From Noviherbaspirillum saxi (GTDB lineage: Bacteria > Pseudomonadota > Gammaproteobacteria > Burkholderiales > Burkholderiaceae_D), in NCBI RefSeq assembly GCF_003591035.1, contig NZ_QYUO01000001.1, positions 2,666,001 to 2,730,000 of the forward strand: DNA of 64,000 bases. Reading direction: 5' to 3'. Below the pieces are notes generated by a model that ran no database searches, had not been told where the DNA came from, and was given only the letters and a program-made list of their open reading frames with translations. Below are positions 1 through 64,000 of the stretch, piece after piece (position 1 is the stretch's first letter; every line of letters begins with the position of its first letter). The translations under genes and the position numbers were made by a program.

Positions 1-265
1 CGGCGAATGCCGGGTTAAACCATGCTCCCGCGTCCATTGACGTCAGTTCAGCGGCCTGCGTCAGCGCCACCTGCCCGCTGCCCTTTACGGTGCGGCCAAA
101 CTGCGGATCATGTATCAGCACCGGAATGTTGTCCGCAGATAACATGACATCGAACTCTACCGCACGAAAACCGTGCTCCAGGCCGCAACGCAAACCGGCA
201 AAGGTGTTCTCGGGAGCAAGGGTGCCTCCGCCCCGATGAGCAATGATTTTCGGATAAAACCACAT
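1..265 (-). CDS. ugpQ: Glycerophosphodiester phosphodiesterase, cytosolic UgpQ-like (partial, C-terminus outside window)
   Basis: Only the first 88 codons are visible; the gene runs off the left edge. After MWFYPKIIA comes HRGGGTLAPENT, the HRG...PENT substrate and metal-binding signature of GDPD enzymes, and then VEFDVMLS...PVLIHDP, the second family motif with the acidic metal ligand and an H-D pair. There is no signal peptide, so it should act in the cytoplasm, splitting glycerophosphodiesters into glycerol-3-phosphate and an alcohol. The ATG at 265 gives the usual family N-terminus. A second, periplasmic-type GDPD lies at 33705. The symbol is by family resemblance only. Confidence 0.85.
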   Translation of the reverse strand, partial: MWFYPKIIAHRGGGTLAPENTFAGLRCGLEHGFRAVEFDVMLSADNIPVLIHDPQFGRTVKGSGQVALTQAAELTSMDAGAWFNPAFA

Positions 266-378
266 GGATTGATCTATGTCTTGGAATGATCTCTAACCAG
301 TCGTAGTCTAATGCCAATCGTTAATCTATCGGCGATCCCGTTTTCTGCCGTCTGCGAAGCGGTTATCCGACCACCGAC

Positions 379-2229
379 ATGCCTTCTGACAGTTCCTACA
401 ACACGCCGTTCGACACATCCACCTTCATCATTCCGGAGGAATGGCATGCCTTCTCCGACCTGCTGGGCGGCGCTGATACCGGCCTGCTGTTCCTGCGGGA
501 AGGCGTCATTGTGCACGCCAATGCGACATTGACGGGTCAGCTCGGCTTCACGGAAGATGAATTGGCGGGCCAGCCGGTCGAAACACTGGTCGCCCATACG
601 GCAGGAACGCCGCATACCGAAACCGAAGACGGCAGCCGGCTGCTTCTGCAGACAAAAGGCGGCATGCCGAAGCATTACCTGCTCATTGCCAACCGCATCG
701 ATACCTTGAGCGATGCCGGTTGCGTGATTTGGGTATTGCAGCCGGTCGCGCCGACGACGCAGGAAGAAATGGAGGAAACCGCGCAAGGCTTGAGCGACAT
801 GCCGCACCTGGCCGACCATCTGCCGGACCTGGTCGCGGTCTGCACGCCCGACTTCGCGGTACGTTACGCCAACCGCTCCTACCGCGAACTGGTCGGCGAG
901 CAGAGCGCAGACCTGGGCCGTCTGATCCATGACGACGATCGTCCAAGAGCGCTTGAGGCGCTCAGGCAGTCCACTCCCGACGGACACGCCTTGTCGGTTT
1001 CCTTCAGACTGCGCAGGCACGACGGCATCTATCGCCATGTAGTCGGCGAAGTGCGCAATCTGCAGACGCAGGAAGAGATTGGCGGGTTCTTGCTTAATGT
1101 ACGCGACGTCACCGACGATGTGCACCGCCAGCATGATCTGGAGTCGGAAAAAAAACGCCAGCTGCATTACCTGAACCGGTTGTTGCGCATCGCGCAGCAT
1201 CCGCACGCCAATTTTTCGTCCGCGCTGAAAGTGATCCTGAAGTCGGCCGTCAAGGCGCTGAGCACGCATCGCTGCGCCTATTGGGATGTTCACGCCGATC
1301 CGGAAAAAACGCGCTGCATGCTGGCCTACGACGAGACGCGGCAAAACTATGTCGAGGAACAGCTGAATACCGCATCCGGCGCCTCCCTGCATCCGTTGCT
1401 GCAGCGCGTTCAGAGCAGCGAACATCAGCTGGTGGTCACAGATGTCGACCAGGATCCGCGGGTGGCTGTCTACTGCGAATACTTCCATGCCAATGCCGTC
1501 AAGGCGCTGATCGCCATGCCCGTGCAGCATGGCGATGGCGATTCCGGCGTGCTCGTGATTTCACATGTCGGCGAGGCGCGCGCATGGCGCCGTGACGAAT
1601 CCGAATTTGCCGAAGCCGTGGCTGGCGTCATTGCGCTCATCCTCAAGGAAGTCGAGCGAGTGCGGATCGAAGCCCAGGCCAAGCATTTTGCCCGGCACGA
1701 CCGGCTGACCGGACTGCCCAACCGGGATTCCCTGCTCGACCAGGCCAAGGACATCTTCCCCAAGATGACCACCAAGGCCAACACGCTGGCCGCTTTCTTC
1801 ATCGACCTCGACGGCTTCAAGGAAGTCAACGACACGCTCGGCAAGGACATCGGCGACGAATTGTTGAAAGCCTCGGCCATGCGCCTGCGCAATGTCGTGC
1901 GCAAGAACGACATCATCGCGCGGCTCGGCGGTGACGAATTCGTCCTGCTGGCGATCAATCTCAGCGACATGCGCATCGCCGACGACATCGCAACCCAACT
2001 GGTCGACACCATGCGCGGCGCCTTTTCGGTAGGTGGCCAAAAGGTGCAGATCTCGGCCAGCGTCGGCATCGCCCTGTATCCCTTCGACGGCACCGACCTC
2101 GAAACGCTGATGAAAAAGGCCGATATTGCGCTGGTCGAAGCCAAGCGCTCCGGACGCGACCAGTACCGGATGTTCCGGCCCCAGCTCAACGACAGCATAC
2201 CGCCGGCGCCGCGCAGCGGACGCAACTGA
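379..2229 (+). CDS. Diguanylate cyclase with PAS, PAS-like and GAF sensor domains
   Basis: A 616-aa soluble protein. The N-terminal PAS-like region covers roughly residues 20-120, a second PAS residues 145-250, a GAF-type region about 270-430 and a GGDEF domain 450-605. The active-site motif GGDEF is intact at 517-521. An allosteric I-site RxxD (R508 to D511) lies exactly five residues upstream, so the enzyme should make cyclic di-GMP and be product-inhibited. No membrane segments are seen, so sensing is cytoplasmic, and the ligand is unknown. No strong Shine-Dalgarno precedes ATG 379, so the start is less certain than the domain calls. It stands alone, divergent from the GDPD gene. Confidence 0.93.
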   Translation: MPSDSSYNTPFDTSTFIIPEEWHAFSDLLGGADTGLLFLREGVIVHANATLTGQLGFTEDELAGQPVETLVAHTAGTPHTETEDGSRLLLQTKGGMPKHYLLIANRIDTLSDAGCVIWVLQPVAPTTQEEMEETAQGLSDMPHLADHLPDLVAVCTPDFAVRYANRSYRELVGEQSADLGRLIHDDDRPRALEALRQSTPDGHALSVSFRLRRHDGIYRHVVGEVRNLQTQEEIGGFLLNVRDVTDDVHRQHDLESEKKRQLHYLNRLLRIAQHPHANFSSALKVILKSAVKALSTHRCAYWDVHADPEKTRCMLAYDETRQNYVEEQLNTASGASLHPLLQRVQSSEHQLVVTDVDQDPRVAVYCEYFHANAVKALIAMPVQHGDGDSGVLVISHVGEARAWRRDESEFAEAVAGVIALILKEVERVRIEAQAKHFARHDRLTGLPNRDSLLDQAKDIFPKMTTKANTLAAFFIDLDGFKEVNDTLGKDIGDELLKASAMRLRNVVRKNDIIARLGGDEFVLLAINLSDMRIADDIATQLVDTMRGAFSVGGQKVQISASVGIALYPFDGTDLETLMKKADIALVEAKRSGRDQYRMFRPQLNDSIPPAPRSGRN

Positions 2230-2398
2230 CGTACGCTATCTGCCGGCGGGCTGGCTTGCATGCGGTTAGAATCGATCGCAGCATCGGTGCATTCGAGCGC
2301 TGCCGCACGGCTCGCAATGCTACGATGCATGAGGCTGTAGTATCGCCATCCGATTCACCGAGCGCCCGCCTTGACGCTTACCCGACCTCACAGCGAAC

Positions 2399-3637
2399 AT
2401 GACTGCATTGCCTGGCAAGAAAGCACTTGGACATATCCGCGTACTCGACCTGACCCGCGTGCTTGCGGGCCCCTGGTGTGCGCAAAACCTGGCCGATCTG
2501 GGGGCCGACGTGATCAAGGTGGAACGCCCCGGTGCCGGCGACGACACCCGTTCCTGGGGACCACCCTATTTGCGCGATGCAGACGGAAACGACACCAGCG
2601 AAGCGGCGTATTACCTGGCCGCCAATCGCGGCAAGCGCTCCATCACACTCGATATCGCCTCGCCCGAAGGGCAGCAGATCGTGCGCGAACTGGCGCGGCA
2701 ATCGGATGTCGTGCTTGAAAACTACAAGGTGGGCCAGCTGAAAAAGTACGGCCTCGACTATGCATCGCTGAAGCAGGAAAAGCCCGACCTTGTCTATTGC
2801 TCGATCACCGGCTTCGGACAGACCGGCCCCTATGCGCAGCGCGCCGGATACGACTTCATCATCCAGGGCATGGGCGGCTTCATGTCGATTACCGGCGAAC
2901 GCGACGATTTGCCCGGCGGCGGTCCGCAAAAGGCCGGCGTCGCCATTTCTGACCTGATGACCGGCATGTACGCCACGATCGCGGTCATGGCCGCCCTGAC
3001 CCACCGCGACCGCACCGGCGAAGGCCAGTACATTGACATGGCCTTGCTCGACGTGCAGGTGGCAATGCTGGCCAACATGAATACCAATTACCTTGCCAGC
3101 GGCAATCCGCCGCGGCGCTGGGGCAATGCGCATCCCAACATCGTCCCGTATCAAACCTTTGCCACGTCCGACGGACATATCATCGTAGCGGTCGGCAACG
3201 ACGGCCAGTACCGGCGCTTCGTCGAAGCCGGCGGGCGGCCGGATCTGGTAGCGGACGAACGTTTCGCGACCAATCCGATGCGCGTGCGCCATCGCGATAC
3301 GCTGGTGCCCTTGCTGGCCGACATGGTGGCGACCAAGACCAAGCAGCAATGGATCGATGCGCTGGAAGCCGCCGGTGTGCCCTGCGGGCCGATCAACAAT
3401 CTGGATGAAGTGTTCGACAATCCCCAGGTCGTCGCGCGCGGAATGCGCGTGGACCTGCCGCATCCGACCGGCGCCATCGTCAAGCTGGTCGGCAGCCCGA
3501 TGAAAATGTCGGCCACCCCGCCCCAGCACGACATGTCGCCGCCTCTGCTCGGGCAGCATACCGACGATGTGCTGCGCGACGTGCTGGGCCGCAACGATCA
3601 GCAGATTGAAGCATTACGCAGCAAGCGCGTGGTCTGA
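2399..3637 (+). CDS. CaiB/BaiF family (class III) CoA-transferase
   Basis: A 412-aa protein of normal family length. It opens with the signature GHIRVLDLTRVLAGPWCAQNLADLGADVIKVE, recognisable as family III CoA-transferase, followed by NRGKRSITLD and the ITGFGQTGP segment. D185 in the ISDLMTGM context aligns with the catalytic aspartate that forms the acyl-enzyme intermediate. The family moves CoA between carboxylic acids; the partner acids cannot be read from sequence, although glutarate, succinate or malate types look like this. It is followed 81 bp downstream by a GGT-like gene on the same strand, probably one transcription unit. Confidence 0.93.
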   Translation: MTALPGKKALGHIRVLDLTRVLAGPWCAQNLADLGADVIKVERPGAGDDTRSWGPPYLRDADGNDTSEAAYYLAANRGKRSITLDIASPEGQQIVRELARQSDVVLENYKVGQLKKYGLDYASLKQEKPDLVYCSITGFGQTGPYAQRAGYDFIIQGMGGFMSITGERDDLPGGGPQKAGVAISDLMTGMYATIAVMAALTHRDRTGEGQYIDMALLDVQVAMLANMNTNYLASGNPPRRWGNAHPNIVPYQTFATSDGHIIVAVGNDGQYRRFVEAGGRPDLVADERFATNPMRVRHRDTLVPLLADMVATKTKQQWIDALEAAGVPCGPINNLDEVFDNPQVVARGMRVDLPHPTGAIVKLVGSPMKMSATPPQHDMSPPLLGQHTDDVLRDVLGRNDQQIEALRSKRVV

Positions 3638-3718
3638 GCCACACGGTATCCGATCCACCATGAGGCAATAACAAGAGCATGCAAGCCCGCGCCGCAAGAT
3701 CTTAAACAGGGAGCAACG

Positions 3719-5317
3719 ATGGTCGACTTCAACTGGAGCAACCCTTATTCGGGTACGCGCAGTCCGCTGTTCGCGCGCAACGTGGTGTCGACTTCCCATC
3801 CGCTCGCAGCGCAGGCGGGATTGCGCATGATGCTGCGCGGCGGCAACGCGGTGGATGCGGCGATTGCAGCCGCGGCGATGCTGACGGTAGTCGAGCCCGT
3901 ATCTTGCGGACTGGGCGGCGATGCATTCGCCCTGTTGTGGGACGGCCAGCAGCTGCGCGGGCTGAATGCCTCGGGACCGGCTCCGCAGGGATGGACCCCG
4001 GAATATTTTCATCGGCGCCACGCTGGCCGCATTCCCTCTTACGGCTGGGACACCGTCACCGTGCCGGGCATGGTTGCAGGCTGGGTCGAACTGTCCGAAC
4101 GATTCGGCAAGCTGCCATTCGCAGAGTTGTTCGAACCCGCGATTGACGTGGCCGAGCGCGGCCACATGATTGCTCCCGTCGTGCAGTCGAAATGGGAGCG
4201 CGCGATTCCCCAGTTGAAGGACCAGCCGGGATTTGCACGCGCCTTCATGCCGGGAGGCATGGCTCCCCGAACCGGCGAAAACTTTGTCTTCGGCGCCGCC
4301 GCGCATACCCTGACCCGCATCGCCGAAACCCATGGCGAAGTGTTTTACCGCGGCGAACTGGCCGAAGCCATGGCCTGGCATGCCCGTCAGCATGATGCGG
4401 CACTGACCGTGGAAGACCTCGCCACCTTTTCGCCCGAATGGATGACGCCGATTTCTCGCGATTACGGTGGTTACACCGTGCATGAAATTCCGCCCAACGG
4501 CCAGGGCATCACCGCCCTGATTGCGCTCGGCATCGTCGAGCAACTTGAAATAGGCCGCTACAGGCTGGACTCGGCCGACTTTCACCATCTGCAGATCGAG
4601 GCGATCAAGCTTGCCTTTGCCGATACCTACCGCTGGGTCGCCGACCAGCGGGCGATGACCGAGGTCAGGCCCGCCGATCTGCTGGACGACAATTACCTGG
4701 CAGAACGCGCGCGCCGGATCGACCTGCGGCGCGCCGGTACTCCCGCGCATGGCAAGCCGCCGCAGGGCGGAACCGTCTACCTGAGCGCCGCCGATGAAAG
4801 CGGCATGATGATCAGTTTCATCCAGTCCAATTTCCATGGCTTCGGTTCCGGCGTGGTGGTGCCCGAAACCGGCATCAGCCTGCATAACCGCGGACGCGGG
4901 TTTTCACTCGAACCGGGCCATCCGAACTGCGTGGCGCCGGGCAAGCGGCCTTTCCACACCATCATTCCCGGCTTTCTGACCCGGGATGGCCAGGCCCAGC
5001 TCAGCTTCGGGGTAATGGGTGCGAACATGCAACCGCAGGGGCATCTGCAGACGCTGGTCCGCATGCTGACGTACGGGCAGCAACCGCAGGCCGCCTGCGA
5101 TGCGCCGCGCTGGAAAGTCAATAGCGGACTGGATGTCGATATCGAATCCACCATGCCGCCGGACGTCACCGCGGAACTGGCGGTGCGCGGCCATCGCGTC
5201 AATACGCACACGGACAGCCGTCATGATTTCGGTGCCGGCCAGTTCGTCTGGAAGACCGCCGACGGCTATTTGGCGGCCAGCGACAGCCGGCGCGACGGTC
5301 AGGCGGTAGGGTTTTAG
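3719..5317 (+). CDS. Gamma-glutamyltransferase family (Ntn-hydrolase) protein
   Basis: A 532-aa protein. The N-terminal part holds the GGT signatures GGNAVDAAIAAAAML and EPVSCGLGGDAF. The probable autocleavage site and nucleophile is T352 in GGTVYLSAAD, splitting a large from a small subunit. The small subunit contains FGSGVVVPETGISLHNRG and a LSFGVMGANMQPQGHLQ segment typical of cytosolic GGT-like or acylase-like members. No signal peptide is visible, unlike periplasmic E. coli Ggt, so the natural substrate may not be glutathione. A GGGAGC ribosome site sits just before ATG 3719. Likely co-transcribed with the CoA-transferase. Confidence 0.9.
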   Translation: MVDFNWSNPYSGTRSPLFARNVVSTSHPLAAQAGLRMMLRGGNAVDAAIAAAAMLTVVEPVSCGLGGDAFALLWDGQQLRGLNASGPAPQGWTPEYFHRRHAGRIPSYGWDTVTVPGMVAGWVELSERFGKLPFAELFEPAIDVAERGHMIAPVVQSKWERAIPQLKDQPGFARAFMPGGMAPRTGENFVFGAAAHTLTRIAETHGEVFYRGELAEAMAWHARQHDAALTVEDLATFSPEWMTPISRDYGGYTVHEIPPNGQGITALIALGIVEQLEIGRYRLDSADFHHLQIEAIKLAFADTYRWVADQRAMTEVRPADLLDDNYLAERARRIDLRRAGTPAHGKPPQGGTVYLSAADESGMMISFIQSNFHGFGSGVVVPETGISLHNRGRGFSLEPGHPNCVAPGKRPFHTIIPGFLTRDGQAQLSFGVMGANMQPQGHLQTLVRMLTYGQQPQAACDAPRWKVNSGLDVDIESTMPPDVTAELAVRGHRVNTHTDSRHDFGAGQFVWKTADGYLAASDSRRDGQAVGF

Positions 5318-5472
5318 CTGTCGCCCCATCCGGTCCATCGCTTTACTCCGGCGCTTTACTCCGAATTTATGGTGTTTTACCCCCTGCTTCGGCATTTCGT
5401 CGCATACAGGTTCCAACCAGCCCGGCAACTGCCGACAATGGCTCCATCGAAACGGTTTTTGTGGAGCGCATC

Positions 5473-5853
5473 ATGGCACTTACCCCCATCGTCCTGACCC
5501 ATGCCATCGCCGCCGGAAGCGCGGTCGTCGTCGGCGGCACCGCGCTGGCCGCCAGAAAGGGAACCTCCCTGCACCGCCTGCTCGGCCGCACCTGGGTCGT
5601 GCTGATGCTGATTGCCGTCATCACCTCGTTCGCCATCAAGACGCATGGTCACTATTCCTGGATTCACATTCTGTCGATCGTCGCGCTGACCGGACTGGCC
5701 GCATCAATTTTCGCCGTGATGCGAGGCAATATCCGCGCGCACCAGCGCGGCATGCGCTCGCTCTATATCAGCCTGGTCGTGGCCGGCACCTTTACGCTGC
5801 TGCCCGGCCGCCAACTCGGCTACCTGGTATGGCATGCGGTCGGCCTGGTCTGA
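5473..5853 (+). CDS. DUF2306-type four-helix membrane protein
   Basis: A 126-aa integral membrane protein with about four hydrophobic segments. The patterns HRLLGRTWVVLM, SWIHILSIVAL, AHQRGMRSLY and TLLPGRQLGY are those of the DUF2306 family, whose function is unknown. A GGAG ribosome site lies six bases before ATG 5473, so I prefer this start over an in-frame GTG at 5461. It heads a same-strand run with the 2TM protein and the histidine kinase that follow. Confidence 0.75.
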   Translation: MALTPIVLTHAIAAGSAVVVGGTALAARKGTSLHRLLGRTWVVLMLIAVITSFAIKTHGHYSWIHILSIVALTGLAASIFAVMRGNIRAHQRGMRSLYISLVVAGTFTLLPGRQLGYLVWHAVGLV

Positions 5854-5892
5854 TCCTTAATCATTCATCGTGTTGAAAAATGGAGATTTACC

Positions 5893-6162
5893 ATGCATGA
5901 CAACCACGCATATCGGACCGCAAAACGCGATGTCGAGCGCAAGATGGGCCTGGCTATCCATGCCACCATTTATGTGGCGGTGAATACCGGCCTTATGCTG
6001 TTCAATTTTCTGATCGTGCCGCACAAGCTTTGGGCGGGCTGGCCGTTGCTCGGCTGGGGAATCGGGTTACTATTCCACGCCCTGGCCGTTTTCCTGCATG
6101 GCCCGGGTGCCGCCTGGAAGCAGCGGCTGATCGAAAAGGAAATGAGAAAACACCGGCCGTGA
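5893..6162 (+). CDS. 2TM-domain small membrane protein
   Basis: An 89-aa protein with a short charged N-terminus (AKRDVERKMGLAIH), two hydrophobic helices (about 23-44 and 52-70) and a basic C-terminal tail. This layout, with histidines at the helix starts, fits the 2TM domain family, often found next to or fused with LytS-type histidine kinases. The kinase gene starts only 5 bp downstream, supporting a joint role in membrane signalling. GGAGA precedes the ATG. The biochemical role is unknown. Confidence 0.75.
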   Translation: MHDNHAYRTAKRDVERKMGLAIHATIYVAVNTGLMLFNFLIVPHKLWAGWPLLGWGIGLLFHALAVFLHGPGAAWKQRLIEKEMRKHRP

Positions 6163-6167
6163 CCTGA

Positions 6168-7247
6168 ATGAAGACTGCCCTGTTACCCGCGATGAGCACC
6201 TACCCGCGTCTGCGCCGCTTTGTCATCGATGTGGCGATCACGTGGGTGTTCAACACCGTGATCGCCCTGCTCATCACCTTCGTGATGCGGATACATAGTT
6301 CGTTCTATATCAACTTTGTGATCTCGATGTGCATAGGCACACTGATGGTCACCATCATCGACGGTGGACGGCTGCTGCTGTGGGGATTGGAGAAGCCGCC
6401 CCGCATACCGTTTCTGGTCCTGTTCGCTGCCTCGCTCCCCGCTTCCCAATACCTGGGCAATGGCATTGCAAGCTGGCTGCTCGATATTCCGCGCGAAAAC
6501 TTCGAAGCCGTGCGCGCCAACAATGTCGTCGGCTTCCTGGTGCTGTTTGTGATCGTTTGCGGCGGCATCACCTGGTTTTTCTGGAACCGCAGCCTGGTCG
6601 AGCATTTCAAGGCCGAAGCGGCAGGAGAAAAGGCCCGCGCCGCCGCCATCGAGAAACAAGCCTTGCAGGCGCAGCTGCAAATGCTGCAGGCGCAGATCGA
6701 GCCGCACATGCTGTTCAATACACTGGCCAACCTGCAGGGGCTGATCGCGGTCGATGCCGCGCGTGCACAGCACATGCTGGATCAGTTGATCCAATACCTG
6801 CGGGCGACGCTGGCTTCGTCGCGCTCGGAACAAACCTCGCTTGCGCACGAGTTTTCGCTGATGGACGCCTATCTTGGCCTGATGCAGGTACGCATGGGCA
6901 GCCGCCTGTCCTATCATTTGCAACTGCCGGACGAAATGCACGGCCTGAACATTCCGCCGATGCTGCTGCAGCCCTTGGTGGAAAACGCGATCAAGCACGG
7001 AGTCGAACCCAAGGTGGGCGGCGGCCGTATCGAAGTGGAAGCCTTGCGCGAGCAGAACATGCTAGTTCTGCGCGTACGCGATACCGGACTGGGACTCGGG
7101 GCGACGCCGGCCGACCAGCGAAGCACCCGTCTCGGCGTCGCCAATACCCGCGAGCGCCTGCGCGCGCTGTACGGCGAGGCGGCAACATTTTTCCTTGGCC
7201 CCAACGTCCCGTGCGGGGCGATTGCCGAATTGAGGATCCCCTTATGA
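6168..7247 (+). CDS. LytS/AlgZ-type sensor histidine kinase
   Basis: A 359-aa membrane kinase. Three or four hydrophobic segments fill residues 15-145, then a short coiled-coil stretch leads into the His_kinase domain with LQAQIEPHMLFNTLANLQ, where H180 is the phosphorylation site. The C-terminal ATPase has the N-box PLVENAIKHGVEP and the glycine box VRDTGLGLG. The stop codon overlaps the start of the response regulator gene (ATGA at 7244-7247), so the pair is translationally coupled. The membrane part is the sensor; the stimulus is unknown. Confidence 0.93.
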   Translation: MKTALLPAMSTYPRLRRFVIDVAITWVFNTVIALLITFVMRIHSSFYINFVISMCIGTLMVTIIDGGRLLLWGLEKPPRIPFLVLFAASLPASQYLGNGIASWLLDIPRENFEAVRANNVVGFLVLFVIVCGGITWFFWNRSLVEHFKAEAAGEKARAAAIEKQALQAQLQMLQAQIEPHMLFNTLANLQGLIAVDAARAQHMLDQLIQYLRATLASSRSEQTSLAHEFSLMDAYLGLMQVRMGSRLSYHLQLPDEMHGLNIPPMLLQPLVENAIKHGVEPKVGGGRIEVEALREQNMLVLRVRDTGLGLGATPADQRSTRLGVANTRERLRALYGEAATFFLGPNVPCGAIAELRIPL

Positions 7248-8035
7248 CACCGTTACGCGCATTGATTGCCGAAGACGAACCCATCCTTGCCTACACCTTG
7301 CAGCAAACCTTGCAGCGCCTGTGGCCGGAACTGCAGGTATGCGGGGTGGTCGACAACGGGGCAAGCGCGGTGCAGGAAGCGCTGGCGCAAAAGCCGGATG
7401 TACTCTTTCTCGACATCAAGATGCCCGGCAAGACAGGCCTGGAAGCCGCGCACGAGCTTGCCGAAGACTGGTCGGATGAAGGCCACTTTCCATTGGTCGT
7501 ATTCGTCACCGCCTATGATGAATACGCATTGCAGGCATTTGAACAGGCGGCCGCCGACTACGTCCTCAAGCCGATCAGCGATGCGCGGCTGGGCAAGACG
7601 GTGGAGCGCCTGAAAGCACGGTTGCAGCAGCATGCTGAACGCGACGCGGAACTGGAACGCATCGTCGGCCAGTTGCGTTCGCTGGTGCCCGGCATGCCGG
7701 TCGCGAGCGAACGCCTGAGCATGATCCGCGCGGCGGTCGGCAACCAGATTCGCTTGATTCCGGTAAACGAGGTCCTCTATTTCGAAGCGACCGACAAATA
7801 CGTCAATGTCGTCACTGCGGAGAGCGAATCGCTGATCCGCACCAGTCTGAAGGAATTGCTGCCTCAACTGGACGGCAGCCAGTTCTGGCAGGTGCATCGC
7901 GGCACTGTGGTCAATGCACACTGCATCCAGTCGGCAATACGCGACGAAAGCGGAAAGCTGTCGCTCAAGCTGAAGAACCACGAACAGATGCTGCCGGTCA
8001 GCCGCGTGTATGCGCATCTCTTCAAACAGATGTAA
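7244..8035 (+). CDS. LytTR-family response regulator
   Basis: A 263-aa regulator. The receiver domain (about 1-125) has acidic residues AEDE near the start, phosphoacceptor D57 in LFLDIKMPG, and K109 in YVLKPISD. The C-terminal LytTR DNA-binding domain begins near residue 160 (GNQIRLIPVNEVLYFEATDKYV) and ends with RVYAHLFKQM. The start at 7244 overlaps the kinase stop by four bases. A much longer open frame extends upstream from here, but it is antisense-like noise over the kinase gene, not an N-terminal extension. Confidence 0.93.
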   Translation: MTPLRALIAEDEPILAYTLQQTLQRLWPELQVCGVVDNGASAVQEALAQKPDVLFLDIKMPGKTGLEAAHELAEDWSDEGHFPLVVFVTAYDEYALQAFEQAAADYVLKPISDARLGKTVERLKARLQQHAERDAELERIVGQLRSLVPGMPVASERLSMIRAAVGNQIRLIPVNEVLYFEATDKYVNVVTAESESLIRTSLKELLPQLDGSQFWQVHRGTVVNAHCIQSAIRDESGKLSLKLKNHEQMLPVSRVYAHLFKQM

Positions 8036-8072
8036 TGCAGCTATAAGGCAGATTTGTTAATACCGTCCTAAC

Positions 8073-8834
8073 CTACAGGCACAAGTCCGCCGCAAGCACC
8101 TGCAACACGGTTCCGCGCGCATCCTGCACGAAGGCGGCTATACCCAGTTTGGCTGGCACCGCGCCATCGGGTATGACCGGCATACGCGGCATCGCCAGCC
8201 TGCCCTCGGCATTGATCGCAAGCGGGCCTATCCAGTCACGCACCACATAGTCATGCTTCAGCGTCACGCCCCGGTTTTCGCCAGCCTTCACTTCGCTGGT
8301 CAAGCCATTTTCATAGAGCGCCACGAACAGCTTGCTGTCGCGCGGCGCCTGTGCGTCGATCACCAGCGGCAGAGTGTTGGCCGAGACACGGCCTATCGTC
8401 ATGCTGATACGTGCCTGCGCCGGCTGCGCATTGGTGCGCCGGACTTGGTTCGACACACCGCCGCGCCATCCGCGCTGCTCCGCGCCGCCCACAAAGATCT
8501 GCGGCGTATAGACGGTCCGGCTGCCGGCCAATCCCGTCAACCAGCGTTGCCGCTCGGTGAAAGCAGGCTTGGCATAGACATCCTTCCAGCCGATGTAATC
8601 CCAGTAATCGACATGCAGCGATAAGGGAACGAGCTTGTCGCGCCCCATGCTACCGAGATTGCTGACAAACCGATCGGCCGGCGGACAGCTATTGCAGCCT
8701 TCAGAGGTATAGAGTTCCAGCAGCGCCACGGTGTGGGCAGGACTTTCGGCGCGGCAGCTCATCGCGGCCTGTGCCGCGCCGGCGGCAAGCAGACAGCTCG
8801 CAGTCAAGGGAAGTAGCAGAACCAGGCGGGACAT
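8073..8834 (-). CDS. DUF1223 secreted thioredoxin-fold protein
   Basis: A 253-aa protein with a cleavable signal peptide (MSRLVLLLPLTASCLLAAGAAQA) followed by VALLELYTSEGCNSCPPADRF. The CxxC-containing segment near residue 52 and SLHVDYWDYIGWKD are hallmarks of DUF1223, a thioredoxin-like family exported to the periplasm and of unknown function. GGAG eight bases before ATG 8834 supports this start over the longer open frame. It ends about 40 bp from the convergent response regulator gene. Confidence 0.85.
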   Translation of the reverse strand: MSRLVLLLPLTASCLLAAGAAQAAMSCRAESPAHTVALLELYTSEGCNSCPPADRFVSNLGSMGRDKLVPLSLHVDYWDYIGWKDVYAKPAFTERQRWLTGLAGSRTVYTPQIFVGGAEQRGWRGGVSNQVRRTNAQPAQARISMTIGRVSANTLPLVIDAQAPRDSKLFVALYENGLTSEVKAGENRGVTLKHDYVVRDWIGPLAINAEGRLAMPRMPVIPDGAVPAKLGIAAFVQDARGTVLQVLAADLCL

Positions 8835-8901
8835 GGCAGCTCCGGGTGAAGTGACATGCCCCTTTGTCTGGCGGGATTGGCAATCCTTACATATGCCTGA
8901 T

Positions 8902-9315
8902 TCAGACCTGCTGCAACGCGAACACCGCGAGAGGCGCCGCGGTAAACAGCACCGTGAGCGAGGCACGGGTACGGCCGCCCAGTCCGTAGCGCTTGAACCA
9001 TGCCGACACGCCGACACCGCCCAGCGCATAAAACAGCGTAATGAAGAAGAGTGCGCCTACACCCATCGACTGCACGGCGCTCGTCGTGAACAGGGTCGCA
9101 AGCAAGGCCGCTGTCATCAGTGCAAGCCCGATCACGGTCCACGGCAGCATCATGTGCGCGCGACCCGAGCGCAGTGCGTGTGCACTGGCGGCAAGCGCAA
9201 GCCGCTTCTTGTGCACATCGCGTTGCAGCAGGAAAACCAGCAGCGGATCGATCTGCCTGTATTGCAGCAAGCCTAGAGCGGCCGCGGCCACCAGGTCCTC
9301 GCGTCGAATCGTCAT
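8902..9315 (-). CDS. Truncated copy of the DUF2157-like membrane protein at 9670
   Basis: A 137-aa protein with a GGAG site before ATG 9315. Its N-terminus MTIRREDLVAAAALGLLQ and its last residues PLAVFALQ match the N-terminal third of the 361-aa protein at 9670-10755 (MKIRREDLQAAADAGVLN ... PLAVFALQ). It then ends at a stop where the longer protein continues for over 200 residues. It has two or three hydrophobic segments. It may be a functional short paralogue or a decaying duplicate; the sequence cannot decide. Confidence 0.7.
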   Translation of the reverse strand: MTIRREDLVAAAALGLLQYRQIDPLLVFLLQRDVHKKRLALAASAHALRSGRAHMMLPWTVIGLALMTAALLATLFTTSAVQSMGVGALFFITLFYALGGVGVSAWFKRYGLGGRTRASLTVLFTAAPLAVFALQQV

Positions 9316-9669
9316 TCTCGCTCCTTCGATATTCCCACCGGCATTATGGGTGGCGTGGTGCGGTCGACGTCCGCTGCATGGCGTGCAACATCCGCGCATG
9401 AGACCTGGCAATCAAGAAGGCTTAGCGATGCCAAGGCGGACAAAATCGATCAGGCGGCATGTCGTGCATAGACATTACCAATATGTTTACATCATGTATT
9501 TAAACGAGTTTCCTGCAGCATCAAATAGATATAAATCAAGCGCTTACCAGCGAATTTCAGTTGATTTACGCGCCGTCAAATCCGAGCGACCGATAGTTAA
9601 AAAGCCAATGGATCCGGCTGTGTCGATTCGCTGGATGTGGGCGCATTGACATCCGATGAATAGCACACT
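9316..9669. other. Intergenic stretch between two related membrane-protein genes, no gene recognised
   Basis: The 354 bases hold no open frame with a credible ribosome site or family resemblance. The part around 9475-9600 is clearly AT-richer than its surroundings and could hold the promoter of the minus-strand gene that starts at 9315, but no convincing -35/-10 pair was found. Confidence 0.5.
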
Positions 9670-10755
9670 TCACGCCCGGCGCGCTTCGATCAGCTCACGC
9701 AGATCGCGTGGCAGGAAGCCGCGCAAACGCGCCGAGATACGCGCCTCATGCTTGCTCCACCACACTCCCAAACCGATCAAGCCGAAGCCGAGCAGGGTCA
9801 GCACCAGCACAAAGGCCAGACTGTCCTTGAACATGCGCCAAGAAAGATCCCCCAGCACCAAGGCAATGCCGATACCGCCGAATACTGCAAACATGCGGCG
9901 TCCAAGCAGTGCGCCGATGAACACCAGCACGAAATTGATGCACAGGTAAACCAGCTTGCCTGCGAGTTGGCCGGAACCCATCAGCGACAGCGCACCCCAA
10001 AACGTCAGCAAGCCGAACAAATAGAGCCAGTACGCGTAATCCTGATGGCGCCGCGTACGCAAATCGACCGCAAAGGCCAGCAGCAGCATGAGCGCACCGA
10101 ATGCGAGCGACACCACCTTGCGCAATTCCCATGCGGCACCACTGAACCAGTCGCTTTCATTGCCGCCGCTCTGCAGAATCAGGGCCGGCACGATGTCCAT
10201 GCCCATATACCAGAGCGTTACCGCAATCGGCATCATCAGGAAGGGATAGCGGAATCGCCACAGCATGACGGCGCCCGCCGCCAGCGTCGACAATTCCATG
10301 ACGAGCCAGCGCCAGTCGATATAGCGGTGATAGTCGCGGTAATGCTGTGCGCGCTCGCCGTCGGCCCAGAAACCGAGCAGATGCTGAAGGGCAAAGACGG
10401 CCAGCGGCACCAGTGCCAGCGAGAGCGTCGCGAGGATGCCTGCGGGAATGACAAATCCGTTTTTCTCAAGTCTGACGGCCAGCCACAATGCGCCGGCCGC
10501 GTACAGCAGCGACAGCACCAGCAATGCACCCATGCCGGCCGCTTCGATCGCCAGCGTTGCAAACAGCGAGGCTGCACCGATAGCCAGCATCCCGCCGAGG
10601 TAATACAAAACATGGGTACCGGAAAAGCGCGCCGAAGATGCTTGCGGCGACTTTGCATAATGCTGGTTGAAAAATGCCAGCAAGCCATCGATCTCGAGTG
10701 GGTTGAGCACGCCGGCATCGGCGGCTGCCTGCAGGTCTTCGCGTCTGATTTTCAT
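9670..10755 (-). CDS. DUF2157-like multi-pass membrane protein
   Basis: A 361-aa protein with a soluble N-terminal segment of about 40 residues (MKIRREDLQAAADAGVLNPLEIDGLLAF with roughly helical character) and around ten hydrophobic helices. The C-terminus is basic (RLRGFLPRDLRELIEARRA). This general plan resembles DUF2157 predicted membrane proteins; the assignment is by layout, so the family name is tentative. A GGGAG ribosome site precedes ATG 10755. A truncated relative lies immediately downstream on the same strand. Confidence 0.75.
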   Translation of the reverse strand: MKIRREDLQAAADAGVLNPLEIDGLLAFFNQHYAKSPQASSARFSGTHVLYYLGGMLAIGAASLFATLAIEAAGMGALLVLSLLYAAGALWLAVRLEKNGFVIPAGILATLSLALVPLAVFALQHLLGFWADGERAQHYRDYHRYIDWRWLVMELSTLAAGAVMLWRFRYPFLMMPIAVTLWYMGMDIVPALILQSGGNESDWFSGAAWELRKVVSLAFGALMLLLAFAVDLRTRRHQDYAYWLYLFGLLTFWGALSLMGSGQLAGKLVYLCINFVLVFIGALLGRRMFAVFGGIGIALVLGDLSWRMFKDSLAFVLVLTLLGFGLIGLGVWWSKHEARISARLRGFLPRDLRELIEARRA

Positions 10756-10848
10756 GGATTGCTCCCGGGTTATGATGCGCAGGTAATGTAATACCAATCC
10801 CCGGCTCGCGCATTCTTTGCTACGCGCTGCCGCACCAATGAGGAACCG

Positions 10849-11181
10849 ATGCTTGCCGCAAAGACCCTGTTTCTTTTTATCCTGACCGCGCTCGCGGAAA
10901 TCCTTGGCTGCTATCTGCCCTATCTGTGGCTCAAGCAAGGTGCGACACCATGGCTGTTGTTGCCGGCCGCATTGAGCCTTGCGCTATTTGCCTGGCTGCT
11001 GACGCTGCATCCAAACGCCGCCGGACGCGTGTATGCGGCTTATGGCGGCGTCTACATCAGCGTCGCACTCGCCTGGTTATGGGCAGTCGACGGCATACGC
11101 CCGACCGGGTGGGATATCGCGGGTGTATCGGTGTCGCTGGCAGGCATGGCGATCATCATGTTTGCGCCGCGTGGCGCGTAG
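10849..11181 (+). CDS. YnfA/UPF0060 family small membrane protein
   Basis: A 110-aa protein with four hydrophobic helices. The segments [37 protein letters not shown] and the ending [11 protein letters not shown] are typical of the UPF0060 (YnfA) family, which has the size and helix count of small multidrug-resistance pumps. The transport substrate is unknown. The methyltransferase gene starts 9 bp downstream, so the two are probably co-transcribed. Confidence 0.92.
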
Positions 11182-11190
11182 GCGGTCGCG

Positions 11191-11799
11191 ATGCAGAAAG
11201 ATCAGTGGCTGGAACGATGGATACCCTTGCTTGCGGCGTCGGCGCAGCCGCCGCTGCTGCTGGAGCTTGGTTGCGGCTCCGGTGGTGATACCGCCTTTTT
11301 GATAAAGCAAGGCTTTGCCAACGTAATCTGTACCGAGCTTTCCACCCAGGCATTGGCGCAATGTGTGCAAGCCGCACCGGCAGCGCTACACGTTCGCCAT
11401 GATTTGCGGAAATCTTTGCCCTTTGCCGGACAGCGCTTCGACGCAGTCATTGCCTCGTTGTGCCTACACTACTTTGCATGGGCCCACACCGAGCACATCC
11501 TGCATGAAATTGCGCGTTGCATGAAGCCGGGCGCCTTGCTGCTATGCCGACTGAATTCCACTGCCGATGTCCACTACGGCGCGAGCGGTCACCCTGCACT
11601 TGCGCCGAATTATTATCTGGTCGATGGCATGCCGAAGCGCTTCTTCGACCGGGAAGCGATCGATCATCTGTTTTGTTCCGGCTGGGAGCGTATTTCCATT
11701 CAAGAGATGATCATCGACCGCTATGAGAAACCCAAGGCGGTCTGGGAAGTGATTGCGCGCGTTGCCCGCTCAGCAACAGCGGGCAACGCCGACGGCTGA
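11191..11799 (+). CDS. Class I SAM-dependent methyltransferase
   Basis: A 202-aa protein. LLLELGCGSGGDTAFL at about residues 22-37 is motif I for S-adenosylmethionine binding, ICTELS is the acidic end of strand 2, and FDAVIASLCLHYF is motif II/post-I. The closest look is to Methyltransf_25/TehB-like small-molecule methyltransferases. The substrate cannot be inferred. It lies directly behind the YnfA-like gene. Confidence 0.85.
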   Translation: MQKDQWLERWIPLLAASAQPPLLLELGCGSGGDTAFLIKQGFANVICTELSTQALAQCVQAAPAALHVRHDLRKSLPFAGQRFDAVIASLCLHYFAWAHTEHILHEIARCMKPGALLLCRLNSTADVHYGASGHPALAPNYYLVDGMPKRFFDREAIDHLFCSGWERISIQEMIIDRYEKPKAVWEVIARVARSATAGNADG

Positions 11800-11807
11800 C
11801 AGCGCCG

Positions 11808-12047
11808 CTATCCTTTTACGTCAGCCATTGATGCACCGTAATTGATGTGAAAAACGTTGCCATCGATGACAAGCGCGGGTACCGATTTGACGCCGAGACG
11901 TTCGGCTTCGGCAATCCGGTCGCGTTGAGTACCGAAATGCACGACTTCGACGCTGTACCGGTTTCGGTCCAGCGCATCGACAAACTGTTGTTCCGCTTCG
12001 ATGCAAACCGAGCAGCCGGCGTGGTAGAAAATCGCTTTGCTGGTCAT
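11808..12047 (-). CDS. Small thioredoxin/glutaredoxin-fold protein with CSVC motif
   Basis: A 79-aa protein. IFYHAGCSVCIEAEQQF puts a C-x-x-C redox pair at C12 and C15 after the first strand, and KSVPALVIDG contains the cis-proline of the thioredoxin fold. It is therefore a probable cytoplasmic thiol-disulfide protein. An AAGGAG site precedes ATG 12047 by about ten bases. It is the last gene of a minus-strand unit headed by the Cys-rich MarR regulator, which suggests a redox-linked function for the group. Confidence 0.8.
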   Translation of the reverse strand: MTSKAIFYHAGCSVCIEAEQQFVDALDRNRYSVEVVHFGTQRDRIAEAERLGVKSVPALVIDGNVFHINYGASMADVKG

Positions 12048-12127
12048 AATGCCATTACTCCTTTTCATTAGTGCAGGTTGAGGGGTCGGGGTACTGGAGT
12101 GGTCGCCAAACTTTTCCAATACCCCGT

Positions 12128-12391
12128 TTATTCGGCTTTGCCGGGCAGAGAAAAAAGATCGCCCGACGCCACATCGAATACATTGACGACACAGAGCAGC
12201 GGCGCATGCGCGCTATCATTGCGCGCGCAGTCAGCGGGTTGCCCGAGAACTTGGGTGCGTAACCGGAACTGTTGATCAGCAGAGGGACGCCGGGCCAGGT
12301 TTTCGGCAATTTTCATCGTGTGCCCTCGGGAATATCCTTGACTTTCAATGCTCGCCACCGCATTCAAGGGTCTGCCTATTTTCCAATTCAT
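12128..12391 (-). CDS. Hypothetical 87-aa protein in the marR operon
   Basis: Not recognised. The reading frame starts MNWKIGRPLNAVASIESQG and ends VVNVFDVASGDLFSLPGKAE. Evidence that it is a gene: an AGGAG site lies about seven bases before ATG 12391, it follows the marR stop by only 34 bp, and it precedes the CSVC gene on the same strand. The ribosome site lies inside a perfect 13-bp palindrome (12393-12405), which may matter for its expression. An internal ATG at 12316 gives a 62-aa alternative. Confidence 0.5.
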   Translation of the reverse strand: MNWKIGRPLNAVASIESQGYSRGHTMKIAENLARRPSADQQFRLRTQVLGQPADCARNDSAHAPLLCVVNVFDVASGDLFSLPGKAE

Positions 12392-12392
12392 A

Positions 12393-12405
12393 TTAGGACT
12401 CCTAA
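12393..12405. promoter_or_regulatory. Palindrome TTAGGACTCCTAA over the ribosome site of the 87-aa gene
   Basis: Two perfect 6-base arms around one central base. On the minus strand it contains the AGGAG ribosome site of the gene starting at 12391. It could be an operator for the upstream MarR protein or an RNA hairpin that hides the ribosome site. The CCTAA/TTAGG half-sites recur, less perfectly, upstream of marR. Confidence 0.35.
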
Positions 12406-12425
12406 ACATATAAGCCAAATAAAAC

Positions 12426-13073
12426 TCAGCTTGCAGCAAAGGTGGCCCAATTCCTGAACTGAACAGTTTTCTCGGCTTCTTCATGCTCCGGGCAATCCAG
12501 GCGGAGATGTTGATTACCGAAGGGTGCTTTCACGAAGTGACAATAGTGCGGCGTAAGAGCAGTGTCGCCCTCGTTCGGACCGAAGTACTTGCAAGTCGCG
12601 CACATCCGGTTGACAGGAATTTCGCCCCGTTCCTGCAACTCGCGAATCATCTTGACGATCAACTTCAGCAGCACGGCCTGTTCTTCGCTCGCCAGTGTTT
12701 GCGCGGCTGTGCCAAGAAAACTGCTCCAGTCCGCCACAGTGACGGCGAGCCGCGCGCCGGACTTGGTCAGCTTCAACGCGATGGCGCGTCCATCGTCGGC
12801 CGCGCGCGTCTTTTCGACCAAACCTTTGGTCACCAGCGCGCTGACCGCATCGCTAGCGGTAGCCGCGGTGATCGCGAGCTGCTCGGCAACGGACGACAGA
12901 CGCAACAAGGCCGTGCGCGAAGCCAGCAGGTTCAGGATATCGGCCTGTGTCGGCGTAAGCCCGTTCGCTGCGGCTTGCGACCATGCCCTGGATCGCATGG
13001 CCGTGTTGATCCGTGCAAAGCCGTTGGCAATGCGCGATTCGATTGGCGTACTGATGCGGTCAAATATTGGCAT
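12426..13073 (-). CDS. MarR-type winged-helix regulator with C-terminal cysteine cluster
   Basis: A 215-aa protein. Residues 35-145 form a winged-helix MarR domain (LTPTQADILNLLASR, AITAATASDAVSALVTKGLVEKTRAADDGR). Ordinary MarR proteins end near residue 150, but here about 65 more residues follow. They contain C158-x-x-C161 (MCATCKYF), HYCHFV and LRLDCPEHEEA, together four cysteines and nearby histidines suited to binding zinc or an iron-sulfur cluster, or to redox sensing. It heads the minus-strand unit with the 87-aa and CSVC thioredoxin-fold genes, so a thiol- or metal-responsive autoregulated operon is a reasonable inference. Confidence 0.88.
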   Translation of the reverse strand: MPIFDRISTPIESRIANGFARINTAMRSRAWSQAAANGLTPTQADILNLLASRTALLRLSSVAEQLAITAATASDAVSALVTKGLVEKTRAADDGRAIALKLTKSGARLAVTVADWSSFLGTAAQTLASEEQAVLLKLIVKMIRELQERGEIPVNRMCATCKYFGPNEGDTALTPHYCHFVKAPFGNQHLRLDCPEHEEAEKTVQFRNWATFAAS

Positions 13074-13105
13074 GTCCGAATTATAAGCAAATTTACTTCG
13101 TTGTC

Positions 13106-13117
13106 CTAATTATTTAG
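13106..13117. promoter_or_regulatory. Imperfect palindrome upstream of marR, possible operator
   Basis: CTAATTATTTAG, with CTAA and TTAG arms around four bases, sits 33 bp before the marR start in an AT-rich stretch that probably holds the promoter. MarR proteins usually bind such palindromes near their own promoters. The assignment is inference only. Confidence 0.3.
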
Positions 13118-13265
13118 ATTGTATGTTTATTGCATGGGGGAAGAGCAGGAATTCATCTTCAGCCTGAACATCTTTCCTTTTAAACCATTGCGCTCCCGCC
13201 CCGCTCTATCCCGCTACGGTAAAATGCCCATCAATCCATTCATTTCAACGCATTTCGCGAAGCAC

Positions 13266-15026
<1,761 letters not shown>

Positions 15027-15089
15027 CAGCGACTTCGAGTTTCTTTGCGACTGAGGCAAATCGGCAGCGCAAGACGCCGTAGAGAAATC

Positions 15090-15114
15090 GGGCACCGCGA
15101 TGGTGCCCTTTTTT
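15090..15114 (+). terminator. Rho-independent terminator of glnS
   Basis: A perfect 7-bp stem GGGCACC/GGTGCCC with a GCGAT loop is followed directly by six T residues, 63 bp after the glnS stop. Confidence 0.93.
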
Positions 15115-15176
15115 GTATCGGTACGTAAGCACAGCCCCCAAACGTATAAACGAATATTCTTGCAAAGGACCCCGCA

Positions 15177-15542
15177 ATGGACGACAGCTTGACCAAAGAC
15201 GAATATGAAGCACTCTTCCAGATCACCAAGCTAAAAAGAGGCGAACGGCCGAACGCATGCGTGGCCAGAAACACCAAACGTCTTATCGGACTGAAATACG
15301 CAACGCACCAGAAGGATGGGCAACTCGTCCTGACCGAAAAAGGTCAGCAGACTTTATTTATCAAGCGCTGCATCGATGGCCTGCGCGCGGTCGCAAACGA
15401 CCCGCTCGCCAAGCTCGACCCGGGGGTCGTCACCTTCCTGTCCAAGAAGGGGCACATTACACCGCGCCCTTCTTCCGATGGCCATGACCTCACGCCGCGG
15501 GGGCGTGAATCGCTGGCGGATATTGACTCCAAGGATGATTAG
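15177..15542 (+). CDS. Hypothetical protein, possible winged-helix
   Basis: A 121-aa soluble, charged protein not assigned to a family. DDSLTKDEYEALFQITKLKR followed by NTKRLIGLKYATHQKDGQLVLTEKGQQTL resembles the helix-strand-wing pattern of small winged-helix proteins (the LTEKG wing is characteristic), so DNA binding is possible. An AAGGA site precedes the ATG. It lies between the glnS terminator and the convergent hybrid kinase gene. Confidence 0.65.
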   Translation: MDDSLTKDEYEALFQITKLKRGERPNACVARNTKRLIGLKYATHQKDGQLVLTEKGQQTLFIKRCIDGLRAVANDPLAKLDPGVVTFLSKKGHITPRPSSDGHDLTPRGRESLADIDSKDD

Positions 15543-15562
15543 AGCAATCAGATTGAAAGCAG

Positions 15563-17785
15563 TCAGATGGATGAAGCCGTAAGCAACTCGAGCGCACTCA
15601 CCAGGCGCGAAAAATTTACCGGCTTGGCCATATGCTTATCAAAGCCGGCGTCCAGAGCGCGCTGAACATCTTCCTGCCCGCTGTATCCGGTTAGCGCAAT
15701 GAGACGCATGTCCCGCGAGTGAATGTCGGCACGCAGGCGCTTTGCAACCTCGTAGCCAGTCAAATCCGGCAAGCCAATGTCAATGACGGCGACATCGGGA
15801 CAATACATGGCGGCCAGTTCAAGGCCCCGCATTCCGTTTTCGGCCTGGATTACATGGTAATCGGATAGCTGCAACATGGTGGAAGTCATCTCGCGCGCAT
15901 CCGGGTTATCCTCGATCAGCAGTACTTTTGCTCGTCGCTTGTCTGCCAATGTGGAGAGCGTTGATTCAGTATGTGACGCCAAGATTGCACACATCGGCAA
16001 ATGAACGGTTGCGGTACTTCCATGGCCCATGCCCAAACTCGTCAGGCTGATGCTTCCGCCATGTAACTCGACGAGCTTCCGCACCAGCGTAAGGCCGATG
16101 CCCAAGCCACCCTGCGACCGGTCAAGAGAGCGCTCTCCCTGCACGAAGGGCTCAAACACGCGATCGATCAGACTGGCTGACATGCCGATGCCGTTATCGG
16201 ATACGGTGAGAACGGCTTCTCCTGCCTTGACCTCTACCGAGATCGAAATTACGCCTCTGCTCGGGGTGTACCTGAGTGCATTGGTAAGGAGATTACTGAT
16301 AATCTGTTCGAGTCGCGTCGGGTCGGCGTCCACCAGAACCTGCTCAAGCGACACGGCGATGAAGTGGTCTGCGGTCCGACCCGCAGTTTCAAGGGCAGCA
16401 AGACACGTCTTCACCGCATCGGCCAAGTCGATCTGCTGTTTTTGAAGCGAGATCTTTCCCGCCAACATGCGCGCAGCGTCAAGCAGGTCATCCACGATGC
16501 GGTTCAAATGTACGGTTTGACGACTAATGATGTCGTAGGCATTCGTTGCCTTTTCCGACGTCGGGCCAACTAATTGCACTACTTTTACGCCCGCGCTGAT
16601 TGCACTGAGCGGATTGCGCAGTTCATGGCCGAGCATCGCCAGGAAATCGTCTTTCGACCGGTTCTGTTCTTCCGCAAGCTGTCGCGCGCTTCGTTCGCTG
16701 TCAAGGAGCCTGGAACGCTCCGCAGCGGCGGCCTGGGATGCTTCGTACAGGCGGGCATTGTCGACTGCAACGGCGGCCTGCGCGGCAATACCGACCAGGA
16801 TACGCTCGGTGCGCTCGGTGAATATCCCAGGCTCGGGATGCCCGAAAAAGAGTCCTCCTATGACTTCCCCGGAACGCGACACCACGGGAACCGCGAGGTA
16901 GCTGCGCACCGGCAGGTGACCTGGCGGCATGCCATGATGAGGAGGCCATTTACCGTAGCGAGGATCATGCACGATATCGTCGCTACGGATGGGCGGTTCG
17001 CCTCGAAAGGTAGGGCCAAACAATGCGGTGACGCGTGGATGACCGAGTTGTTCAAAGGCTTCCCGCGACGCCCCGGAAAGCGTGTACAGCATCAGCACTT
17101 CGCCGCCGTCTCCTTTGCTGTTATGAAAAAAGGCGCCGAATTTTGCACCGCTGAGTTCCGTCGCGGCATCCGTGATTTCCTGCAGCAGCGATTCCAGCTT
17201 CAAATGCGACGCGATCGCGGTGCCGGTCTTGTTGAGCAATTCCAGGATACGGCCCTCTTCGCGTAGCGCGAACTCGACGCGACGCTGCTGGGTAACATCC
17301 CGGAAGGTCCAGACCCGACCTACGCTGGCGCCGTCGACGACCTGAAGCCGTGAATACCGCTCGCAAATCCTGCCGTCGGAAAGCGGCAAAATGTCGACGC
17401 TTTCGGTCGGAGAATGGGAATGAATGCTCTCTTCTTTCGCCAGAAAGCTATACGGGTCCAGACACTGCGCCGCCATGGAGTCCTGGAGCAATCGATACAG
17501 CTTCTGTTGAAGAATCACGGGTGAGATCCGCCAGAAGGCAACGAATTTCTCATTGAAGTCGATCACCGTACCAGCATTGTCGGTAACGAGAATGCCATCT
17601 GTCGTTGCTTCGAGCGTAGCCCGCACCATTGCAAGCGAATGAGCTAGTTCGCTGGTCTTTTTTTCCAGCGCTGCCTTTGCCTGCAGCAATTCTTCTTCGG
17701 CGCGCTGGCGTGCGGCGAGAATCGTCTGCGCATTCTGCAGCGCGACTGAACGCAGCAAATTCTCTTCGTTATCATTGTTTTCCAT
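15563..17785 (-). CDS. Hybrid sensor histidine kinase (PAS-GAF-HisKA-HATPase-REC)
   Basis: A 740-aa soluble hybrid kinase. A coiled coil (about 15-60) leads to a PAS domain (about 65-170), a GAF domain (about 190-345), a HisKA domain with phospho-site H387 in MLGHELRNPLSAI, an ATPase with NLLTNALRYTP and DNGIGMS, and a C-terminal receiver with D669 in VAVIDIGLPDLTG and K in HMAKPVN. The ATG at 17785 overlaps the stop of the upstream MetE-like gene (TAATG), so translation is coupled. The receiver may act as an internal phosphate sink or pass phosphate to an unseen partner. Confidence 0.93.
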   Translation of the reverse strand: MENNDNEENLLRSVALQNAQTILAARQRAEEELLQAKAALEKKTSELAHSLAMVRATLEATTDGILVTDNAGTVIDFNEKFVAFWRISPVILQQKLYRLLQDSMAAQCLDPYSFLAKEESIHSHSPTESVDILPLSDGRICERYSRLQVVDGASVGRVWTFRDVTQQRRVEFALREEGRILELLNKTGTAIASHLKLESLLQEITDAATELSGAKFGAFFHNSKGDGGEVLMLYTLSGASREAFEQLGHPRVTALFGPTFRGEPPIRSDDIVHDPRYGKWPPHHGMPPGHLPVRSYLAVPVVSRSGEVIGGLFFGHPEPGIFTERTERILVGIAAQAAVAVDNARLYEASQAAAAERSRLLDSERSARQLAEEQNRSKDDFLAMLGHELRNPLSAISAGVKVVQLVGPTSEKATNAYDIISRQTVHLNRIVDDLLDAARMLAGKISLQKQQIDLADAVKTCLAALETAGRTADHFIAVSLEQVLVDADPTRLEQIISNLLTNALRYTPSRGVISISVEVKAGEAVLTVSDNGIGMSASLIDRVFEPFVQGERSLDRSQGGLGIGLTLVRKLVELHGGSISLTSLGMGHGSTATVHLPMCAILASHTESTLSTLADKRRAKVLLIEDNPDAREMTSTMLQLSDYHVIQAENGMRGLELAAMYCPDVAVIDIGLPDLTGYEVAKRLRADIHSRDMRLIALTGYSGQEDVQRALDAGFDKHMAKPVNFSRLVSALELLTASSI

Positions 17786-18846
17786 TACTTCGCGCTCAAT
17801 ATCTCCGAAGCAAGGCGCGTTCCGGCCACCCGTGCCGCAATCTTTGCAAAAGCCGTATCGCGACTGGTCGAGGTATCGTCGCAAAACGGGGAAAAGCCGC
17901 AGTCATCCGTGGTACCCAGCTGTGAAAGCGGAATATATTTCGCGGCCTCAAGAACGCGATCGCACACTTCCTGTGCGGTTTCAATGCGCGGATCAAGGGG
18001 ATCAATCACGCCGACGAAGATGTGCTGGTCCGGCTTCATGTAACGCTGGATGATGCGAAGCACCCGTTCGCGATCCGCTTCTCTTGCCAGCGCGATGTAG
18101 AAATTTCCCGCTTTAAGCTCGAACAGGCTAGGAAGGAGCTCGGCGTAATCGACATCAGCGCTATGCGTTGAATCGCGATCGCCACCCGGGCAGGTATGCA
18201 CGCCGATGCGTCTGCGGTCTTCCGGCGAAAAGCGCGACAACGCCAGATTGTTCAAATCAATAAAGCTGTTGAGAAGATTTCCAGATGGATCAATCTTCAT
18301 TGCCAGCCGACCTTCGGTGAAATCGATTTGCACACGATACGCGCCTTTTCCCAGGCAACGCCTGACTTCCATTTCATGTTCGTGCAGCAATTCGTCGATA
18401 AATTGCTCGCGCGGATAATCAGGAATACCTTCGGCCGGATACATCAGGCTCAGCGCAGAAGGCGAAATGACAGCTTGCTTCAGGGGGGTCTTGGTATATC
18501 GCATCGCAGCTTCGACATAGTCGTCCGCGTACTGCTTGTAGCGGAATGGTCCTGCGGTCAGGCGTGGCATACGCCGGGTATGTCCAGCCGTGAAAGGTAT
18601 GCGAAACCCGTCGGGAGCGGTATTCGGCAAACCATGAACGCAGTACGTCCAGAAGTTATGGAATTTCTTTTGCTCCCCGTCAGTGATGACAGGCGAACCG
18701 GTTTCTTCGAAGCGTGCAATGGTTTCCCGTATGGCAGTTTCATAGGCGTCGTCAAGCAATACCGATGTCCCTTCCTGTCGTTCAAGCGCTTCGATCAGCC
18801 ATAAAGGCCGTGGGATGCTGCCAATCGGTTCGGTAGGGATGATCAT
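17785..18846 (-). CDS. MetE C-terminal-domain-like protein (cobalamin-independent methionine synthase II family)
   Basis: A 353-aa protein of the UROD/MetE-like fold. PTEPIGSIPRP at the start, ITDGEQKKFHNFWTY, the zinc-site region VHTCPGGDRDSTHSADVDY and QLGTTDDCGFSPFCDD near the end are typical of the stand-alone family related to the catalytic half of MetE. Such proteins transfer methyl groups to thiols, but the acceptor of this group is often not homocysteine. ATG 18846 has a nearby AAGG. Its stop overlaps the start of a hybrid histidine kinase, an unusual pairing. Confidence 0.85.
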   Translation of the reverse strand: MIIPTEPIGSIPRPLWLIEALERQEGTSVLLDDAYETAIRETIARFEETGSPVITDGEQKKFHNFWTYCVHGLPNTAPDGFRIPFTAGHTRRMPRLTAGPFRYKQYADDYVEAAMRYTKTPLKQAVISPSALSLMYPAEGIPDYPREQFIDELLHEHEMEVRRCLGKGAYRVQIDFTEGRLAMKIDPSGNLLNSFIDLNNLALSRFSPEDRRRIGVHTCPGGDRDSTHSADVDYAELLPSLFELKAGNFYIALAREADRERVLRIIQRYMKPDQHIFVGVIDPLDPRIETAQEVCDRVLEAAKYIPLSQLGTTDDCGFSPFCDDTSTSRDTAFAKIAARVAGTRLASEILSAK

Positions 18847-19112
18847 GTCTGCCTTCAAGTATTCAGCTGGCAAATTATACCGATCTCGCTTCTATGGTGT
18901 ATTTAACAAGCATTCGGCTTTTGCCGTCTTGAATGAGGGAAATGCAATTTTATGCACCACAGGAAAATACCTGCTCCGGATCATGCATGGCAATGATGGC
19001 AACCCTATAAAGCTTGCTGAAATGAGCGCCCGCTTGCCAGGCGCGCATGCCTCAATGCAATGCCGATTGTGGCCAGAACTCCTGGTTGTTGTCCTGGCCG
19101 TGAATTCCTGAG

Positions 19113-21251
19113 TCAGCGTCGCGCCAACATCCAGTTGTGAAAGTCATGTGCCGACAGCGGCGGACTGTAATAATACCCTTGTACCACGTCGCAGTGCTGC
19201 GCATGCAAAAAACTGAGTTGATCCTGATTTTCGACGCCTTCGGCCACGACCGTCAGATGCAGCGCGCGACCAATATTGATCACTGCGGATGCCAATTCCC
19301 GATCGTCCTTATTGCTCGCCAGATGATGCACAAAACTCTGGTCCAGTTTCAGTTCATGTACGGGAAAACGTTTCAGGTAACTGAGGCTCGAATAGCCGGT
19401 GCCGAAATCGTCCACCGCAAGCTTGACGCCGAGTTCGTGTATTGCCTTGAGAGGCTGCGCATCGTCCTGGATCATGCTGCTTTCGGTAATTTCGAGGATC
19501 AGTGACGAGGGTTCCAGCGCGTAACACTGCAGGATTTGCGCAATGGTCTCAGGCAAGTCTTTCTGGACCAGCTGCCGTGCCGATACATTCACTGCGACGG
19601 AAGGCACGTCCAGCCCGTCGGCACGCCATTGCGCCAGCTGACGGCAGGCTTCATCCAGCACCCAGTTGCCGAGTTCGCCAATCAAACCGCAATCTTCCGC
19701 GACCGGAATGAAACGCACCGGCGATACCACGCCCAGTTCCGGGTCATACCAGCGCGCCAGCGCTTCGACGCCATATACCGTGCCGTGCCGCAGATCGATC
19801 TTGGGCTGGTAGTAGACACTCAACCGATGGTCCGCGATTGCTCTACGCAGTGCATGCTCCAGCACCACAGACTGCTGAATCGAGGCATTCAGTTCGCGAC
19901 TGAAGAATCGATAGTTGCTTCGGCCGGCACTCTTGGACTGATGCATTGCCATATCCGCATAGCGCAACAGGGATTCGAAGTCGGTCGCGTCGTCCGGGTA
20001 CAGACTGATGCCGATACTGGCTGAACTGGTAAACGTGCGGTCCTCGATCCGTACCGGCCGGGCGGCAATCTCGAGCAGCCGTTGTGCCAGATGCGCGGCC
20101 TGCAGACTGTCGCACAGCGGCAGTACCAGCACGAATTCATCGCTGCCGAGCCGGCTCATGGTATCGGCCTGCCGCACCACGTTATTGAACTGCTCTGCCA
20201 TCATCCTCAGGAACTGATCGCCGCCGCTATGGCCGAGCGCATCGTTGATGACTTTAAACCGGTCCAGGTCGACAAACAGGATTGCAAGCTGGGTGCCGGT
20301 ATGCGCGGCATTGGCAAGCGCCACCGCCGCACGGTCGCGCAGCAGTTTTCTGTTCGGCAGGCCCGTCAGCGAATCGTAAAATGCAAGGTCGTGCAACTTC
20401 TTGTCTGCTTCATTGCGCTCGATCGCGATGCCAGTCAGATGGGTGCAGACGGCGACCAACTGCTTGTGGAATTCCGATGGCTCGCGCGGTTCGCGAAAGT
20501 ACACCGCGAACGTGCCGAGCACGCCGCCATCACGCGATTTGATCGGGCTCGACCAGGAGGCGACCAGTCCAATCGGCAAAACCATGTCGCGGTAATTTTT
20601 CCATAGCGGATCGGTCGCGATATCGCTGACTTCCACCGGCTGGTTGAAGTAAAGCGCAGTTCCGCAGGAACCGGCATCGGGGCCGATCTGCGCCCCCTCG
20701 AGCGCTTGCGCATAGCTTTGCGGAATACTGGGAGCCGCGACCACATGCACACGGTCCTGCTCATCGAGCAGCATGATGGAACAGAGCAGTTCCGGAGCAA
20801 TTTTTTCCACATCTCGGCAGAGCTGGTTGAGGAGCTTGTCAAGCGACTCGCCGCGCGCAACGGCAACTAGCAGATTGTGCTGGAGCAGGAACAATTCCTC
20901 GGTTCTTACGCGCGTTACAATTCCTTGCAAGAACACGGCGAACCTCGTCGATCCGCCAACGTCGATGAGTTGGAAATGTGCCTCTGCCGAGGCGCTTCCC
21001 CGATTGTCCATCCGGATCGTGACTTGTAACTGCTTTGATTTTTCTGCTGTGACGGATTTGCTGAGTTCCTTCCACGCCGTGGAATCCAGTTCGACGATGT
21101 AAGCCCAGATCGGTTTTCCGATCATTGCCTCTACGGTAGCCCCGGTCAGGTGCATGGATGCGTCATTGGCATGCGTAATGATGCCGTCTGCACCAAGCCA
21201 CAGAATGCCAAGCGCACATTGTTCGACCGGCAGCTGAAATGAGTCTTGCAT
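19113..21251 (-). CDS. PAS-GAF-GGDEF-EAL protein, degenerate GGDEF (GSDEF), probable c-di-GMP phosphodiesterase
   Basis: A 712-aa soluble protein. PAS covers about residues 5-110, GAF 135-285, GGDEF 295-455 and EAL 465-710. The cyclase motif reads GSDEF at 369-373, so cyclase activity may be lost, and the domain may instead bind GTP as a regulator. The EAL motif is intact (E496-A-L), and DFGTGYSSLSYLKRFPV and VAEGVEN keep the metal and catalytic residues, so it should hydrolyse cyclic di-GMP. GAGGGA precedes ATG 21251. It may oppose the cyclase at 379. Confidence 0.92.
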   Translation of the reverse strand: MQDSFQLPVEQCALGILWLGADGIITHANDASMHLTGATVEAMIGKPIWAYIVELDSTAWKELSKSVTAEKSKQLQVTIRMDNRGSASAEAHFQLIDVGGSTRFAVFLQGIVTRVRTEELFLLQHNLLVAVARGESLDKLLNQLCRDVEKIAPELLCSIMLLDEQDRVHVVAAPSIPQSYAQALEGAQIGPDAGSCGTALYFNQPVEVSDIATDPLWKNYRDMVLPIGLVASWSSPIKSRDGGVLGTFAVYFREPREPSEFHKQLVAVCTHLTGIAIERNEADKKLHDLAFYDSLTGLPNRKLLRDRAAVALANAAHTGTQLAILFVDLDRFKVINDALGHSGGDQFLRMMAEQFNNVVRQADTMSRLGSDEFVLVLPLCDSLQAAHLAQRLLEIAARPVRIEDRTFTSSASIGISLYPDDATDFESLLRYADMAMHQSKSAGRSNYRFFSRELNASIQQSVVLEHALRRAIADHRLSVYYQPKIDLRHGTVYGVEALARWYDPELGVVSPVRFIPVAEDCGLIGELGNWVLDEACRQLAQWRADGLDVPSVAVNVSARQLVQKDLPETIAQILQCYALEPSSLILEITESSMIQDDAQPLKAIHELGVKLAVDDFGTGYSSLSYLKRFPVHELKLDQSFVHHLASNKDDRELASAVINIGRALHLTVVAEGVENQDQLSFLHAQHCDVVQGYYYSPPLSAHDFHNWMLARR

Positions 21252-21637
21252 CCTGTCGTCCCTCGGCTTCAGGTAACGGAGGTCATGACGCCTGTGTGAT
21301 AACTGGGGCCGAACAGCGGCGCAACAAGCATTCAAGCAGGCCCTTGATGCATGCTTCAGCCAAGGAAGCGCCGTGGGCGCGTGGTGTCATAACGCGATAC
21401 CAAGTTTATGACCGCACCCGAAAATCTATGTTCCAACCGGCACCGTGAAAATACCAATAACGCGTTGGGAGACATCTCCACCTTTCTCTATTCTCTCCAG
21501 TCGGAAAATGGTTTCCATGTGTAAACGGTGACGCCGGTTTCACGCGAGATGATTTACCCGTCAAAAACCAGGACTTGCCGGTACTATCGGATGTAGCGCA
21601 AATGCATCGTGAAAAATGTCTGTCAATAACACTCTCT
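21252..21637. other. Intergenic region, no gene recognised
   Basis: This 386-bp stretch between two minus-strand genes has only short shadow frames without ribosome sites or family resemblance. It probably carries the promoter of the GGDEF/EAL gene; no motif is clear enough to name. Confidence 0.5.
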
Positions 21638-22579
21638 TTACTCATAAGCAGCCAGCCGCAATTGCTCTTCCGGCGTAAAGCCGCTCTGGCGCAACTGTTC
21701 AAGTGCCGTGGCGCGGTTCGCCTCCGACAATGGCATCGCAGCATTCAATATGCACTGACGTTGCGAGCGGTAATCGGCGATCCTCTTGTTCCAGCTTTCC
21801 TCGTCCCGATCAAGCTCCGATAACCTCGCGGCGGCTTCCGGATTCAATGCCGCAGCACGCGCACGGTAAATCTCGTCTTCGCTTGCGCCGCTATTGCGCA
21901 TGTTCGCGATCGATTGTTCCAGTCTGACGATTTTCATCGGTTCTTCCCTTGCATCGCGCAGTGCCGGCGCGAGCGATGCATCGAGTGCGGCAAGCCGAAT
22001 TTGTTTTTCCTCGCTTGTCAGCGATTGATCCTGCCGAATTTCGAGACGTGCGATCGCATCGAGCGCACCCGCGTCTTCCATTGCGAACATGGCCTCGATT
22101 TCCTGCTGCGAAAAAAAGCGCAGCCTGACTTCCTGCATCGCCGCGAAGCGTTGCCGTACGGCCGTGCCGCCGACCGCACCGGAAACCGGCTTGGTGTCGA
22201 TGTCCAGCAGCGCATGCTTGTAATCGACATAGCGGGTCAACAATTGCCGCGCCTGTTCGGCAGCACGTCCTTTCAATCTTGTATCGATGTCATGCTCGAT
22301 TTCTGCACGTATCGCCTGCAGCGGCTTTTCTCCTGTCGCGGCTAGGTAATAGTCAAACATGCGAACCAGTTCGGCACTGACGACCAGATCGCCGCCATCG
22401 ATCTGCAAGTTGCCATCGGGCCGCGTTCCTTCAAGCGAACGGACAAAGGCAAAGAGATTCGGCTCCGGCGAGGCTTGCATGGGCGCGAGTTCCTCACGCG
22501 GCATCAGCGCCAGCCACAGCATCAGGGCAGCGCTAATGGCTGCTGCCCCGTGCCACACTTTCAGTGTGATTCTGCTCAT
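21638..22579 (-). CDS. lifO: Lipase-specific foldase (LifO family), orphaned
   Basis: A 313-aa protein with an N-terminal membrane anchor (about residues 10-27), then a proline/alanine-rich linker and the foldase region. VRMFDYYLAATGE near residue 75 matches the family signature RxxFDYxLxxxGE needed for lipase activation; the rest is helical and charged, as in known foldases. It acts at the periplasmic side of the inner membrane to fold a secreted lipase. The lipase gene should lie just upstream, but only its 3' third remains there (22587-22868), ending 7 bp before this gene. No full lipase is in the window. Confidence 0.93.
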   Translation of the reverse strand: MSRITLKVWHGAAAISAALMLWLALMPREELAPMQASPEPNLFAFVRSLEGTRPDGNLQIDGGDLVVSAELVRMFDYYLAATGEKPLQAIRAEIEHDIDTRLKGRAAEQARQLLTRYVDYKHALLDIDTKPVSGAVGGTAVRQRFAAMQEVRLRFFSQQEIEAMFAMEDAGALDAIARLEIRQDQSLTSEEKQIRLAALDASLAPALRDAREEPMKIVRLEQSIANMRNSGASEDEIYRARAAALNPEAAARLSELDRDEESWNKRIADYRSQRQCILNAAMPLSEANRATALEQLRQSGFTPEEQLRLAAYE

Positions 22580-22586
22580 CGCCGGA

Positions 22587-23349
<763 letters not shown>

Positions 23350-23462
23350 GGTTCAATCGGGAGCGATGACCGGCTTAAGATAACCGCGTAAAGAACCTAG
23401 TGTAATGCTTCGCAACCATCAAGCATTGACGCAATAGGCCAGTCAGCGGTATTTCGTTGTCG

Positions 23463-24254
23463 TTATTGCCGCTGCGGCGTAACACTGCCCTTGACCAGCT
23501 CGCCACGGATTTCCCGCAGCTTCGCCTTGACTCTCTGGGCATTGTCGTTGCCCATGCGGATCATCAGCTTGTGACCCGCGGACAGCGATTCCAGCTCCGG
23601 ATCGGCATACTTGTAAAAGATATGCGGCTGCACCAGCGCGATCTTTCCTTCGCTGGGCGGCGCGGCAAGCACATGATCGATCACCACCACCAGCCGGTCA
23701 TTGAAATAGCCTTTCGGATAACCGAGGTCCCGATACGCACTCTGGAACAATGGATAGAACCGGATATAGGCCTCCGCCAGCTGTTTGGCATCCACCAGGT
23801 CGAGGAGGCGGACAAACGGTGTGTAGCGCTTGAAATTTGTCTCGGCCATGGTCAGGTTTTCACTCTTCCCATTGATACGGAATTTTCCGGGCACCGGCGT
23901 CGTCGGCATCATTTGGGCCGAGACGATGGGACGCGGGAGGTTATCCACCGTGACCACGATGCGACGAATGATTTCCTGGGGCTGGAAGAATTGCTTTGCC
24001 GCGGCGCCGCCGACAAGTTCGGACAGCATCGCGAATGCCACCGAATCGCTTTTTCCCAGGGCAGGCAGCGATTCGTTCTGCGTTTCCGGAAGCGGATAGC
24101 GTATTGCCCCTTCGACCGCAGCGGTTGGCGGCGGCACATCCGAAGGCATCACCTGTGGCGGCTGATAGGTCGGCCCCTGCATCCACAAGAAAAACGCAAA
24201 TGCCGCAACGCCCAGCAACGCCAGGATAAACAGTGTTCCGGCAGCTTTTTTCAT
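23463..24254 (-). CDS. DUF3014 family membrane-anchored protein
   Basis: A 263-aa protein with one N-terminal membrane helix (about 5-25), a proline-rich linker and a periplasmic-type domain. RRIVVTVDNLPRPIVSAQMMPTTPVPGKFRI and RFYPLFQSAYRDLGYPKGYFNDRLVVVIDHVL are typical of DUF3014, a family of unknown function. It lies upstream of the broken LysR gene on the same strand, but with a 110-bp gap, so a shared transcript is uncertain. Confidence 0.82.
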   Translation of the reverse strand: MKKAAGTLFILALLGVAAFAFFLWMQGPTYQPPQVMPSDVPPPTAAVEGAIRYPLPETQNESLPALGKSDSVAFAMLSELVGGAAAKQFFQPQEIIRRIVVTVDNLPRPIVSAQMMPTTPVPGKFRINGKSENLTMAETNFKRYTPFVRLLDLVDAKQLAEAYIRFYPLFQSAYRDLGYPKGYFNDRLVVVIDHVLAAPPSEGKIALVQPHIFYKYADPELESLSAGHKLMIRMGNDNAQRVKAKLREIRGELVKGSVTPQRQ

Positions 24255-24533
24255 ATGCCCCCCTTCGGGACGAGTCGAACACGTTCGCTACGAAATGCAT
24301 GCCTGCAGACCGCACTGCACGACCATAAACTACGTTATGCCATTTTCCGGGAAGATTCCAAGCGGTTTGGCAAGAGTGCTTATGTTTTGTCAATTGTTCT
24401 TGATCACAATGAATGAAAGCACTGTCAATTTAGGAGCCTTTGCAAAAGTTTCTTGTTTTCATTTTGCAATGGCGTGCGCGCCATAATTGCGGTAAGTTTC
24501 TTTTGCCAGCCGATTATCTATAAGACTCTACCC

Positions 24534-24779
24534 ATGACCTACGAAGAATATCTAGACGAAGTCACTACCCTGCTCACCGAAATGTTCAACATGAGCGATG
24601 AAGAAGCGATCAAGCTCGTGATGCGCGTACAGGCCGCCGACTTTTTCACCTTGCACGACGACCTGCCCGAAATGCGCACGCAGGAGCGGGCCGAACGAGA
24701 TGCGAAAACGATTTTCGAACAGCACAGGAAATCGCACACTTCCAATCCATCGAAGCGGTCGGCCAAGTCCAGAAAATAA
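24534..24779 (+). CDS. Small conserved-looking hypothetical protein
   Basis: An 81-aa protein starting MTYEEYLDEVTTLLTEMFNMSDEEAIKLV and ending in a basic tail (KRSAKSRK). The acidic N-terminal two-thirds looks helical. There is no membrane segment and no family recognised. The ATG at 24534 is preferred over an upstream in-frame start at 24453 because the upstream residues are hydrophobic and unlike the rest. It converges on the nuclease-like gene at 24815. Confidence 0.6.
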   Translation: MTYEEYLDEVTTLLTEMFNMSDEEAIKLVMRVQAADFFTLHDDLPEMRTQERAERDAKTIFEQHRKSHTSNPSKRSAKSRK

Positions 24780-24814
24780 TCGGTGCTCAAGAAACCGGCG
24801 CGCAAGAATCTCCG

Positions 24815-25672
24815 TCATTCCTCGCCGATCTCCAGCAACACGGGCTGATGATCGGATGCATCGCTCTGATCATCGACATGTATCCGACGTACGCGCGGCG
24901 CAAGGTCGTCGCTGATAAATACGAAATCGCAGGTGAATGGATCGCCGGGCCATTGCACCTTGTCGTAGAGCCCCACCGTCGGCGCATGCGGCTGCCCGGG
25001 ATAAAGCAGCGTCGACGCATCACGATACGGCGGCGTGCCGTCGTCAAAGTCTGCGAGCAAATTCCTTCGCTCTTCCGAATCAGGTCGACAATTGAAATCG
25101 CCTAGCAGGATCGCCTGCTTGCCGCGTCCCGGATGAAAGAAAGGACCATCGGAAGTCGAGCCGGCATCCGGCATCGCCGCATGGGCAACGGCTTCACGAT
25201 GCAGCTCGCGCAAGCGTTCGACCTGTGCACAGCGCTGCAGCGCGGAGTAGTACTCAAGATGGGTAACGGTAATCCGCACGGCGCCGAGCGGCGTTTGCAG
25301 GCTTGCTTCCAGCGCTATCCTTTGCATGCTCTTCTTGCCGGGGTCGACCGGCCAGGGAAGTAGATGCCGGAATACCGGGCCAACAGCAAAGCGCGAAAGC
25401 ATCATGTTGCCGAAACTGCGACGACCGCCTCCCGGCCCTGAAGCATCGACGGCCTTGCCGGCGATTGCGTGGAAGCCGGGCAAACGACGCGCGATTTCCT
25501 CGAACTGATTGCGTTCGTCATTTCCCGGCAATTCGGCATAGCCCGAAGACACTTCTTGCAGGCACAGCACATCGAAGTCTGCGATACGGCGCGCATGCGT
25601 GATGATGCGATCAATATCGACGCGGCCGTCCGCACCACGGCCCCATTGAATATTCCATGTGATCAGCTTCAT
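24815..25672 (-). CDS. Endonuclease/exonuclease/phosphatase (EEP) family hydrolase, YbhP-like
   Basis: A 285-aa protein with the full EEP signature set: ITWNIQWGRG at the start, LCLQEVSSGY, THLEYYS, ILLGDFNCRPDS and SDASDHQPVLLEI at the end. These supply the metal-binding Asn, Glu, Asp and His of DNase I-like phosphodiesterases. In E. coli the family member ybhP forms an operon with clsB (ybhO) and ybhN. Both of those homologues are in this window on the same strand (27889-30116), but are separated from this gene. The substrate may be a phospholipid head group or nucleic acid. Confidence 0.88.
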   Translation of the reverse strand: MKLITWNIQWGRGADGRVDIDRIITHARRIADFDVLCLQEVSSGYAELPGNDERNQFEEIARRLPGFHAIAGKAVDASGPGGGRRSFGNMMLSRFAVGPVFRHLLPWPVDPGKKSMQRIALEASLQTPLGAVRITVTHLEYYSALQRCAQVERLRELHREAVAHAAMPDAGSTSDGPFFHPGRGKQAILLGDFNCRPDSEERRNLLADFDDGTPPYRDASTLLYPGQPHAPTVGLYDKVQWPGDPFTCDFVFISDDLAPRVRRIHVDDQSDASDHQPVLLEIGEE

Positions 25673-25926
25673 GTTGGCTCCATGGCTTCAGGCAACTTTC
25701 CAGAACTTGCACTTGCCTGCACGGGCGTCCTTTACACCGTTTTCTCCTTGTAGGAATCGCCCATCCATACGTAATAAGTTCATATGCAGAAGGCTACCGC
25801 TTTTCCGGCTCGCCACCGATGCGCAGTATTTGAGCGATCTCTACATGTTGGACGCCCCCTTGAATGGATTGAACAAGCGCATGGCACGTTTCTCGCGATT
25901 GCCACGACTCTTCCCGGGAGTCTGTC

Positions 25927-26952
25927 ATGAATATTCAACTGAAGAAACTGTCGGAACAGGTCATCGTCATGACCGGCGCCACCAGCGGTATCGGCCTATC
26001 GACCGCGCGCAAGGCGGCCAGGCAGCGCGCCAAACTGGTATTGGTCGCACGCAACGAAGATGCGCTCAGGGTGGTAAGCGACGACTTGAACCTGCAAGGT
26101 GCGGAATGCATGTATGTGGTCGCCGATGTGGCGAATGAATCCGATTTGCGCCGCGTTGCCGATGCGGCCATTGCCCGTTTTGGCGGCTTCGACACCTGGT
26201 TCAATATTGCCGGCGTGGGCATCTTCGGCAAGAATGAAGAAGTATCGATCGAGGACATGCGCCGCCTGTTCGACGTCAATTTCTGGGGCGTCGTGCACGG
26301 GTCGCTGATCGCTGTGCAACACCTGAAGCAGCGCGGCGGCGCATTGATCAATGTTGGCAGCGACGTATCGGACCGTGCGCTTCCCTTGATGGGTGCGTAT
26401 TCCGCATCCAAGCATGCGGTAAAAGGCTTTACCGATTCGCTGCGCATGGAACTGGAAGAAGAAGGCGCGCCGGTGTCGGTCACGCTGATCAAGCCGGCCG
26501 CAATCGATACGATGTTCGTTGCCCATGCCAAGAATTACCTTGAATACGAACCCAAGTTGCCGCCCCCGGTTTATGCACCGCACGTGGTTGCCGACGCCCT
26601 TCTCTATGTGGCCCAAAACCCGGTGCGCGACATGTATGTCGGCAGCCGCGCCAAGATGATGGGGGCTGGCGCGCATTACATGCCGCGTGTGATGGACAAG
26701 GGCATGGAACGTTTCATTTACCGCTTGATGAAATCCGACCAGCCGGCCGGAGACCGCGACAACAACAGTCTGTACACCCACAAAACCGATTTGCTGGAGC
26801 GCGGCGGGGTGGGTGTGCCGCCACGTGAAACCAGCTACTACACCAGCGCAATGACGCATCCCCGCACAACGCGCGCCGTCGTGCTCGGCACCGGCCTTGC
26901 ATTGGCGGCGGTGTGGCAGATGCGTCGGCGTCAACAACGCAGTGCGTACTGA
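25927..26952 (+). CDS. Short-chain dehydrogenase/reductase
   Basis: A 341-aa protein. The nucleotide site is TGATSGIG at 16-23, the structural motif is NIAGVG, and the active-site pair is Y158 and K162 in AYSASKHAVKGF, preceded by the catalytic serine in NVGSDVS. It is longer than a basic SDR (about 250 aa); the extra C-terminus holds a short hydrophobic segment (AVVLGTGLALAAVW) that may attach it to the membrane. The substrate is unknown. ATG 25927 gives the expected N-terminal strand. Confidence 0.9.
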   Translation: MNIQLKKLSEQVIVMTGATSGIGLSTARKAARQRAKLVLVARNEDALRVVSDDLNLQGAECMYVVADVANESDLRRVADAAIARFGGFDTWFNIAGVGIFGKNEEVSIEDMRRLFDVNFWGVVHGSLIAVQHLKQRGGALINVGSDVSDRALPLMGAYSASKHAVKGFTDSLRMELEEEGAPVSVTLIKPAAIDTMFVAHAKNYLEYEPKLPPPVYAPHVVADALLYVAQNPVRDMYVGSRAKMMGAGAHYMPRVMDKGMERFIYRLMKSDQPAGDRDNNSLYTHKTDLLERGGVGVPPRETSYYTSAMTHPRTTRAVVLGTGLALAAVWQMRRRQQRSAY

Positions 26953-27004
26953 CGGCTGCGGGCATTGACTGGCGCTACAGTGCTTGCTTCTATAGAGTTA
27001 AATA

Positions 27005-27034
27005 GGACACATCTGCCATAACGCAGGTGTGTCC
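27005..27034. terminator. Hairpin between convergent genes, possible terminator
   Basis: GGACACATCTGC and GCAGGTGTGTCC form a 12-pair stem (one G-T pair) around CATAAC, between the SDR gene and the minus-strand hemerythrin locus. There is no good T-run on either side, so its role as terminator is tentative. Confidence 0.5.
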
Positions 27035-27051
27035 GCATGGGCTTGGATCGT

Positions 27052-27286
27052 TTAGCGTCCTAAGCCGTTTGTCGGTCCACTGATCCCGGGACCGCTGGGC
27101 GAACCACTGGAACCGCTACCCATGGTGCCGACGCCGGGAGAGGTCTGGCTTGTCGTCGCGCCCAAGCCGGACGCGCCGCTGCTGCTGGCGCCAGAGGTGC
27201 CAGCAGCCGATGGCGGACAATCTGTGCGCCCGCTGGACGAGGTGGTTCCGGCCCCGCCGGTTCCTCCAGTGCTGCTGTTACGGCTG
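27052..27286 (-). pseudogene. Gly/Ser-rich coding-like tail, apparently frameshifted from the hemerythrin gene
   Basis: Directly after the hemerythrin stop, the +1 frame reads a continuous low-complexity sequence (SSTGGTGGAGTTSSSG ... GSGSSGSPSGPGISGPTNGLGR, then stop at 27052). One extra C in the CCC near codon 160 of the hemerythrin gene would explain the frame change. It could be a real C-terminal tail lost by an insertion, a sequencing error, or a separate remnant of a Gly/Ser-rich exported protein. Confidence 0.45.
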
Positions 27287-27796
27287 CTATTGCCGGATAC
27301 CGCGTCGGTGCATGGGCTGATCGCCGGACGCGAACAGACTGTTTTCAAAAGCCCGCATATCCATTCCGATCGCATGCATGTCCAACCCGGATTGCTGTAC
27401 TCTCGGAAAGAGCTGCTGCTCTTCAAATTCGATGTGCCTGAGCATCGCATCCGCCAGTTCGCGAAACAGTTGCTCGGTCTGCGGATCCCCCTCTTCCATT
27501 GTGCCCAGTCTTGTCATCAGCTGCTTTGCCTGTTGGTGGTCTGCCTCGCACCGGTCGACCAGGCTGGCCGCGATATCGCTCACACGTGGATAGAATACGC
27601 CCTCTTCCATTGATGTATGCATCTCGAGCAGCAGCAAAATGCGTGGTCCGATTTCTTTCTTCTGGCTCAAATCCTGCGTGTTCCGGTAAGTCTCAAATAG
27701 TTGGCGGATCAGCGAATGGTCGGCTTTCAGGGCATCGACCGGCCGGTCCACCGGAAAGCCCCCTGCGGCACGTTGCATATTGTGATCCGGCTCCAT
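27287..27796 (-). CDS. Hemerythrin HHE domain protein
   Basis: A 169-aa protein whose helices carry the iron-ligand pattern of HHE proteins: ADHSLIRQLFETY, LEMHTSMEEGVFYPRV, ADHQQAKQLMTRL and MLRHIEFEEQQLFPRV. It should bind a di-iron centre in the cytoplasm and sense or buffer oxygen, nitric oxide or iron. AAGGAG lies five to six bases before ATG 27796. The last nine residues (MHRRGIRQ) look like out-of-frame sequence; see the adjoining tail at 27052. Confidence 0.88.
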   Translation of the reverse strand: MEPDHNMQRAAGGFPVDRPVDALKADHSLIRQLFETYRNTQDLSQKKEIGPRILLLLEMHTSMEEGVFYPRVSDIAASLVDRCEADHQQAKQLMTRLGTMEEGDPQTEQLFRELADAMLRHIEFEEQQLFPRVQQSGLDMHAIGMDMRAFENSLFASGDQPMHRRGIRQ

Positions 27797-27888
27797 ATCG
27801 ACTCCTTTTCTCAGCTAGCGTAGAAAGAATGATTGTAGGAGCGGCACGCACGATTGCAAGGCGCATTGAAGCGGATCGTTTCCAGTTT

Positions 27889-28884
27889 TTAATTGTTCGC
27901 TTTTTTTCTTGCCACCGCCTCGACCAGCAGGTACACCACGGTCGCCACCGCAAGGGGTGCCAGATAGTAAATTGCCCGATACGTAAGCAGCGCCGCCAGC
28001 AATTCGCTTTTGGAGACCTGATCCGAAAGCAGCGTGACGAATACGGCTTCAAGCACACCAAGTCCGGCCGGCACGTGAGTAATCACACCGGCGATGGCGG
28101 CCACCAGCAATACCCCTAGCACGACAGGAAATGCAATTTTCTGTTCAAGCAGCATGTACATCACGGCGCTGATCAACAGCCAGTTTGCCGATGACATCAT
28201 CAGCTGCAGCAATGCAAGCCGCAGCGAAGGCAAGGTGAGCTCATGTCCTTTTATATTCCAGCTGCGCTTGCGCATGGTTGCGCACAGTACAAGGTAAGCA
28301 AATGCCAGCGCCAGAAGCACGCCCCCGAGTATGCGCAAACCCAGCACATCCAGCTTCCAGTCTTCCGGCACAGGAATGGGCCGCCACACGAACACCAGGC
28401 CGGCCAGCAACAGATAGCCGAGCCAGTTCGTCAGCATGCTCATCGCGACCACCCGGGTCGTGACTTCCGCATCGAGGCCTAGCCGCGAGTAAAGCCGGTA
28501 GCGAAACGCCACGCCGCCCACCAGCGAACCCAGGTTGAGATTGAATGCATAGCTGATGAAGTTGACCGTCATTACTTGTCGCACACCAAGCTGGTGGCCG
28601 GTGGTGTAGCGACCGATCAGGTCGAAACAGCTGTACAGCGTATAGCTTGCCGCACCGAAGGCGGCGGCGATCAATATGCCTTGCAGCGGCCGCCGCCGCA
28701 TGGTGTCGAATACCTCATCCCATTCGATCGTGCGTGCCTGCGTGATCAGCAGATATCCGACCAGCGTAAAGAATGCGAGCGTCAGCAGGCGCTTTGTCCA
28801 AGGCCACCATGGCTTCGAAGTCAAACCATGCCCTGCTGGTTGATCCGACGGCGCAACGGGGCGTCGGTCCGCCTCTGCGTTCAT
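27889..28884 (-). CDS. ybhN: YbhN/UPF0104 family membrane protein (lysylphosphatidylglycerol synthase TM-like)
   Basis: A 331-aa protein with about eight membrane helices. NFISYAFNLNLGSLVGGVAFRYRLYSRLG and VITHVPAGLGVLEAVFVTLL are typical of the membrane domain shared with MprF-type enzymes; no aminoacyl-transferase domain is present. ATG 28884 overlaps the stop of the cardiolipin synthase gene by four bases, the same coupling as clsB-ybhN in E. coli. A role in lipid movement or membrane homeostasis is inferred from context. Confidence 0.88.
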   Translation of the reverse strand: MNAEADRRPVAPSDQPAGHGLTSKPWWPWTKRLLTLAFFTLVGYLLITQARTIEWDEVFDTMRRRPLQGILIAAAFGAASYTLYSCFDLIGRYTTGHQLGVRQVMTVNFISYAFNLNLGSLVGGVAFRYRLYSRLGLDAEVTTRVVAMSMLTNWLGYLLLAGLVFVWRPIPVPEDWKLDVLGLRILGGVLLALAFAYLVLCATMRKRSWNIKGHELTLPSLRLALLQLMMSSANWLLISAVMYMLLEQKIAFPVVLGVLLVAAIAGVITHVPAGLGVLEAVFVTLLSDQVSKSELLAALLTYRAIYYLAPLAVATVVYLLVEAVARKKANN

Positions 28885-30116
28885 GGGCACGCCTTGTCTT
28901 CCAGTCGGTCGGCGCCATCGTGCACGGCCTTCGATACCGGCAACGATGCCAGCCTTGGCGCATGGGCCGGCAGCAGGCCGGCCCATGATGGATAGCGTCG
29001 CAATACATGGAACAGGAAAAAGCTCCTGAACTGACGCCAGGCGCTGGACTCGGTCAGGTCTTTGGCTTCGATCCGCTTGCAGCTGTTGCTCATCAGCTCC
29101 TGCAAGTTTTCGCCAAGCTGCCGGTTGAATTCTGGATCGCGAATCATCACGTTGGCTTCGAGATTCAGTGCCAGACTAAGCGGGTCGAGATTGCTGGAAC
29201 CGACTGTTGCCCACTCGTCGTCGACGACCGCCACCTTGCCATGCAAGGGCCGATCGCAATATTCATAAATTCTTACGTCGCCGCGCAATAGATAGTGATA
29301 CAGCATGGCAGCGGCAGTCTGAACAATTGCCATGTCGGGATTGCCTTGCAGGATGAGCGACACTTCGACACCGCGCCGCGCAGCGTTGCGCAGATTACGC
29401 AGAAATACATAACCGGGAAAGAAATAGGCGTTCGCGATAATGACGCGCTTGCGCGCCAAACGGATCGCCAGCCGGTACTGGCGTTCGATATCGTCGCGGT
29501 GCTGGCGGTTATCGCGCCAGATGAAAATAGCATCGGCATTGCCGGCGTGTGCGGGTTTCACTGCCGCCGGCAATGCGGGCTTGCGCTGGAACCAGTGCCG
29601 ACGCGGCGAGCCGTCTCGGATGGCCTGATGCATGAACTGGTGAATGTCGGCCACGATCGGGCCTTCTGCTTCGACCGCATAGTCTTGTTTCGCCTCGGGT
29701 CCGTAATCCCCGAGATGATCTGCAGAATAGTTGATGCCCCCGATAAATGCGCGGGCGCCATCGACCACCACCAGCTTGCGATGCATGCGGCGAAAGTAAT
29801 TTATTCTTCGAAACAGCATGGGCGCAGGGTCGAATACATGCAACCGTACCCCTGCCTGCGTGAGGGATGAAATAAAGTCGTCCGACAAATCGGGTGAACC
29901 GAATGCATCGATGGTGATGTCAACCTGCACACCACGCTGTGCTGCTTCCATCAATACGGCATGCAGCCGCGTTCCTACCTTATCTTCGTACAGGATGAAT
30001 GTTTCAATCAACACTTCATGGCGCGCAGCCGCAATGACTTCAAATACGCGCGGAAAGAATTCCTCGCCATTTTCGAGTAGCGAAAATTGGTTGCCTTTGG
30101 TCCATTGTTGACTCAC
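28881..30116 (-). CDS. clsB: Cardiolipin synthase B (phospholipase D superfamily)
   Basis: A 411-aa protein with two HKD motifs: H112 in HRKLVVVDGARAFIGG and H292 in HGKVAVVDDEWATVGSSN, each followed by the expected Gly-Gly/Ser-Ser-Asn. The length and N-terminal NQFSLLENGEEFFPRV without membrane helices fit ClsB (YbhO) rather than ClsA. It joins phosphatidylglycerol molecules, or PG with another lipid, into cardiolipin at the inner membrane. The start is GTG 30116 with AAGGAAAG upstream. It is coupled to ybhN. Confidence 0.92.
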   Translation of the reverse strand: MSQQWTKGNQFSLLENGEEFFPRVFEVIAAARHEVLIETFILYEDKVGTRLHAVLMEAAQRGVQVDITIDAFGSPDLSDDFISSLTQAGVRLHVFDPAPMLFRRINYFRRMHRKLVVVDGARAFIGGINYSADHLGDYGPEAKQDYAVEAEGPIVADIHQFMHQAIRDGSPRRHWFQRKPALPAAVKPAHAGNADAIFIWRDNRQHRDDIERQYRLAIRLARKRVIIANAYFFPGYVFLRNLRNAARRGVEVSLILQGNPDMAIVQTAAAMLYHYLLRGDVRIYEYCDRPLHGKVAVVDDEWATVGSSNLDPLSLALNLEANVMIRDPEFNRQLGENLQELMSNSCKRIEAKDLTESSAWRQFRSFFLFHVLRRYPSWAGLLPAHAPRLASLPVSKAVHDGADRLEDKACP

Positions 30117-30384
30117 TGGACTGCTTTCCTTCTTGTGATGATCTTATGATGGCCGGCAGCGATGCCAGTTCGTTTGCGATCCGCATACAACCCGCAATCA
30201 TCAGAGAAGCACAGTGGTTGCTTGTTCCATGCAGTATGACGGGTCTCTCATGCTGCACGTTGTACTTGCGCAAGCGAAGCAAGGGTTCAATCGATGCCAA
30301 TCGCTACTCACAGAGAGCGCATTTGCTGATTATCATCAAACGACATCGCGCTTATTGCTAAGCTGTTTTCAAAGGAGTGCCGCC

Positions 30385-30957
30385 ATGAGACCACGCATTG
30401 CGCTTCAAGTGCTTGCCTTGCTGCTTGCATCCATTCCCCTGCTTGCCGTTGCACAGGAATTGACAGCCCCTGCCACCATTGGCAAGCCTGCATCCAAGGT
30501 GTATAGGCAAGTCATGCCGGATGGAAAAATCATCTACTCCGACAAACCTGTCAAGGGCGCAAAGATCGATGAAACGATTATTCCCGATCCGGCCAACGTC
30601 AATACCTGGAAGTCGGAAACCGGCAAACGCCCGGTCGTTCCGCCACGCGTAGAGTCGACGCCAGTTACAAAGACGCCGCCGCTTGCTGCGGCAAGCAAAC
30701 GTAAGAGCGAAGATGAAGCGAACACGAATGTGATAAAAGCGGAAATGCTGCTGGAAGACGCCAGGAAAAAACAACGCAACGGCGTGGAACCGCTGCCGGG
30801 AGAGAGGACCGGCAATGCATCGGGCGGTTCGAGACTGAATGAAATTTATAATGCGCGCCAGCTAGCCTTGCAGCGTGATGTGGTGCAGGCCGAAGCGATG
30901 TTGAAAAAAGCCATACGCGAGCGCGATGCCTTACAGGGAACGCCGGCAACACGTTAA
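30385..30957 (+). CDS. DUF4124 domain-containing exported protein
   Basis: A 190-aa protein. A signal peptide (MRPRIALQVLALLLASIPLLAVAQ) is followed by KVYRQVMPDGKIIYSDKPVKGAK, the DUF4124 signature. The rest is charged and helical with a likely coiled coil (EAMLKKAIRERDAL). The function is unknown. A strong AAAGGAG site precedes ATG 30385 and the signal peptide begins there, so the longer upstream frame is rejected. Confidence 0.85.
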   Translation: MRPRIALQVLALLLASIPLLAVAQELTAPATIGKPASKVYRQVMPDGKIIYSDKPVKGAKIDETIIPDPANVNTWKSETGKRPVVPPRVESTPVTKTPPLAAASKRKSEDEANTNVIKAEMLLEDARKKQRNGVEPLPGERTGNASGGSRLNEIYNARQLALQRDVVQAEAMLKKAIRERDALQGTPATR

Positions 30958-30969
30958 GCGTCATTCGAT

Positions 30970-31245
30970 TCACTTGCCCCCGGTCCAGGGTGCGTTGGAT
31001 GGATTGGCATTGCGCCCGCAATCGCATTCGTCCCAGTTATGATGATCCCAGATTTTCGGATTGAAATCGCTTGAGCTTGCGACAAAGCCTCGTGTGCGAT
31101 TGCCTTGTATCGGTGCACCGGACAAATTGCCATCGTCGTCCGGTGGAGCGCCTCCGCATGCGCTTAATGCTGCAGCGACGCATACCGCGGTGACCATTGA
31201 AGTCCATGCTCTGTTTATCGTTGCTGTATTTTCCGTCAATCTCAT
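30970..31245 (-). CDS. Small putative lipoprotein
   Basis: A 91-aa protein with a signal sequence ending in the lipobox LSAC, then acidic GGAPPDDDGNLSG and a C-terminal WDHHNWDECDCGRNANP segment that holds two further cysteines and two histidines. No family is recognised. The ribosome site is weak. It converges on the DUF4124 gene with only a 12-bp gap. Confidence 0.6.
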   Translation of the reverse strand: MRLTENTATINRAWTSMVTAVCVAAALSACGGAPPDDDGNLSGAPIQGNRTRGFVASSSDFNPKIWDHHNWDECDCGRNANPSNAPWTGGK

Positions 31246-31581
31246 TTCACAAGTTGCGTGACGTCACGTCTATTGCCTACACGCATGCTCTGAGATTTCC
31301 CGACAGAAAAGGTTCCTGCCGTCAACGACAAAAATATTTTGATACAACAATGCGTTAAGGCATTGATAACTGTTATCAATTATGGCAACAGCTAAATGAA
31401 ATTAGGGGGCAAGGAAGCGAAAGCCTGGGCGCGCATGGCGCTGATATGCGCTGTGGCGAAAGAATGGCGGATTGGTGAAAATGCGATGCGGAGAAAAAAT
31501 TTGCGATGAACAATAAAGTACAAAAGACAAGGGCTGAACGGCAACGCCTGTTCAGCCCTTGTTTATCAGATATATGCGTAG
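31246..31581. other. Intergenic region containing one terminator
   Basis: The 336 bases hold the terminator hairpin at 31528-31561 near the right end. The remainder is AT-rich around 31320-31400 and probably holds the promoter of the small lipoprotein gene; no coding frame is credible. Confidence 0.5.
31528..31567 (-). terminator. Rho-independent terminator
   Basis: A perfect 12-bp stem, CAAGGGCTGAAC with GTTCAGCCCTTG around a 10-base loop (31528-31561). On the minus strand it is followed by TCTTTTGT, 20 bp after the stop of the gene at 31582; on the plus strand it is followed by TTT. It may work in both directions. Confidence 0.85.
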
Positions 31582-31806
31582 TCAATAATTGGGCACCGGC
31601 CGGAATGTACCGCCTTCATCAGATGCCGCAGCCTTGCCTTCCGCTTCTGCCTCGGCAAGGGTTTGAATGATCAGACCGGGGTCGATGTCTGGCAGGCGCT
31701 GCGACAGATCGTCGATCGCCATCAGATTGCTTCGGTCCTGATCCCATTGTTGATAGACATCCGTGATTTTTTTCCATACACGGCCGTGCTCCTGGTTCAT
31801 CGGCAT
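31582..31806 (-). CDS. Hypothetical 74-aa protein
   Basis: A small acidic soluble protein starting MPMNQEHGRVWKKITDVYQQWDQDRSNLMAIDDLSQRLP and ending TFRPVPNY. No family is recognised. GAAGGAG six to eight bases before ATG 31806 and a strong terminator just downstream support it as a single-gene transcript. Confidence 0.7.
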   Translation of the reverse strand: MPMNQEHGRVWKKITDVYQQWDQDRSNLMAIDDLSQRLPDIDPGLIIQTLAEAEAEGKAAASDEGGTFRPVPNY

Positions 31807-31961
31807 GCTGCATCTCCTTCGAGGTTAACTACTCCTGAGTTCCTTCAAACACGAAACAGTTCTCGTTGCCCGGCACAAAATAGACATGCGTCAATGTGCC
31901 GATGCGATATGCATTTCGACGCGAGTTACGGCAATGGCTTAACATGTTGGCCATTGATTGA

Positions 31962-32903
31962 ATGACAGGGGAACAAGTGCAACCAGTTATCGCCGTCGAC
32001 TCGCTGACAAAGACTTATGCATCCGGCTTTAAGGCGCTCAACAGCGTCAACCTCCAGATCCGTCGTGGCGAAATATTCGCCTTGCTCGGGCCAAACGGCG
32101 CAGGCAAGACCACGCTCATCAGCATTATTTGCGGCATTGTCAATGCCAGTAGCGGCAAGGTAGTGGCCGACGGACACGACATCGCGCGTGATTACCGCGC
32201 CGCGCGCAAGAAAATCGGACTCGTGCCGCAGGAATTGTCCACCGATGCTTTCGAAACCGTATGGGACACCGTCAAGTTCAGCCGCGGCCTGTTCGGCAAG
32301 GCGCCGAACGATGCCTACCTCGAAAAGGTACTGAAAGACCTGTCGCTATGGGCCAAGCGCGATTCCAAGATCATGACGCTGTCGGGAGGCATGAAACGCC
32401 GGGTGATGATCGCCAAGGCGCTCAGTCACGAACCCACCATCCTGTTCCTGGACGAACCGACGGCCGGCGTTGATGTCGAGCTGCGGCGCGACATGTGGGA
32501 CATGGTGCGCCGCCTGCGCGAAAGCGGCGTCACCATCATCCTCACTACCCATTACATCGAGGAAGCCGAAGAAATGGCGGATCGTATCGGCGTCATCAAC
32601 AAGGGAGAAATCCTGCTGGTGGAAGAAAAAACCGCACTCATGCAAAAGCTGGGCAAGAAGCAGTTGACGCTGCATCTTCAGCAGGCGCTTGCATCGGTGC
32701 CCGCCGAGCTTGCCGGCTATCGGCTCGAACTGTCGGAAGACGGCAACCAGCTGGTCTATACCTTCGATGCGCAAGGCGAGCGCATGGGCATTCCGGACTT
32801 GCTGCGGCGGCTTGGCGAACATGGCATTCATTTCCGCGACCTGCAAACCAGCGAAAGCTCGCTGGAAGATATCTTCGTCAGCCTGGTGAGGGGGAATGCA
32901 TGA
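31962..32903 (+). CDS. ABC-2 type exporter, ATP-binding protein
   Basis: A 313-aa ATPase with Walker A GPNGAGKT at 43-50, signature [15 protein letters not shown], Walker [13 protein letters not shown] and the H-loop [15 protein letters not shown]. The C-terminal extension of about 80 residues is typical of drug/polysaccharide ABC-2 exporters of the YadG type. ATG 31962 is used; an in-frame GTG at 31977 has a better ribosome site (AGGGGA). The stop overlaps the permease start (ATGA). Confidence 0.94.
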
Positions 32904-33661
32904 ATCTGCACGCGATCAAGGCAATCTATATTTTTGAAATGGCGCGTACCTGGCGCACTCTGCTGCAGAGCATCGCGTCGCCGGTGATTTCGACCTCGCT
33001 ATATTTCATCGTGTTCGGTTCGGCGATCGGTACGCGCATGGCGGAGATCGATGGCATCAGCTACGGCGCCTATATCGTACCCGGCCTGATCATGCTGTCG
33101 GTGCTGACCGAGAGCATCTCCAACGCATCGTTTGGCATCTATATGCCCAAGTGGGCGGGGACGATCTATGAAGTGCTGTCCGCACCGATATCCGCATTCG
33201 AGATCGTGATCGGCTATGTCGGCGCGGCCGCGAGCAAGTCGGTAATCCTCGGCTTGATCATCCTGCTGACCTCATGGCTGTTCGTCGATTATACGATCGT
33301 GCATCCATGGTGGATGCTGGGATTTCTGGCGCTGACCTCGCTTACCTTTTGCCTGTTCGGCTTCATCATTGGTGTCTGGGCCGATGGATGGGAAAAGCTG
33401 CAGGTGGTGCCGATCATGATCGTGACGCCGCTGACCTTCCTGGGCGGCAGCTTTTATTCGATCAACATGCTGCCGCCGTTCTGGCAGAAGGTGACCTTGT
33501 TCAATCCCGTTGTCTATCTGGTCAGCGGATTCCGCTGGAGCTTTTATGGCGTGTCGGACGTCGGCATCGGCGTCAGTCTCGGCATGACGCTGGTCTTCAT
33601 GCTGTTATGCCTGGCGGGTATCTGGTGGATATTCCGCACTGGCTACCGGCTGAAGAACTGA
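32900..33661 (+). CDS. ABC-2 type exporter, permease (YadH-like)
   Basis: A 253-aa membrane protein with about six helices. [47 protein letters not shown] and [32 protein letters not shown] are typical of ABC-2 permeases of the YadH type. It is translationally coupled to the preceding ATPase, and the two form the exporter. The substrate is unknown. Confidence 0.93.
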
Positions 33662-33704
33662 TTTGGCCGACATGACTGTCAACGGTATGGAAAAGGGAAT
33701 CGCA

Positions 33705-34811
33705 ATGCGACACGTTCTAGGGCTTGCCATGTTCGCTGCATCCACCAGCTTCTCTGTGCCGGTCTCTGCGCATGACACCACCGCCGCCATTGCACCCCTG
33801 CCCGGCCGCATCGTGATCGCCCATCGTGGCGCCAGCGCGCTGCGGCCCGAGCATACGCTGGAAGCGTACGCCAAGGCGATCGAAGATGGCGCCGACGCGA
33901 TCGAACCGGATATCGTGATCACCAAGGATGGCGTCCTGGTGGCGCGTCACGAAAACGAGATTTCCGGCACCACCAATGTCGCCGACAAGCCGGAATTCGC
34001 CGACCGCAAAACGACGAAGCGCATCGACAATGTGGCCGTCACCGGATGGTTCATCGAAGATTTCACGCTGGCTGAGCTCAAGACCTTGGGCGCCATCGAG
34101 CGCATACCGGACAATCGCCCGGACAACACCCGGTTCAATGGCCAGTTTGCGGTTCCGACGCTGCAGGAGATCATCGACCTCGCCAGGACCAGATCGGCGC
34201 AAACACGGCGCACGATTGCGATCTATCCCGAGACCAAGCACCCAAGCTATTTCAACGCTATCGGGCTGCCGCTGGAAAAGCGGCTGGTCGATCTCTTGCA
34301 TGCAAACGGTTATCGCGGCCGGCATGCGCCGGTCTTCATCCAGTCGTTCGAGGTCGGCAGTTTGAAGGAAATGCGCGCGATGACCGATCTGCGCCTCATC
34401 CAGTTGATGTCGGCGTCGGGCCAGCCGGAAGACTTCAGGCTGGCCGGCGACAAGCGGCGCTATCGCGACATGGCGAGCGCCTCAGGTTTGCAGGAAGTGG
34501 CGACCTATGCGAATGGCATCGGTCCGAGCAAGGACATGGTCATTCCGCGCGACAGCAGCAAGAACCTGACCGCGCCTAGCGATCTGGTGCGCAACGCGCA
34601 TGCCGCCAAGTTGCTGGTGCATCCTTACACCTTCCGTCCGGAAAATCCCTTTTTGCCGACCGATCTGCGCCAGGGTGATGCCGCATCGCCTTCGCAGCGG
34701 GGCGACCTGATCGCGGAAATCCGGGCTTTCCTGCGGGCCGGTGTGAATGGCGTATTTACCGATGATCCGGCAGCAGGCCGCGCGGCGCTGAACAGCGAAC
34801 CAGGCAAGTAA
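33705..34811 (+). CDS. Glycerophosphodiester phosphodiesterase, periplasmic GlpQ-like
   Basis: A 368-aa protein with a signal peptide (MRHVLGLAMFAASTSFSVPVSA), then IVIAHRGASALRPEHTLEAY and DAIEPDIVITKDGVLVARHE, the GDPD substrate/metal signatures, and TFRPENPFLP plus VNGVFTDDPA at the end. Its length and export signal place it with GlpQ, which releases glycerol-3-phosphate from phospholipid head groups in the periplasm. ATG 33705 has AAGGGA upstream and starts the signal peptide. It begins 43 bp after the ABC permease and may share its transcript. Confidence 0.9.
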   Translation: MRHVLGLAMFAASTSFSVPVSAHDTTAAIAPLPGRIVIAHRGASALRPEHTLEAYAKAIEDGADAIEPDIVITKDGVLVARHENEISGTTNVADKPEFADRKTTKRIDNVAVTGWFIEDFTLAELKTLGAIERIPDNRPDNTRFNGQFAVPTLQEIIDLARTRSAQTRRTIAIYPETKHPSYFNAIGLPLEKRLVDLLHANGYRGRHAPVFIQSFEVGSLKEMRAMTDLRLIQLMSASGQPEDFRLAGDKRRYRDMASASGLQEVATYANGIGPSKDMVIPRDSSKNLTAPSDLVRNAHAAKLLVHPYTFRPENPFLPTDLRQGDAASPSQRGDLIAEIRAFLRAGVNGVFTDDPAAGRAALNSEPGK

Positions 34812-34838
34812 TACGATCGAACGTCCATTGACAGTCGA

Positions 34839-34994
34839 TCAGCGGACCTCGTCCGGCGTGTCCGCCGGCTTGTCGGTCGCCGGCAATTCCTGCGGAACGG
34901 GCTGGTAACCGGGATTGACCAGCGGGTCCTGACCAGGAACATCGGTACGCGGCTGGATAGGCGCCGGATCGGGACGAGGTGCTTCGCGCGTCAT
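34839..34994 (-). CDS. Small proline-rich hypothetical protein (51 aa)
   Basis: Reading on the minus strand: MTREAPRPDPAPIQPRTD, then VPGQDPLVNPGYQPVPQ and an acidic end PADTPDEVR. It has no membrane segment or family. GGGAG five bases before ATG 34994, a position 14 bp after the DsbA-like gene and a regular coding pattern make it a probable gene, third in a minus-strand unit. Confidence 0.6.
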   Translation of the reverse strand: MTREAPRPDPAPIQPRTDVPGQDPLVNPGYQPVPQELPATDKPADTPDEVR

Positions 34995-35008
34995 CTTCGC
35001 TCCCGGTT

Positions 35009-35668
35009 TCAGGCCGCTTCCGCGGCGCGAAGCAAGGCATCTTCGAACACGTCCACCGGCTGCCCGCCCTGGATCAGATAACGGTCGTTGATGATGACGG
35101 CCGGTACCGAATGGATGCCGTGTTCCAGATAAAACCGCTCTTGCTGCCGGGTGTCGTCGGCGAATTCGTCGGACAACAGGATTTGCCGCGCCCGCTCGGC
35201 ATCCAGTCCGGCCGTGCCGGCGGCGCGTAGCAGCACCTCGTGCGAACTCGGGTCTTCACCCTCGGTGAAATAAGCGGAGAACAAGGCATGCTTGAGTTCC
35301 CGCTGCCGCCCTTCGCCTTGCGCCCAATGCAGCAGGCGGTGGGCGTCAAAGGTGTTGTAGATGCGGTCGCGCCTGTCCATGCGGAAGCTAAAGCCGACTG
35401 CCGCACCGCGTTCGCGGATGGCCTCACGGGTATGCTCGGACTGCTCCGGCGTCGCGCCGTATTTTTCGGCCAGGTGTTCGGTGATGTCCTGTCCTTCCGG
35501 CGGCATTTGCGGATTCAATTCAAACGGCTGGAAATGTAAGTCTGCGCTCACCTTGTCAGCAACACGCGTCATTGCCTGTTCGAGCGACTTGAGCCCGATA
35601 ATGCACCAGGGGCAGGAAACGTCGGATACAAAGTCGATCTTGAGTCGCGTACTCATTGTTTTACTCAT
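35009..35668 (-). CDS. DsbA-family oxidoreductase, FrnE-like
   Basis: A 219-aa cytoplasmic protein. IDFVSDVSCPWCIIG carries the CPWC redox motif, and IHSVPAVIINDRYLIQGGQPVDVFEDAL has the cis-proline and C-terminal pattern of FrnE-type DsbA relatives. The family catalyses thiol-disulfide or glutathione-dependent isomerase reactions without a signal peptide. ATG 35668 overlaps the stop of the upstream gene by four bases; MSTR four codons later is an alternative start. Confidence 0.92.
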   Translation of the reverse strand: MSKTMSTRLKIDFVSDVSCPWCIIGLKSLEQAMTRVADKVSADLHFQPFELNPQMPPEGQDITEHLAEKYGATPEQSEHTREAIRERGAAVGFSFRMDRRDRIYNTFDAHRLLHWAQGEGRQRELKHALFSAYFTEGEDPSSHEVLLRAAGTAGLDAERARQILLSDEFADDTRQQERFYLEHGIHSVPAVIINDRYLIQGGQPVDVFEDALLRAAEAA

Positions 35669-35994
35669 TGTTTATCACTCCGGTCTTGAGGCGTATCGGT
35701 TTTTGAAGACTTGGGATCGCCGCTACCGACCACTGCCTTGAGCCGCTGGATTCTCGCATATTCGGACGGATCTTCCTTCGCCAGCCTGTTTTCGCGCCAT
35801 TTGTAATAGACCGCCAAACCGAGCATCGCAGCCGCACCGACCGCCAGCTTTCCCTTGTGGTTGCCCAGCATGCCCTTTACTGCGGCGGCTTGTTGCCCCG
35901 GGCCGGCCGGCGAGCCGGAATCCATTCCCGAATTGGATTTCGCATCGCTTGGCACAACCGGAGGATTCAAATCAGAAGATTCCTGGATATGCAT
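35665..35994 (-). CDS. Hypothetical single-helix membrane protein
   Basis: A 109-aa protein with a Ser/Pro/Gly-rich N-terminus, one hydrophobic helix (KLAVGAAAMLGLAVYY, about residues 50-65) and a charged C-terminus. No family is recognised. The start is uncertain: ATG 35994 (MHIQESSDL) lacks a clear ribosome site, and the frame is open to 36096. Its stop overlaps the FrnE-like start, so the two genes are coupled. Confidence 0.6.
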   Translation of the reverse strand: MHIQESSDLNPPVVPSDAKSNSGMDSGSPAGPGQQAAAVKGMLGNHKGKLAVGAAAMLGLAVYYKWRENRLAKEDPSEYARIQRLKAVVGSGDPKSSKTDTPQDRSDKQ

Positions 35995-36114
35995 AAGGGA
36001 CCGGACCTTTCCTGTTCGGGTTTCACGAAATTGGATGACAACATGATTAGTCCTTGCAAAAAGCAAGTAGTTCATCGGAGGAACCCGGTATGCCAAAGGG
36101 AAATATCGGCCCTG

Positions 36115-37173
36115 TTACCGCGCACCGGAAACCATGACCCATTCCCGCTCTTCGACCTGCGTCAATTGCCGCAGGCAGTCGGCTTCCTTGTCCGACAAAC
36201 CGTCGATCATCCTGGGATCGTCGATGTCGAGCGCACCATGCCGCGCCAGCAATTCCAGTTTGCTCAGATAGTTACCCATCAGCAGAACCTTGCCGACCGG
36301 CGACAGATGGGCGCTGTTCTTGTTTTCGCCCTGTTCCCGGATCGCGGTCATGACCGACTCGGGGAAATGCCATTCGGTGCCGATGTTGTAGGCCAGTGTG
36401 CGTCCATAGGCCGCCAAGGCATTACAAAAGGTCGGAGATCCGACCGGTTGGCGACCATCCGATATCTGGTCGATGACGCGCAACGACACGGTCAGGCCGA
36501 CGTTCTGCACCAGTCCGGCGAGGAATACTTCCAGCGGCTCTACCGCTTCGTCCACTGCCAGCAGCCGGTTGGCAAGCGCACAGCGCTCGGACTGCGCCCA
36601 CAGCCGCGGTGCCACCATCTTGGTAAAACTGCCGGACTTGAGATTGATGATGGGCTTGAAGGCGACGCTGGTGATCAATTGGCGCAAGCCATCCTGCCCC
36701 AGTACCAGGATGGCATGGTCGATGCTGGTGATCGGCTTGCCGGTGCTGTAGGCGACGCTGTTGGCCAGCCGCAGCACCTCGGCGACCAGCACCAGGTCGG
36801 TTGAAATCTTGCGCGCCAGCTCCGCCCCGGCAAAGTCGCCGCTGCGCAGGCTTTGTAGCAATTGCGGAATCACGCCAGGCATGCGCCGCACCAGGTGGGC
36901 GCCGGATTCATTGGACTTCACCACGCCATCGAGCGCCGCCAGGATCGCATTCTCGTTCCCGTTGGTGAAGATATCGGGGTGGCTTTCGGCATCGAACAGC
37001 CAGCTGGCGAAGATGAAATCGACCTGGTCGCGTTGCATCGACGAGACGCTGTCCGAGGCGAAGCGTGCCGTCTTGACCGGGGCCGGCGCAGTCGGCGCGG
37101 CCTGGGTTGTGGAATTCAGTTTGGGAGCCGGCTTGCCGGAATCAGAAAAGATGCGTCGCAGCCAGTCGTACAT
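36115..37173 (-). CDS. HDOD domain protein (paralogue of 38418)
   Basis: A 352-aa protein. After MYDWLRRIFSDSGKP and a Pro/Ala/Thr-rich linker, the HDOD region includes MPGVIPQLLQSLRSGDF, LVAEVLRLANSVAYSTGKPITSIDHAILVLGQDGLRQLI, SVAFKPIIN and FLAGLVQNVGL. HDOD domains are signalling modules related to HD hydrolases but without the metal pair. The protein at 38418 shares order and motifs, so this is a duplicated pair 1.2 kb apart in opposite orientation. The role is presumably in regulation of motility, growth or c-di-GMP. Confidence 0.87.
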   Translation of the reverse strand: MYDWLRRIFSDSGKPAPKLNSTTQAAPTAPAPVKTARFASDSVSSMQRDQVDFIFASWLFDAESHPDIFTNGNENAILAALDGVVKSNESGAHLVRRMPGVIPQLLQSLRSGDFAGAELARKISTDLVLVAEVLRLANSVAYSTGKPITSIDHAILVLGQDGLRQLITSVAFKPIINLKSGSFTKMVAPRLWAQSERCALANRLLAVDEAVEPLEVFLAGLVQNVGLTVSLRVIDQISDGRQPVGSPTFCNALAAYGRTLAYNIGTEWHFPESVMTAIREQGENKNSAHLSPVGKVLLMGNYLSKLELLARHGALDIDDPRMIDGLSDKEADCLRQLTQVEEREWVMVSGAR

Positions 37174-37267
37174 AGCGTCAGGAACAGAGGTTATCGGCAC
37201 CCGGCATGCTGCCGGGTTTGCCTCGATTTAAACATGCTATTGACGCCGCGTCGACTGCGATCTGTAC

Positions 37268-37828
37268 CTACCCTGCCTTTACTCCCTGCTCTGCTTGGCG
37301 CAAGGACGCCAGCAAGCGCATGCCTGCGGGCCAGTTACCGACGCCGCTACTGGCATTGATATGCCCCAGCGCACCCGCATTGACGAAGCGAGAGCCCCAG
37401 GCCTGCGCGCATTCGCGTGCATAGGCAGGCGCGCCATAGGGATCGTCGTCGCTCGACACCACGATGCCGGGAATAGCAATGCGACGCAATTCATGACGCG
37501 CGAAGCCCTTGGCATCGGCGGGAAAATTCGGTCCCTGCGGGTCGGGGACCGATACCAGCAGCATGCCGTGCACACGGATTGGCTGCCGCGTCTGCATTGC
37601 CCATGCGACCACTGCCAGGCATCCGAGGCTATGCGCGACCAGCACGACCGGCGCGGCGGCAGTAGCGATCGCATCGTCGATCGACCTCACCCACGCCGCG
37701 CACTGCGGGTGATCCCAGTCCTCGACCTGGATGCGTTTGAACTGAGGGTCTTCCGCTTCCCACAAGGTTTGCCAGTGTTGCGATCCCGATCCGTAAATCC
37801 CCGGCATGGTCAGTACTTGCGTTTGCAT
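37268..37828 (-). CDS. RBBP9/YdeN-type alpha/beta serine hydrolase
   Basis: A 186-aa protein. MQTQVLTMPGIYGSGSQHWQTLWE is the family opening, VVLVAHSLGCLAVVAW carries the nucleophile serine, SSDDDPYGAP the acidic residue, and GALGHINASSG the catalytic histidine. Its compact size fits the RBBP9-like hydrolases, whose substrates are mostly unknown. GGGAG precedes ATG 37828. It lies divergent from the Lrp regulator gene. Confidence 0.9.
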   Translation of the reverse strand: MQTQVLTMPGIYGSGSQHWQTLWEAEDPQFKRIQVEDWDHPQCAAWVRSIDDAIATAAAPVVLVAHSLGCLAVVAWAMQTRQPIRVHGMLLVSVPDPQGPNFPADAKGFARHELRRIAIPGIVVSSDDDPYGAPAYARECAQAWGSRFVNAGALGHINASSGVGNWPAGMRLLASLRQAEQGVKAG

Positions 37829-37956
37829 CGGATACTCCCTTTCAGTGGTTGTCATTGCAAAAAGTGTAGCGGCAAGCACCCTGTTCGCACCATGGAGAAA
37901 CATCGGTTTTAATCGTATGATGCGAAGGAATTCCTGATTCCTCGAAAAGAAAACTG

Positions 37957-38421
37957 ATGAAACCAAAGTTTGAGGCCGACCGGCTGGACTGGAAGATCAT
38001 TGAACTGTTGCAGCGCGACGCCAGGATGAGCAATACCGAGATCGGCAAGACCATAGGCTTGTCGCAGCCGGCGGTCACGTCGCGCATACGCGCGCTGGAA
38101 GATGCCGGCGTGATTGACGGCTATACCGCACGCATCAATCCGCGCGCGCTCGGGCATGAAATCACCGCCATCATCCGTCTGCGCACCACGCATGAAAAAA
38201 TCGCGCCATGCCTTGCCGCATTCGAACGCATTCCCGAAATACTAGAAGCGCACCGGATCACCGGCGAAGACTGCTTTGTGGTGAAAGCGAGTTTCGCCCA
38301 CATGCCGAAACTGGAAGCGACGATCGATGCATTGGCAATGTACGGTTCGGTCACAACCTCGCTGGTGCTCGCCACGTACGCGCCCAAACCGCTGACGGCG
38401 CCGACCGGTAGCCTCGCATGA
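37957..38421 (+). CDS. Lrp/AsnC family transcriptional regulator
   Basis: A 154-aa regulator. The N-terminal helix-turn-helix is LDWKIIELLQRDARMSNTEIG followed by IGLSQPAVTSRIRALEDAGVI. The C-terminal AsnC ligand-binding domain includes ITAIIRLRTTHEK and ITGEDCFVVKASF. It probably controls its neighbours, perhaps in response to an amino acid. The stop overlaps the HDOD gene start by four bases (ATGA at 38418), so the two are co-expressed. Confidence 0.93.
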   Translation: MKPKFEADRLDWKIIELLQRDARMSNTEIGKTIGLSQPAVTSRIRALEDAGVIDGYTARINPRALGHEITAIIRLRTTHEKIAPCLAAFERIPEILEAHRITGEDCFVVKASFAHMPKLEATIDALAMYGSVTTSLVLATYAPKPLTAPTGSLA

Positions 38422-39446
38422 AGCACTGGTTGAACCGCCTGCTCGGCCGTGGTCCCAAGTCCGCATCGCCTGCTACGATATCGGCCGCGCCGAGCGCAGC
38501 GGCGCAACCGGCATCGAACGATTTGCCCGACCCGCTGGCCGCTTCGACGCTGCATGCGGCGGTCGATGTCGATCACCTCTTTTACCCGTGGCTGCTGGAG
38601 TTCGATGCCTCGGTCACCGAACCGAGCGAGGCCGAACAGCGGCTGATGCGTACGCTGGAACGCATGTCGGCTGCGGACGCGCCCGCCGTCAATACGCTGG
38701 TGCCGCGCATGCCCGCAGTGATTCCGATGCTGCTGCAAAGTCTGCGCGATAAAAATGTCACCAATGCGCATCTGTCCGAACAGATCGCCCAGGACCCGGT
38801 ACTGCTGGCCGCGCTGCTGCGACAGGTCAACAGCTCGCTTTACCTCAGGACCGAACCCGTTAGCAGCATCGAACAGGCACTTGCCCTGCTCGGCCAGAAC
38901 AACCTGCGCCTGCTGGTGGCGAGCGTGGCATTCAAGCCCCTGTTCAATGTGCAATCCGGTCATTTCACTGGAACGGCGGGAGCGCGGCTGTCCATGCTGT
39001 CATCCACCTCCGCCGCCGCATGCCGCAGTCTCGCGGCGCGTCGACAACTGGAACCCTTCGAATCCTTTCTCGCATCGCTGTTGCATAACGTTGGCCTTAT
39101 CGTGGCGCTGCGAATCATGGATCAGGTGCATGAAGGCGCGACTTCCTTGCGCTCGCTGGCTTTCTGTACCGCCCTGGCAACCCACGCGCGCCGGGTTGCT
39201 TTACGGGTAGGCCGGGAATGGCAATTCCCGGAAGCGGTACTGGAAGCCCTTTCCTTACAAGGCGCCGCCCCTGTCGCCGCCTCACCGGTCGCATCCCTGC
39301 TGCGTCTGGCGGATCGCTTGAGCAAGCTGCATGTACTGGTCGCGAACGATCGGCTTGCCGCCGAAGAAGCCGAAGATTTTGCGCTGATCGAAGGCGGTGA
39401 AGATGGCCTGGTCTGTTACCGCAGTCTCGCCGCTGCCGGCGAATAA
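38418..39446 (+). CDS. HDOD domain protein (paralogue of 36115)
   Basis: A 342-aa protein: MKHWLNRLLGRGPK, an Ala/Pro-rich linker, then MPAVIPMLLQSLRDKNV, LLAALLRQVNSSLYLRTEPVSSIEQALALLGQNNLRLLV, SVAFKPLFN and FLASLLHNVGLIVALRIMDQ. The match to the 36115 protein extends over the whole length, including the N-terminal W-L-R/N-R pattern. It is translationally coupled to the Lrp regulator. Confidence 0.87.
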   Translation: MKHWLNRLLGRGPKSASPATISAAPSAAAQPASNDLPDPLAASTLHAAVDVDHLFYPWLLEFDASVTEPSEAEQRLMRTLERMSAADAPAVNTLVPRMPAVIPMLLQSLRDKNVTNAHLSEQIAQDPVLLAALLRQVNSSLYLRTEPVSSIEQALALLGQNNLRLLVASVAFKPLFNVQSGHFTGTAGARLSMLSSTSAAACRSLAARRQLEPFESFLASLLHNVGLIVALRIMDQVHEGATSLRSLAFCTALATHARRVALRVGREWQFPEAVLEALSLQGAAPVAASPVASLLRLADRLSKLHVLVANDRLAAEEAEDFALIEGGEDGLVCYRSLAAAGE

Positions 39447-39539
39447 GTTTGCCGCCAAGTAGGCGCTGCGATAGGCGCGTTTTTTGCTCACGACTCCTGT
39501 GTGACTGAACATCGTTCCGTGTGACAAGGAGATTGGATA

Positions 39540-40439
39540 ATGAAAGCCCCTACCGGAAAAATTCTGGCGTCTGCCATCATGTTGTCTCTTGGCATCGCAA
39601 GTTCGCCTTCGAGCATTGCACAGAATACCGGTGCCTCAAACGCTCCTGCCGCCGCCCGCTCCGCCACCGGCCAAAGCGCTTCCAGCGATATGCGCGCCAG
39701 TCAACTGATCGGCAAGCAGGTGCAGAATGCCCAAGGTGAAAAGCTAGGCAAGATAGAAGATATCGTGCTGGATATCGACAATGAACGGGCAAGCTATGTC
39801 GTGCTGTCTTCCGGCGGCACGCTCGGCGTGGGCGACCGGCAGATCGCGGTACCGGCGAGCGGCTTTCAGGTCCGATCGGAAAAAGATCCCATCCTGCTCA
39901 ACCTTCCCAAGGACCAATTGCAAAAGGCGCCGGCCTACGACAAAAAACAGCATGCCAATTTCAGCCGCGACAGTTATCGCAGCGAGGTCGACCGCTATTT
40001 CTTCAAGGAAGAAACGGTGCGCCACAGTGCCGCCGGTGCACGCCTGATGTCGGCCAGCGACCTCATCGGCAAGGACATCAACGACCGGGCCGCGCATGAC
40101 GCTGGAAAGATCGCCGATGTGGTTGTCAATTTAGGAAGCGCGGGCTCGTATCTTGTCATGCAATCGGACAAAGCCTGGAGCATCGACGACAAGCTCGTGG
40201 CACTGCCGTTCGCGGCGTTTAGCTTCCCCAGCCGTCCGGACCTCGATCTCCTGCTGAACGTGGATCGCACGAAGATCGAGTCGGCGCGCGGATTCCAGAA
40301 GAACAAATGGCCAGACCTGAATGCGGCAAGCGCGCAGCAACAGATTCGCGAACAATTGATGACCTTCCAGGCGGCGAGCAAGACCAATCCCGGAGAAACC
40401 CAAACCGGCAGGGAAACCTCCAGCGGCGGGTCGCGTTGA
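39540..40439 (+). CDS. Exported protein with two PRC-barrel domains
   Basis: A 299-aa protein with a signal peptide (KILASAIMLSLGIASSPSSIAQ). Two PRC-barrel repeats follow: RASQLIGKQVQNAQGEKLGKIEDIVLDIDN at about 57-115 and SASDLIGKDINDRAAHDAGKIADVVVNLGS at about 165-225. Such barrels are small adaptor or binding domains; periplasmic PRC proteins in Burkholderiales are common and poorly characterised. It probably marks the last core-like gene before the accessory island. Confidence 0.88.
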   Translation: MKAPTGKILASAIMLSLGIASSPSSIAQNTGASNAPAAARSATGQSASSDMRASQLIGKQVQNAQGEKLGKIEDIVLDIDNERASYVVLSSGGTLGVGDRQIAVPASGFQVRSEKDPILLNLPKDQLQKAPAYDKKQHANFSRDSYRSEVDRYFFKEETVRHSAAGARLMSASDLIGKDINDRAAHDAGKIADVVVNLGSAGSYLVMQSDKAWSIDDKLVALPFAAFSFPSRPDLDLLLNVDRTKIESARGFQKNKWPDLNAASAQQQIREQLMTFQAASKTNPGETQTGRETSSGGSR

Positions 40440-40470
40440 CTAGGCAACTACGGCGCGTTGGTTCAGTAAA

Positions 40471-40539
40471 CTAAGCTTCCGCACCGCAGTTGCAATTATC
40501 CGAGTCATCATCAATGTATCGACAATCACATTTCTTCAT
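40471..40539 (-). CDS. Possible 22-aa Cys-rich peptide overlapping the methyltransferase 3' end
   Basis: The minus-strand frame starts MKKCDCRYIDDDSDN and ends CNCGAEA, with two C-x-C pairs. Its ATG lies inside the last codons of the methyltransferase gene (13-bp overlap, +1 frame), so translation could be coupled. There is no separate ribosome site. It could be a metal-binding or modified peptide, or a frameshifted C-terminal tail of the methyltransferase, or chance. Confidence 0.25.
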   Translation of the reverse strand: MKKCDCRYIDDDSDNCNCGAEA

Positions 40540-41302
40540 CGGAGAGTTCATAGATGTTGACGTGATGCGCAATGCCCGTCGTTTTCTTGCAACGAATTGG
40601 GCTCGCACAGACGACCCAGCGCGAGACATCGGATTGGGCACAGTGCGAAGAGGAGACAATCTCGTATTGATATTCCTTTAGCCCATGTAATAAAACACGT
40701 CGATTCATTAAATTTGATGCCATAAAATATACTTTCCCATCCGGATTTAAGTAATCAGGAACATCGGCAAGAAAGCGGCCAAGCAACTCGCCATCAGGAT
40801 CACAAAGCGCGATTTCGGCTTCGTGATCGATGGCTTTGTCGAACAAAGGTGGATTAAAGAAAATGGTATCGAACAGTCTCCCTTGCAACCCCGAGAATAA
40901 ATCGCTCGATACCACTTCCGCTGTTATCTTCATACGATGAAGATTTTCAGCAGCGCTCGCAAGCGCAGCGTCTGAAATATCAGCAAGGGTCAGCTCCATT
41001 CCTGGTCGATAAAGCGAAATTCCCACATACCCGCTACCGCAACCGAGATCCAATACTGAAGCTCCAAGAAGTTTATTCGACACCGCCTCGACGAGGAAGC
41101 TCGAGGACAATCCTACTCCTGGATGATATACATTCGGCGGAAGAAAAAGCGTGATCCCATTGATCGATGCCACTGGTTGTGGTTTGGCCAGACAAGCGAC
41201 GTGCTGCGCATGGCTTGAAAACGTCTTGGCACTTGGTTTAATCCATGGCGCTGGAAAGTCTGGCGAGCCAACTGCGTCAATTTCCTTAGAGTTTTCATGC
41301 AT
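40526..41302 (-). CDS. Class I methyltransferase with NPP motif (MTS/PrmC-like)
   Basis: A 258-aa protein. VLDLGCGSGYVGISLYRPG is the SAM-binding motif, LTLADISDAALASAAENL the next strand, and FDTIFFNPPLFDKAIDHE contains the N-P-P catalytic motif that positions a planar nitrogen. This fits methyltransferases acting on glutamine side chains or nucleobases. The upstream domain includes NGITLFLPPNVYHPGVGLSSSFLVEAV. Codon use is more AT-rich than in genes before 40 kb, which suggests the transferred region already starts here. Confidence 0.82.
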   Translation of the reverse strand: MHENSKEIDAVGSPDFPAPWIKPSAKTFSSHAQHVACLAKPQPVASINGITLFLPPNVYHPGVGLSSSFLVEAVSNKLLGASVLDLGCGSGYVGISLYRPGMELTLADISDAALASAAENLHRMKITAEVVSSDLFSGLQGRLFDTIFFNPPLFDKAIDHEAEIALCDPDGELLGRFLADVPDYLNPDGKVYFMASNLMNRRVLLHGLKEYQYEIVSSSHCAQSDVSRWVVCASPIRCKKTTGIAHHVNIYELSDEEM

Positions 41303-41579
41303 CGCGGGTTCCCATGATTAAAGGATACATGGTGAGTAGCAACCCGGACACGTTAGTTCCACCACACAGGATGTAGAACATCAGCAAAGAGGCAGTTATT
41401 TTTCCCCTAAAGTGAATCAACGTTAGGTTTAATCACTTCGGATGGCATGGATTTATCCTGATACTGCATAAACCCAAGAAAGAAGTCGTGACTCCTCACT
41501 CATCAGCATCTACCTTCTCCGACGACGGGGAAAGGGGTCGAGTCTTGCCTTTTTCCTTACACGGATGTCGTCGTCAATT

Positions 41580-42321
41580 ATGTCTCGTCCACTACGGTTA
41601 GAATTTGAAGGAGCGTTGTACCACGTCACCTCGCGTGGTGACAGGCACGAACCGATCTTTGCGGTGGTTTTTGCTTACTGCCTCATGGGTAACCACTATC
41701 ATTTCGTGCTTCAAACCCGGCAGCCGAATCTCTCGCGTCTGATGCGTCACATCAATGGCGTCTATACCCAATCTTGCAATCGCCGTCATGGCAAGACAGG
41801 GCATTTGTTTCAAGGCCGGTTCAAGGCAGTGCTGGTGGATGAAGAGGCGTATCGCCTCGAGGTCTGTCGTTACGTGGATCTTAATCCAGTGCGCGCAGGG
41901 ATGGTGAAGCGCCCTCAGGATTAGGTGTGGAGCAGCTATCGGGCACACACTGGCCAAGCGGAAGTGCCCGTGTGGCTGAATAGTGCTGGCCTTCACCGTC
42001 AGATCGCGCCTCGTGCGCCGCGGCGTGAAGGGCCGGCGCGCTATGCTCAGTTCGTCGCGCACGGCAAAGGGATAATGCTGTGAGAAGAAGCGTTGTCGGT
42101 GCAGATTTACCTTGGCGGCAAAGCCTTCGTTCAGCGCATGTAGGCATATGCGGAGTCACCGGATGCGAAAGAAATTCCTCGCGCCCAGCGCCGGCCGGTG
42201 GTGCGGCCATTGCAGTGGTGCTTTGAGCAGTACGACAGGGATGTCGCAATAGCCAAGGCGTTCCTTGAAGGTGGTTATACGCCATCAGCGATTTCGGAAT
42301 TCGCCGGTTTGTCGGTATGCT
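41580..42321 (+). pseudogene. REP-associated tyrosine transposase (RAYT), decayed
   Basis: MSRPLRLEFEGALYHVTSRGDRHEPIFA and AYCLMGNHYHFVLQT are the RAYT (TnpA-REP, Y1 family) signature with the HxH metal site; GHLFQGRFKAVLVDEEAY.LEVCRYVDLNPVRAGMV follows. About 30 residues between RHEPIFA and AYCLMGN are deleted in frame, a TAG stops the frame at 41922, and the continuing frame reads VWSSYRAHTG ... to 42083. After a frame change, IYLGGKAFVQRM, a second stop and RPVVRPLQWCFEQYDRDVAIAKAFLEGGYTPSAI complete the usual C-terminus. It is inactive. Confidence 0.88.
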
Positions 42322-42364
42322 TAAGACTGAGGAGCCAAAAGGCAAGACCTGCCCCCTTTCGTTA

Positions 42365-42600
42365 CAGCGCGTGACACGACGCCAGCCATCTTTCCGAGAT
42401 CGATGAACGGCGTTGCGGCGCTCGGTGCAGGCTCTGGTTCCCCATCGCGGACACGCAAACGTGCTCGCCATCCATAGAAGGTCGCCGTCGACACCGCTCC
42501 ATCCCGGCAAAACGCTTCGGCCGTCTTACCGCTGGACGCAAAGCGCGCCAAGCCGATTCCCGTTGCGCTCGGATTGCTGTAGATGCTTACTTGTTCATGA
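42365..42600 (-). pseudogene. IS66-type accessory protein (TnpA-like) remnant
   Basis: The minus frame reads YSNPSATGIGLARFASSGKTAEAF, then CRDGAVSTATFYGWRARLR, the helix-turn-helix pattern of IS66-associated OrfA proteins, ending near PFIDLGKMAGVVS. No neighbouring IS66 TnpB or TnpC is present. It is a fragment left by an older insertion. Confidence 0.6.
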
Positions 42601-42999
42601 CTCCCCCGTGTTGTTGACCGTGAGGAGATTGTGCCGGCCACGCAGGCCGATGAACATAACGCCGTGGACTTACCGGTTACGCGTGTCGGGTACACGTGCA
42701 CGAACTCACGCCGAGGTTGTGGAAGCAGCTATTCACCCACTGCGCTCTGACCAACGTCGACCCGCTGCCTGATTCCATAGCGCCACAAGAAGAACGGATA
42801 CCTCCCCCTCACTATCCGAAAAAATGGGCAGTGTGATCGGCTTCGTAATGATTGGATACAACGCCTCGGGGTAACCGGTTGTCTTGGTTTTGTCAAATAA
42901 TTAATTCCGATACCGTGCATAAGAATTAGTGATTGGAAACAATTATATTTTGACAATATTCTGGTGCCTAAATTGAGTCCCGAATCCTTAGCTGGACTT
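42601..42999. other. AT-rich intergenic stretch in the island's left border
   Basis: No credible gene. The right part (42880-42990) is markedly AT-rich and contains TTGACA at 42950-42955 but no -10 box at proper spacing. It leads directly into the MITE-like element. Confidence 0.5.
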
Positions 43000-43174
43000 T
43001 AGAGCAGTTTCATCCTGACTGTACCGTCGATGCCGGACGCTTTGCCTGCGGCACCGCGTTGTCGAGGGGCCGCCGAGGCCTCCTTACCATGGCTCGCCAT
43101 GTTGGGTCGCCGCGCCTTGTTCCGCAGGCAAACCGCCTCGGCCTCGCCTGGCAAGTCAGGATGAAACTGCTCTA
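43000..43174. mobile_element. MITE-like element, 175 bp with 21-bp perfect terminal inverted repeats
   Basis: The left end 43000-43020 (TAGAGCAGTTTCATCCTGAC plus T) is exactly repeated inverted at 43154-43174. The outer TA on each side is probably the target duplication, leaving 19-bp repeats that begin GAGCAGTTTCATCC. The inside is GC-rich and non-coding, with further self-complementary pieces (GCCTGCGG against CCGCAGGC). The size, perfect ends and lack of a gene fit a miniature element mobilised by an IS5-like transposase. It ends 46 bp before the first gene of the glutathione cassette. Confidence 0.8.
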
Positions 43175-43220
43175 GATCTGTATTCACGGAAAAATCCGAA
43201 TAACTAAAAATGGGGTTGCC

Positions 43221-45179
43221 ATGCTTAACAAGAAACGCATTGTAATTATCGGTGCTGGCTTTTCTGGAACTCTGACTGCTATCCGCCTCTTGCATTTTTG
43301 CGAAAGCGAAGTAGAGATTTGTCTGATTGAGAAGGACGATGCATCAAACTATGGAGGCATCGCGTTTGGGCAAACATCAACTACTTGGGCACACTTACTT
43401 AACATTCAGGCCGGCCGTATAACTCTGTTCCGCGAGCGCCCCGAGGACTTTCTCACATGGGTTAACGAAACCGCCGATCGCGCAACGTGGCCGCCAAAAT
43501 GGAAGAATCATGCATTTAGTTTGTCATGTATGGTTCCCCGGCGTATTTACAGCCAATATCTCGCATATCGTCTAGGCGAAGCCGCACGCCTCGCGCATGC
43601 TGGAGTCACCTTTGTAGAGCTGAAGGGCGAAGTGCTCGACGCTCGGAGGGAGAACCAGCATTGGCGCGTCACCTACCTTGCCAGCGATTGCAGTGACGCA
43701 AAAAGCGTTTCGTTGCCTGCAAACTATATCGTCTTCGCGACGGGCCACTTGGCCCCGATGACTAAACCATTCTATGAAACGGTCAGGGATTCCGAGCGCT
43801 TTATATTCAACCAGTATGCGCGCCGTGGTCGGGAGCTCCTGTCAACCGTGAAGCCAGACGAAAAGGTGATGGTCGTCGGTTCAGGACTTGCCTCGTTTGA
43901 TGCTGTCGTATCGCTCGTCGAGCAAGGACACACGGGGCCGGTCACCATTTGTTCCCGTGCTGGTCACATGCACGCATCTTATCCGCTTGATCATCAGCAC
44001 GATATTATCGCAGTGCGGCGGCCACCGTTCATGGACGCCGAGAATCTATGCATAGACACCGTCGTCGACGGGGTTAAGGGTGAGTTCGCTTATCTGCGCG
44101 ACCTGTTTGCGAATCAATACGGCGTCCCCGAGCAGATCATTCCGGAACGCATCATCAAAGCATGGGAACCTTATGTCGCCGAACTGGTGACCAGAATGGA
44201 AGCAAACGATGTTCGTTGCCTTCTAAATAAATACAAAAGTCTTATTGTTAGTTCTCGTACCAGTACGGTTCCCGCTATTGGAAATGTCATCCGCACCCGA
44301 TTGAAAACCGATTCCCAGTCCGCGGGACAAGTCACAATCCTTGCCGCGCAAATCCAACACATTCATCGCGTCAACGATGACAACAGGCTTTGCGTTACTT
44401 TCAACGGCAATCAGGATCCGCAAATTTTTGACCGCATCATCAATTGTCTAGGCCATGCCACCGATTACGGCAACACATGCAATAGCCTCTGGACGAGTAT
44501 GATCCAAGAGCAAAACCTTGCGACACCTCATATAAAGACTGGACGGGGCCTAGAAGTCACTCAACATGGTGAATTGCTTGCTCTAGAAGGCGCGCCATCA
44601 ACCAATCTGTTTTGTGTTGGTCCGATGAGACAGGGGGACGAGATCGCGCGCCGCGGACGGCTCGGAGCCTTCGTATTTAGTATCGGAACGTTGAGGAACC
44701 AGTGTTTCGACATAGCGTTGGAGATCCGGCGACGCCTCAATCAACCGGTATTGCAGCAAACAATCCGCACACCTGACAATCTTCATACGTGCTGGGAAAG
44801 CAGCGTGCGCTGGTTTATTGAAACAAACGAACTGAACCTGCAAGAAGACGAACTAGCACAGTTTCGTAGATACGCATCACCTAATGACGGGCATTCACTC
44901 TTCGCCGCTTACCAAGGATTCTTTAGAACGCAAGACCATCGGTTGCGGCAGCCCTTCGCAGAAGAGATAGCGCGACAAAAGATTTCTCTTGCTAAAGAAA
45001 TCACCAGACGTTTCTCCATTGAGAATACACGCGCGCAATTCTTGTGCGAGGTTTTCTCAAATCTCCTGGAAAAACACGCCGTGCATTCTCTATGTGATAT
45101 CTCGAAGTTGGCAAAGTGGTCGGTGCCGCAATATGCGAATCATGTTCGCAATGTACACGCCCAGTTTGAACCTGCATGA
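43221..45179 (+). CDS. FAD/NAD(P)-binding protein (NAD_binding_9-like)
   Basis: A 652-aa flavoprotein. RIVIIGAGFSGTLTAIRLL is the dinucleotide-binding motif, GIAFGQTSTTWAHLLNIQAGRITLF and RIYSQYLAYRL follow the PF13454 pattern, VMVVGSGLASFDAVVSL is a second nucleotide-binding motif (about residues 215-231), and LFCVGPMRQGDEIARRG closes the FAD fold. A C-terminal part of about 120 residues is unusual and helical. Relatives occur in specialised metabolite and siderophore loci, but the reaction is not known. It is first in the co-directional glutathione cassette, where it might oxidise thiols or hydroxylate a substrate. Confidence 0.85.
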   Translation: MLNKKRIVIIGAGFSGTLTAIRLLHFCESEVEICLIEKDDASNYGGIAFGQTSTTWAHLLNIQAGRITLFRERPEDFLTWVNETADRATWPPKWKNHAFSLSCMVPRRIYSQYLAYRLGEAARLAHAGVTFVELKGEVLDARRENQHWRVTYLASDCSDAKSVSLPANYIVFATGHLAPMTKPFYETVRDSERFIFNQYARRGRELLSTVKPDEKVMVVGSGLASFDAVVSLVEQGHTGPVTICSRAGHMHASYPLDHQHDIIAVRRPPFMDAENLCIDTVVDGVKGEFAYLRDLFANQYGVPEQIIPERIIKAWEPYVAELVTRMEANDVRCLLNKYKSLIVSSRTSTVPAIGNVIRTRLKTDSQSAGQVTILAAQIQHIHRVNDDNRLCVTFNGNQDPQIFDRIINCLGHATDYGNTCNSLWTSMIQEQNLATPHIKTGRGLEVTQHGELLALEGAPSTNLFCVGPMRQGDEIARRGRLGAFVFSIGTLRNQCFDIALEIRRRLNQPVLQQTIRTPDNLHTCWESSVRWFIETNELNLQEDELAQFRRYASPNDGHSLFAAYQGFFRTQDHRLRQPFAEEIARQKISLAKEITRRFSIENTRAQFLCEVFSNLLEKHAVHSLCDISKLAKWSVPQYANHVRNVHAQFEPA

Positions 45180-45228
45180 CAACCAATCGCCCCGGGCGGC
45201 ATAACGTCCGGCAAGCCGCGGACATTCT

Positions 45229-45891
45229 ATGATCACATTGTGCTATTCCCCGGGGTCTTGTTCTCTCGCTCCTCACATCGTGCTAAGAGAAATTGGCGTC
45301 CCTTTTACGGCAAAACGGTTCGCAGCCGATCTACGTGAGAATTACAGCGACGAGTATTTACAAATTAATCCGAGAGGGCGCGTTCCTGCCTTGATGATTG
45401 ACGGCTTCACGATGACGGAAACCCCAGCAATTCTTGCTTACCTGGGACGCCGTTTTCCGGACTCAGAGCTGTTCCCGTCAAACTCCCTTGAGAGTGAAGC
45501 GCGTTGCTTGGAACGGTTAGCCTGGTCGTCCAATACCGTGCACGTCGCGTATGCCCAGATCCGGCGCGCTGAGCGATATGTTCTCAATCCCGCGGATTAT
45601 GCAACTGTGAGAGATGGAGGGCATCATTATTTTCAACGTTGCATTGCCGAGATGGATGAGCATCTGCAACAGAATCGATTCGCTCTTGGTGACCGATATT
45701 CTGTTGTGGATCCGTTCTGGCTTGTCTTCTATCGATGGGGATGCCGCCAGAGTTACGAGATGGCGGAGCGATTTCCGGCCCTTACCACATACGTGACGCG
45801 GCTTGTCGCTAGGCCAGCCGTGCAACAGACACTCGACGCCGAAGGTATCTCGATATGGCCAAATGCAGGGCGGCCAGATAGGAAAACATGA
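45229..45891 (+). CDS. Glutathione S-transferase
   Basis: A 220-aa protein of normal GST length. The N-terminal thioredoxin-like domain has CYSPGSCSLAPHIVLREIG with the beta-class cysteine/serine active-site region, NPRGRVPALMIDG with the cis-proline and MTETPAILAYLGRRFP with the gamma-Glu binding Glu-Thr/Ser. The C-terminal helical domain has ALGDRYSVVDPFWLVFYRWG. It joins glutathione to electrophiles. Its stop overlaps the MFS gene start by four bases, linking conjugation to export. Confidence 0.93.
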   Translation: MITLCYSPGSCSLAPHIVLREIGVPFTAKRFAADLRENYSDEYLQINPRGRVPALMIDGFTMTETPAILAYLGRRFPDSELFPSNSLESEARCLERLAWSSNTVHVAYAQIRRAERYVLNPADYATVRDGGHHYFQRCIAEMDEHLQQNRFALGDRYSVVDPFWLVFYRWGCRQSYEMAERFPALTTYVTRLVARPAVQQTLDAEGISIWPNAGRPDRKT

Positions 45892-47066
45892 ATCAGTGCA
45901 GAAAAAACACGCTAATCCTCTCAATCGCTCAGGCACTCCTTCTTGTTAACAACATTACGCTGATTTCAATCAATGGCCTGCTCGGTTTTGCGCTGGCCGC
46001 CGACAAGCGATTAGCGACCCTTCCAGTGATGACCTACGTCATCGGTGCGGCCTTGTCGACGATCGCCGCATCCAGTTTCATGAAGCACTATGGGCGCCGG
46101 GCAGGATTTACCGTGGGTTCCCTTTTCGCTGTTGTAGGTGTGTCACTTGGCGCGGTGGCCGTTCTTATGCAGAATTTTTGGCTGCTATGCGCCGCAACTC
46201 TTGTATCCGGCGTCTATAACGCATTCGGCAAGTATTACCGTTTTGCGGCTGCCGATACTGGACCGGCAGATTTCAAGAGCACGGCGATTTCACTGGTACT
46301 TGCCGGCGGAATTGTTGGAGGCGTACTGGGGCCTGAGGCAAGTAAGATAACCCGCGATCTAACGCATGTTCCTTTCTTTGCAACGTACATTGCATTAATT
46401 CTGTTCGCGCTGTTCTCGTTAGCGGTCGTGCGGTTCCTCGATATACCGCAACCTAGCGAAAAGGAGAAGACAGCAAAAGGCAGGCCGCTGCACCAAATCA
46501 TGCGGCAGCCGACCTTCATCGTGGCCGTGCTCTCTGCAGCAGTCGGCTACGGCGTGATGAACTTGATGATGAGTGCAACGCCGCTGGCAATGGACGTATG
46601 CGGCCTGCCTTTCAATGATGCCGCTCTGGTCCTGCAATGTCATGTAATCGGCATGTATGCGCCTTCATTTTTCACCGGGTCGCTGATCAAGCGCTTTGGG
46701 GTACTCAAAATTCTGATCGCCGGACTTGTTTTGATGTTCGCGTGCGTCGGCGTAGCATTGTCGGGAACGACGTTCTCACACTTTTGGTGGAGCTTGGCAA
46801 TTCTCGGTGTCGCGTGGAATTTTCTTTATATCGGCGGCACGACTTTGCTAACGGAGTCCTACGATCCAGCGGAGAAAGCGGCAGTACAGGGCATCAACGA
46901 CTTCTTGATATTTGGAACCACTTCAATATCAGCGCTTGCGTCGGGCATCGTCATCACCAGCCGGGGTTGGGCATCGTTGGCGACGATCTCTCTTCCCTTG
47001 CTCGGCATCACGATGGCAGCCGTGTTAAGCCTTGCTATCAAGCGCCGATTCGTAGTGGCATCCTAG
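45888..47066 (+). CDS. MFS transporter
   Basis: A 392-aa membrane protein with about twelve helices. KHYGRRAGFTVGSLFAVVG corresponds to the conserved loop between helices 2 and 3, GGIVGGVLGPEASK lies in helix 5, and SLIKRFGVLKILIAG repeats the loop motif in the second half. It resembles drug or metabolite exporters of the YwoG/NarK-like breadth; the direction is inferred. It is coupled to the GST gene and lies in the glutathione cassette. Confidence 0.9.
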   Translation: MNQCRKNTLILSIAQALLLVNNITLISINGLLGFALAADKRLATLPVMTYVIGAALSTIAASSFMKHYGRRAGFTVGSLFAVVGVSLGAVAVLMQNFWLLCAATLVSGVYNAFGKYYRFAAADTGPADFKSTAISLVLAGGIVGGVLGPEASKITRDLTHVPFFATYIALILFALFSLAVVRFLDIPQPSEKEKTAKGRPLHQIMRQPTFIVAVLSAAVGYGVMNLMMSATPLAMDVCGLPFNDAALVLQCHVIGMYAPSFFTGSLIKRFGVLKILIAGLVLMFACVGVALSGTTFSHFWWSLAILGVAWNFLYIGGTTLLTESYDPAEKAAVQGINDFLIFGTTSISALASGIVITSRGWASLATISLPLLGITMAAVLSLAIKRRFVVAS

Positions 47067-47489
47067 TGTTTGTTGTGTCTGTTGATTCCTTCGCAAAGTC
47101 TTCGTACCGTGGCAAGGATGAAATCAGCGGTGATAGTGCGCACAAAGGGTTTGCCGAGACGCAGTTCGTAGTGAAGCCAGTCAGACGCTGTGCAATGAAT
47201 CGGCGGCGTCAATTATTCGCGGCCGCGTCGGTTGCTTCAAAGCGCCGTGACATGTTGCTGTCGGGTATGGTCGGCCGAGGAAGCCAACAAAATCAGTTTT
47301 GCGAATTCAGCACCGCTGGCAGTGACGGCTAACGACTTATTGACTTTAACTGCGATTGTTCTACTTGTGCCAGCACCAATTCACCGTGGTCGGTCCGATG
47401 TCATGACAGCACTTCCTGCCGTAACGATATCTAGAATCCACACAATATCCGCGCCATTAATTAATAAGACAGGACATTAGGAGATGCTG
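47067..47489. other. Gap inside the cassette, no gene recognised
   Basis: About 420 bases separate the MFS and PLP genes. Short frames (for example 47232-47480 plus) have no ribosome site and no family pattern. This is the widest native gap in the cassette and may contain a second promoter or the trace of a lost small gene. Confidence 0.45.
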
Positions 47490-48716
47490 ATGCATGTTTC
47501 ATCGCCGAACGAAGAGACTCAATGGTTACATGACAGCTATGAACCACCAAGCGGTTTTTCCAGTCTTTCCACGCCGGTCCACCATGCCTCGACCGTGGTC
47601 TTTGACACCGTCGATGCCTACCAGAACCGAGGGGCGCGCAGGTATGACGGCTATACTTACGGGTTATCTGGCACGCCGACAAGCATGGTATTGGCACACA
47701 GAGTTGCACAACTAGAAGCCAGCCACCATCAGGCCGTATTGACACCCTCCGGGCTATCCGCCATTTCGTTAGTCTACCTCAGTTGCCTTAGGCAGGGCGA
47801 CCACGTCCTGGTCAGTGACAACGTATATGGGCCGAGCCGTCACCTGTGCCTGAACGTTCTCCAAGGAATGGGCGTTGAAATTTCCTTCTATGATGCTCTT
47901 GCGGGTTCAGGTATAGAGTCGCAGATTCGCTCGAACACGCGTCTCATATGGGTCGAGTCGCCGGGGTCAATTACGATGGAGATAGCGGACGTCAGCGCCA
48001 TCGCCGCAATAGGAAGGAAACGCGGAATCCTTGTCGCCGCAGACAACACTTGGGCTGCCGGACTGCATTTCAAACCTTTACGTCATGGATGCGACATTTC
48101 GGTCCAGGCACTGACCAAGTATGTAGGAGGGCACTCCGATCTGCTGCTCGGTGCTATTGCCGTAAGCAATGAAATTCTCTATCGGAAAATTAAGGATACG
48201 GCTCACAGCCTCGGCTTGGGCGTATCTTCTCAGGACTGCTTCCTAGCCCTGCGGGGTTTATCGACGCTCAGCGTTCGCATGCGCCAGCACCAGGCAAGCG
48301 CACTAGAAATTTCCAGATGGCTGCAACAGCGATCGGAGATTAAAAAGGTGATTCATCCCGCCTTGGCATCTTGTCCGGGGCATGAAATATGGCGCCGGGA
48401 TTTTTCCGGTTCTAGCGGCCTCTTCTCTATTGTCCTGCAGCCACAGTATTCCAAAAGATCTGTTGACACGATGATCGAGCGGCTGCGCTATTTCCGGATT
48501 GGCGCAAGTTGGGGGGGCGCGATCAGTCTCGCATTACCGCTCGATCCTAGTGACCTGCGAACGGCTGCCCCATGGAATGAGGATGGCTACCTGATCCGCT
48601 TGAGCATTGGCCTGGAAAACGTCGCAGATCTGATCGCCGACCTGCGCGCCGGACTGGATAGTCTACTGAGCGTTCAGGCAGTAGGTGACAGGCAAATGGC
48701 GTATAAAGAAGGATGA
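47490..48716 (+). CDS. PLP-dependent Cys/Met-metabolism enzyme (cystathionine beta-lyase-like C-S lyase), 3' end altered by an IS
   Basis: About 408 aa, of the MetC/MetB family. TPVHHASTVVFDT, RYDGYTYGLSGTPTSMVLAHRVAQLE and LTPSGLSAISLVYLSCL are the N-terminal and PLP-phosphate regions; VAADNTWAAG precedes SVQALTKYVGGHSDLLLG, where the lysine (codon 212 from the ATG at 47484, 210 from 47490) is the PLP lysine. AGGAG six bases before ATG 47490 favours that start. The native frame is interrupted at 48665 by an IS630 element, so the last 17 residues (LSVQAVGDRQMAYKEG) come from the IS. Removing the IS restores RAGLDSLVAG and a stop at 49779. Activity could survive. Expected reaction: beta-elimination of a cysteine thioether. 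Confidence 0.9.
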   Translation: MHVSSPNEETQWLHDSYEPPSGFSSLSTPVHHASTVVFDTVDAYQNRGARRYDGYTYGLSGTPTSMVLAHRVAQLEASHHQAVLTPSGLSAISLVYLSCLRQGDHVLVSDNVYGPSRHLCLNVLQGMGVEISFYDALAGSGIESQIRSNTRLIWVESPGSITMEIADVSAIAAIGRKRGILVAADNTWAAGLHFKPLRHGCDISVQALTKYVGGHSDLLLGAIAVSNEILYRKIKDTAHSLGLGVSSQDCFLALRGLSTLSVRMRQHQASALEISRWLQQRSEIKKVIHPALASCPGHEIWRRDFSGSSGLFSIVLQPQYSKRSVDTMIERLRYFRIGASWGGAISLALPLDPSDLRTAAPWNEDGYLIRLSIGLENVADLIADLRAGLDSLLSVQAVGDRQMAYKEG

Positions 48717-48738
48717 CCTTGCTGCAGGAGGTTATCTC

Positions 48739-49257
48739 ATGGCAAAGAAACGGTATAAGCGGGATTTTGAAGCACTGGAGCAACGTCGCAAGATTGCAGC
48801 GCGGCTTCTTGCGAAAGGGATGAAGCAGGCAGAGGTGGCCCGTGAACTTCATGTAAGCCGGCAAAGCGTGTCTGTCTGGGCTAAAGCGCAGGCCGTCGAC
48901 AAGGAAGGTTGGCGTCGCAAGCCATTGGATTCTTGCCCTGGCCTGAATCCGGCGCAACGACGGTGGCTGTGCAAGCTTCTCGTCAGGGGAGCACAAGCGA
49001 ACGGATTTCCCAATGATGCCTGGACACTGCGTCGCATTGGGCAACTGATCGAGCAGGAGTTCGGCATCGCGTATGGAAAGACAAATATCTGGTTGCTGCT
49101 CAAGGCAATGGGGTTTTCCTGCCAACGTCCTGCGGGGCGTGCGAGCCAGCGCAATGAAGAAGCGATACGGCAGTGGCGACTCAAACGCTGGCCGATGCTC
49201 AAAAAAAAGCCCGCCGGGAGAGAAGAATCCTGCTCTTCATCGACGAGAGCGGCTTGA
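48739..49257 (+). CDS. IS630 transposase OrfA (helix-turn-helix part)
   Basis: 172 aa in frame 0. AARLLAKGMKQAEVARELHVSRQSVSVWAKAQ is a helix-turn-helix for binding the IS ends, and WTLRRIGQLIEQEFGIAYGKTNIWLLLKAMGFS a second DNA-binding domain. AGGAGG lies seven bases before ATG 48739. Near its end the heptamer A AAA AAG (49203-49209) allows ribosomes to slip by -1 into OrfB. Confidence 0.93.
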   Translation: MAKKRYKRDFEALEQRRKIAARLLAKGMKQAEVARELHVSRQSVSVWAKAQAVDKEGWRRKPLDSCPGLNPAQRRWLCKLLVRGAQANGFPNDAWTLRRIGQLIEQEFGIAYGKTNIWLLLKAMGFSCQRPAGRASQRNEEAIRQWRLKRWPMLKKKPAGREESCSSSTRAA

Positions 49258-49742
49258 GTGAGAGGCCTACTCGAATCAAGCCATGGGCACCGGTGGGATG
49301 CACACCGGTACTGCGGTACAGTTTCAACTGGAAGCAGCTGACGGTGATTGCTGCGCTGGGTGTGCGCAATTTCTATTTCCGATTCGTGTACGGGCCGATT
49401 GGCAAATCTGAGCTCGTGCATTTTCTGAAGATGCTGCACAAGAAGCTTCATCGGAAACTGCTGGTTATTTGGGATGGTCTGCCTCAGCATAAAAGCACGC
49501 TTGTCGCCGATTATCTGAAGTCAACATCGGGAAAGGTCGTTGTCGACTATTTGCCTGGCTACGCACCTGAACTCAATCCCTCTGAATACATCTGGGCCTA
49601 TATGAAGCAACGAGAACTAGGCAACTTATGTCGCAGCACGATTGGCGAGGTCAAGGCATTCGCCTGCGGTCGCCTGAAATCTATGCAGCGTCGCGTCGGA
49701 TTGATAGCATCGTTTTGGAAGCAGGCTGGCCTGAAACCCTAA
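49173..49742 (+). CDS. IS630 transposase OrfB (DDE catalytic part), made by -1 frameshift
   Basis: Up to 189 aa as its own frame, but most likely expressed as an OrfAB fusion of about 334 aa. ILLFIDESGLSERP carries the first catalytic Asp, LVIWDGLPQHKS the second, and DYLPGYAPELNPSEYIWAYMK the third acidic residue of the IS630 DDE/DDD domain. The frame from 49173 lacks a ribosome site, which supports expression by frameshifting at 49203-49209. Confidence 0.92.
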   Translation: MATQTLADAQKKARRERRILLFIDESGLSERPTRIKPWAPVGCTPVLRYSFNWKQLTVIAALGVRNFYFRFVYGPIGKSELVHFLKMLHKKLHRKLLVIWDGLPQHKSTLVADYLKSTSGKVVVDYLPGYAPELNPSEYIWAYMKQRELGNLCRSTIGEVKAFACGRLKSMQRRVGLIASFWKQAGLKP

Positions 49743-49819
49743 TGTCACCTATATCCTGAACGCGCAGTAGTGGCCGGCTAATCTGCATCTTAAATGAATT
49801 TTCGGAACAAGCTTCATTC

Positions 49820-50515
49820 ATGAGCCACCTACTCCGTTCCAACTTTGAAGAGGATCACACTCGGCATGTCATGGAAGGTACGGAGCTGGCGCCGCACTTG
49901 CAAACTGCTGCACAGCTAGAGGCTTCACTGTCCGCGGTGCTTGACCGGTGTGTGCCAGGCGCCGATATCTGGCTCTTTGCTTACGGTTCCCTAATGTGGA
50001 ATCCGATGATTGTTTATGAAGAATCTTGTTCTGCGATTCTCTTCGGATATCACCGAGGCTTCTATCTCAGATCGCGCATCCACCGAGGCACTCCTCAGAA
50101 TCCAGGTCTAGTGCTGGCGCTGGATAGCGGCGGGTCTTGTCGTGGCATTTGTTACCGGATTGCTGCAGCGCGGGTGAAAGATGAGCTGCAACTTCTTTGG
50201 CGGAGGGAAATGCTAGGCGGGTCATACAAAGCGCGATGGCTTGATGTTCATACCTGCCGCGGAAGGGTTGCAGCGCTGGCATTCGTTATAGACCGCCAGC
50301 GTCCTACGTATGCGGGAAAGCTGACGGACGACGAAATCGTAAGTTGTTTGCACGCCTCCTATGGGCTTTCGGGATCCGGCGTTGATTACCTACTGCAGAC
50401 ACATCGGACCTTGACAGGAATGGGCATTTCGTGCCCGTCACTGACAAAGCTGATCAAACTAATTCGAGTTGAATCGGATGATAACCATAAGAGTTTGGGA
50501 TTGGAACCAGCATGA
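49820..50515 (+). CDS. ChaC-like gamma-glutamylcyclotransferase
   Basis: A 231-aa protein. IWLFAYGSLMWNP is the substrate-loop signature of the ChaC family, and FGYHRGFYLRSRIHRGTPQNPGLVLALDSGGSCRGICYRI and LLWRREMLGGSYKARWL continue the ChaC pattern. ChaC enzymes split glutathione, or its conjugates, into 5-oxoproline and Cys-Gly. The weak ribosome site and the IS just upstream may have altered its expression. Its stop overlaps the antiporter start by four bases. Confidence 0.92.
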   Translation: MSHLLRSNFEEDHTRHVMEGTELAPHLQTAAQLEASLSAVLDRCVPGADIWLFAYGSLMWNPMIVYEESCSAILFGYHRGFYLRSRIHRGTPQNPGLVLALDSGGSCRGICYRIAAARVKDELQLLWRREMLGGSYKARWLDVHTCRGRVAALAFVIDRQRPTYAGKLTDDEIVSCLHASYGLSGSGVDYLLQTHRTLTGMGISCPSLTKLIKLIRVESDDNHKSLGLEPA

Positions 50516-51846
50516 ATGAAAACATAACTAGCGCTGCGCACGCCGTCGCTGCCGCAGCACAACAATCGGCGGTAGGCAGTCAGGCCGAACACTTAGTGCT
50601 TCACCTCGTGTATCAGCTGATCGTCATATTGATACTTACACGCGTAGTGGTATGGTTCACAAAGCGCTGCTTGGTGCAAACGGACGTGACCGGTGAAATA
50701 CTTGCCGGTCTGGTCCTTGGGCCGAGCTTGGTCGGTGCCATGTTTCCCCAGTGGTTTTCGTCTCTGTTTGTACCAGAAACCTCCACAATTTTCGTTGGGC
50801 TTGCCCAAACGGGGCTCATTCTATTGATGTTCCAGATCGGCCTCGAGTTTGAGTTCAAGACCAATCTGTCAGGGCGGATGAGCCCTGTGGTGCTGATCAG
50901 CGCTGCGGGCATTGTCATCCCGTTTTTGGCAGGGTATGTGACCGCTCCATGGTTCTGGGAACAGATGCCCGGGGCACGTCCGGACCAACTGGCGTTTCGT
51001 CTCTTCTTCGCGACAGCGATGTCGATTACCGCCATTCCTATCCTAGGTCGCATTTTCATGGAGCTGGGTCTTTCGCATACCCGGACCGCCGCGCTGACGA
51101 TCGGTTCCGCCGCCGTCGATGACATTTGCGGATGGCTGGTCCTAGGTGTAGTGTCCGCTCTCATTACTGCAAAATTCGAATTCGGTACACTCGCTGTTCG
51201 GGTAGGACTATTGCTAGCCTATGTGGTCTTTGTCATGCTTCTTTTGCGTCCCATCCTTCTGAAGCGCCTGCAGCGACGCATGAACGCACAGAAACATCTA
51301 TCAGGATCTTCTATCGCCCTGATCCTGATCTTGCTTTTCACTTCTGCCGCGGTCACAAGCAACCTTGGCGTTTTCGCGATCATAGGCGGCTTCGTCATCG
51401 GGGTTGCACTACACGAAAACCGTGAGTTTGTCCGAGCGTGGAAGGAACGCGTCGGCGGACTCGTGAATGCGTTCTTTCTGCCGATATTCTTCGCGTACAC
51501 GGGCCTCAGAACTGACATCGGAACACTTTCTGGCAGTGACGCATGGTTGGTCTGCCTATTGATATGCATCATTGCCTTCGCCAGCAAATTTGGTGGTGCC
51601 TACGTTGCGGCCAGACTGGCAGGCGAACCACACCGCAGTGCACTGACGATTGGCGTATGCATGAACACGCGAGGGCTGATGGAGTTGATTGCTCTCAACA
51701 TTGGCTATGATCTCGGCATCTTGCCGCGTCAAATGTTCACGATGTTGGTCATTATGGCAATTGCTAGCACCGTCATAGCCACTCCTCTGATTCGCTGGCT
51801 GATGCGAAGCGAATGCAAGCTGGCGTCCGAAGCGCCAGGTCTCTAA
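50512..51846 (+). CDS. CPA2-type cation:proton antiporter (Kef/NapA-like), without nucleotide-binding tail
   Basis: A 444-aa membrane protein with about twelve helices. ITGEILAGLVLGPSLVG-like VTGEILAGLVLGPSLVG, GLILLMFQIGLEFEF, SITAIPILGRIFMELG and AAVDDICGWLVLG are CPA2 hallmarks; the DD of VDDICGW and the N-R region NTRGLMELIAL are the ion-path residues. KefB/KefC carry a C-terminal RCK domain that binds glutathione; it is absent here. Translation is coupled to the ChaC gene, which points to a link with electrophile or glutathione stress. Confidence 0.92.
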   Translation: MNENITSAAHAVAAAAQQSAVGSQAEHLVLHLVYQLIVILILTRVVVWFTKRCLVQTDVTGEILAGLVLGPSLVGAMFPQWFSSLFVPETSTIFVGLAQTGLILLMFQIGLEFEFKTNLSGRMSPVVLISAAGIVIPFLAGYVTAPWFWEQMPGARPDQLAFRLFFATAMSITAIPILGRIFMELGLSHTRTAALTIGSAAVDDICGWLVLGVVSALITAKFEFGTLAVRVGLLLAYVVFVMLLLRPILLKRLQRRMNAQKHLSGSSIALILILLFTSAAVTSNLGVFAIIGGFVIGVALHENREFVRAWKERVGGLVNAFFLPIFFAYTGLRTDIGTLSGSDAWLVCLLICIIAFASKFGGAYVAARLAGEPHRSALTIGVCMNTRGLMELIALNIGYDLGILPRQMFTMLVIMAIASTVIATPLIRWLMRSECKLASEAPGL

Positions 51847-51901
51847 AAGCCGTCGCTAGGCCTATATGTAATGCCGAACCCGCATTTTCGGGAACCAGAT
51901 A

Positions 51902-53479
51902 ATGAGCAGCTTATTTACTAGTCGTATCAGGATGTTCGCCGAGAGGGGCTCGCGACATATACTTGCCGAGGGGCTACGAGGCGTGGAACGAGAGGCGTTG
52001 CGCATATGTCGTGAAGGCGTGCTCGCGACGACGAGGCACGCGAAAAACCTGGGTTCTCCCCTGACGCATCCGTATATCACGACAGATTACTCGGAGGCCC
52101 TGCTGGAACTGATCACGCCTCCAGAGCGGGATGTGCGTAACGTACTTGAAAATCTCGATGTGTTACATCGGTATGTGCACGCTTCCATTGGGACGGAGCT
52201 ACTCTGGAATCAATCCATGCCCTGTCCGCTTCCGCCTGAGGATGTAATTCCGATTGCGTGGTACGGAACCTCCCATACCGCCATGCTTAAGCACGTGTAC
52301 CGCCGCGGCCTTGCGCTACGGTACGGCAAGAGCATGCAGTGCATCGCTGGAATCCATTACAACTTTTCCGTTTCCCCTTCCTTATGGACGCTGTTGAAGG
52401 AGGCCATAACAGGAACTGGTTTTCCCGACGAACTACGGTCAGCGGGGTACATTAGTCTGATGCGTAATTTCCGTCGCTTCAGCTGGCTGCTGATGTATTT
52501 GTTCGGTGCATCGCCAGCGATGTGCAGTAATTTTGCGGGGAATGACGTCTACCCCTTTCACACAATGTCCACGGACAGGCTCTATCTTCCTAACGCCACC
52601 AGTTTGCGCATGAGCCGCATAGGCTACCGGGCAAATGCACAGGCAAGCATCGCCGAGCACTTCAATAGCGTCGAGGACTATATCGAATGCATCGCTGCAG
52701 CAGTCAATGAGCCTTACCCACCATATGCCGAACAGGGTGCATACCATAATGGCGAATGGACACAAATCAATACCAATCGTCTGCAGCTGGAAAATGAATA
52801 CTACTCGGCTATACGGCCAAAGCAAGTCACCTTGCCGGACGAGCGACCGCTACAAGCGATATACCGTCGCGGTATCCAGTATGTGGAGGTACGCTGCATC
52901 GATATCGATCCGTTCGAGCCGCTCGGCATCAGCCTTGAGACAACTCGATTTCTCGAAGCGTTTCTGCTGTACTGCGTCTTGGAGGAAAGCCCTTTGACAA
53001 GCTATGATGAAGCGTGTGAGAACGCGGAGAACTTCTCCCGAGCCGTGGAAATGGGCCGATCACCTGGACTTACTTTGCACCGTCAGAGAAAAGCTATCCC
53101 CCTCCGAGACTGGGGCCTGCACTTAATGGAGAAGATTGCCGAAATTGCCAATCTACTCGACGGCTGCGACGACAAGGAAGGTTACATGACCGCCGTGCTG
53201 GCCCAGCAACGGAAGTTAAACGACACGGAACTGACACCATCGGCGCGGGTGCTCAAGGGGCTGCAGGCAAAAGGCGGTTCTTTCTTCCGTTATACGTTAG
53301 AGCAAAGCGCCATCCACACGGCATATTTTCGAGCCCGCCCGCTGCCAGATGTAACCGCCGCGCATTATGCAAGCCTAGCGCACTTGTCGGTAAATGCTCA
53401 GGCCAAGCTGGAAGAAGCGCAGACTGGAGAGTTTGAACAGTACATCTCTCGCTATCAAAGCTTGTCACTTGCGCTCTGA
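51902..53479 (+). CDS. gshA: Glutamate-cysteine ligase (E. coli-type GshA)
   Basis: A 525-aa protein of the gamma-proteobacterial GshA type. GVEREALRICREGVLATTRH, LTHPYITTDYSEALLELITPP and LPPEDVIPIAWYGTSH form the Glu/ATP site; CIAGIHYNFS, LMRNFRRFSWLLMYLFGASPA, QINTNRLQLENEYYSAIRPK and GIQYVEVRCIDIDPF follow in canonical order. It makes gamma-glutamylcysteine in the cytoplasm, the first step of glutathione synthesis. Burkholderiales normally have another GshA elsewhere, so this may be a dedicated, transferred copy. No gshB is in the window. It is followed after 59 bp by the M14 gene. Confidence 0.95.
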   Translation: MSSLFTSRIRMFAERGSRHILAEGLRGVEREALRICREGVLATTRHAKNLGSPLTHPYITTDYSEALLELITPPERDVRNVLENLDVLHRYVHASIGTELLWNQSMPCPLPPEDVIPIAWYGTSHTAMLKHVYRRGLALRYGKSMQCIAGIHYNFSVSPSLWTLLKEAITGTGFPDELRSAGYISLMRNFRRFSWLLMYLFGASPAMCSNFAGNDVYPFHTMSTDRLYLPNATSLRMSRIGYRANAQASIAEHFNSVEDYIECIAAAVNEPYPPYAEQGAYHNGEWTQINTNRLQLENEYYSAIRPKQVTLPDERPLQAIYRRGIQYVEVRCIDIDPFEPLGISLETTRFLEAFLLYCVLEESPLTSYDEACENAENFSRAVEMGRSPGLTLHRQRKAIPLRDWGLHLMEKIAEIANLLDGCDDKEGYMTAVLAQQRKLNDTELTPSARVLKGLQAKGGSFFRYTLEQSAIHTAYFRARPLPDVTAAHYASLAHLSVNAQAKLEEAQTGEFEQYISRYQSLSLAL

Positions 53480-53538
53480 AGAGCGAAACTCTGGACGTCT
53501 TTGGGGACGGGCAGTTTTGCTTGTCTAATTTCCGAACC

Positions 53539-54669
53539 ATGTCAATTTACATTAGCCAGGATTTCGATGGTGGCGCAATCGTCGCGGCATCGGCGGCACA
53601 TCCCGAGGACATTTCACTGATGTTGCGGCCGGATTCGTCCGCGAAGTTTTTACAATGGTTTTATTTTCGCGTCCAAGGTGCGCAGGCGCACGAATGCGCG
53701 ATTCGGATATTGAATGCGGGGCAGTCAACATATCCGGCGGGATGGGAGGATTATCGGGCTGTCGCAAGCTATGACCAGCAACATTGGATCCGAGTGCCGA
53801 CAGATTATGACGGGCAGATACTGACGATCCGACATGCACCTGAAAGAAATAGTGTCTACTACGCGTATTTTGAACCTTATTCTCTCATTCGGCACCGGTC
53901 GCTATTGGAACGTGCCGCGGCATGCCCGCATATGCAGGTTGAATGTCTTGGAAAGACAATTGAGGATCGGGATATTGATCTCATTGTCGTAGGGGACGAA
54001 AGAAAGCGCAGGAAAATCTGGATCACTGCGCGTCAGCACCCCGGCGAAACAATGGCCGAATGGTTTGCCGAAGGCATGGTGGACGCATTACGAAATTCGC
54101 AAAACCCTATGGTGCGAGGCCTGTTGGCCCATGCAGTGTTTTATATTGTACCGAACATGAATCCTGACGGCTCTGTACGTGGCAACCTGCGTACCAATGC
54201 GGCAGGCGCCAACTTGAACCGCGAATGGCTTTCCCCTTCACTTGAATCAAGTCCTGAAGTTTGGCACGTCAAGAGGCGTATCGAAAAAGTAGGCTGCGAT
54301 GTCTTCTTGGATGTGCATGGCGATGAGCGCCTACCATATGTGTTCGCCGCCGGCGGTGAGATGCTTGATAACTTCGAGGCTGGAAAAGCGGCGCATCAGC
54401 AACGTTTTATTGACTGTCTGGCTGCGGCGAGCACGGAATTCCGACCGACGGGATGCTATCCACCTGGAAAATACCAGAAGTACGGCCTTGAATTGGCGAG
54501 TACATACATGGAACTCGCGTTTGATTGCGTAGCGCTAATGTTAGAAATGCCGTTCAAGGACAATGCATGCGCACCGAATATGAGAACTGGATGGAGCGGT
54601 GGACGCAGTGCAAAATTCGGACAACAGACATTGGTCGCGCTCGCTGCATTTGATTCGCTCGGGTTTTGA
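53539..54669 (+). CDS. M14 family zinc carboxypeptidase (cytosolic carboxypeptidase-like)
   Basis: A 376-aa protein. An N-terminal beta-rich domain (about 1-120, with QWFYFRVQGAQAHE and YFEPYS) precedes the M14 domain. Zinc ligands are H167 and E170 in ARQHPGETMAEW and H260 in DVFLDVHGDE; NMNPDGSVRGNLRTNAAGANLNREW is the substrate site and E336 in MLEMPFKD the catalytic base. This layout is that of the CCP/M14D group. No signal peptide is visible. In this cassette it could remove the C-terminal glycine from a glutathione or Cys-Gly conjugate. It is the last gene; an IS3 remnant abuts its stop. Confidence 0.9.
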   Translation: MSIYISQDFDGGAIVAASAAHPEDISLMLRPDSSAKFLQWFYFRVQGAQAHECAIRILNAGQSTYPAGWEDYRAVASYDQQHWIRVPTDYDGQILTIRHAPERNSVYYAYFEPYSLIRHRSLLERAAACPHMQVECLGKTIEDRDIDLIVVGDERKRRKIWITARQHPGETMAEWFAEGMVDALRNSQNPMVRGLLAHAVFYIVPNMNPDGSVRGNLRTNAAGANLNREWLSPSLESSPEVWHVKRRIEKVGCDVFLDVHGDERLPYVFAAGGEMLDNFEAGKAAHQQRFIDCLAAASTEFRPTGCYPPGKYQKYGLELASTYMELAFDCVALMLEMPFKDNACAPNMRTGWSGGRSAKFGQQTLVALAAFDSLGF

Positions 54670-54674
54670 GGGAC

Positions 54675-54858
54675 TGCCTTTTTAGAATGTCGCGCTCCAT
54701 CTTCACGCGCGCCAGCTCCGTTCGCAAGCGGCTGATTTCCATCTGCTCGGCGCCGACTGCCTTGCCGGCCTCCTTGAGCTGGCCTTGTGCCTGTGCCTTG
54801 ATCCAGTTGTGAAGTGTCTATTCCGCAGCGTGTAGCGCGCTCCGCTAATCTTTGACAT
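54675..54858 (-). pseudogene. IS3-family OrfA remnant
   Basis: The minus strand reads MSKISGARYTL after GGAGAAC, then jumps after a deletion into another frame with HNWIKAQAQGQLKEAGKAVGAEQ and MEISRLRTELARVKMERDIL, all typical of IS3 OrfA. It breaks off at the A-rich position where IS3 elements normally frameshift. No OrfB follows; the M14 gene begins instead. Confidence 0.8.
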
Positions 54859-54959
54859 CTTGTTCTCCCCCCGCACTTCCCCAAAAAGTCCTCCGCTACA
54901 TACCGAAAGAAAATATCCAGTGAAACAACTCAAACTGATGATGATTAGCACGTTGATTA

Positions 54960-55357
54960 CAGTCGGTGGCTGCGCGACACCCGGTCGCTCAGCTTGCGGG
55001 TTGCAGCAAACAGGCGCTGCGCTTCATCGACGGTGACGATATCGGGCAGCCGCTGCGCCTTCGGCTTGATCAGGTGCGGCATGACCCACGGTTTGCGCAG
55101 CACATGGACAGTGTAAAACTTGAAGCCGTAAAGGTCGAGCTTGACCGCGCTCCAGGAGTGGGTGGCGACCAGATCGCTGAATAATCGGTGAGCTGGGCTT
55201 CGGACAGGTCGTCGATGCAGTGCAAGAAATACGTCCCCATGCGCCGGATGGCGCGGGCATAGGCATCTATGGTCTTGGCTTGCGGCCCTTTGAGTTTGAG
55301 GTGCTTGAGATGGCTCTGGCACTGCCGGTCGAAGTGCGCGGTGCGACTCGTCTTCAT
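54960..55357 (-). pseudogene. Tyrosine recombinase/integrase N-terminal remnant (IS91-associated type)
   Basis: ATG 55357 begins MKTSRTAHFDRQCQSHL, with LKLKGPQAKTIDAYARAIRRMG as the SAM-like core-binding domain. A missing T near 55181 shifts the frame after QLTDY; the other frame continues FSDLVATHSWSAVKLDLYGFKFY ... AQRLPDIVTVDEAQRLFAATRKLS and then loses similarity near 54985. The catalytic domain is absent. This marks the right edge of the island. Confidence 0.8.
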
Positions 55358-55533
55358 GCTGGTTTATCCTCACGAAATGTTGCACAATCAACCGCTTGGG
55401 AACAAGGGGACGGATGTGCAGAATAATTCGTGTCGCCAGAGTAGGCGATTTCTCCGCGTAGCGGCTTCGTTCAACATGACATTTGATTCTGATGCCTTCG
55501 GCACGGATCAATTCACACGTTAATTCTCAAGAC

Positions 55534-55917
55534 ATGAGCGTATTTGACGGACAACGGATCGTAAGCAAGCGGAAGCGCATGTTGGCCTATTGCGAACAGC
55601 ATGGAATCGTTGTGCCGTCGGGATTCCATGACTTGGAAACGGTTTATCCGATCGCGGTTGTAGACATATCGATTCCGGAAAGACCTAGGCTGCTGCCAAC
55701 AACTTTTTATAATACGGCTGGTGTTTTGGAATACTTTAAAGCTAAAAACAAGTACCCTGGAAATTATAGGGTGATGGATTTTAAGCGGGGATTTGAGTAC
55801 GTCCTGGCATCGCCAATAAATTATCAGCGTCGAGCTGATTTTAATAGCCGTAAGGATGTTGATGATGCTCGGTGGCTTAACTCACGTCGTTGCACGCCGA
55901 CGCAAATGGGCCCCTAA
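55534..55917 (+). CDS. Hypothetical protein
   Basis: A 127-aa protein (MSVFDGQRIVSKRKRMLAYC ... ) with a mixed, moderately AT-rich composition. A conserved-looking core is VYPIAVVDISIPERPRLLPTTFYNTAGVLEYF. No family, membrane segment or catalytic motif is recognised. The last dozen residues (NSRRCTPTQMGP) look unlike the rest, so the C-terminus may be altered. It lies upstream of a DUF4177-like pair. Confidence 0.55.
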   Translation: MSVFDGQRIVSKRKRMLAYCEQHGIVVPSGFHDLETVYPIAVVDISIPERPRLLPTTFYNTAGVLEYFKAKNKYPGNYRVMDFKRGFEYVLASPINYQRRADFNSRKDVDDARWLNSRRCTPTQMGP

Positions 55918-55964
55918 GGCATTCGGCCGCTTATCTACCAACTCAAACAAAAACAAGGAAGCGC

Positions 55965-56177
55965 ATGAAACAGTACAAAGTGGTTGTTTATCAAGAGGGG
56001 ATGTTGGGTTCGCTACTGCTAGGCGCATCGAAGGTAGATCCAGTCCGTTTCACTGACTTTCTAAACAAGAACGCAAGCCAAGGTTGGCGCGTGATCACGA
56101 TGGAAAAAGACATCCGCCGCATGCTGCTGTTGTGGAAGCGCGAAGCCTACGTAGTTGTGCTGGAAAAAGACGCATGA
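55965..56177 (+). CDS. DUF4177-like small protein
   Basis: A 70-aa protein: MKQYKVVVYQEGMLGSLLL, then DPVRFTDFLNKNASQGWRVITMEKDIRR, and a strand ending EAYVVVLEKDA. The LN...QGWRV pattern and the strand-helix-strand size fit DUF4177. AAGGAAG precedes ATG 55965. Its stop overlaps the start of the next gene (ATGA), so the two are coupled. Function unknown. Confidence 0.75.
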   Translation: MKQYKVVVYQEGMLGSLLLGASKVDPVRFTDFLNKNASQGWRVITMEKDIRRMLLLWKREAYVVVLEKDA

Positions 56178-56389
56178 AGCTCGGCTTAATCAGCGCGCTG
56201 TCCATTGCCGTCGGATGGGCCATACTCGCCATTGCCCAACTGTGGCTGCAGCCATTATCGGCAGAGAACTTCATAAAGGTATCTGTTACAGCGGGCATCC
56301 TTGTGGTCATCATTCTGGTCGTCACACTGGCGGCACGAGAGTACTTATCTGAAAAGAAGATGAAGGACGATGGGTTCATCGATGGCTAA
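56174..56389 (+). CDS. Small two-helix membrane protein
   Basis: A 71-aa protein with two hydrophobic helices (about 5-25 and 36-54) and a charged tail (EYLSEKKMKDDGFIDG). No family name is recognised. It overlaps the DUF4177-like gene by four bases, so the two products probably work together at the membrane. Confidence 0.7.
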   Translation: MKLGLISALSIAVGWAILAIAQLWLQPLSAENFIKVSVTAGILVVIILVVTLAAREYLSEKKMKDDGFIDG

Positions 56390-56447
56390 GGGCGCAAACC
56401 TTTCAAAGAGGGCATCTATCACTTGCCTAACTGGTTACTCAACCGGA

Positions 56448-56472
56448 CATCAACCTGGTGCGCAGGTTGATG
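56448..56472. repeat. Perfect 9-bp inverted repeat
   Basis: CATCAACCT and AGGTTGATG enclose GGTGCGC, with extra flanking AACCGG copies on both sides. There is no T-run, so it is not a classical terminator. It lies just outside the island's right edge, 59 bp after the membrane-protein gene. Confidence 0.55.
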
Positions 56473-56514
56473 CTAACCGGGTCTGCAAAAGTTTTTGACA
56501 CGTCGTGTTCAGTA

Positions 56515-56543
56515 CTCCCTTCTTCCGCAAGCGGGAGAGGGAG
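56515..56543. repeat. REP-like palindrome
   Basis: CTCCCTTCTTCCGCAAGCGG and the following GAGAGGGAG form an imperfect hairpin around the CCGCAAGCGG core. This resembles the dispersed palindromes (CTCTCCCGCAAGCGGGAGAG type) common in beta- and gammaproteobacteria and handled by RAYT proteins. A decayed RAYT gene is at 41580. Confidence 0.6.
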
Positions 56544-56728
56544 CGAAATACAAATGCAGCAGGTTTTGTCAAAAATTTCTACGGACCTGCTTAGTCGCAG
56601 TATGTAAAGCACTCGCCCAATCCCATGGGGAGCACGACGCCTGTTAAGTGCTTGAGCCCTTGGGACGGTCACTAGCAACAACTGTCGCCCCCTACGAGAG
56701 CACAAGTACGACGGGACAGCACTGCCGC

Positions 56729-57562
56729 TCACTCGTCGGCATCTACGCGCTGCGACGACGTGCCGAATACCCACGCAAACGCCAGCCCGGCTGTCAGCGC
56801 ATTATTCCGCTGCACCAGCGGACTGTCGGCAAACACGGCACCGCCGAGATGGTCATAACGCAAAAACGCGCCGAGCCAGTAATGCCTGAAGCGCTTGCTC
56901 AGGGTAGCCGTGGCTTGCATACCCGCATAGCCGCTGCCGGCCGCATACGCAGGGCGGCCGGCGATGGCATCCGCTGCGCTGACCGAATACAGATACCCGT
57001 TGTAGTCGCGGGTGGCATAGACAGGACCGCCTTGCAGGCCAAGCTTCCAGCCGCCCATGCCTGCCGGGTCCCTGAGCTGCAATAGCAGGTTGGGGGAAAA
57101 CAGCCAGCCGATATGGCGCGGCGAAGACTCGACGGTATAGGCGGCGCGTACGGGCAGGCGGAAGGACATGCGCAACCTGTCATCCGAGGCAGCCCATAGC
57201 CGGAAATCGGCGGTCGGCCCGACTTCCATGGTCGGTCGTAAATCTTCCATCCCGCGCCGCAGGGAATTGTCATTGTCGCGGCCAGGCAGCGTTGCATTCA
57301 GGCTCAGGTTGATTTCCAGCCGATCGCTTTCGAAAAGCGCGGCGCGCATGCCGCTGCGATCGGCCCGGATGACATCGCCGCGATAAACGAAATAAGGCGT
57401 CGGGAACAGGTAGCCGGAACGCTGATCTGAACCGCGATAGTCAGGCACGCTGAGCGCGCCCAGCCCAACACCAAGTTCCCATTTGGGCAGCGAATCCGCA
57501 TGGCTGAAAAAGGGATGCAGGCAAGCGAGCAGCAAGCCTGTTCGCAGGAAGGTATTTTTCAT
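56729..57562 (-). CDS. MipA/OmpV family outer-membrane protein
   Basis: A 277-aa protein with a signal peptide (MKNTFLRTGLLLACLHPFFSHA). KWELGVGLGALSVPDYRGSDQRSGYLFPTPYFVYRGDVIRADRSG is the MipA/OmpV opening, and alternating beta-strands with aromatic ends follow to LTAGLAFAWVFGTSSQ. It should be a small outer-membrane barrel, either a scaffold for murein synthesis (MipA) or a porin-like protein. GC-rich codon use returns here. Confidence 0.92.
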   Translation of the reverse strand: MKNTFLRTGLLLACLHPFFSHADSLPKWELGVGLGALSVPDYRGSDQRSGYLFPTPYFVYRGDVIRADRSGMRAALFESDRLEINLSLNATLPGRDNDNSLRRGMEDLRPTMEVGPTADFRLWAASDDRLRMSFRLPVRAAYTVESSPRHIGWLFSPNLLLQLRDPAGMGGWKLGLQGGPVYATRDYNGYLYSVSAADAIAGRPAYAAGSGYAGMQATATLSKRFRHYWLGAFLRYDHLGGAVFADSPLVQRNNALTAGLAFAWVFGTSSQRVDADE

Positions 57563-57759
57563 GCGCGAGAAAGAAAATCATCCGGGAAACAGCTTGGTTT
57601 GACACTGTATTACCGGAATGAGTCCCCTATGCCGGGCACGGAATGATTGACCGATTTCGCCTTTGCGTCGTCCTATCCTGCGCGGCGCCTATGTCCTGAT
57701 TGCGAAAGCGTTCATTGCGGGCTGCCACAATCAGGACATTGAACAGCCCGCAAGCGGCA

Positions 57760-59037
57760 TTACCCGCCGAACAGGCCGCGCAGCAGCTTGACCGGATTGG
57801 TCACGTCGGGAAGGGGAATACCCGGCATGCCGCTGTTATCGCTGTTGGCGTTGCCATTGCTCATCTCGTTGCCCTCGCTGCGGCCCGCGCCACTACCCTG
57901 TGCCTTCGCATTGCCTTCCATTCCCAGCATGGCCATGCCGGTGGACTTGATGCGTACCCGCGCAGTCCATTCCGGTTGCCAGTCGGCCGGCGCCTTGGTC
58001 GGGCGCTGCGGGTGCGACACATTCAGTTCGGGGCCGTAGGCGATCATGTTGAGCATCGCGCCCTCGACCTTGTCGAAAATACCTTTGGGAACCGTGCAGT
58101 CATTGGTCGATGCAGGAAGGATGATCTTTTGCTGCAGCAGTTTGGTGATCTGCGCCTGCGACTGATAGCTCATCAGCGCCCAGCCGTTTTCCGGCTTTTC
58201 GCTCGAACTCCAGAAGATCATGTCTTGCGCGCCATCCGGCCCTTTGGCCGCGCCCTGCGCATGCAGGAAGTATGCCCTGGCGTTTTGCATCGCCGCCCAG
58301 TTGACCCGCACGCCATCCTGCGGCATGCCCTTGGTATTGAGCTTTACCTTCGGCAAAAAGTCGTATTCCGCGCCCACGCTGAATTTCAGGCTGGCCGGCA
58401 CACCCTCGCCGCTGACCGCATGGTCGCCCTGCAGCGATGCATTGTCGGGAACCTGCTTGCTGTCCTTTTCATTGGGCCATAGCGCATGACCGGGCCGGTG
58501 CTCGACGCCGCGGCTGCCCGCGCCATGACTGGCGAAGAATTGCGCATACTCGCCAGTATTATTTTGCTTGGCGAAATCGAATACCTTGGGCTGACCGGGA
58601 CGGATGGTGTCGCCGCAACCCCAGTACATCAGGATGCGTCCTTTCGGCTTCTCGATGGTGTCCGGCCGTTCGTTGCGCGTGGCGTCCTGTCCGGCAGATT
58701 TGGGGCGCAGAGGCATCAGCAGCAGCGAAGGACCCATGCTCATGCCGGTCGGGATGGCATGCGTGCCTTCCACACCGGCAGGCTTGGCGCGCACGAACAG
58801 TTCCGCATCGAGCGTCTTCCCGCGTCCACCGCCGGCACCCGGCATACCGGTATTGCCCATGAGACCGCCCAGCAATCCGCCTCCCATGCCGCCTTCCTCC
58901 GGCATGCCGGGAATCGAGAAGCTGGTCGTCGCGAGGTCGACCCAATATTGCGCGGCGGGGCCGCGTGACTGGGCATGGGCGGAAAGACTTGCGGCAGCGA
59001 TGCAGATTGCGAGTGTCGTACGGGTTGATGCAGACAT
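57760..59037 (-). CDS. Exported hypothetical protein
   Basis: A 425-aa protein with a signal peptide (TTLAICIAAASLSAHAQ) and a Gly/Met-rich stretch at about 43-72 (GGMGGGLLGGLMGN). The globular part contains GRILMYWGCGDTIRPGQPKVFDF, FFASHGAGSRGVEHRPGHALWPN and EYDFLPKVKLN. The end is Asn/Gly/Ser-rich and closes VTNPVKLLRGLFGG. No enzymatic motif is recognised. Whole-length relatives seem plausible in Burkholderiales, but I cannot name a family. Confidence 0.7.
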   Translation of the reverse strand: MSASTRTTLAICIAAASLSAHAQSRGPAAQYWVDLATTSFSIPGMPEEGGMGGGLLGGLMGNTGMPGAGGGRGKTLDAELFVRAKPAGVEGTHAIPTGMSMGPSLLLMPLRPKSAGQDATRNERPDTIEKPKGRILMYWGCGDTIRPGQPKVFDFAKQNNTGEYAQFFASHGAGSRGVEHRPGHALWPNEKDSKQVPDNASLQGDHAVSGEGVPASLKFSVGAEYDFLPKVKLNTKGMPQDGVRVNWAAMQNARAYFLHAQGAAKGPDGAQDMIFWSSSEKPENGWALMSYQSQAQITKLLQQKIILPASTNDCTVPKGIFDKVEGAMLNMIAYGPELNVSHPQRPTKAPADWQPEWTARVRIKSTGMAMLGMEGNAKAQGSGAGRSEGNEMSNGNANSDNSGMPGIPLPDVTNPVKLLRGLFGG

Positions 59038-59211
59038 GTGGTTCTCCCTTGGTCGAGTCCTTGTTATGGTCGGTCAAATCACTGTGAATGGCGGACGCAG
59101 CAGTCTACCGCAGAGGCGCGAAGGCGGATACCGGCTCATGCGCCCGTGATCCTGCCGACATGACGATGACAAGAAGCCGCAATGCCGCAAGCGGCATGTT
59201 GACAGGCGCAC

Positions 59212-59664
59212 TCAAAGCCATTGTTCAATCAATGCGCATTCCTGCACCGCTCTCCTGCCGACATCGTCATCGACCATCTTGAGCGCCGAGCCGGGCGACA
59301 GCATGCCGGCATCGATCAGTTGCGAAACAAAATAATTTTTCCCGGCGACTGCTCTGATGGACAGCACCGCATCGCTTTTTTCGCCGCGCGATACCAGCGT
59401 ATGCTCGCCCGGCGGCACGGCGATCCGCATGAAGGTCTTGACCGCCGTCTCGCCGATCTTTCTGCCATCGATAATGACAGGTACGGTAGACGCGCCGCCA
59501 TGGGCTCCATGGCGATAAATGTAGATATTAGCTTTTTCCGCGTCGACGGCGAACGTCTTTGCATTGGCATCCTCTTTGGTACTGGCCATTTGCACTGACG
59601 CGCATCCGGCGCACAGCATGGCCATGGCGAGCAGCGTGACGGCATAGCGAAGAAAATAGGACAT
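59212..59664 (-). CDS. DUF2846-like lipoprotein
   Basis: A 150-aa protein. The signal ends in the lipobox LCAGC; then ANIYIYRHGAHGGASTVPVIIDGRKIGETAVKTFMRIAVPPGEHTLVSRGEKSDAVLSI matches the beta-rich DUF2846 pattern (YIYR, PG.H, KNYFVSQ). It is anchored in an envelope membrane; the function is unknown. GGAAAG precedes ATG 59664. A 7-bp perfect hairpin, TCTCCCA...TGGGAGA, lies upstream at 59723-59742. Confidence 0.78.
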   Translation of the reverse strand: MSYFLRYAVTLLAMAMLCAGCASVQMASTKEDANAKTFAVDAEKANIYIYRHGAHGGASTVPVIIDGRKIGETAVKTFMRIAVPPGEHTLVSRGEKSDAVLSIRAVAGKNYFVSQLIDAGMLSPGSALKMVDDDVGRRAVQECALIEQWL

Positions 59665-59896
59665 GCGACTTTCCGGGAACGTAAAAAGCGCGCATAGATT
59701 AGCGGACGGCAAGTGTCTTGTATCTCCCACGTTCATGGGAGACATCCGGCGGACGACTGACTCACTGCCTCACAGAGTTGCAATACAGGTAACTTACATA
59801 TCAAGAAGACAATGATGTGCCGGCCAATATAAATAATTTGTGGACGTCATAGAACCAAAATTGGCCATCGGCAACTAAGTTTTCTTTGGGGGTGTT

Positions 59897-60085
59897 ATGC
59901 AAGATCGCAGAAGGAGCGGCAATGTGGATGCCGCAAATGTACTGTCCCGCCTGATGGAAAAATGGTCAGGCAAAACCACAAACGCATCATCGCAATCCTC
60001 GTTTCCCAAGGCGACAGGACCGGAATTCGAGTCGAAATCGATTGTGGAAGTCACCGAGGCATTGTTGCACCAAGTTGGAAAGTAA
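59897..60085 (+). CDS. Small hypothetical protein
   Basis: A 62-aa polar protein: MQDRRRSGNVDAANVLSRLMEKWSG ... KSIVEVTEALLHQVGK. GGGGGTGTT precedes the ATG and an 11-bp hairpin follows 34 bp after the stop. No family is recognised. Confidence 0.5.
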   Translation: MQDRRRSGNVDAANVLSRLMEKWSGKTTNASSQSSFPKATGPEFESKSIVEVTEALLHQVGK

Positions 60086-60118
60086 TCCTGGAAGCGTCCG
60101 TTTCGTCGACGCAAAACC

Positions 60119-60147
60119 AACAGGGCGCCCGCTTGCGGCGCCCTGTT
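60119..60147. terminator. Hairpin between convergent genes, probable terminator
   Basis: AACAGGGCGCC and GGCGCCCTGTT form a perfect 11-bp stem around CGCTTGC. It lies between a plus-strand gene ending at 60085 and a minus-strand gene ending at 60253. On the minus strand it is followed by GGTTTTGC, a weak T-run. Confidence 0.65.
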
Positions 60148-60252
60148 CACTCTGTTCCAACACCGAACTGCGAAACGGTCTGGCTATTGGCGCTTTACTG
60201 CGTCTTTCTCACCGATGGCTTTGCTTCCTTTCTCCGGTCCGTTCCCTTTCCT

Positions 60253-60495
60253 CTACGCGCGTTTGAACAGGCGCAGCAACAGAATCAGCACAATGGCGCC
60301 GACCGTGGCAACGATGATGCTGCCCAGCATGCCGCCGCCTGCCGAGATGCCAAGACTGCGAAACAGGAAACCGCCAAGGAAGGCGCCTACTATTCCAACA
60401 ACGATATCGCCGACCACGCCAAATCCGCCGCCGACAATTGCGCTCGCCAGCCACCCGGCGATGAGACCAATTAGAAGAAACCAGAGTAATTCCAT
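60253..60495 (-). CDS. GlsB/YeaQ/YmgE family (transglycosylase-associated) membrane protein
   Basis: An 80-aa protein with three hydrophobic helices: LLWFLLIGLIAGWLAS, VVGDIVVGIVGAFLGGFLF and MLGSIIVATVGAIVLILLL. The glycine pattern GLIAGWLAS...GDI.VGIVGAFLGG is the family signature. It lies in the inner membrane, with links to stress response in known members. GGAGG five bases before ATG 60495 selects this start over an upstream ATG. Confidence 0.92.
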   Translation of the reverse strand: MELLWFLLIGLIAGWLASAIVGGGFGVVGDIVVGIVGAFLGGFLFRSLGISAGGGMLGSIIVATVGAIVLILLLRLFKRA

Positions 60496-60703
60496 ACCTT
60501 CCTCCATCGTGTAAATTCATCAACCCGCTCCGTATCCGCGGGGCCGCATGCTATCTACTATCTATCTACATAACATACGAGCCCCAGCGCGATTCCGGTT
60601 GACGGCTATCAATTGACGAAGGCAACTGATTGACAATTACGCAAGCAATATGGACTCATGCTGCATCTACTGTCGCTCGCTTCTCCCTTCGGCGCTAATG
60701 TCA

Positions 60704-61108
60704 CTAATGCGAACGATAAGCGGCGGCTCCGGCGGCGGTATCGGCAAACTCGCGGAAGCGTGCAATCTTGCCATCGCGAATCGTGAAGATTTCCGCCCAG
60801 TCGCTTTCAAAGGTGCGATCGGTGGATTTCACGTTCCATGCATAGTGGCCGAGTGCTACCACCTTGTCGCCTTGCGCAATGAACTCGCGTGGTTCGAAAT
60901 GCAGTGGTTGCTGCGATTGGTCGAGGGTGCTGAAAAATTCCCTTACCGCTTCCTTGCCATGCCGCGCACCGCTGAACGGCACGTCGTCGTTAGGGTCCAG
61001 TTCCCATTCGATATCGTCCGCGCACATTTCAAGCAGGCCGGGGATATCTCCTGCCTGAAACTTGGCATAGGCTTGCTGGACGAGCTGCGTGTTTTGCTGC
61101 TCATTCAT
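60704..61108 (-). CDS. SnoaL-like/NTF2-fold protein
   Basis: A 134-aa protein. QQAYAKFQAGDIPGLLEMCADDIEWEL at the start, HGKEAVREFFSTL in the middle and SDWAEIFTIRDGKIARFREFADT near the end are typical of the SnoaL-like branch of NTF2-fold proteins, which bind or convert small hydrophobic molecules. It lies divergent from the DUF1993 gene. Confidence 0.88.
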   Translation of the reverse strand: MNEQQNTQLVQQAYAKFQAGDIPGLLEMCADDIEWELDPNDDVPFSGARHGKEAVREFFSTLDQSQQPLHFEPREFIAQGDKVVALGHYAWNVKSTDRTFESDWAEIFTIRDGKIARFREFADTAAGAAAYRSH

Positions 61109-61273
61109 GATGGTCTCCTTGGTGAACGGCAGTCATGAATATGCCGTCGCTTCACAATAGGACGACTCTGGACACAGTGCTTGTGTCAAATCAAACGCGT
61201 CGCCGGCCCGCACGACCTCAGCGTGCCGGCTCTTGGACCGCTATACTCGTCACTCCATTTCAAGGAGAACCCG

Positions 61274-61783
61274 ATGGCAATATCGATGTATGCGGCATCC
61301 GTCCCTGTATTCCGCCAGATGCTCAACAGCCTTAACGACGTGCTGAACAAGGCCGACGCGCATGCGAGCGCAAAGAAGATCGATCCGAATGCCCTGCTGC
61401 AGGCGCGACTTTTCCCCGACATGCTTCCGCTCGCACGCCAAGTGCAAATCGCCAGCGATTTTGCCAAAGGCGCCTGCGCCAGACTGGCAGGCATGGAGAT
61501 ACCAAGTTATGAAGACAAGGAGCAAAGCTTCGATGAATTGCGTGCACGAATCGCAAAGACATTGGCATTGATCGAGGGCATTACCCCGGCGCAAATCAAT
61601 GGCAGCGAAGAACGTGAAGTGGTGATTCAACAAGGCACGCCGCGCGAAAGAAAATTCGCGGGACAGACTTATCTGCTGCACTATGCGCTGCCGCAGTTTC
61701 TGTTCCATGTGACTACCGCTTATGCAATCCTGCGTCACAATGGTGTAGAAATCGGCAAACGCGATTTCATGGGAAGCTATTGA
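61274..61783 (+). CDS. DUF1993 family protein
   Basis: A 169-aa protein: MAISMYAASVPVFRQMLNSLNDVLNKA, RLFPDMLPLARQVQIASDFAKGACARLAG, QTYLLHYALPQFLFHVTTAYAILRHNGVEIGKRDFMG. These are the DUF1993 patterns, a four-helix DinB-like fold of unknown role. AAGGAG lies seven bases before ATG 61274, so the longer upstream frame is rejected. Confidence 0.92.
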   Translation: MAISMYAASVPVFRQMLNSLNDVLNKADAHASAKKIDPNALLQARLFPDMLPLARQVQIASDFAKGACARLAGMEIPSYEDKEQSFDELRARIAKTLALIEGITPAQINGSEEREVVIQQGTPRERKFAGQTYLLHYALPQFLFHVTTAYAILRHNGVEIGKRDFMGSY

Positions 61784-61792
61784 GGCCGGCAC

Positions 61793-62008
61793 ATGCGTAG
61801 GCGTATTGCCGTGATCGCCACCATCGCCGGCGCGGTATTGTTGAGCGGCATGTGTGCCGCGCATGCCGCCCTGGCTGCGTGGCATATATGGCGCAGCCTG
61901 ACAGACGGTGGCGAAACCTGCGCCCAGAATTCGCCGGGCGCTGGCTGGGAACGGGTTGCCGGGCCTTACAAGGATGCGCGCTGCACGATTCCCGGCAAGC
62001 CGGGCTGA
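61793..62008 (+). CDS. Small exported hypothetical protein
   Basis: A 71-aa protein with a probable signal peptide (RRIAVIATIAGAVLLSGMCAAHA) and a short mature part (WHIWRSLTDGGETCAQNSPG ... YKDARCTIPGKPG) with two cysteines that could pair. It starts 9 bp after the DUF1993 gene. No family is recognised. Confidence 0.55.
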   Translation: MRRRIAVIATIAGAVLLSGMCAAHAALAAWHIWRSLTDGGETCAQNSPGAGWERVAGPYKDARCTIPGKPG

Positions 62009-62141
62009 CAAAAGAACGAGGCATGTCGCATGACACATCGGTCGATCTTGCGTCATGGACCAATCCCGACCCATAACGTGGCAAATGACATCGATGGATT
62101 TTTTTGACTGGCAAGGCGCAGGAGGAGTCCATAGCGGTGCT

Positions 62142-63728
62142 ATGGACGACGAGTGCAACGCAGGCAGGCGGCTTCGGCGCGCCCGGAAAAAGACGCGATG
62201 GCATGTCACGCTATGGGCCGGGATTGGTACCAAGCTCCTGCTCTGCGTGACAGCGGCTGCCATGCTGCTGGCATCGTTCGCCGCGCAAGGTGCCGACGTT
62301 CTGCGCGTCGGCTCAAAACGCTTTACCGAATCTTACCTGCTCGGAGAGGTCATCCGCCAGACTGCCGCGCCGCATACCCAGGTGGAACACAAGCAAGGTC
62401 TCGGCAATACCGCCATCGTCTTTGAAGCGCTGAAGTCCGGCAACATCGATATCTATCCCGAATACCTGGGCACGATAGATCAGGAAATACTCAAGCATAA
62501 GTCACCCGTTTCTCTGCAAGAAATCAATCGCGAGCTGGCGTCGTTCGGACTGGCCGCAGCGGTGCCGCTCGGTTTCAACAACAGCTATGCGCTGGCGGTG
62601 CGCGGCAGCGATCGCCAGCTCGGGTTGGAAACGCTGGGCGACCTGTCCCGCCATCCCGGCTTGCGCCTTGGCCTGTCGCATGAGTTCATCGGTCGCGCCG
62701 ATGGCTGGGCGGGATTGGCCGCGCGTTACGGGCTGCCGCACACACCGACCGGGCTGGACCACGGTCTTGCTTATCAGGCCTTGTCGGCGCGCCAGGTCGA
62801 TGTGATCGACATCTACGCGACCGATGCCAAGATCCGGCAGTACGGATTGCATGTGCTCAAGGACGATGCAGGCTATTTTCCCCGTTACGATGCCCTGCTG
62901 CTGTACCGGCTGGATATCGCACAACGCTTTCCCGATGCCTGGCGGGCGTTGCAGCAATTGCAGGGAAAAATTTCCGCTGACGATATGCTCGCAATGAATG
63001 CAGGCGCGGAACTGGAAGGCAAACCGTTTTCCGAGGTTGCCGCCGGCTTCCTGTCGAACGGCAAGCAGCAAGCCAGGCAAGCCGGCGGTGTGCAGGCCAG
63101 GCTGTTTGACGGTCAATTGTGGCGACTGACGCGCGAGCATTTGCTGCTGGTACTGCTGTCGGTATTGTCCGCCACCGCAATCGGCGTGCCGCTCGGCATC
63201 CTTGCCGCCTATGTACCGCGTGTGCGCCATGCCGTGATGGCTGTGGTCGGGGTACTGCAGACCGTACCGTCGCTGGCGCTGCTGGCCATGCTGATTCCGC
63301 TGCTGGGAACCATCGGCGTGGTGCCGGCACTGATTGCGCTCTTTCTCTATGCGCTGCTGCCCATCGTACGCAATACCAGTATCGGCATCGAACAGGTGCC
63401 GGGCGGCTTGCGCATGGCTGCCTTGGCCCTGGGCATGACCAAACGCGACCGGCTGCTTCATGTCGATCTTCCGCTTGCTCTGCCGGTCATCCTCGCCGGC
63501 ATCAAGACCGCCGCCGTCATGAGTGTGGGCACCGCCACCATCGCCGCCTTTATCGGTGCCGGCGGTTATGGCGAACGCATCGCGACCGGCCTCGCCATCA
63601 ATGACAATGACATGTTGCTCGCAGGCGCACTGCCGGCGGCGGCGCTGGCCCTGCTCACGCAGTTTGCGTTCGACATGCTGGAACGCATGCTGACCCGATA
63701 TCGCCGCATGCCGTTCGATCGGCACTGA
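62142..63728 (+). CDS. Fused substrate-binding and permease protein of the osmoprotectant (OpuC/ProWX) ABC family
   Basis: 528 aa from ATG 62142. A signal/anchor helix (about 20-45) is followed by a type II binding domain (DVLRVGSKRFTESYLLGEVIRQ, NTAIVFEALKSGNIDIYPEYLGT, VIDIYATDAKIRQYGL) to about residue 320. A six-helix permease follows (LSATAIGVPLGILAAYVPRV, PALIALFLYALLPIVRNTSIGIEQVP, AFIGAGGYGERIATGLAINDNDMLLAGALPAA). The usual substrate is glycine betaine, choline or a related compound. No ATPase gene is next to it in the window. The start is uncertain: GGAGGAG lies 14 bases upstream, and ATGs at 62055 and 62085 are alternatives. Confidence 0.9.
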   Translation: MDDECNAGRRLRRARKKTRWHVTLWAGIGTKLLLCVTAAAMLLASFAAQGADVLRVGSKRFTESYLLGEVIRQTAAPHTQVEHKQGLGNTAIVFEALKSGNIDIYPEYLGTIDQEILKHKSPVSLQEINRELASFGLAAAVPLGFNNSYALAVRGSDRQLGLETLGDLSRHPGLRLGLSHEFIGRADGWAGLAARYGLPHTPTGLDHGLAYQALSARQVDVIDIYATDAKIRQYGLHVLKDDAGYFPRYDALLLYRLDIAQRFPDAWRALQQLQGKISADDMLAMNAGAELEGKPFSEVAAGFLSNGKQQARQAGGVQARLFDGQLWRLTREHLLLVLLSVLSATAIGVPLGILAAYVPRVRHAVMAVVGVLQTVPSLALLAMLIPLLGTIGVVPALIALFLYALLPIVRNTSIGIEQVPGGLRMAALALGMTKRDRLLHVDLPLALPVILAGIKTAAVMSVGTATIAAFIGAGGYGERIATGLAINDNDMLLAGALPAAALALLTQFAFDMLERMLTRYRRMPFDRH

Positions 63729-63818
63729 ACCAAGCCGCCTGATTTCCTCTCAAACCGATGAAGCGGTGTGCAGGTTTGGTATGCTTCGGCATCCGCATGA
63801 TCGCGGCAAGGAGACATG

Positions 63819-64000
63819 ATGAACCGTAAGGCCCGTTTCGGATTTTTGGCGCGCGTATTGATCTGCGTGACGGTGATTTCCGCGCTGATTATTTATTTCG
63901 CCCAGAAAACGATTCCGGACGTGTCATTAGTGACGGTATTCGCTTGGCTTACCGCCGCAGTCCTGCTTGCGCTGACGGCCATAGCGCTCGGCTTCCATGT
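63819..64000 (+). CDS. Membrane protein (partial, C-terminus outside window)
   Basis: Sixty codons are visible: MNRKARFGFLARVLICVTVISALIIYF, then AQKTIPDVSLVTVFAWLTAAVLLALTAIALGF, giving two hydrophobic helices. AAGGAG five bases before ATG 63819 supports the start (an ATG at 63816 is too close). The family cannot be assigned from this piece. Confidence 0.65.
   Translation, partial: MNRKARFGFLARVLICVTVISALIIYFAQKTIPDVSLVTVFAWLTAAVLLALTAIALGFH

Follow-up and report, generated by a model that had tools for sequence, protein, structure and literature searches.

The eight same-strand genes located between positions 43221 and 54669 are best explained as a horizontally acquired small-molecule island that would work through glutathione by means of a monooxygenase, a glutathione S-transferase (GST), trimming enzymes, a C-S lyase and export. 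We give this reading a probability of about 0.38, and it is from sequence that we infer the glutathione-conjugate chemistry of the cassette. An earlier note on this DNA had proposed a glutathione-centred small-molecule module. The gene set, the conserved motifs, the presence of a second type of GshA and the signs of acquisition as a block agree with that proposal. The role it gave to the flavoprotein (that of GliT) does not stand, and the one it gave to the M14 enzyme (glycine removal) is not supported. If the reading is correct, the cassette would represent a bacterial module in which glutathione is the sulfur donor for a small molecule.

Organization and origin of the cassette

Based on ORF coordinates and on Pfam and NCBIfam domain searches, eight ORFs, all on the + strand, were confirmed together with the families that the earlier note had named. 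Their domain order is PF13454 FAD/NAD(P), GST, MFS, Cys/Met PLP, ChaC, CPA2-type Na/H exchanger, E. coli-type glutamate-cysteine ligase (GshA) and M14 plus PF18027. These genes and their neighbours in the window, i.e., the whole 64-kb stretch of DNA that was analysed, are as follows:

40526..41302, - strand, MTS-type SAM methyltransferase, divergent, inside the variable region (GC3 0.459)
41565..41924, + strand, Y1 (IS200-like) transposase fragment (PF01797)
43000..43174, no strand, palindromic element (arms of 36 nt, 83% complementarity) whose right end is 46 bp upstream of the FAD start codon
43221..45179, + strand, FAD/NAD(P) flavoprotein of 652 aa (PF13454), putative class B monooxygenase with a predicted FzmM/SidA-like fold
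45229..45891, + strand, beta-class (GstA-like) GST, Cys11 and His105 at the beta-class pair positions
45888..47066, + strand, MFS_1 transporter, 392 aa
47484..48716, + strand, MetC-type (cystathionine beta-lyase) Cys/Met PLP enzyme with conserved Lys212, its 3' end replaced by IS630 sequence
about 48664..49770, + strand, IS630-family insertion sequence (HTH_33 frame 48685-49257, DDE_3 frame 49173-49742)
49820..50515, + strand, ChaC-family gamma-glutamylcyclotransferase (PF04752), YGSL at 55, Glu130 kept
50512..51846, + strand, CPA2 cation:proton antiporter, 444 aa (PF00999)
51902..53479, + strand, E. coli-type glutamate-cysteine ligase (GshA), full length (TIGR01434 564.6 bits, cut-off 393.3)
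53521..54669, + strand, M14 carboxypeptidase of the cytosolic-carboxypeptidase type (PF18027+PF00246), H173, E176, H266 and E342 kept

The small gaps or 4-bp overlaps described earlier hold for five of the seven junctions, namely FAD-GST (49 bp), GST-MFS and ChaC-antiporter (4-bp overlap each), antiporter-GshA (55 bp) and GshA-M14 (41 bp), and fail for MFS-PLP (417 bp) and PLP-ChaC (1103 bp). Most of the latter gap is taken up by an IS630 copy that had gone unmentioned; its transposase is split over two frames, with the Pfam domains HTH_33 and DDE_3, and inverted repeats of 28 nt lie at 48663-48690 and 49743-49770. The ends of the element (about 48664 and 49770) were set from other copies in the genome; by these limits, the PLP ORF runs into the IS for its final 16-17 codons. 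The NCBIfam matches on the PLP protein (NF005456, 505.4 bits, cut-off 500; TIGR01324, 413.8 bits, cut-off 365.9) stop at residues 393-394 of 410, so that the catalytic part of the enzyme, with its PLP Lys212, is complete. The element may also divide the gene unit in two. Promoter patterns (7 vs 9.2 expected) and terminator patterns (16 vs 13.8 expected) were at shuffle level in our scans.

A motif check showed that catalytic residues are kept in the PLP, M14, ChaC and GST proteins. We take Cys11/His105 of the GST to be the beta-class residue pair, Glu130 of ChaC to be the catalytic Glu, and H173, E176, H266 and E342 of the M14 protein to be zinc ligands and motif residues. Pfam identified PF00999 alone and no TrkA-N domain on the antiporter, so the previous label "Kef-like" is too specific. 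The longest complete ORF of the window, a sensor-kinase-like one, has 773 aa, which is too short for an NRPS; the claim that the window contains no NRPS is thus upheld by a length argument that reaches NRPS only, CDPS being small.

The block looks acquired because its GC3 is low and its site is cassette-free in three congeners. The eight genes have GC3 values of 0.52-0.61 (0.52-0.53 for FAD, GST, ChaC and M14; 0.58-0.61 for MFS, PLP, antiporter and GshA), against a mean of 0.718 and a minimum of 0.638 in 20 chosen other window genes. The flanking genes are 16.3 kb apart here and 2.2-2.4 kb apart in the three congeners, where no cassette gene was found between them (positive controls worked). 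The methyltransferase at 40526-41302 likewise had no match at these empty sites, and its membership in the cassette is uncertain.

The cassette copies come on top of host genes, since the genome has elsewhere a gshA-gshB pair (PF08886 + TIGR01380), MetC, M14 and another ChaC. The host MetC is 47% identical to the cassette PLP enzyme. Duplication of host genes was considered and rejected for GshA, whose TIGR01434 type belongs to a different family from the host PF08886-type enzyme, and, as a recent event, for M14, whose paralogue elsewhere in the genome is 57% identical. GshA, M14, ChaC and the FAD protein are diverged, with a median identity to their relatives below the median within each relative set; the nearest relatives of ChaC are 50-54% identical.

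The flavoprotein and homologues in other genomes

The FAD protein had been compared with GliT, a role that we reject since, in a motif scan, none of the eight cassette proteins contained a CxxC and since its best fold match is an N-hydroxylase. Its structural model shows the two dinucleotide-binding domains of a predicted class B fold and is closest, by Foldseek, to the aspartate N-hydroxylase FzmM, with 401-404 residues matched at a moderate TM-score of 0.45-0.49 and the model beyond residue 507 lying outside the match. In sequence, the likeness to FzmM/CreE/PcxL is barely detectable (profile E 0.0019, ranked behind generic FAD enzymes). The invariant Asn61 lies near catalytic Asn62 of the aspartate N-hydroxylase, as a position match only. 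As regards the aspartate-binding Arg cluster in the helical domain of FzmM/CreE, many Arg are conserved in 15-16 of 16 sequences, a comparison at the level of sequence only. Given the predicted fold, the cassette could start from a free amino acid as its scaffold. The protein also marks a clade of FzmM-fold flavoproteins of which the searches run met no characterised member.

In a collection of 84,980 species genomes, a search with two peptide patterns, which would miss relatives that have neither, matched 193 stretches, of which 14 were confirmed; they form 12 loci, all Actinomycetota by title. Downstream of the FAD gene they have a His_Phos ORF, after which comes a transporter, a CPA2 antiporter in five loci and an MFS protein in six (with family-level likeness only to that of the window), or, in one locus, the contig end. 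Apart from the antiporter and one IS transposase, no cassette protein was matched there, be it ChaC, GshA, GST, PLP, M14 or the window MFS protein, and thus the FAD chemistry need not involve glutathione. An AhpC-type ORF was identified by Pfam at locus L026, with homologues in seven other loci, and another ORF of L026 has a weak, below-cut-off OsmC match and homologues in nine other loci.

No second copy of the cassette, nor two adjoining glutathione genes of it, was found in the loci read. GshA matched in 33 of 100 relative genomes; the flanks of 19 of its relatives, out to about 1.5 kb (a shorter distance in one case), had no match to the other seven genes of the cassette, and in three of them the methyltransferase at 40526-41302 gave a weak match. 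Among 294 family genomes, own genome included, matches were obtained in 18 for the antiporter (E 1e-60), 34 for ChaC (E 1e-30) and 199 for PLP (E 1e-110), the last read as housekeeping MetC. Seven antiporter-homologue regions held no other cassette gene and one weak methyltransferase match. The nearest antiporter relative in these genomes, 64% identical, lies in an eight-gene same-strand run of biosynthetic type, together with a halogenase-like flavoprotein, a FeeM-type N-acyl amino acid synthase, a methyltransferase and an oxidase. Fourteen genomes have homologues of both antiporter and ChaC, on different contigs in eight and at least 297 kb apart in six.

The homologues found are therefore scattered in relatives, an outcome that the earlier note had set against its own module. 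Since they are 34-64% identical and not proven orthologues, this scatter weakens the module without killing it. On plasmids, no place was at least 60% identical to the FAD, ChaC, antiporter or PLP proteins, and one FAD and three ChaC neighbourhoods showed no other cassette match; one ChaC neighbour is annotated as FAD/NAD(P)-binding, and the cassette FAD protein does not match it. A tda link of the Pseudosulfitobacter plasmid ChaC was discarded, as no tda-annotated gene occurs in the 20 kb covered. The named relatives are actinobacterial for FAD and Oxalobacteraceae-type for M14. Titles and abstract starts of the open-licence literature yielded no bacterial glutathione cassette of such make-up.

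Proposed route and alternative explanations

In the proposed route, the FAD monooxygenase (FzmM/SidA fold) would act on a primary metabolite, e.g., a free amino acid, and oxygenate its nitrogen (or sulfur) to give an electrophile; a scaffold of this kind would explain the missing NRPS-sized gene. The extra GshA and the host GshB would raise the glutathione supply, and the beta-class GST would join glutathione to the electrophile. ChaC would then take off the gamma-glutamyl group as 5-oxoproline, and glycine would be removed by the M14 enzyme or by host peptidases. The idea that the carboxypeptidase itself trims glycine from conjugates is not supported, its type being the cytosolic-carboxypeptidase one, of which we know no member that acts as a Cys-Gly peptidase. 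Finally, cleavage of the cysteine conjugate by the MetC-type enzyme would release a free thiol, which the MFS carrier would export, while the CPA2 antiporter would offset the resulting ion or pH stress. If this route is correct, all its steps except GshB are carried on one 11-kb acquired block, without a scaffold synthase.

We count in its favour the domains, the conserved motifs, the low GC3, the cassette-free congener site, the extra diverged copies, the FzmM match with Asn61, the actinobacterial FAD-transporter loci and the biosynthetic-type run of the 64% antiporter. Against it we count the lack of a second cassette, the scattered homologues, the FAD loci without glutathione genes, the moderate fold match and the IS630 copy, which may break up the unit. 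In addition, ChaC is normally strict for glutathione and GshA for Glu plus Cys, so that plain glutathione supply and breakdown fits as well. A more specific version, which we hold to be very doubtful, likens the cassette to the core pathway of plant glucosinolates, of which it would be the bacterial counterpart. The flavin N-oxygenase would act on a free amino acid, or on an amine, and yield an oxime-like electrophile; GST with the dedicated GshA, ChaC/peptidase trimming and the MetC-type lyase would lead from there to an exported thiohydroximate-type thiol. Such a route would need no scaffold synthase and thus fits the window content.

Alternatively, the genes may form a resistance island, a somewhat unlikely explanation in which the extra GshA, GST, ChaC, MFS and cation:proton antiporter would guard against an electrophile or protonophore, either from the surroundings or made by the cell itself, in a manner similar to that proposed for TdaR1-R3. 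According to the review PMC7497051, TdaR3 is homologous to ChaC, TdaR2 is similar to Zn-dependent endopeptidases, and E. coli gained tolerance when tdaR1-R3 were induced. The cassette combines ChaC and a Zn peptidase with GshA and a cation:proton antiporter and bears signs of block acquisition, and the antiporter (5/12), AhpC-type and OsmC-like ORFs recur near the actinobacterial FAD homologues. Nevertheless, protection has no obvious need for a monooxygenase, a MetC-type lyase or an M14 carboxypeptidase, none of the eight genes was recognised as a regulator, and a 5-oxoprolinase of the PxpA type, the one type searched, was not found in the genome. Moreover, PMC5421792 disputes the proton-sink model, reporting no GABA accumulation in the supernatant, and the allicin-island partners dsbA, trx, ahpD, oye and kefF, as listed in PMC7119367, are all missing among the cassette proteins. 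If the genes were such an island, protection by the gamma-glutamyl cycle would be carried out here by a novel set of genes.

That the genes are a chance collection of at least two sub-operons (FAD-GST-MFS and ChaC-antiporter-GshA-M14) with a stray PLP gene is improbable. The 417-bp and 1103-bp breaks, the two GC3 groups, the mobile-element remains on the left flank, the scattered homologues and the actinobacterial versus Oxalobacteraceae-type relatives would fit it, but the long PLP-ChaC gap is mostly IS, the GC3 groups are interleaved and not split by sub-operon, and glutathione-linked GshA, GST and ChaC share one eight-gene same-strand stretch with mostly tight junctions. We are also very sceptical of a gamma-glutamyl carrier or protecting group, loaded onto an N-oxygenated amino acid or amine by the GshA paralogue and unloaded by the ChaC paralogue, with glutathione having no direct part. 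This idea draws on the pathway of FzmM, the closest match of the FAD model, which uses a glutamyl carrier, and on the glutamylation and later deglutamylation of the butirosin route (both from PMC6133997), as well as on GshA and ChaC being diverged from their relatives and lying in one same-strand stretch. Against it, GshA is full-length and above the TIGR01434 cut-off, the GST and the C-S lyase are left without a role, and no FzmL/CreD-type lyase occurs among the cassette proteins. The ChaC-type enzymes, moreover, are of the glutathione rather than the butirosin type.

Comparison with known systems

The glutathione island proposed here differs from Kef potassium efflux in that its antiporter has no TrkA-N domain and no KefF-type partner is found among the cassette proteins. 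With the Pseudomonas allicin-resistance islands PfAR-1, as described in PMC7119367, it has in common acquisition, a cation:proton antiporter and a glutathione theme, whereas dsbA, trx, ahpD, oye, kefF and TrkA-N are absent from the cassette proteins. Phaeobacter TdaR1-R3, which confers tropodithietic acid resistance, is proposed to act through the gamma-glutamyl cycle, with a role in proton balance (PMC7497051). The ChaC homologue (PF04752 in the cassette) and a Zn-peptidase-like partner are shared; the cassette lacks recognised tda genes and has an extra GshA, GST, lyase and monooxygenase. The likeness to the N-oxygenases FzmM/CreE/PcxL would consist of a predicted fold over some 400 residues and an invariant Asn near a flavin-site position, without the FzmL/CreD lyase partner and with sequence likeness barely detectable.

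The fungal gliotoxin (gli) system has counterparts, by family only, of the GST, gamma-glutamylcyclotransferase, peptidase, C-S lyase and MFS proteins. In contrast, the cassette FAD protein lacks CxxC and is N-hydroxylase-like, the PLP enzyme is MetC-type, a GshA and an antiporter are additional, the latter to our knowledge without a gliotoxin counterpart, and the 64-kb window contains no NRPS-sized gene. The plant glucosinolate pathway, which includes the gamma-glutamyl peptidase GGP1 and SUR1, differs in that the cassette is bacterial, with a flavoprotein in place of CYP79 and ChaC in place of the gamma-glutamyl peptidase. In the core pathway, as outlined in PMC5116641, an amino acid scaffold undergoes aldoxime formation by CYP79, glutathione joined by GST is the sulfur donor, and a C-S lyase follows. 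By analogy, the route proposed for the cassette would share with this pathway, and with the Allium alliin pathway, the amino acid scaffold, the GST-joined glutathione and the C-S lyase.

Gene order and an IS630 element in the PLP gene

Based on coordinates and domain matches, the eight plus-strand ORFs that the earlier note had assigned to named families are present at 43221-54669: a PF13454 FAD/NAD(P) flavoprotein (FAD), a GST, an MFS carrier, a MetC-type Cys/Met PLP enzyme, a ChaC-type gamma-glutamylcyclotransferase, a CPA2-type antiporter, GshA and an M14 peptidase. The small gaps or 4-bp overlaps that it had described hold for five of the seven junctions, namely the 4-bp overlaps at GST-MFS and ChaC-antiporter and the gaps at FAD-GST (49 bp), antiporter-GshA (55 bp) and GshA-M14 (41 bp), but MFS and PLP are separated by 417 bp and PLP and ChaC by 1103 bp. 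The cassette is real, apparently acquired and intact-looking; no twin, that is, no second genome with the cassette, was found in what was searched.

Features in and beside the cassette (window positions)
41565-41924: transposase fragment (PF01797), left flank
43000-43174: palindromic element with 36-nt arms, left flank; ends 46 bp upstream of the FAD start codon
~48664-49770: IS630-family element within the 3′ end of the PLP gene, from its inverted repeats and a genome copy

The PLP-ChaC gap carries this IS630-type element, which had been overlooked. Its transposase is split over two overlapping frames (HTH_33 and DDE_3), its inverted repeats lie at 48663-48690 and 49743-49770, and the genome holds one near-full-length copy at 97% identity as well as several partial matches. 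The 97% copy sets the ends of the element at ~48664 and ~49770, which places the final 16-17 codons of the PLP ORF within it. Since the NCBIfam matches on the PLP protein stop at residues 393-394 of 410, the enzyme part is complete. Once the element is discounted, PLP and ChaC would be close neighbours.

Apparent acquisition of the island and divergence of its proteins

All eight cassette genes have a GC3 of 0.522-0.611, compared with a mean of 0.718 and a minimum of 0.638 for 20 other window genes, a set of large ORFs outside the region that we selected. The variable region is bordered in the host by a PRC-barrel gene (39540-40439) and a MipA gene (56729-57562), which lie 16.3 kb from each other. 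When both proteins were searched against 14 congeners, they were found on one contig in three (G008, G009 and G010), spaced by 2153, 2403 and 2444 bp. In these three intervals there was no match to any cassette protein, or to the methyltransferase or transposase of the variable region, in a search that did recover PRC and MipA. Of the remaining 11 congeners, two have the genes on separate contigs, and in nine at least one of the pair was not recovered.

The same variable region holds an MTS-type methyltransferase gene (40526-41302, minus strand), divergent from the cassette and of low GC3 (0.459). To the right of M14, the segment 54670-56389 contains two small ORFs (54957-55511 and 55483-55917) with no Pfam match, and mobile-element remains are suspected there by eye.

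The cassette GshA, PLP, M14 and ChaC come on top of counterparts that the host already has. The host has a PF08886-type gshA directly followed by gshB (G000:C1:475231-477413 of its genome), a MetC that shares 47% identity with the PLP enzyme of the cassette, an M14 protein 57% identical to that of the cassette, and a second ChaC at 39%. Judged from sequence identity, GshA, M14, ChaC and FAD stand outside their relatives. Their median identities to relatives, versus those within each set, were 51 vs 64 for GshA (16 of 19 loci, those with a long enough frame), 59 vs 72 for M14 (119 top matches), 46 vs 51 for ChaC (119 sequences) and 47 vs 75 for FAD (62 sequences).

Neighbourhoods of the homologues

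The homologues are scattered in relatives, which speaks against the module proposed in the earlier note, although this test is weak because the homologues are distant. Antiporter and ChaC homologues occur together in 14 genomes and are never close, being on different contigs in eight and 297 kb to 3 Mb apart in six. Likewise, around 19 GshA relatives, none of the other cassette genes was found within the ≤1.5 kb read on each side.

Twelve loci (L025-L036), all Actinomycetota by title, were recovered with the FAD family. Behind FAD lies a His_Phos ORF, identified by Pfam in L026 (~576 aa) and by homology in the other 11. It is followed by a CPA2 antiporter in five loci (L026, L029, L031, L032 and L035), an MFS carrier in six (assigned by Pfam in L033 and through homology to that carrier in five) and the contig end in one (L027). 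The two transporter types occupy the same slot. Most of the 12 also have, near FAD, an AhpC-type gene and an ORF that matches OsmC weakly, and L026 has an MctP-type symporter and AhpC nearby, with homologues in most other FAD loci. In none of the 12 was there a match to the GshA, ChaC, GST, PLP, M14 or MFS protein of the cassette; from these loci, the association of FAD with an exporter or antiporter recurs, whereas that with glutathione genes does not. On a Pseudosulfitobacter plasmid (L054:5453-10588), a ChaC gene lies ~2.7 kb from a gene annotated as FAD/NAD(P)-binding, to which the window FAD protein has no match.

The closest antiporter found, at 64% in G239, the genome of a family relative, ends a same-strand run (L047:8997-18900) of amidase, halogenase-like flavoprotein, AhpC, HEAT protein, FAD-linked oxidase, methyltransferase and FeeM-type synthase, which, from its gene families, looks like a biosynthetic cluster. 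For four antiporters at 43-47% identity (L048-L051), we tested ten neighbours of our choosing: ketoacyl synthases together with an acyltransferase occur near L050, an acyltransferase near L051, an ApeP-like match below the cut-off near L049, and none of these near L048. Biosynthetic-type surroundings are thus seen for some antiporters of this branch.

Possible functions of the cassette

The best reading, with a probability of about 0.38, is a glutathione-conjugate route from a monooxygenase to an exported thiol. The monooxygenase would convert a primary metabolite into an electrophile, GST and the extra GshA would yield its glutathione conjugate, ChaC and a peptidase would trim it, the MetC-type enzyme would free a thiol for export by the MFS carrier, and the antiporter would provide buffering.

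A role in resistance is the closest rival and only slightly less likely. The tropodithietic acid (TDA) case links proton balance to a ChaC homologue and to a protein resembling Zn endopeptidases (PMC7497051, section 3.1.3); however, a later study reports that no GABA accumulation was observed (PMC5421792), and a PxpA-type 5-oxoprolinase was not found in the host genome. The two GC3 groups within the cassette and the mixed nearest relatives of its proteins would agree with a chance collection of genes, which we consider improbable. We would be still more hesitant to propose glutamyl carrier chemistry, as described for fosfazinomycin and butirosin (PMC6133997).

For the glutathione-conjugate route, a parallel may be drawn with plants. 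In the glucosinolate core pathway, as outlined in PMC5116641, the scaffold is an amino acid, glutathione is the sulfur donor via a GST, and a C-S lyase takes part. By this analogy, the boldest reading of the cassette would be a bacterial glucosinolate-like thiohydroximate route, which we regard as a long shot.
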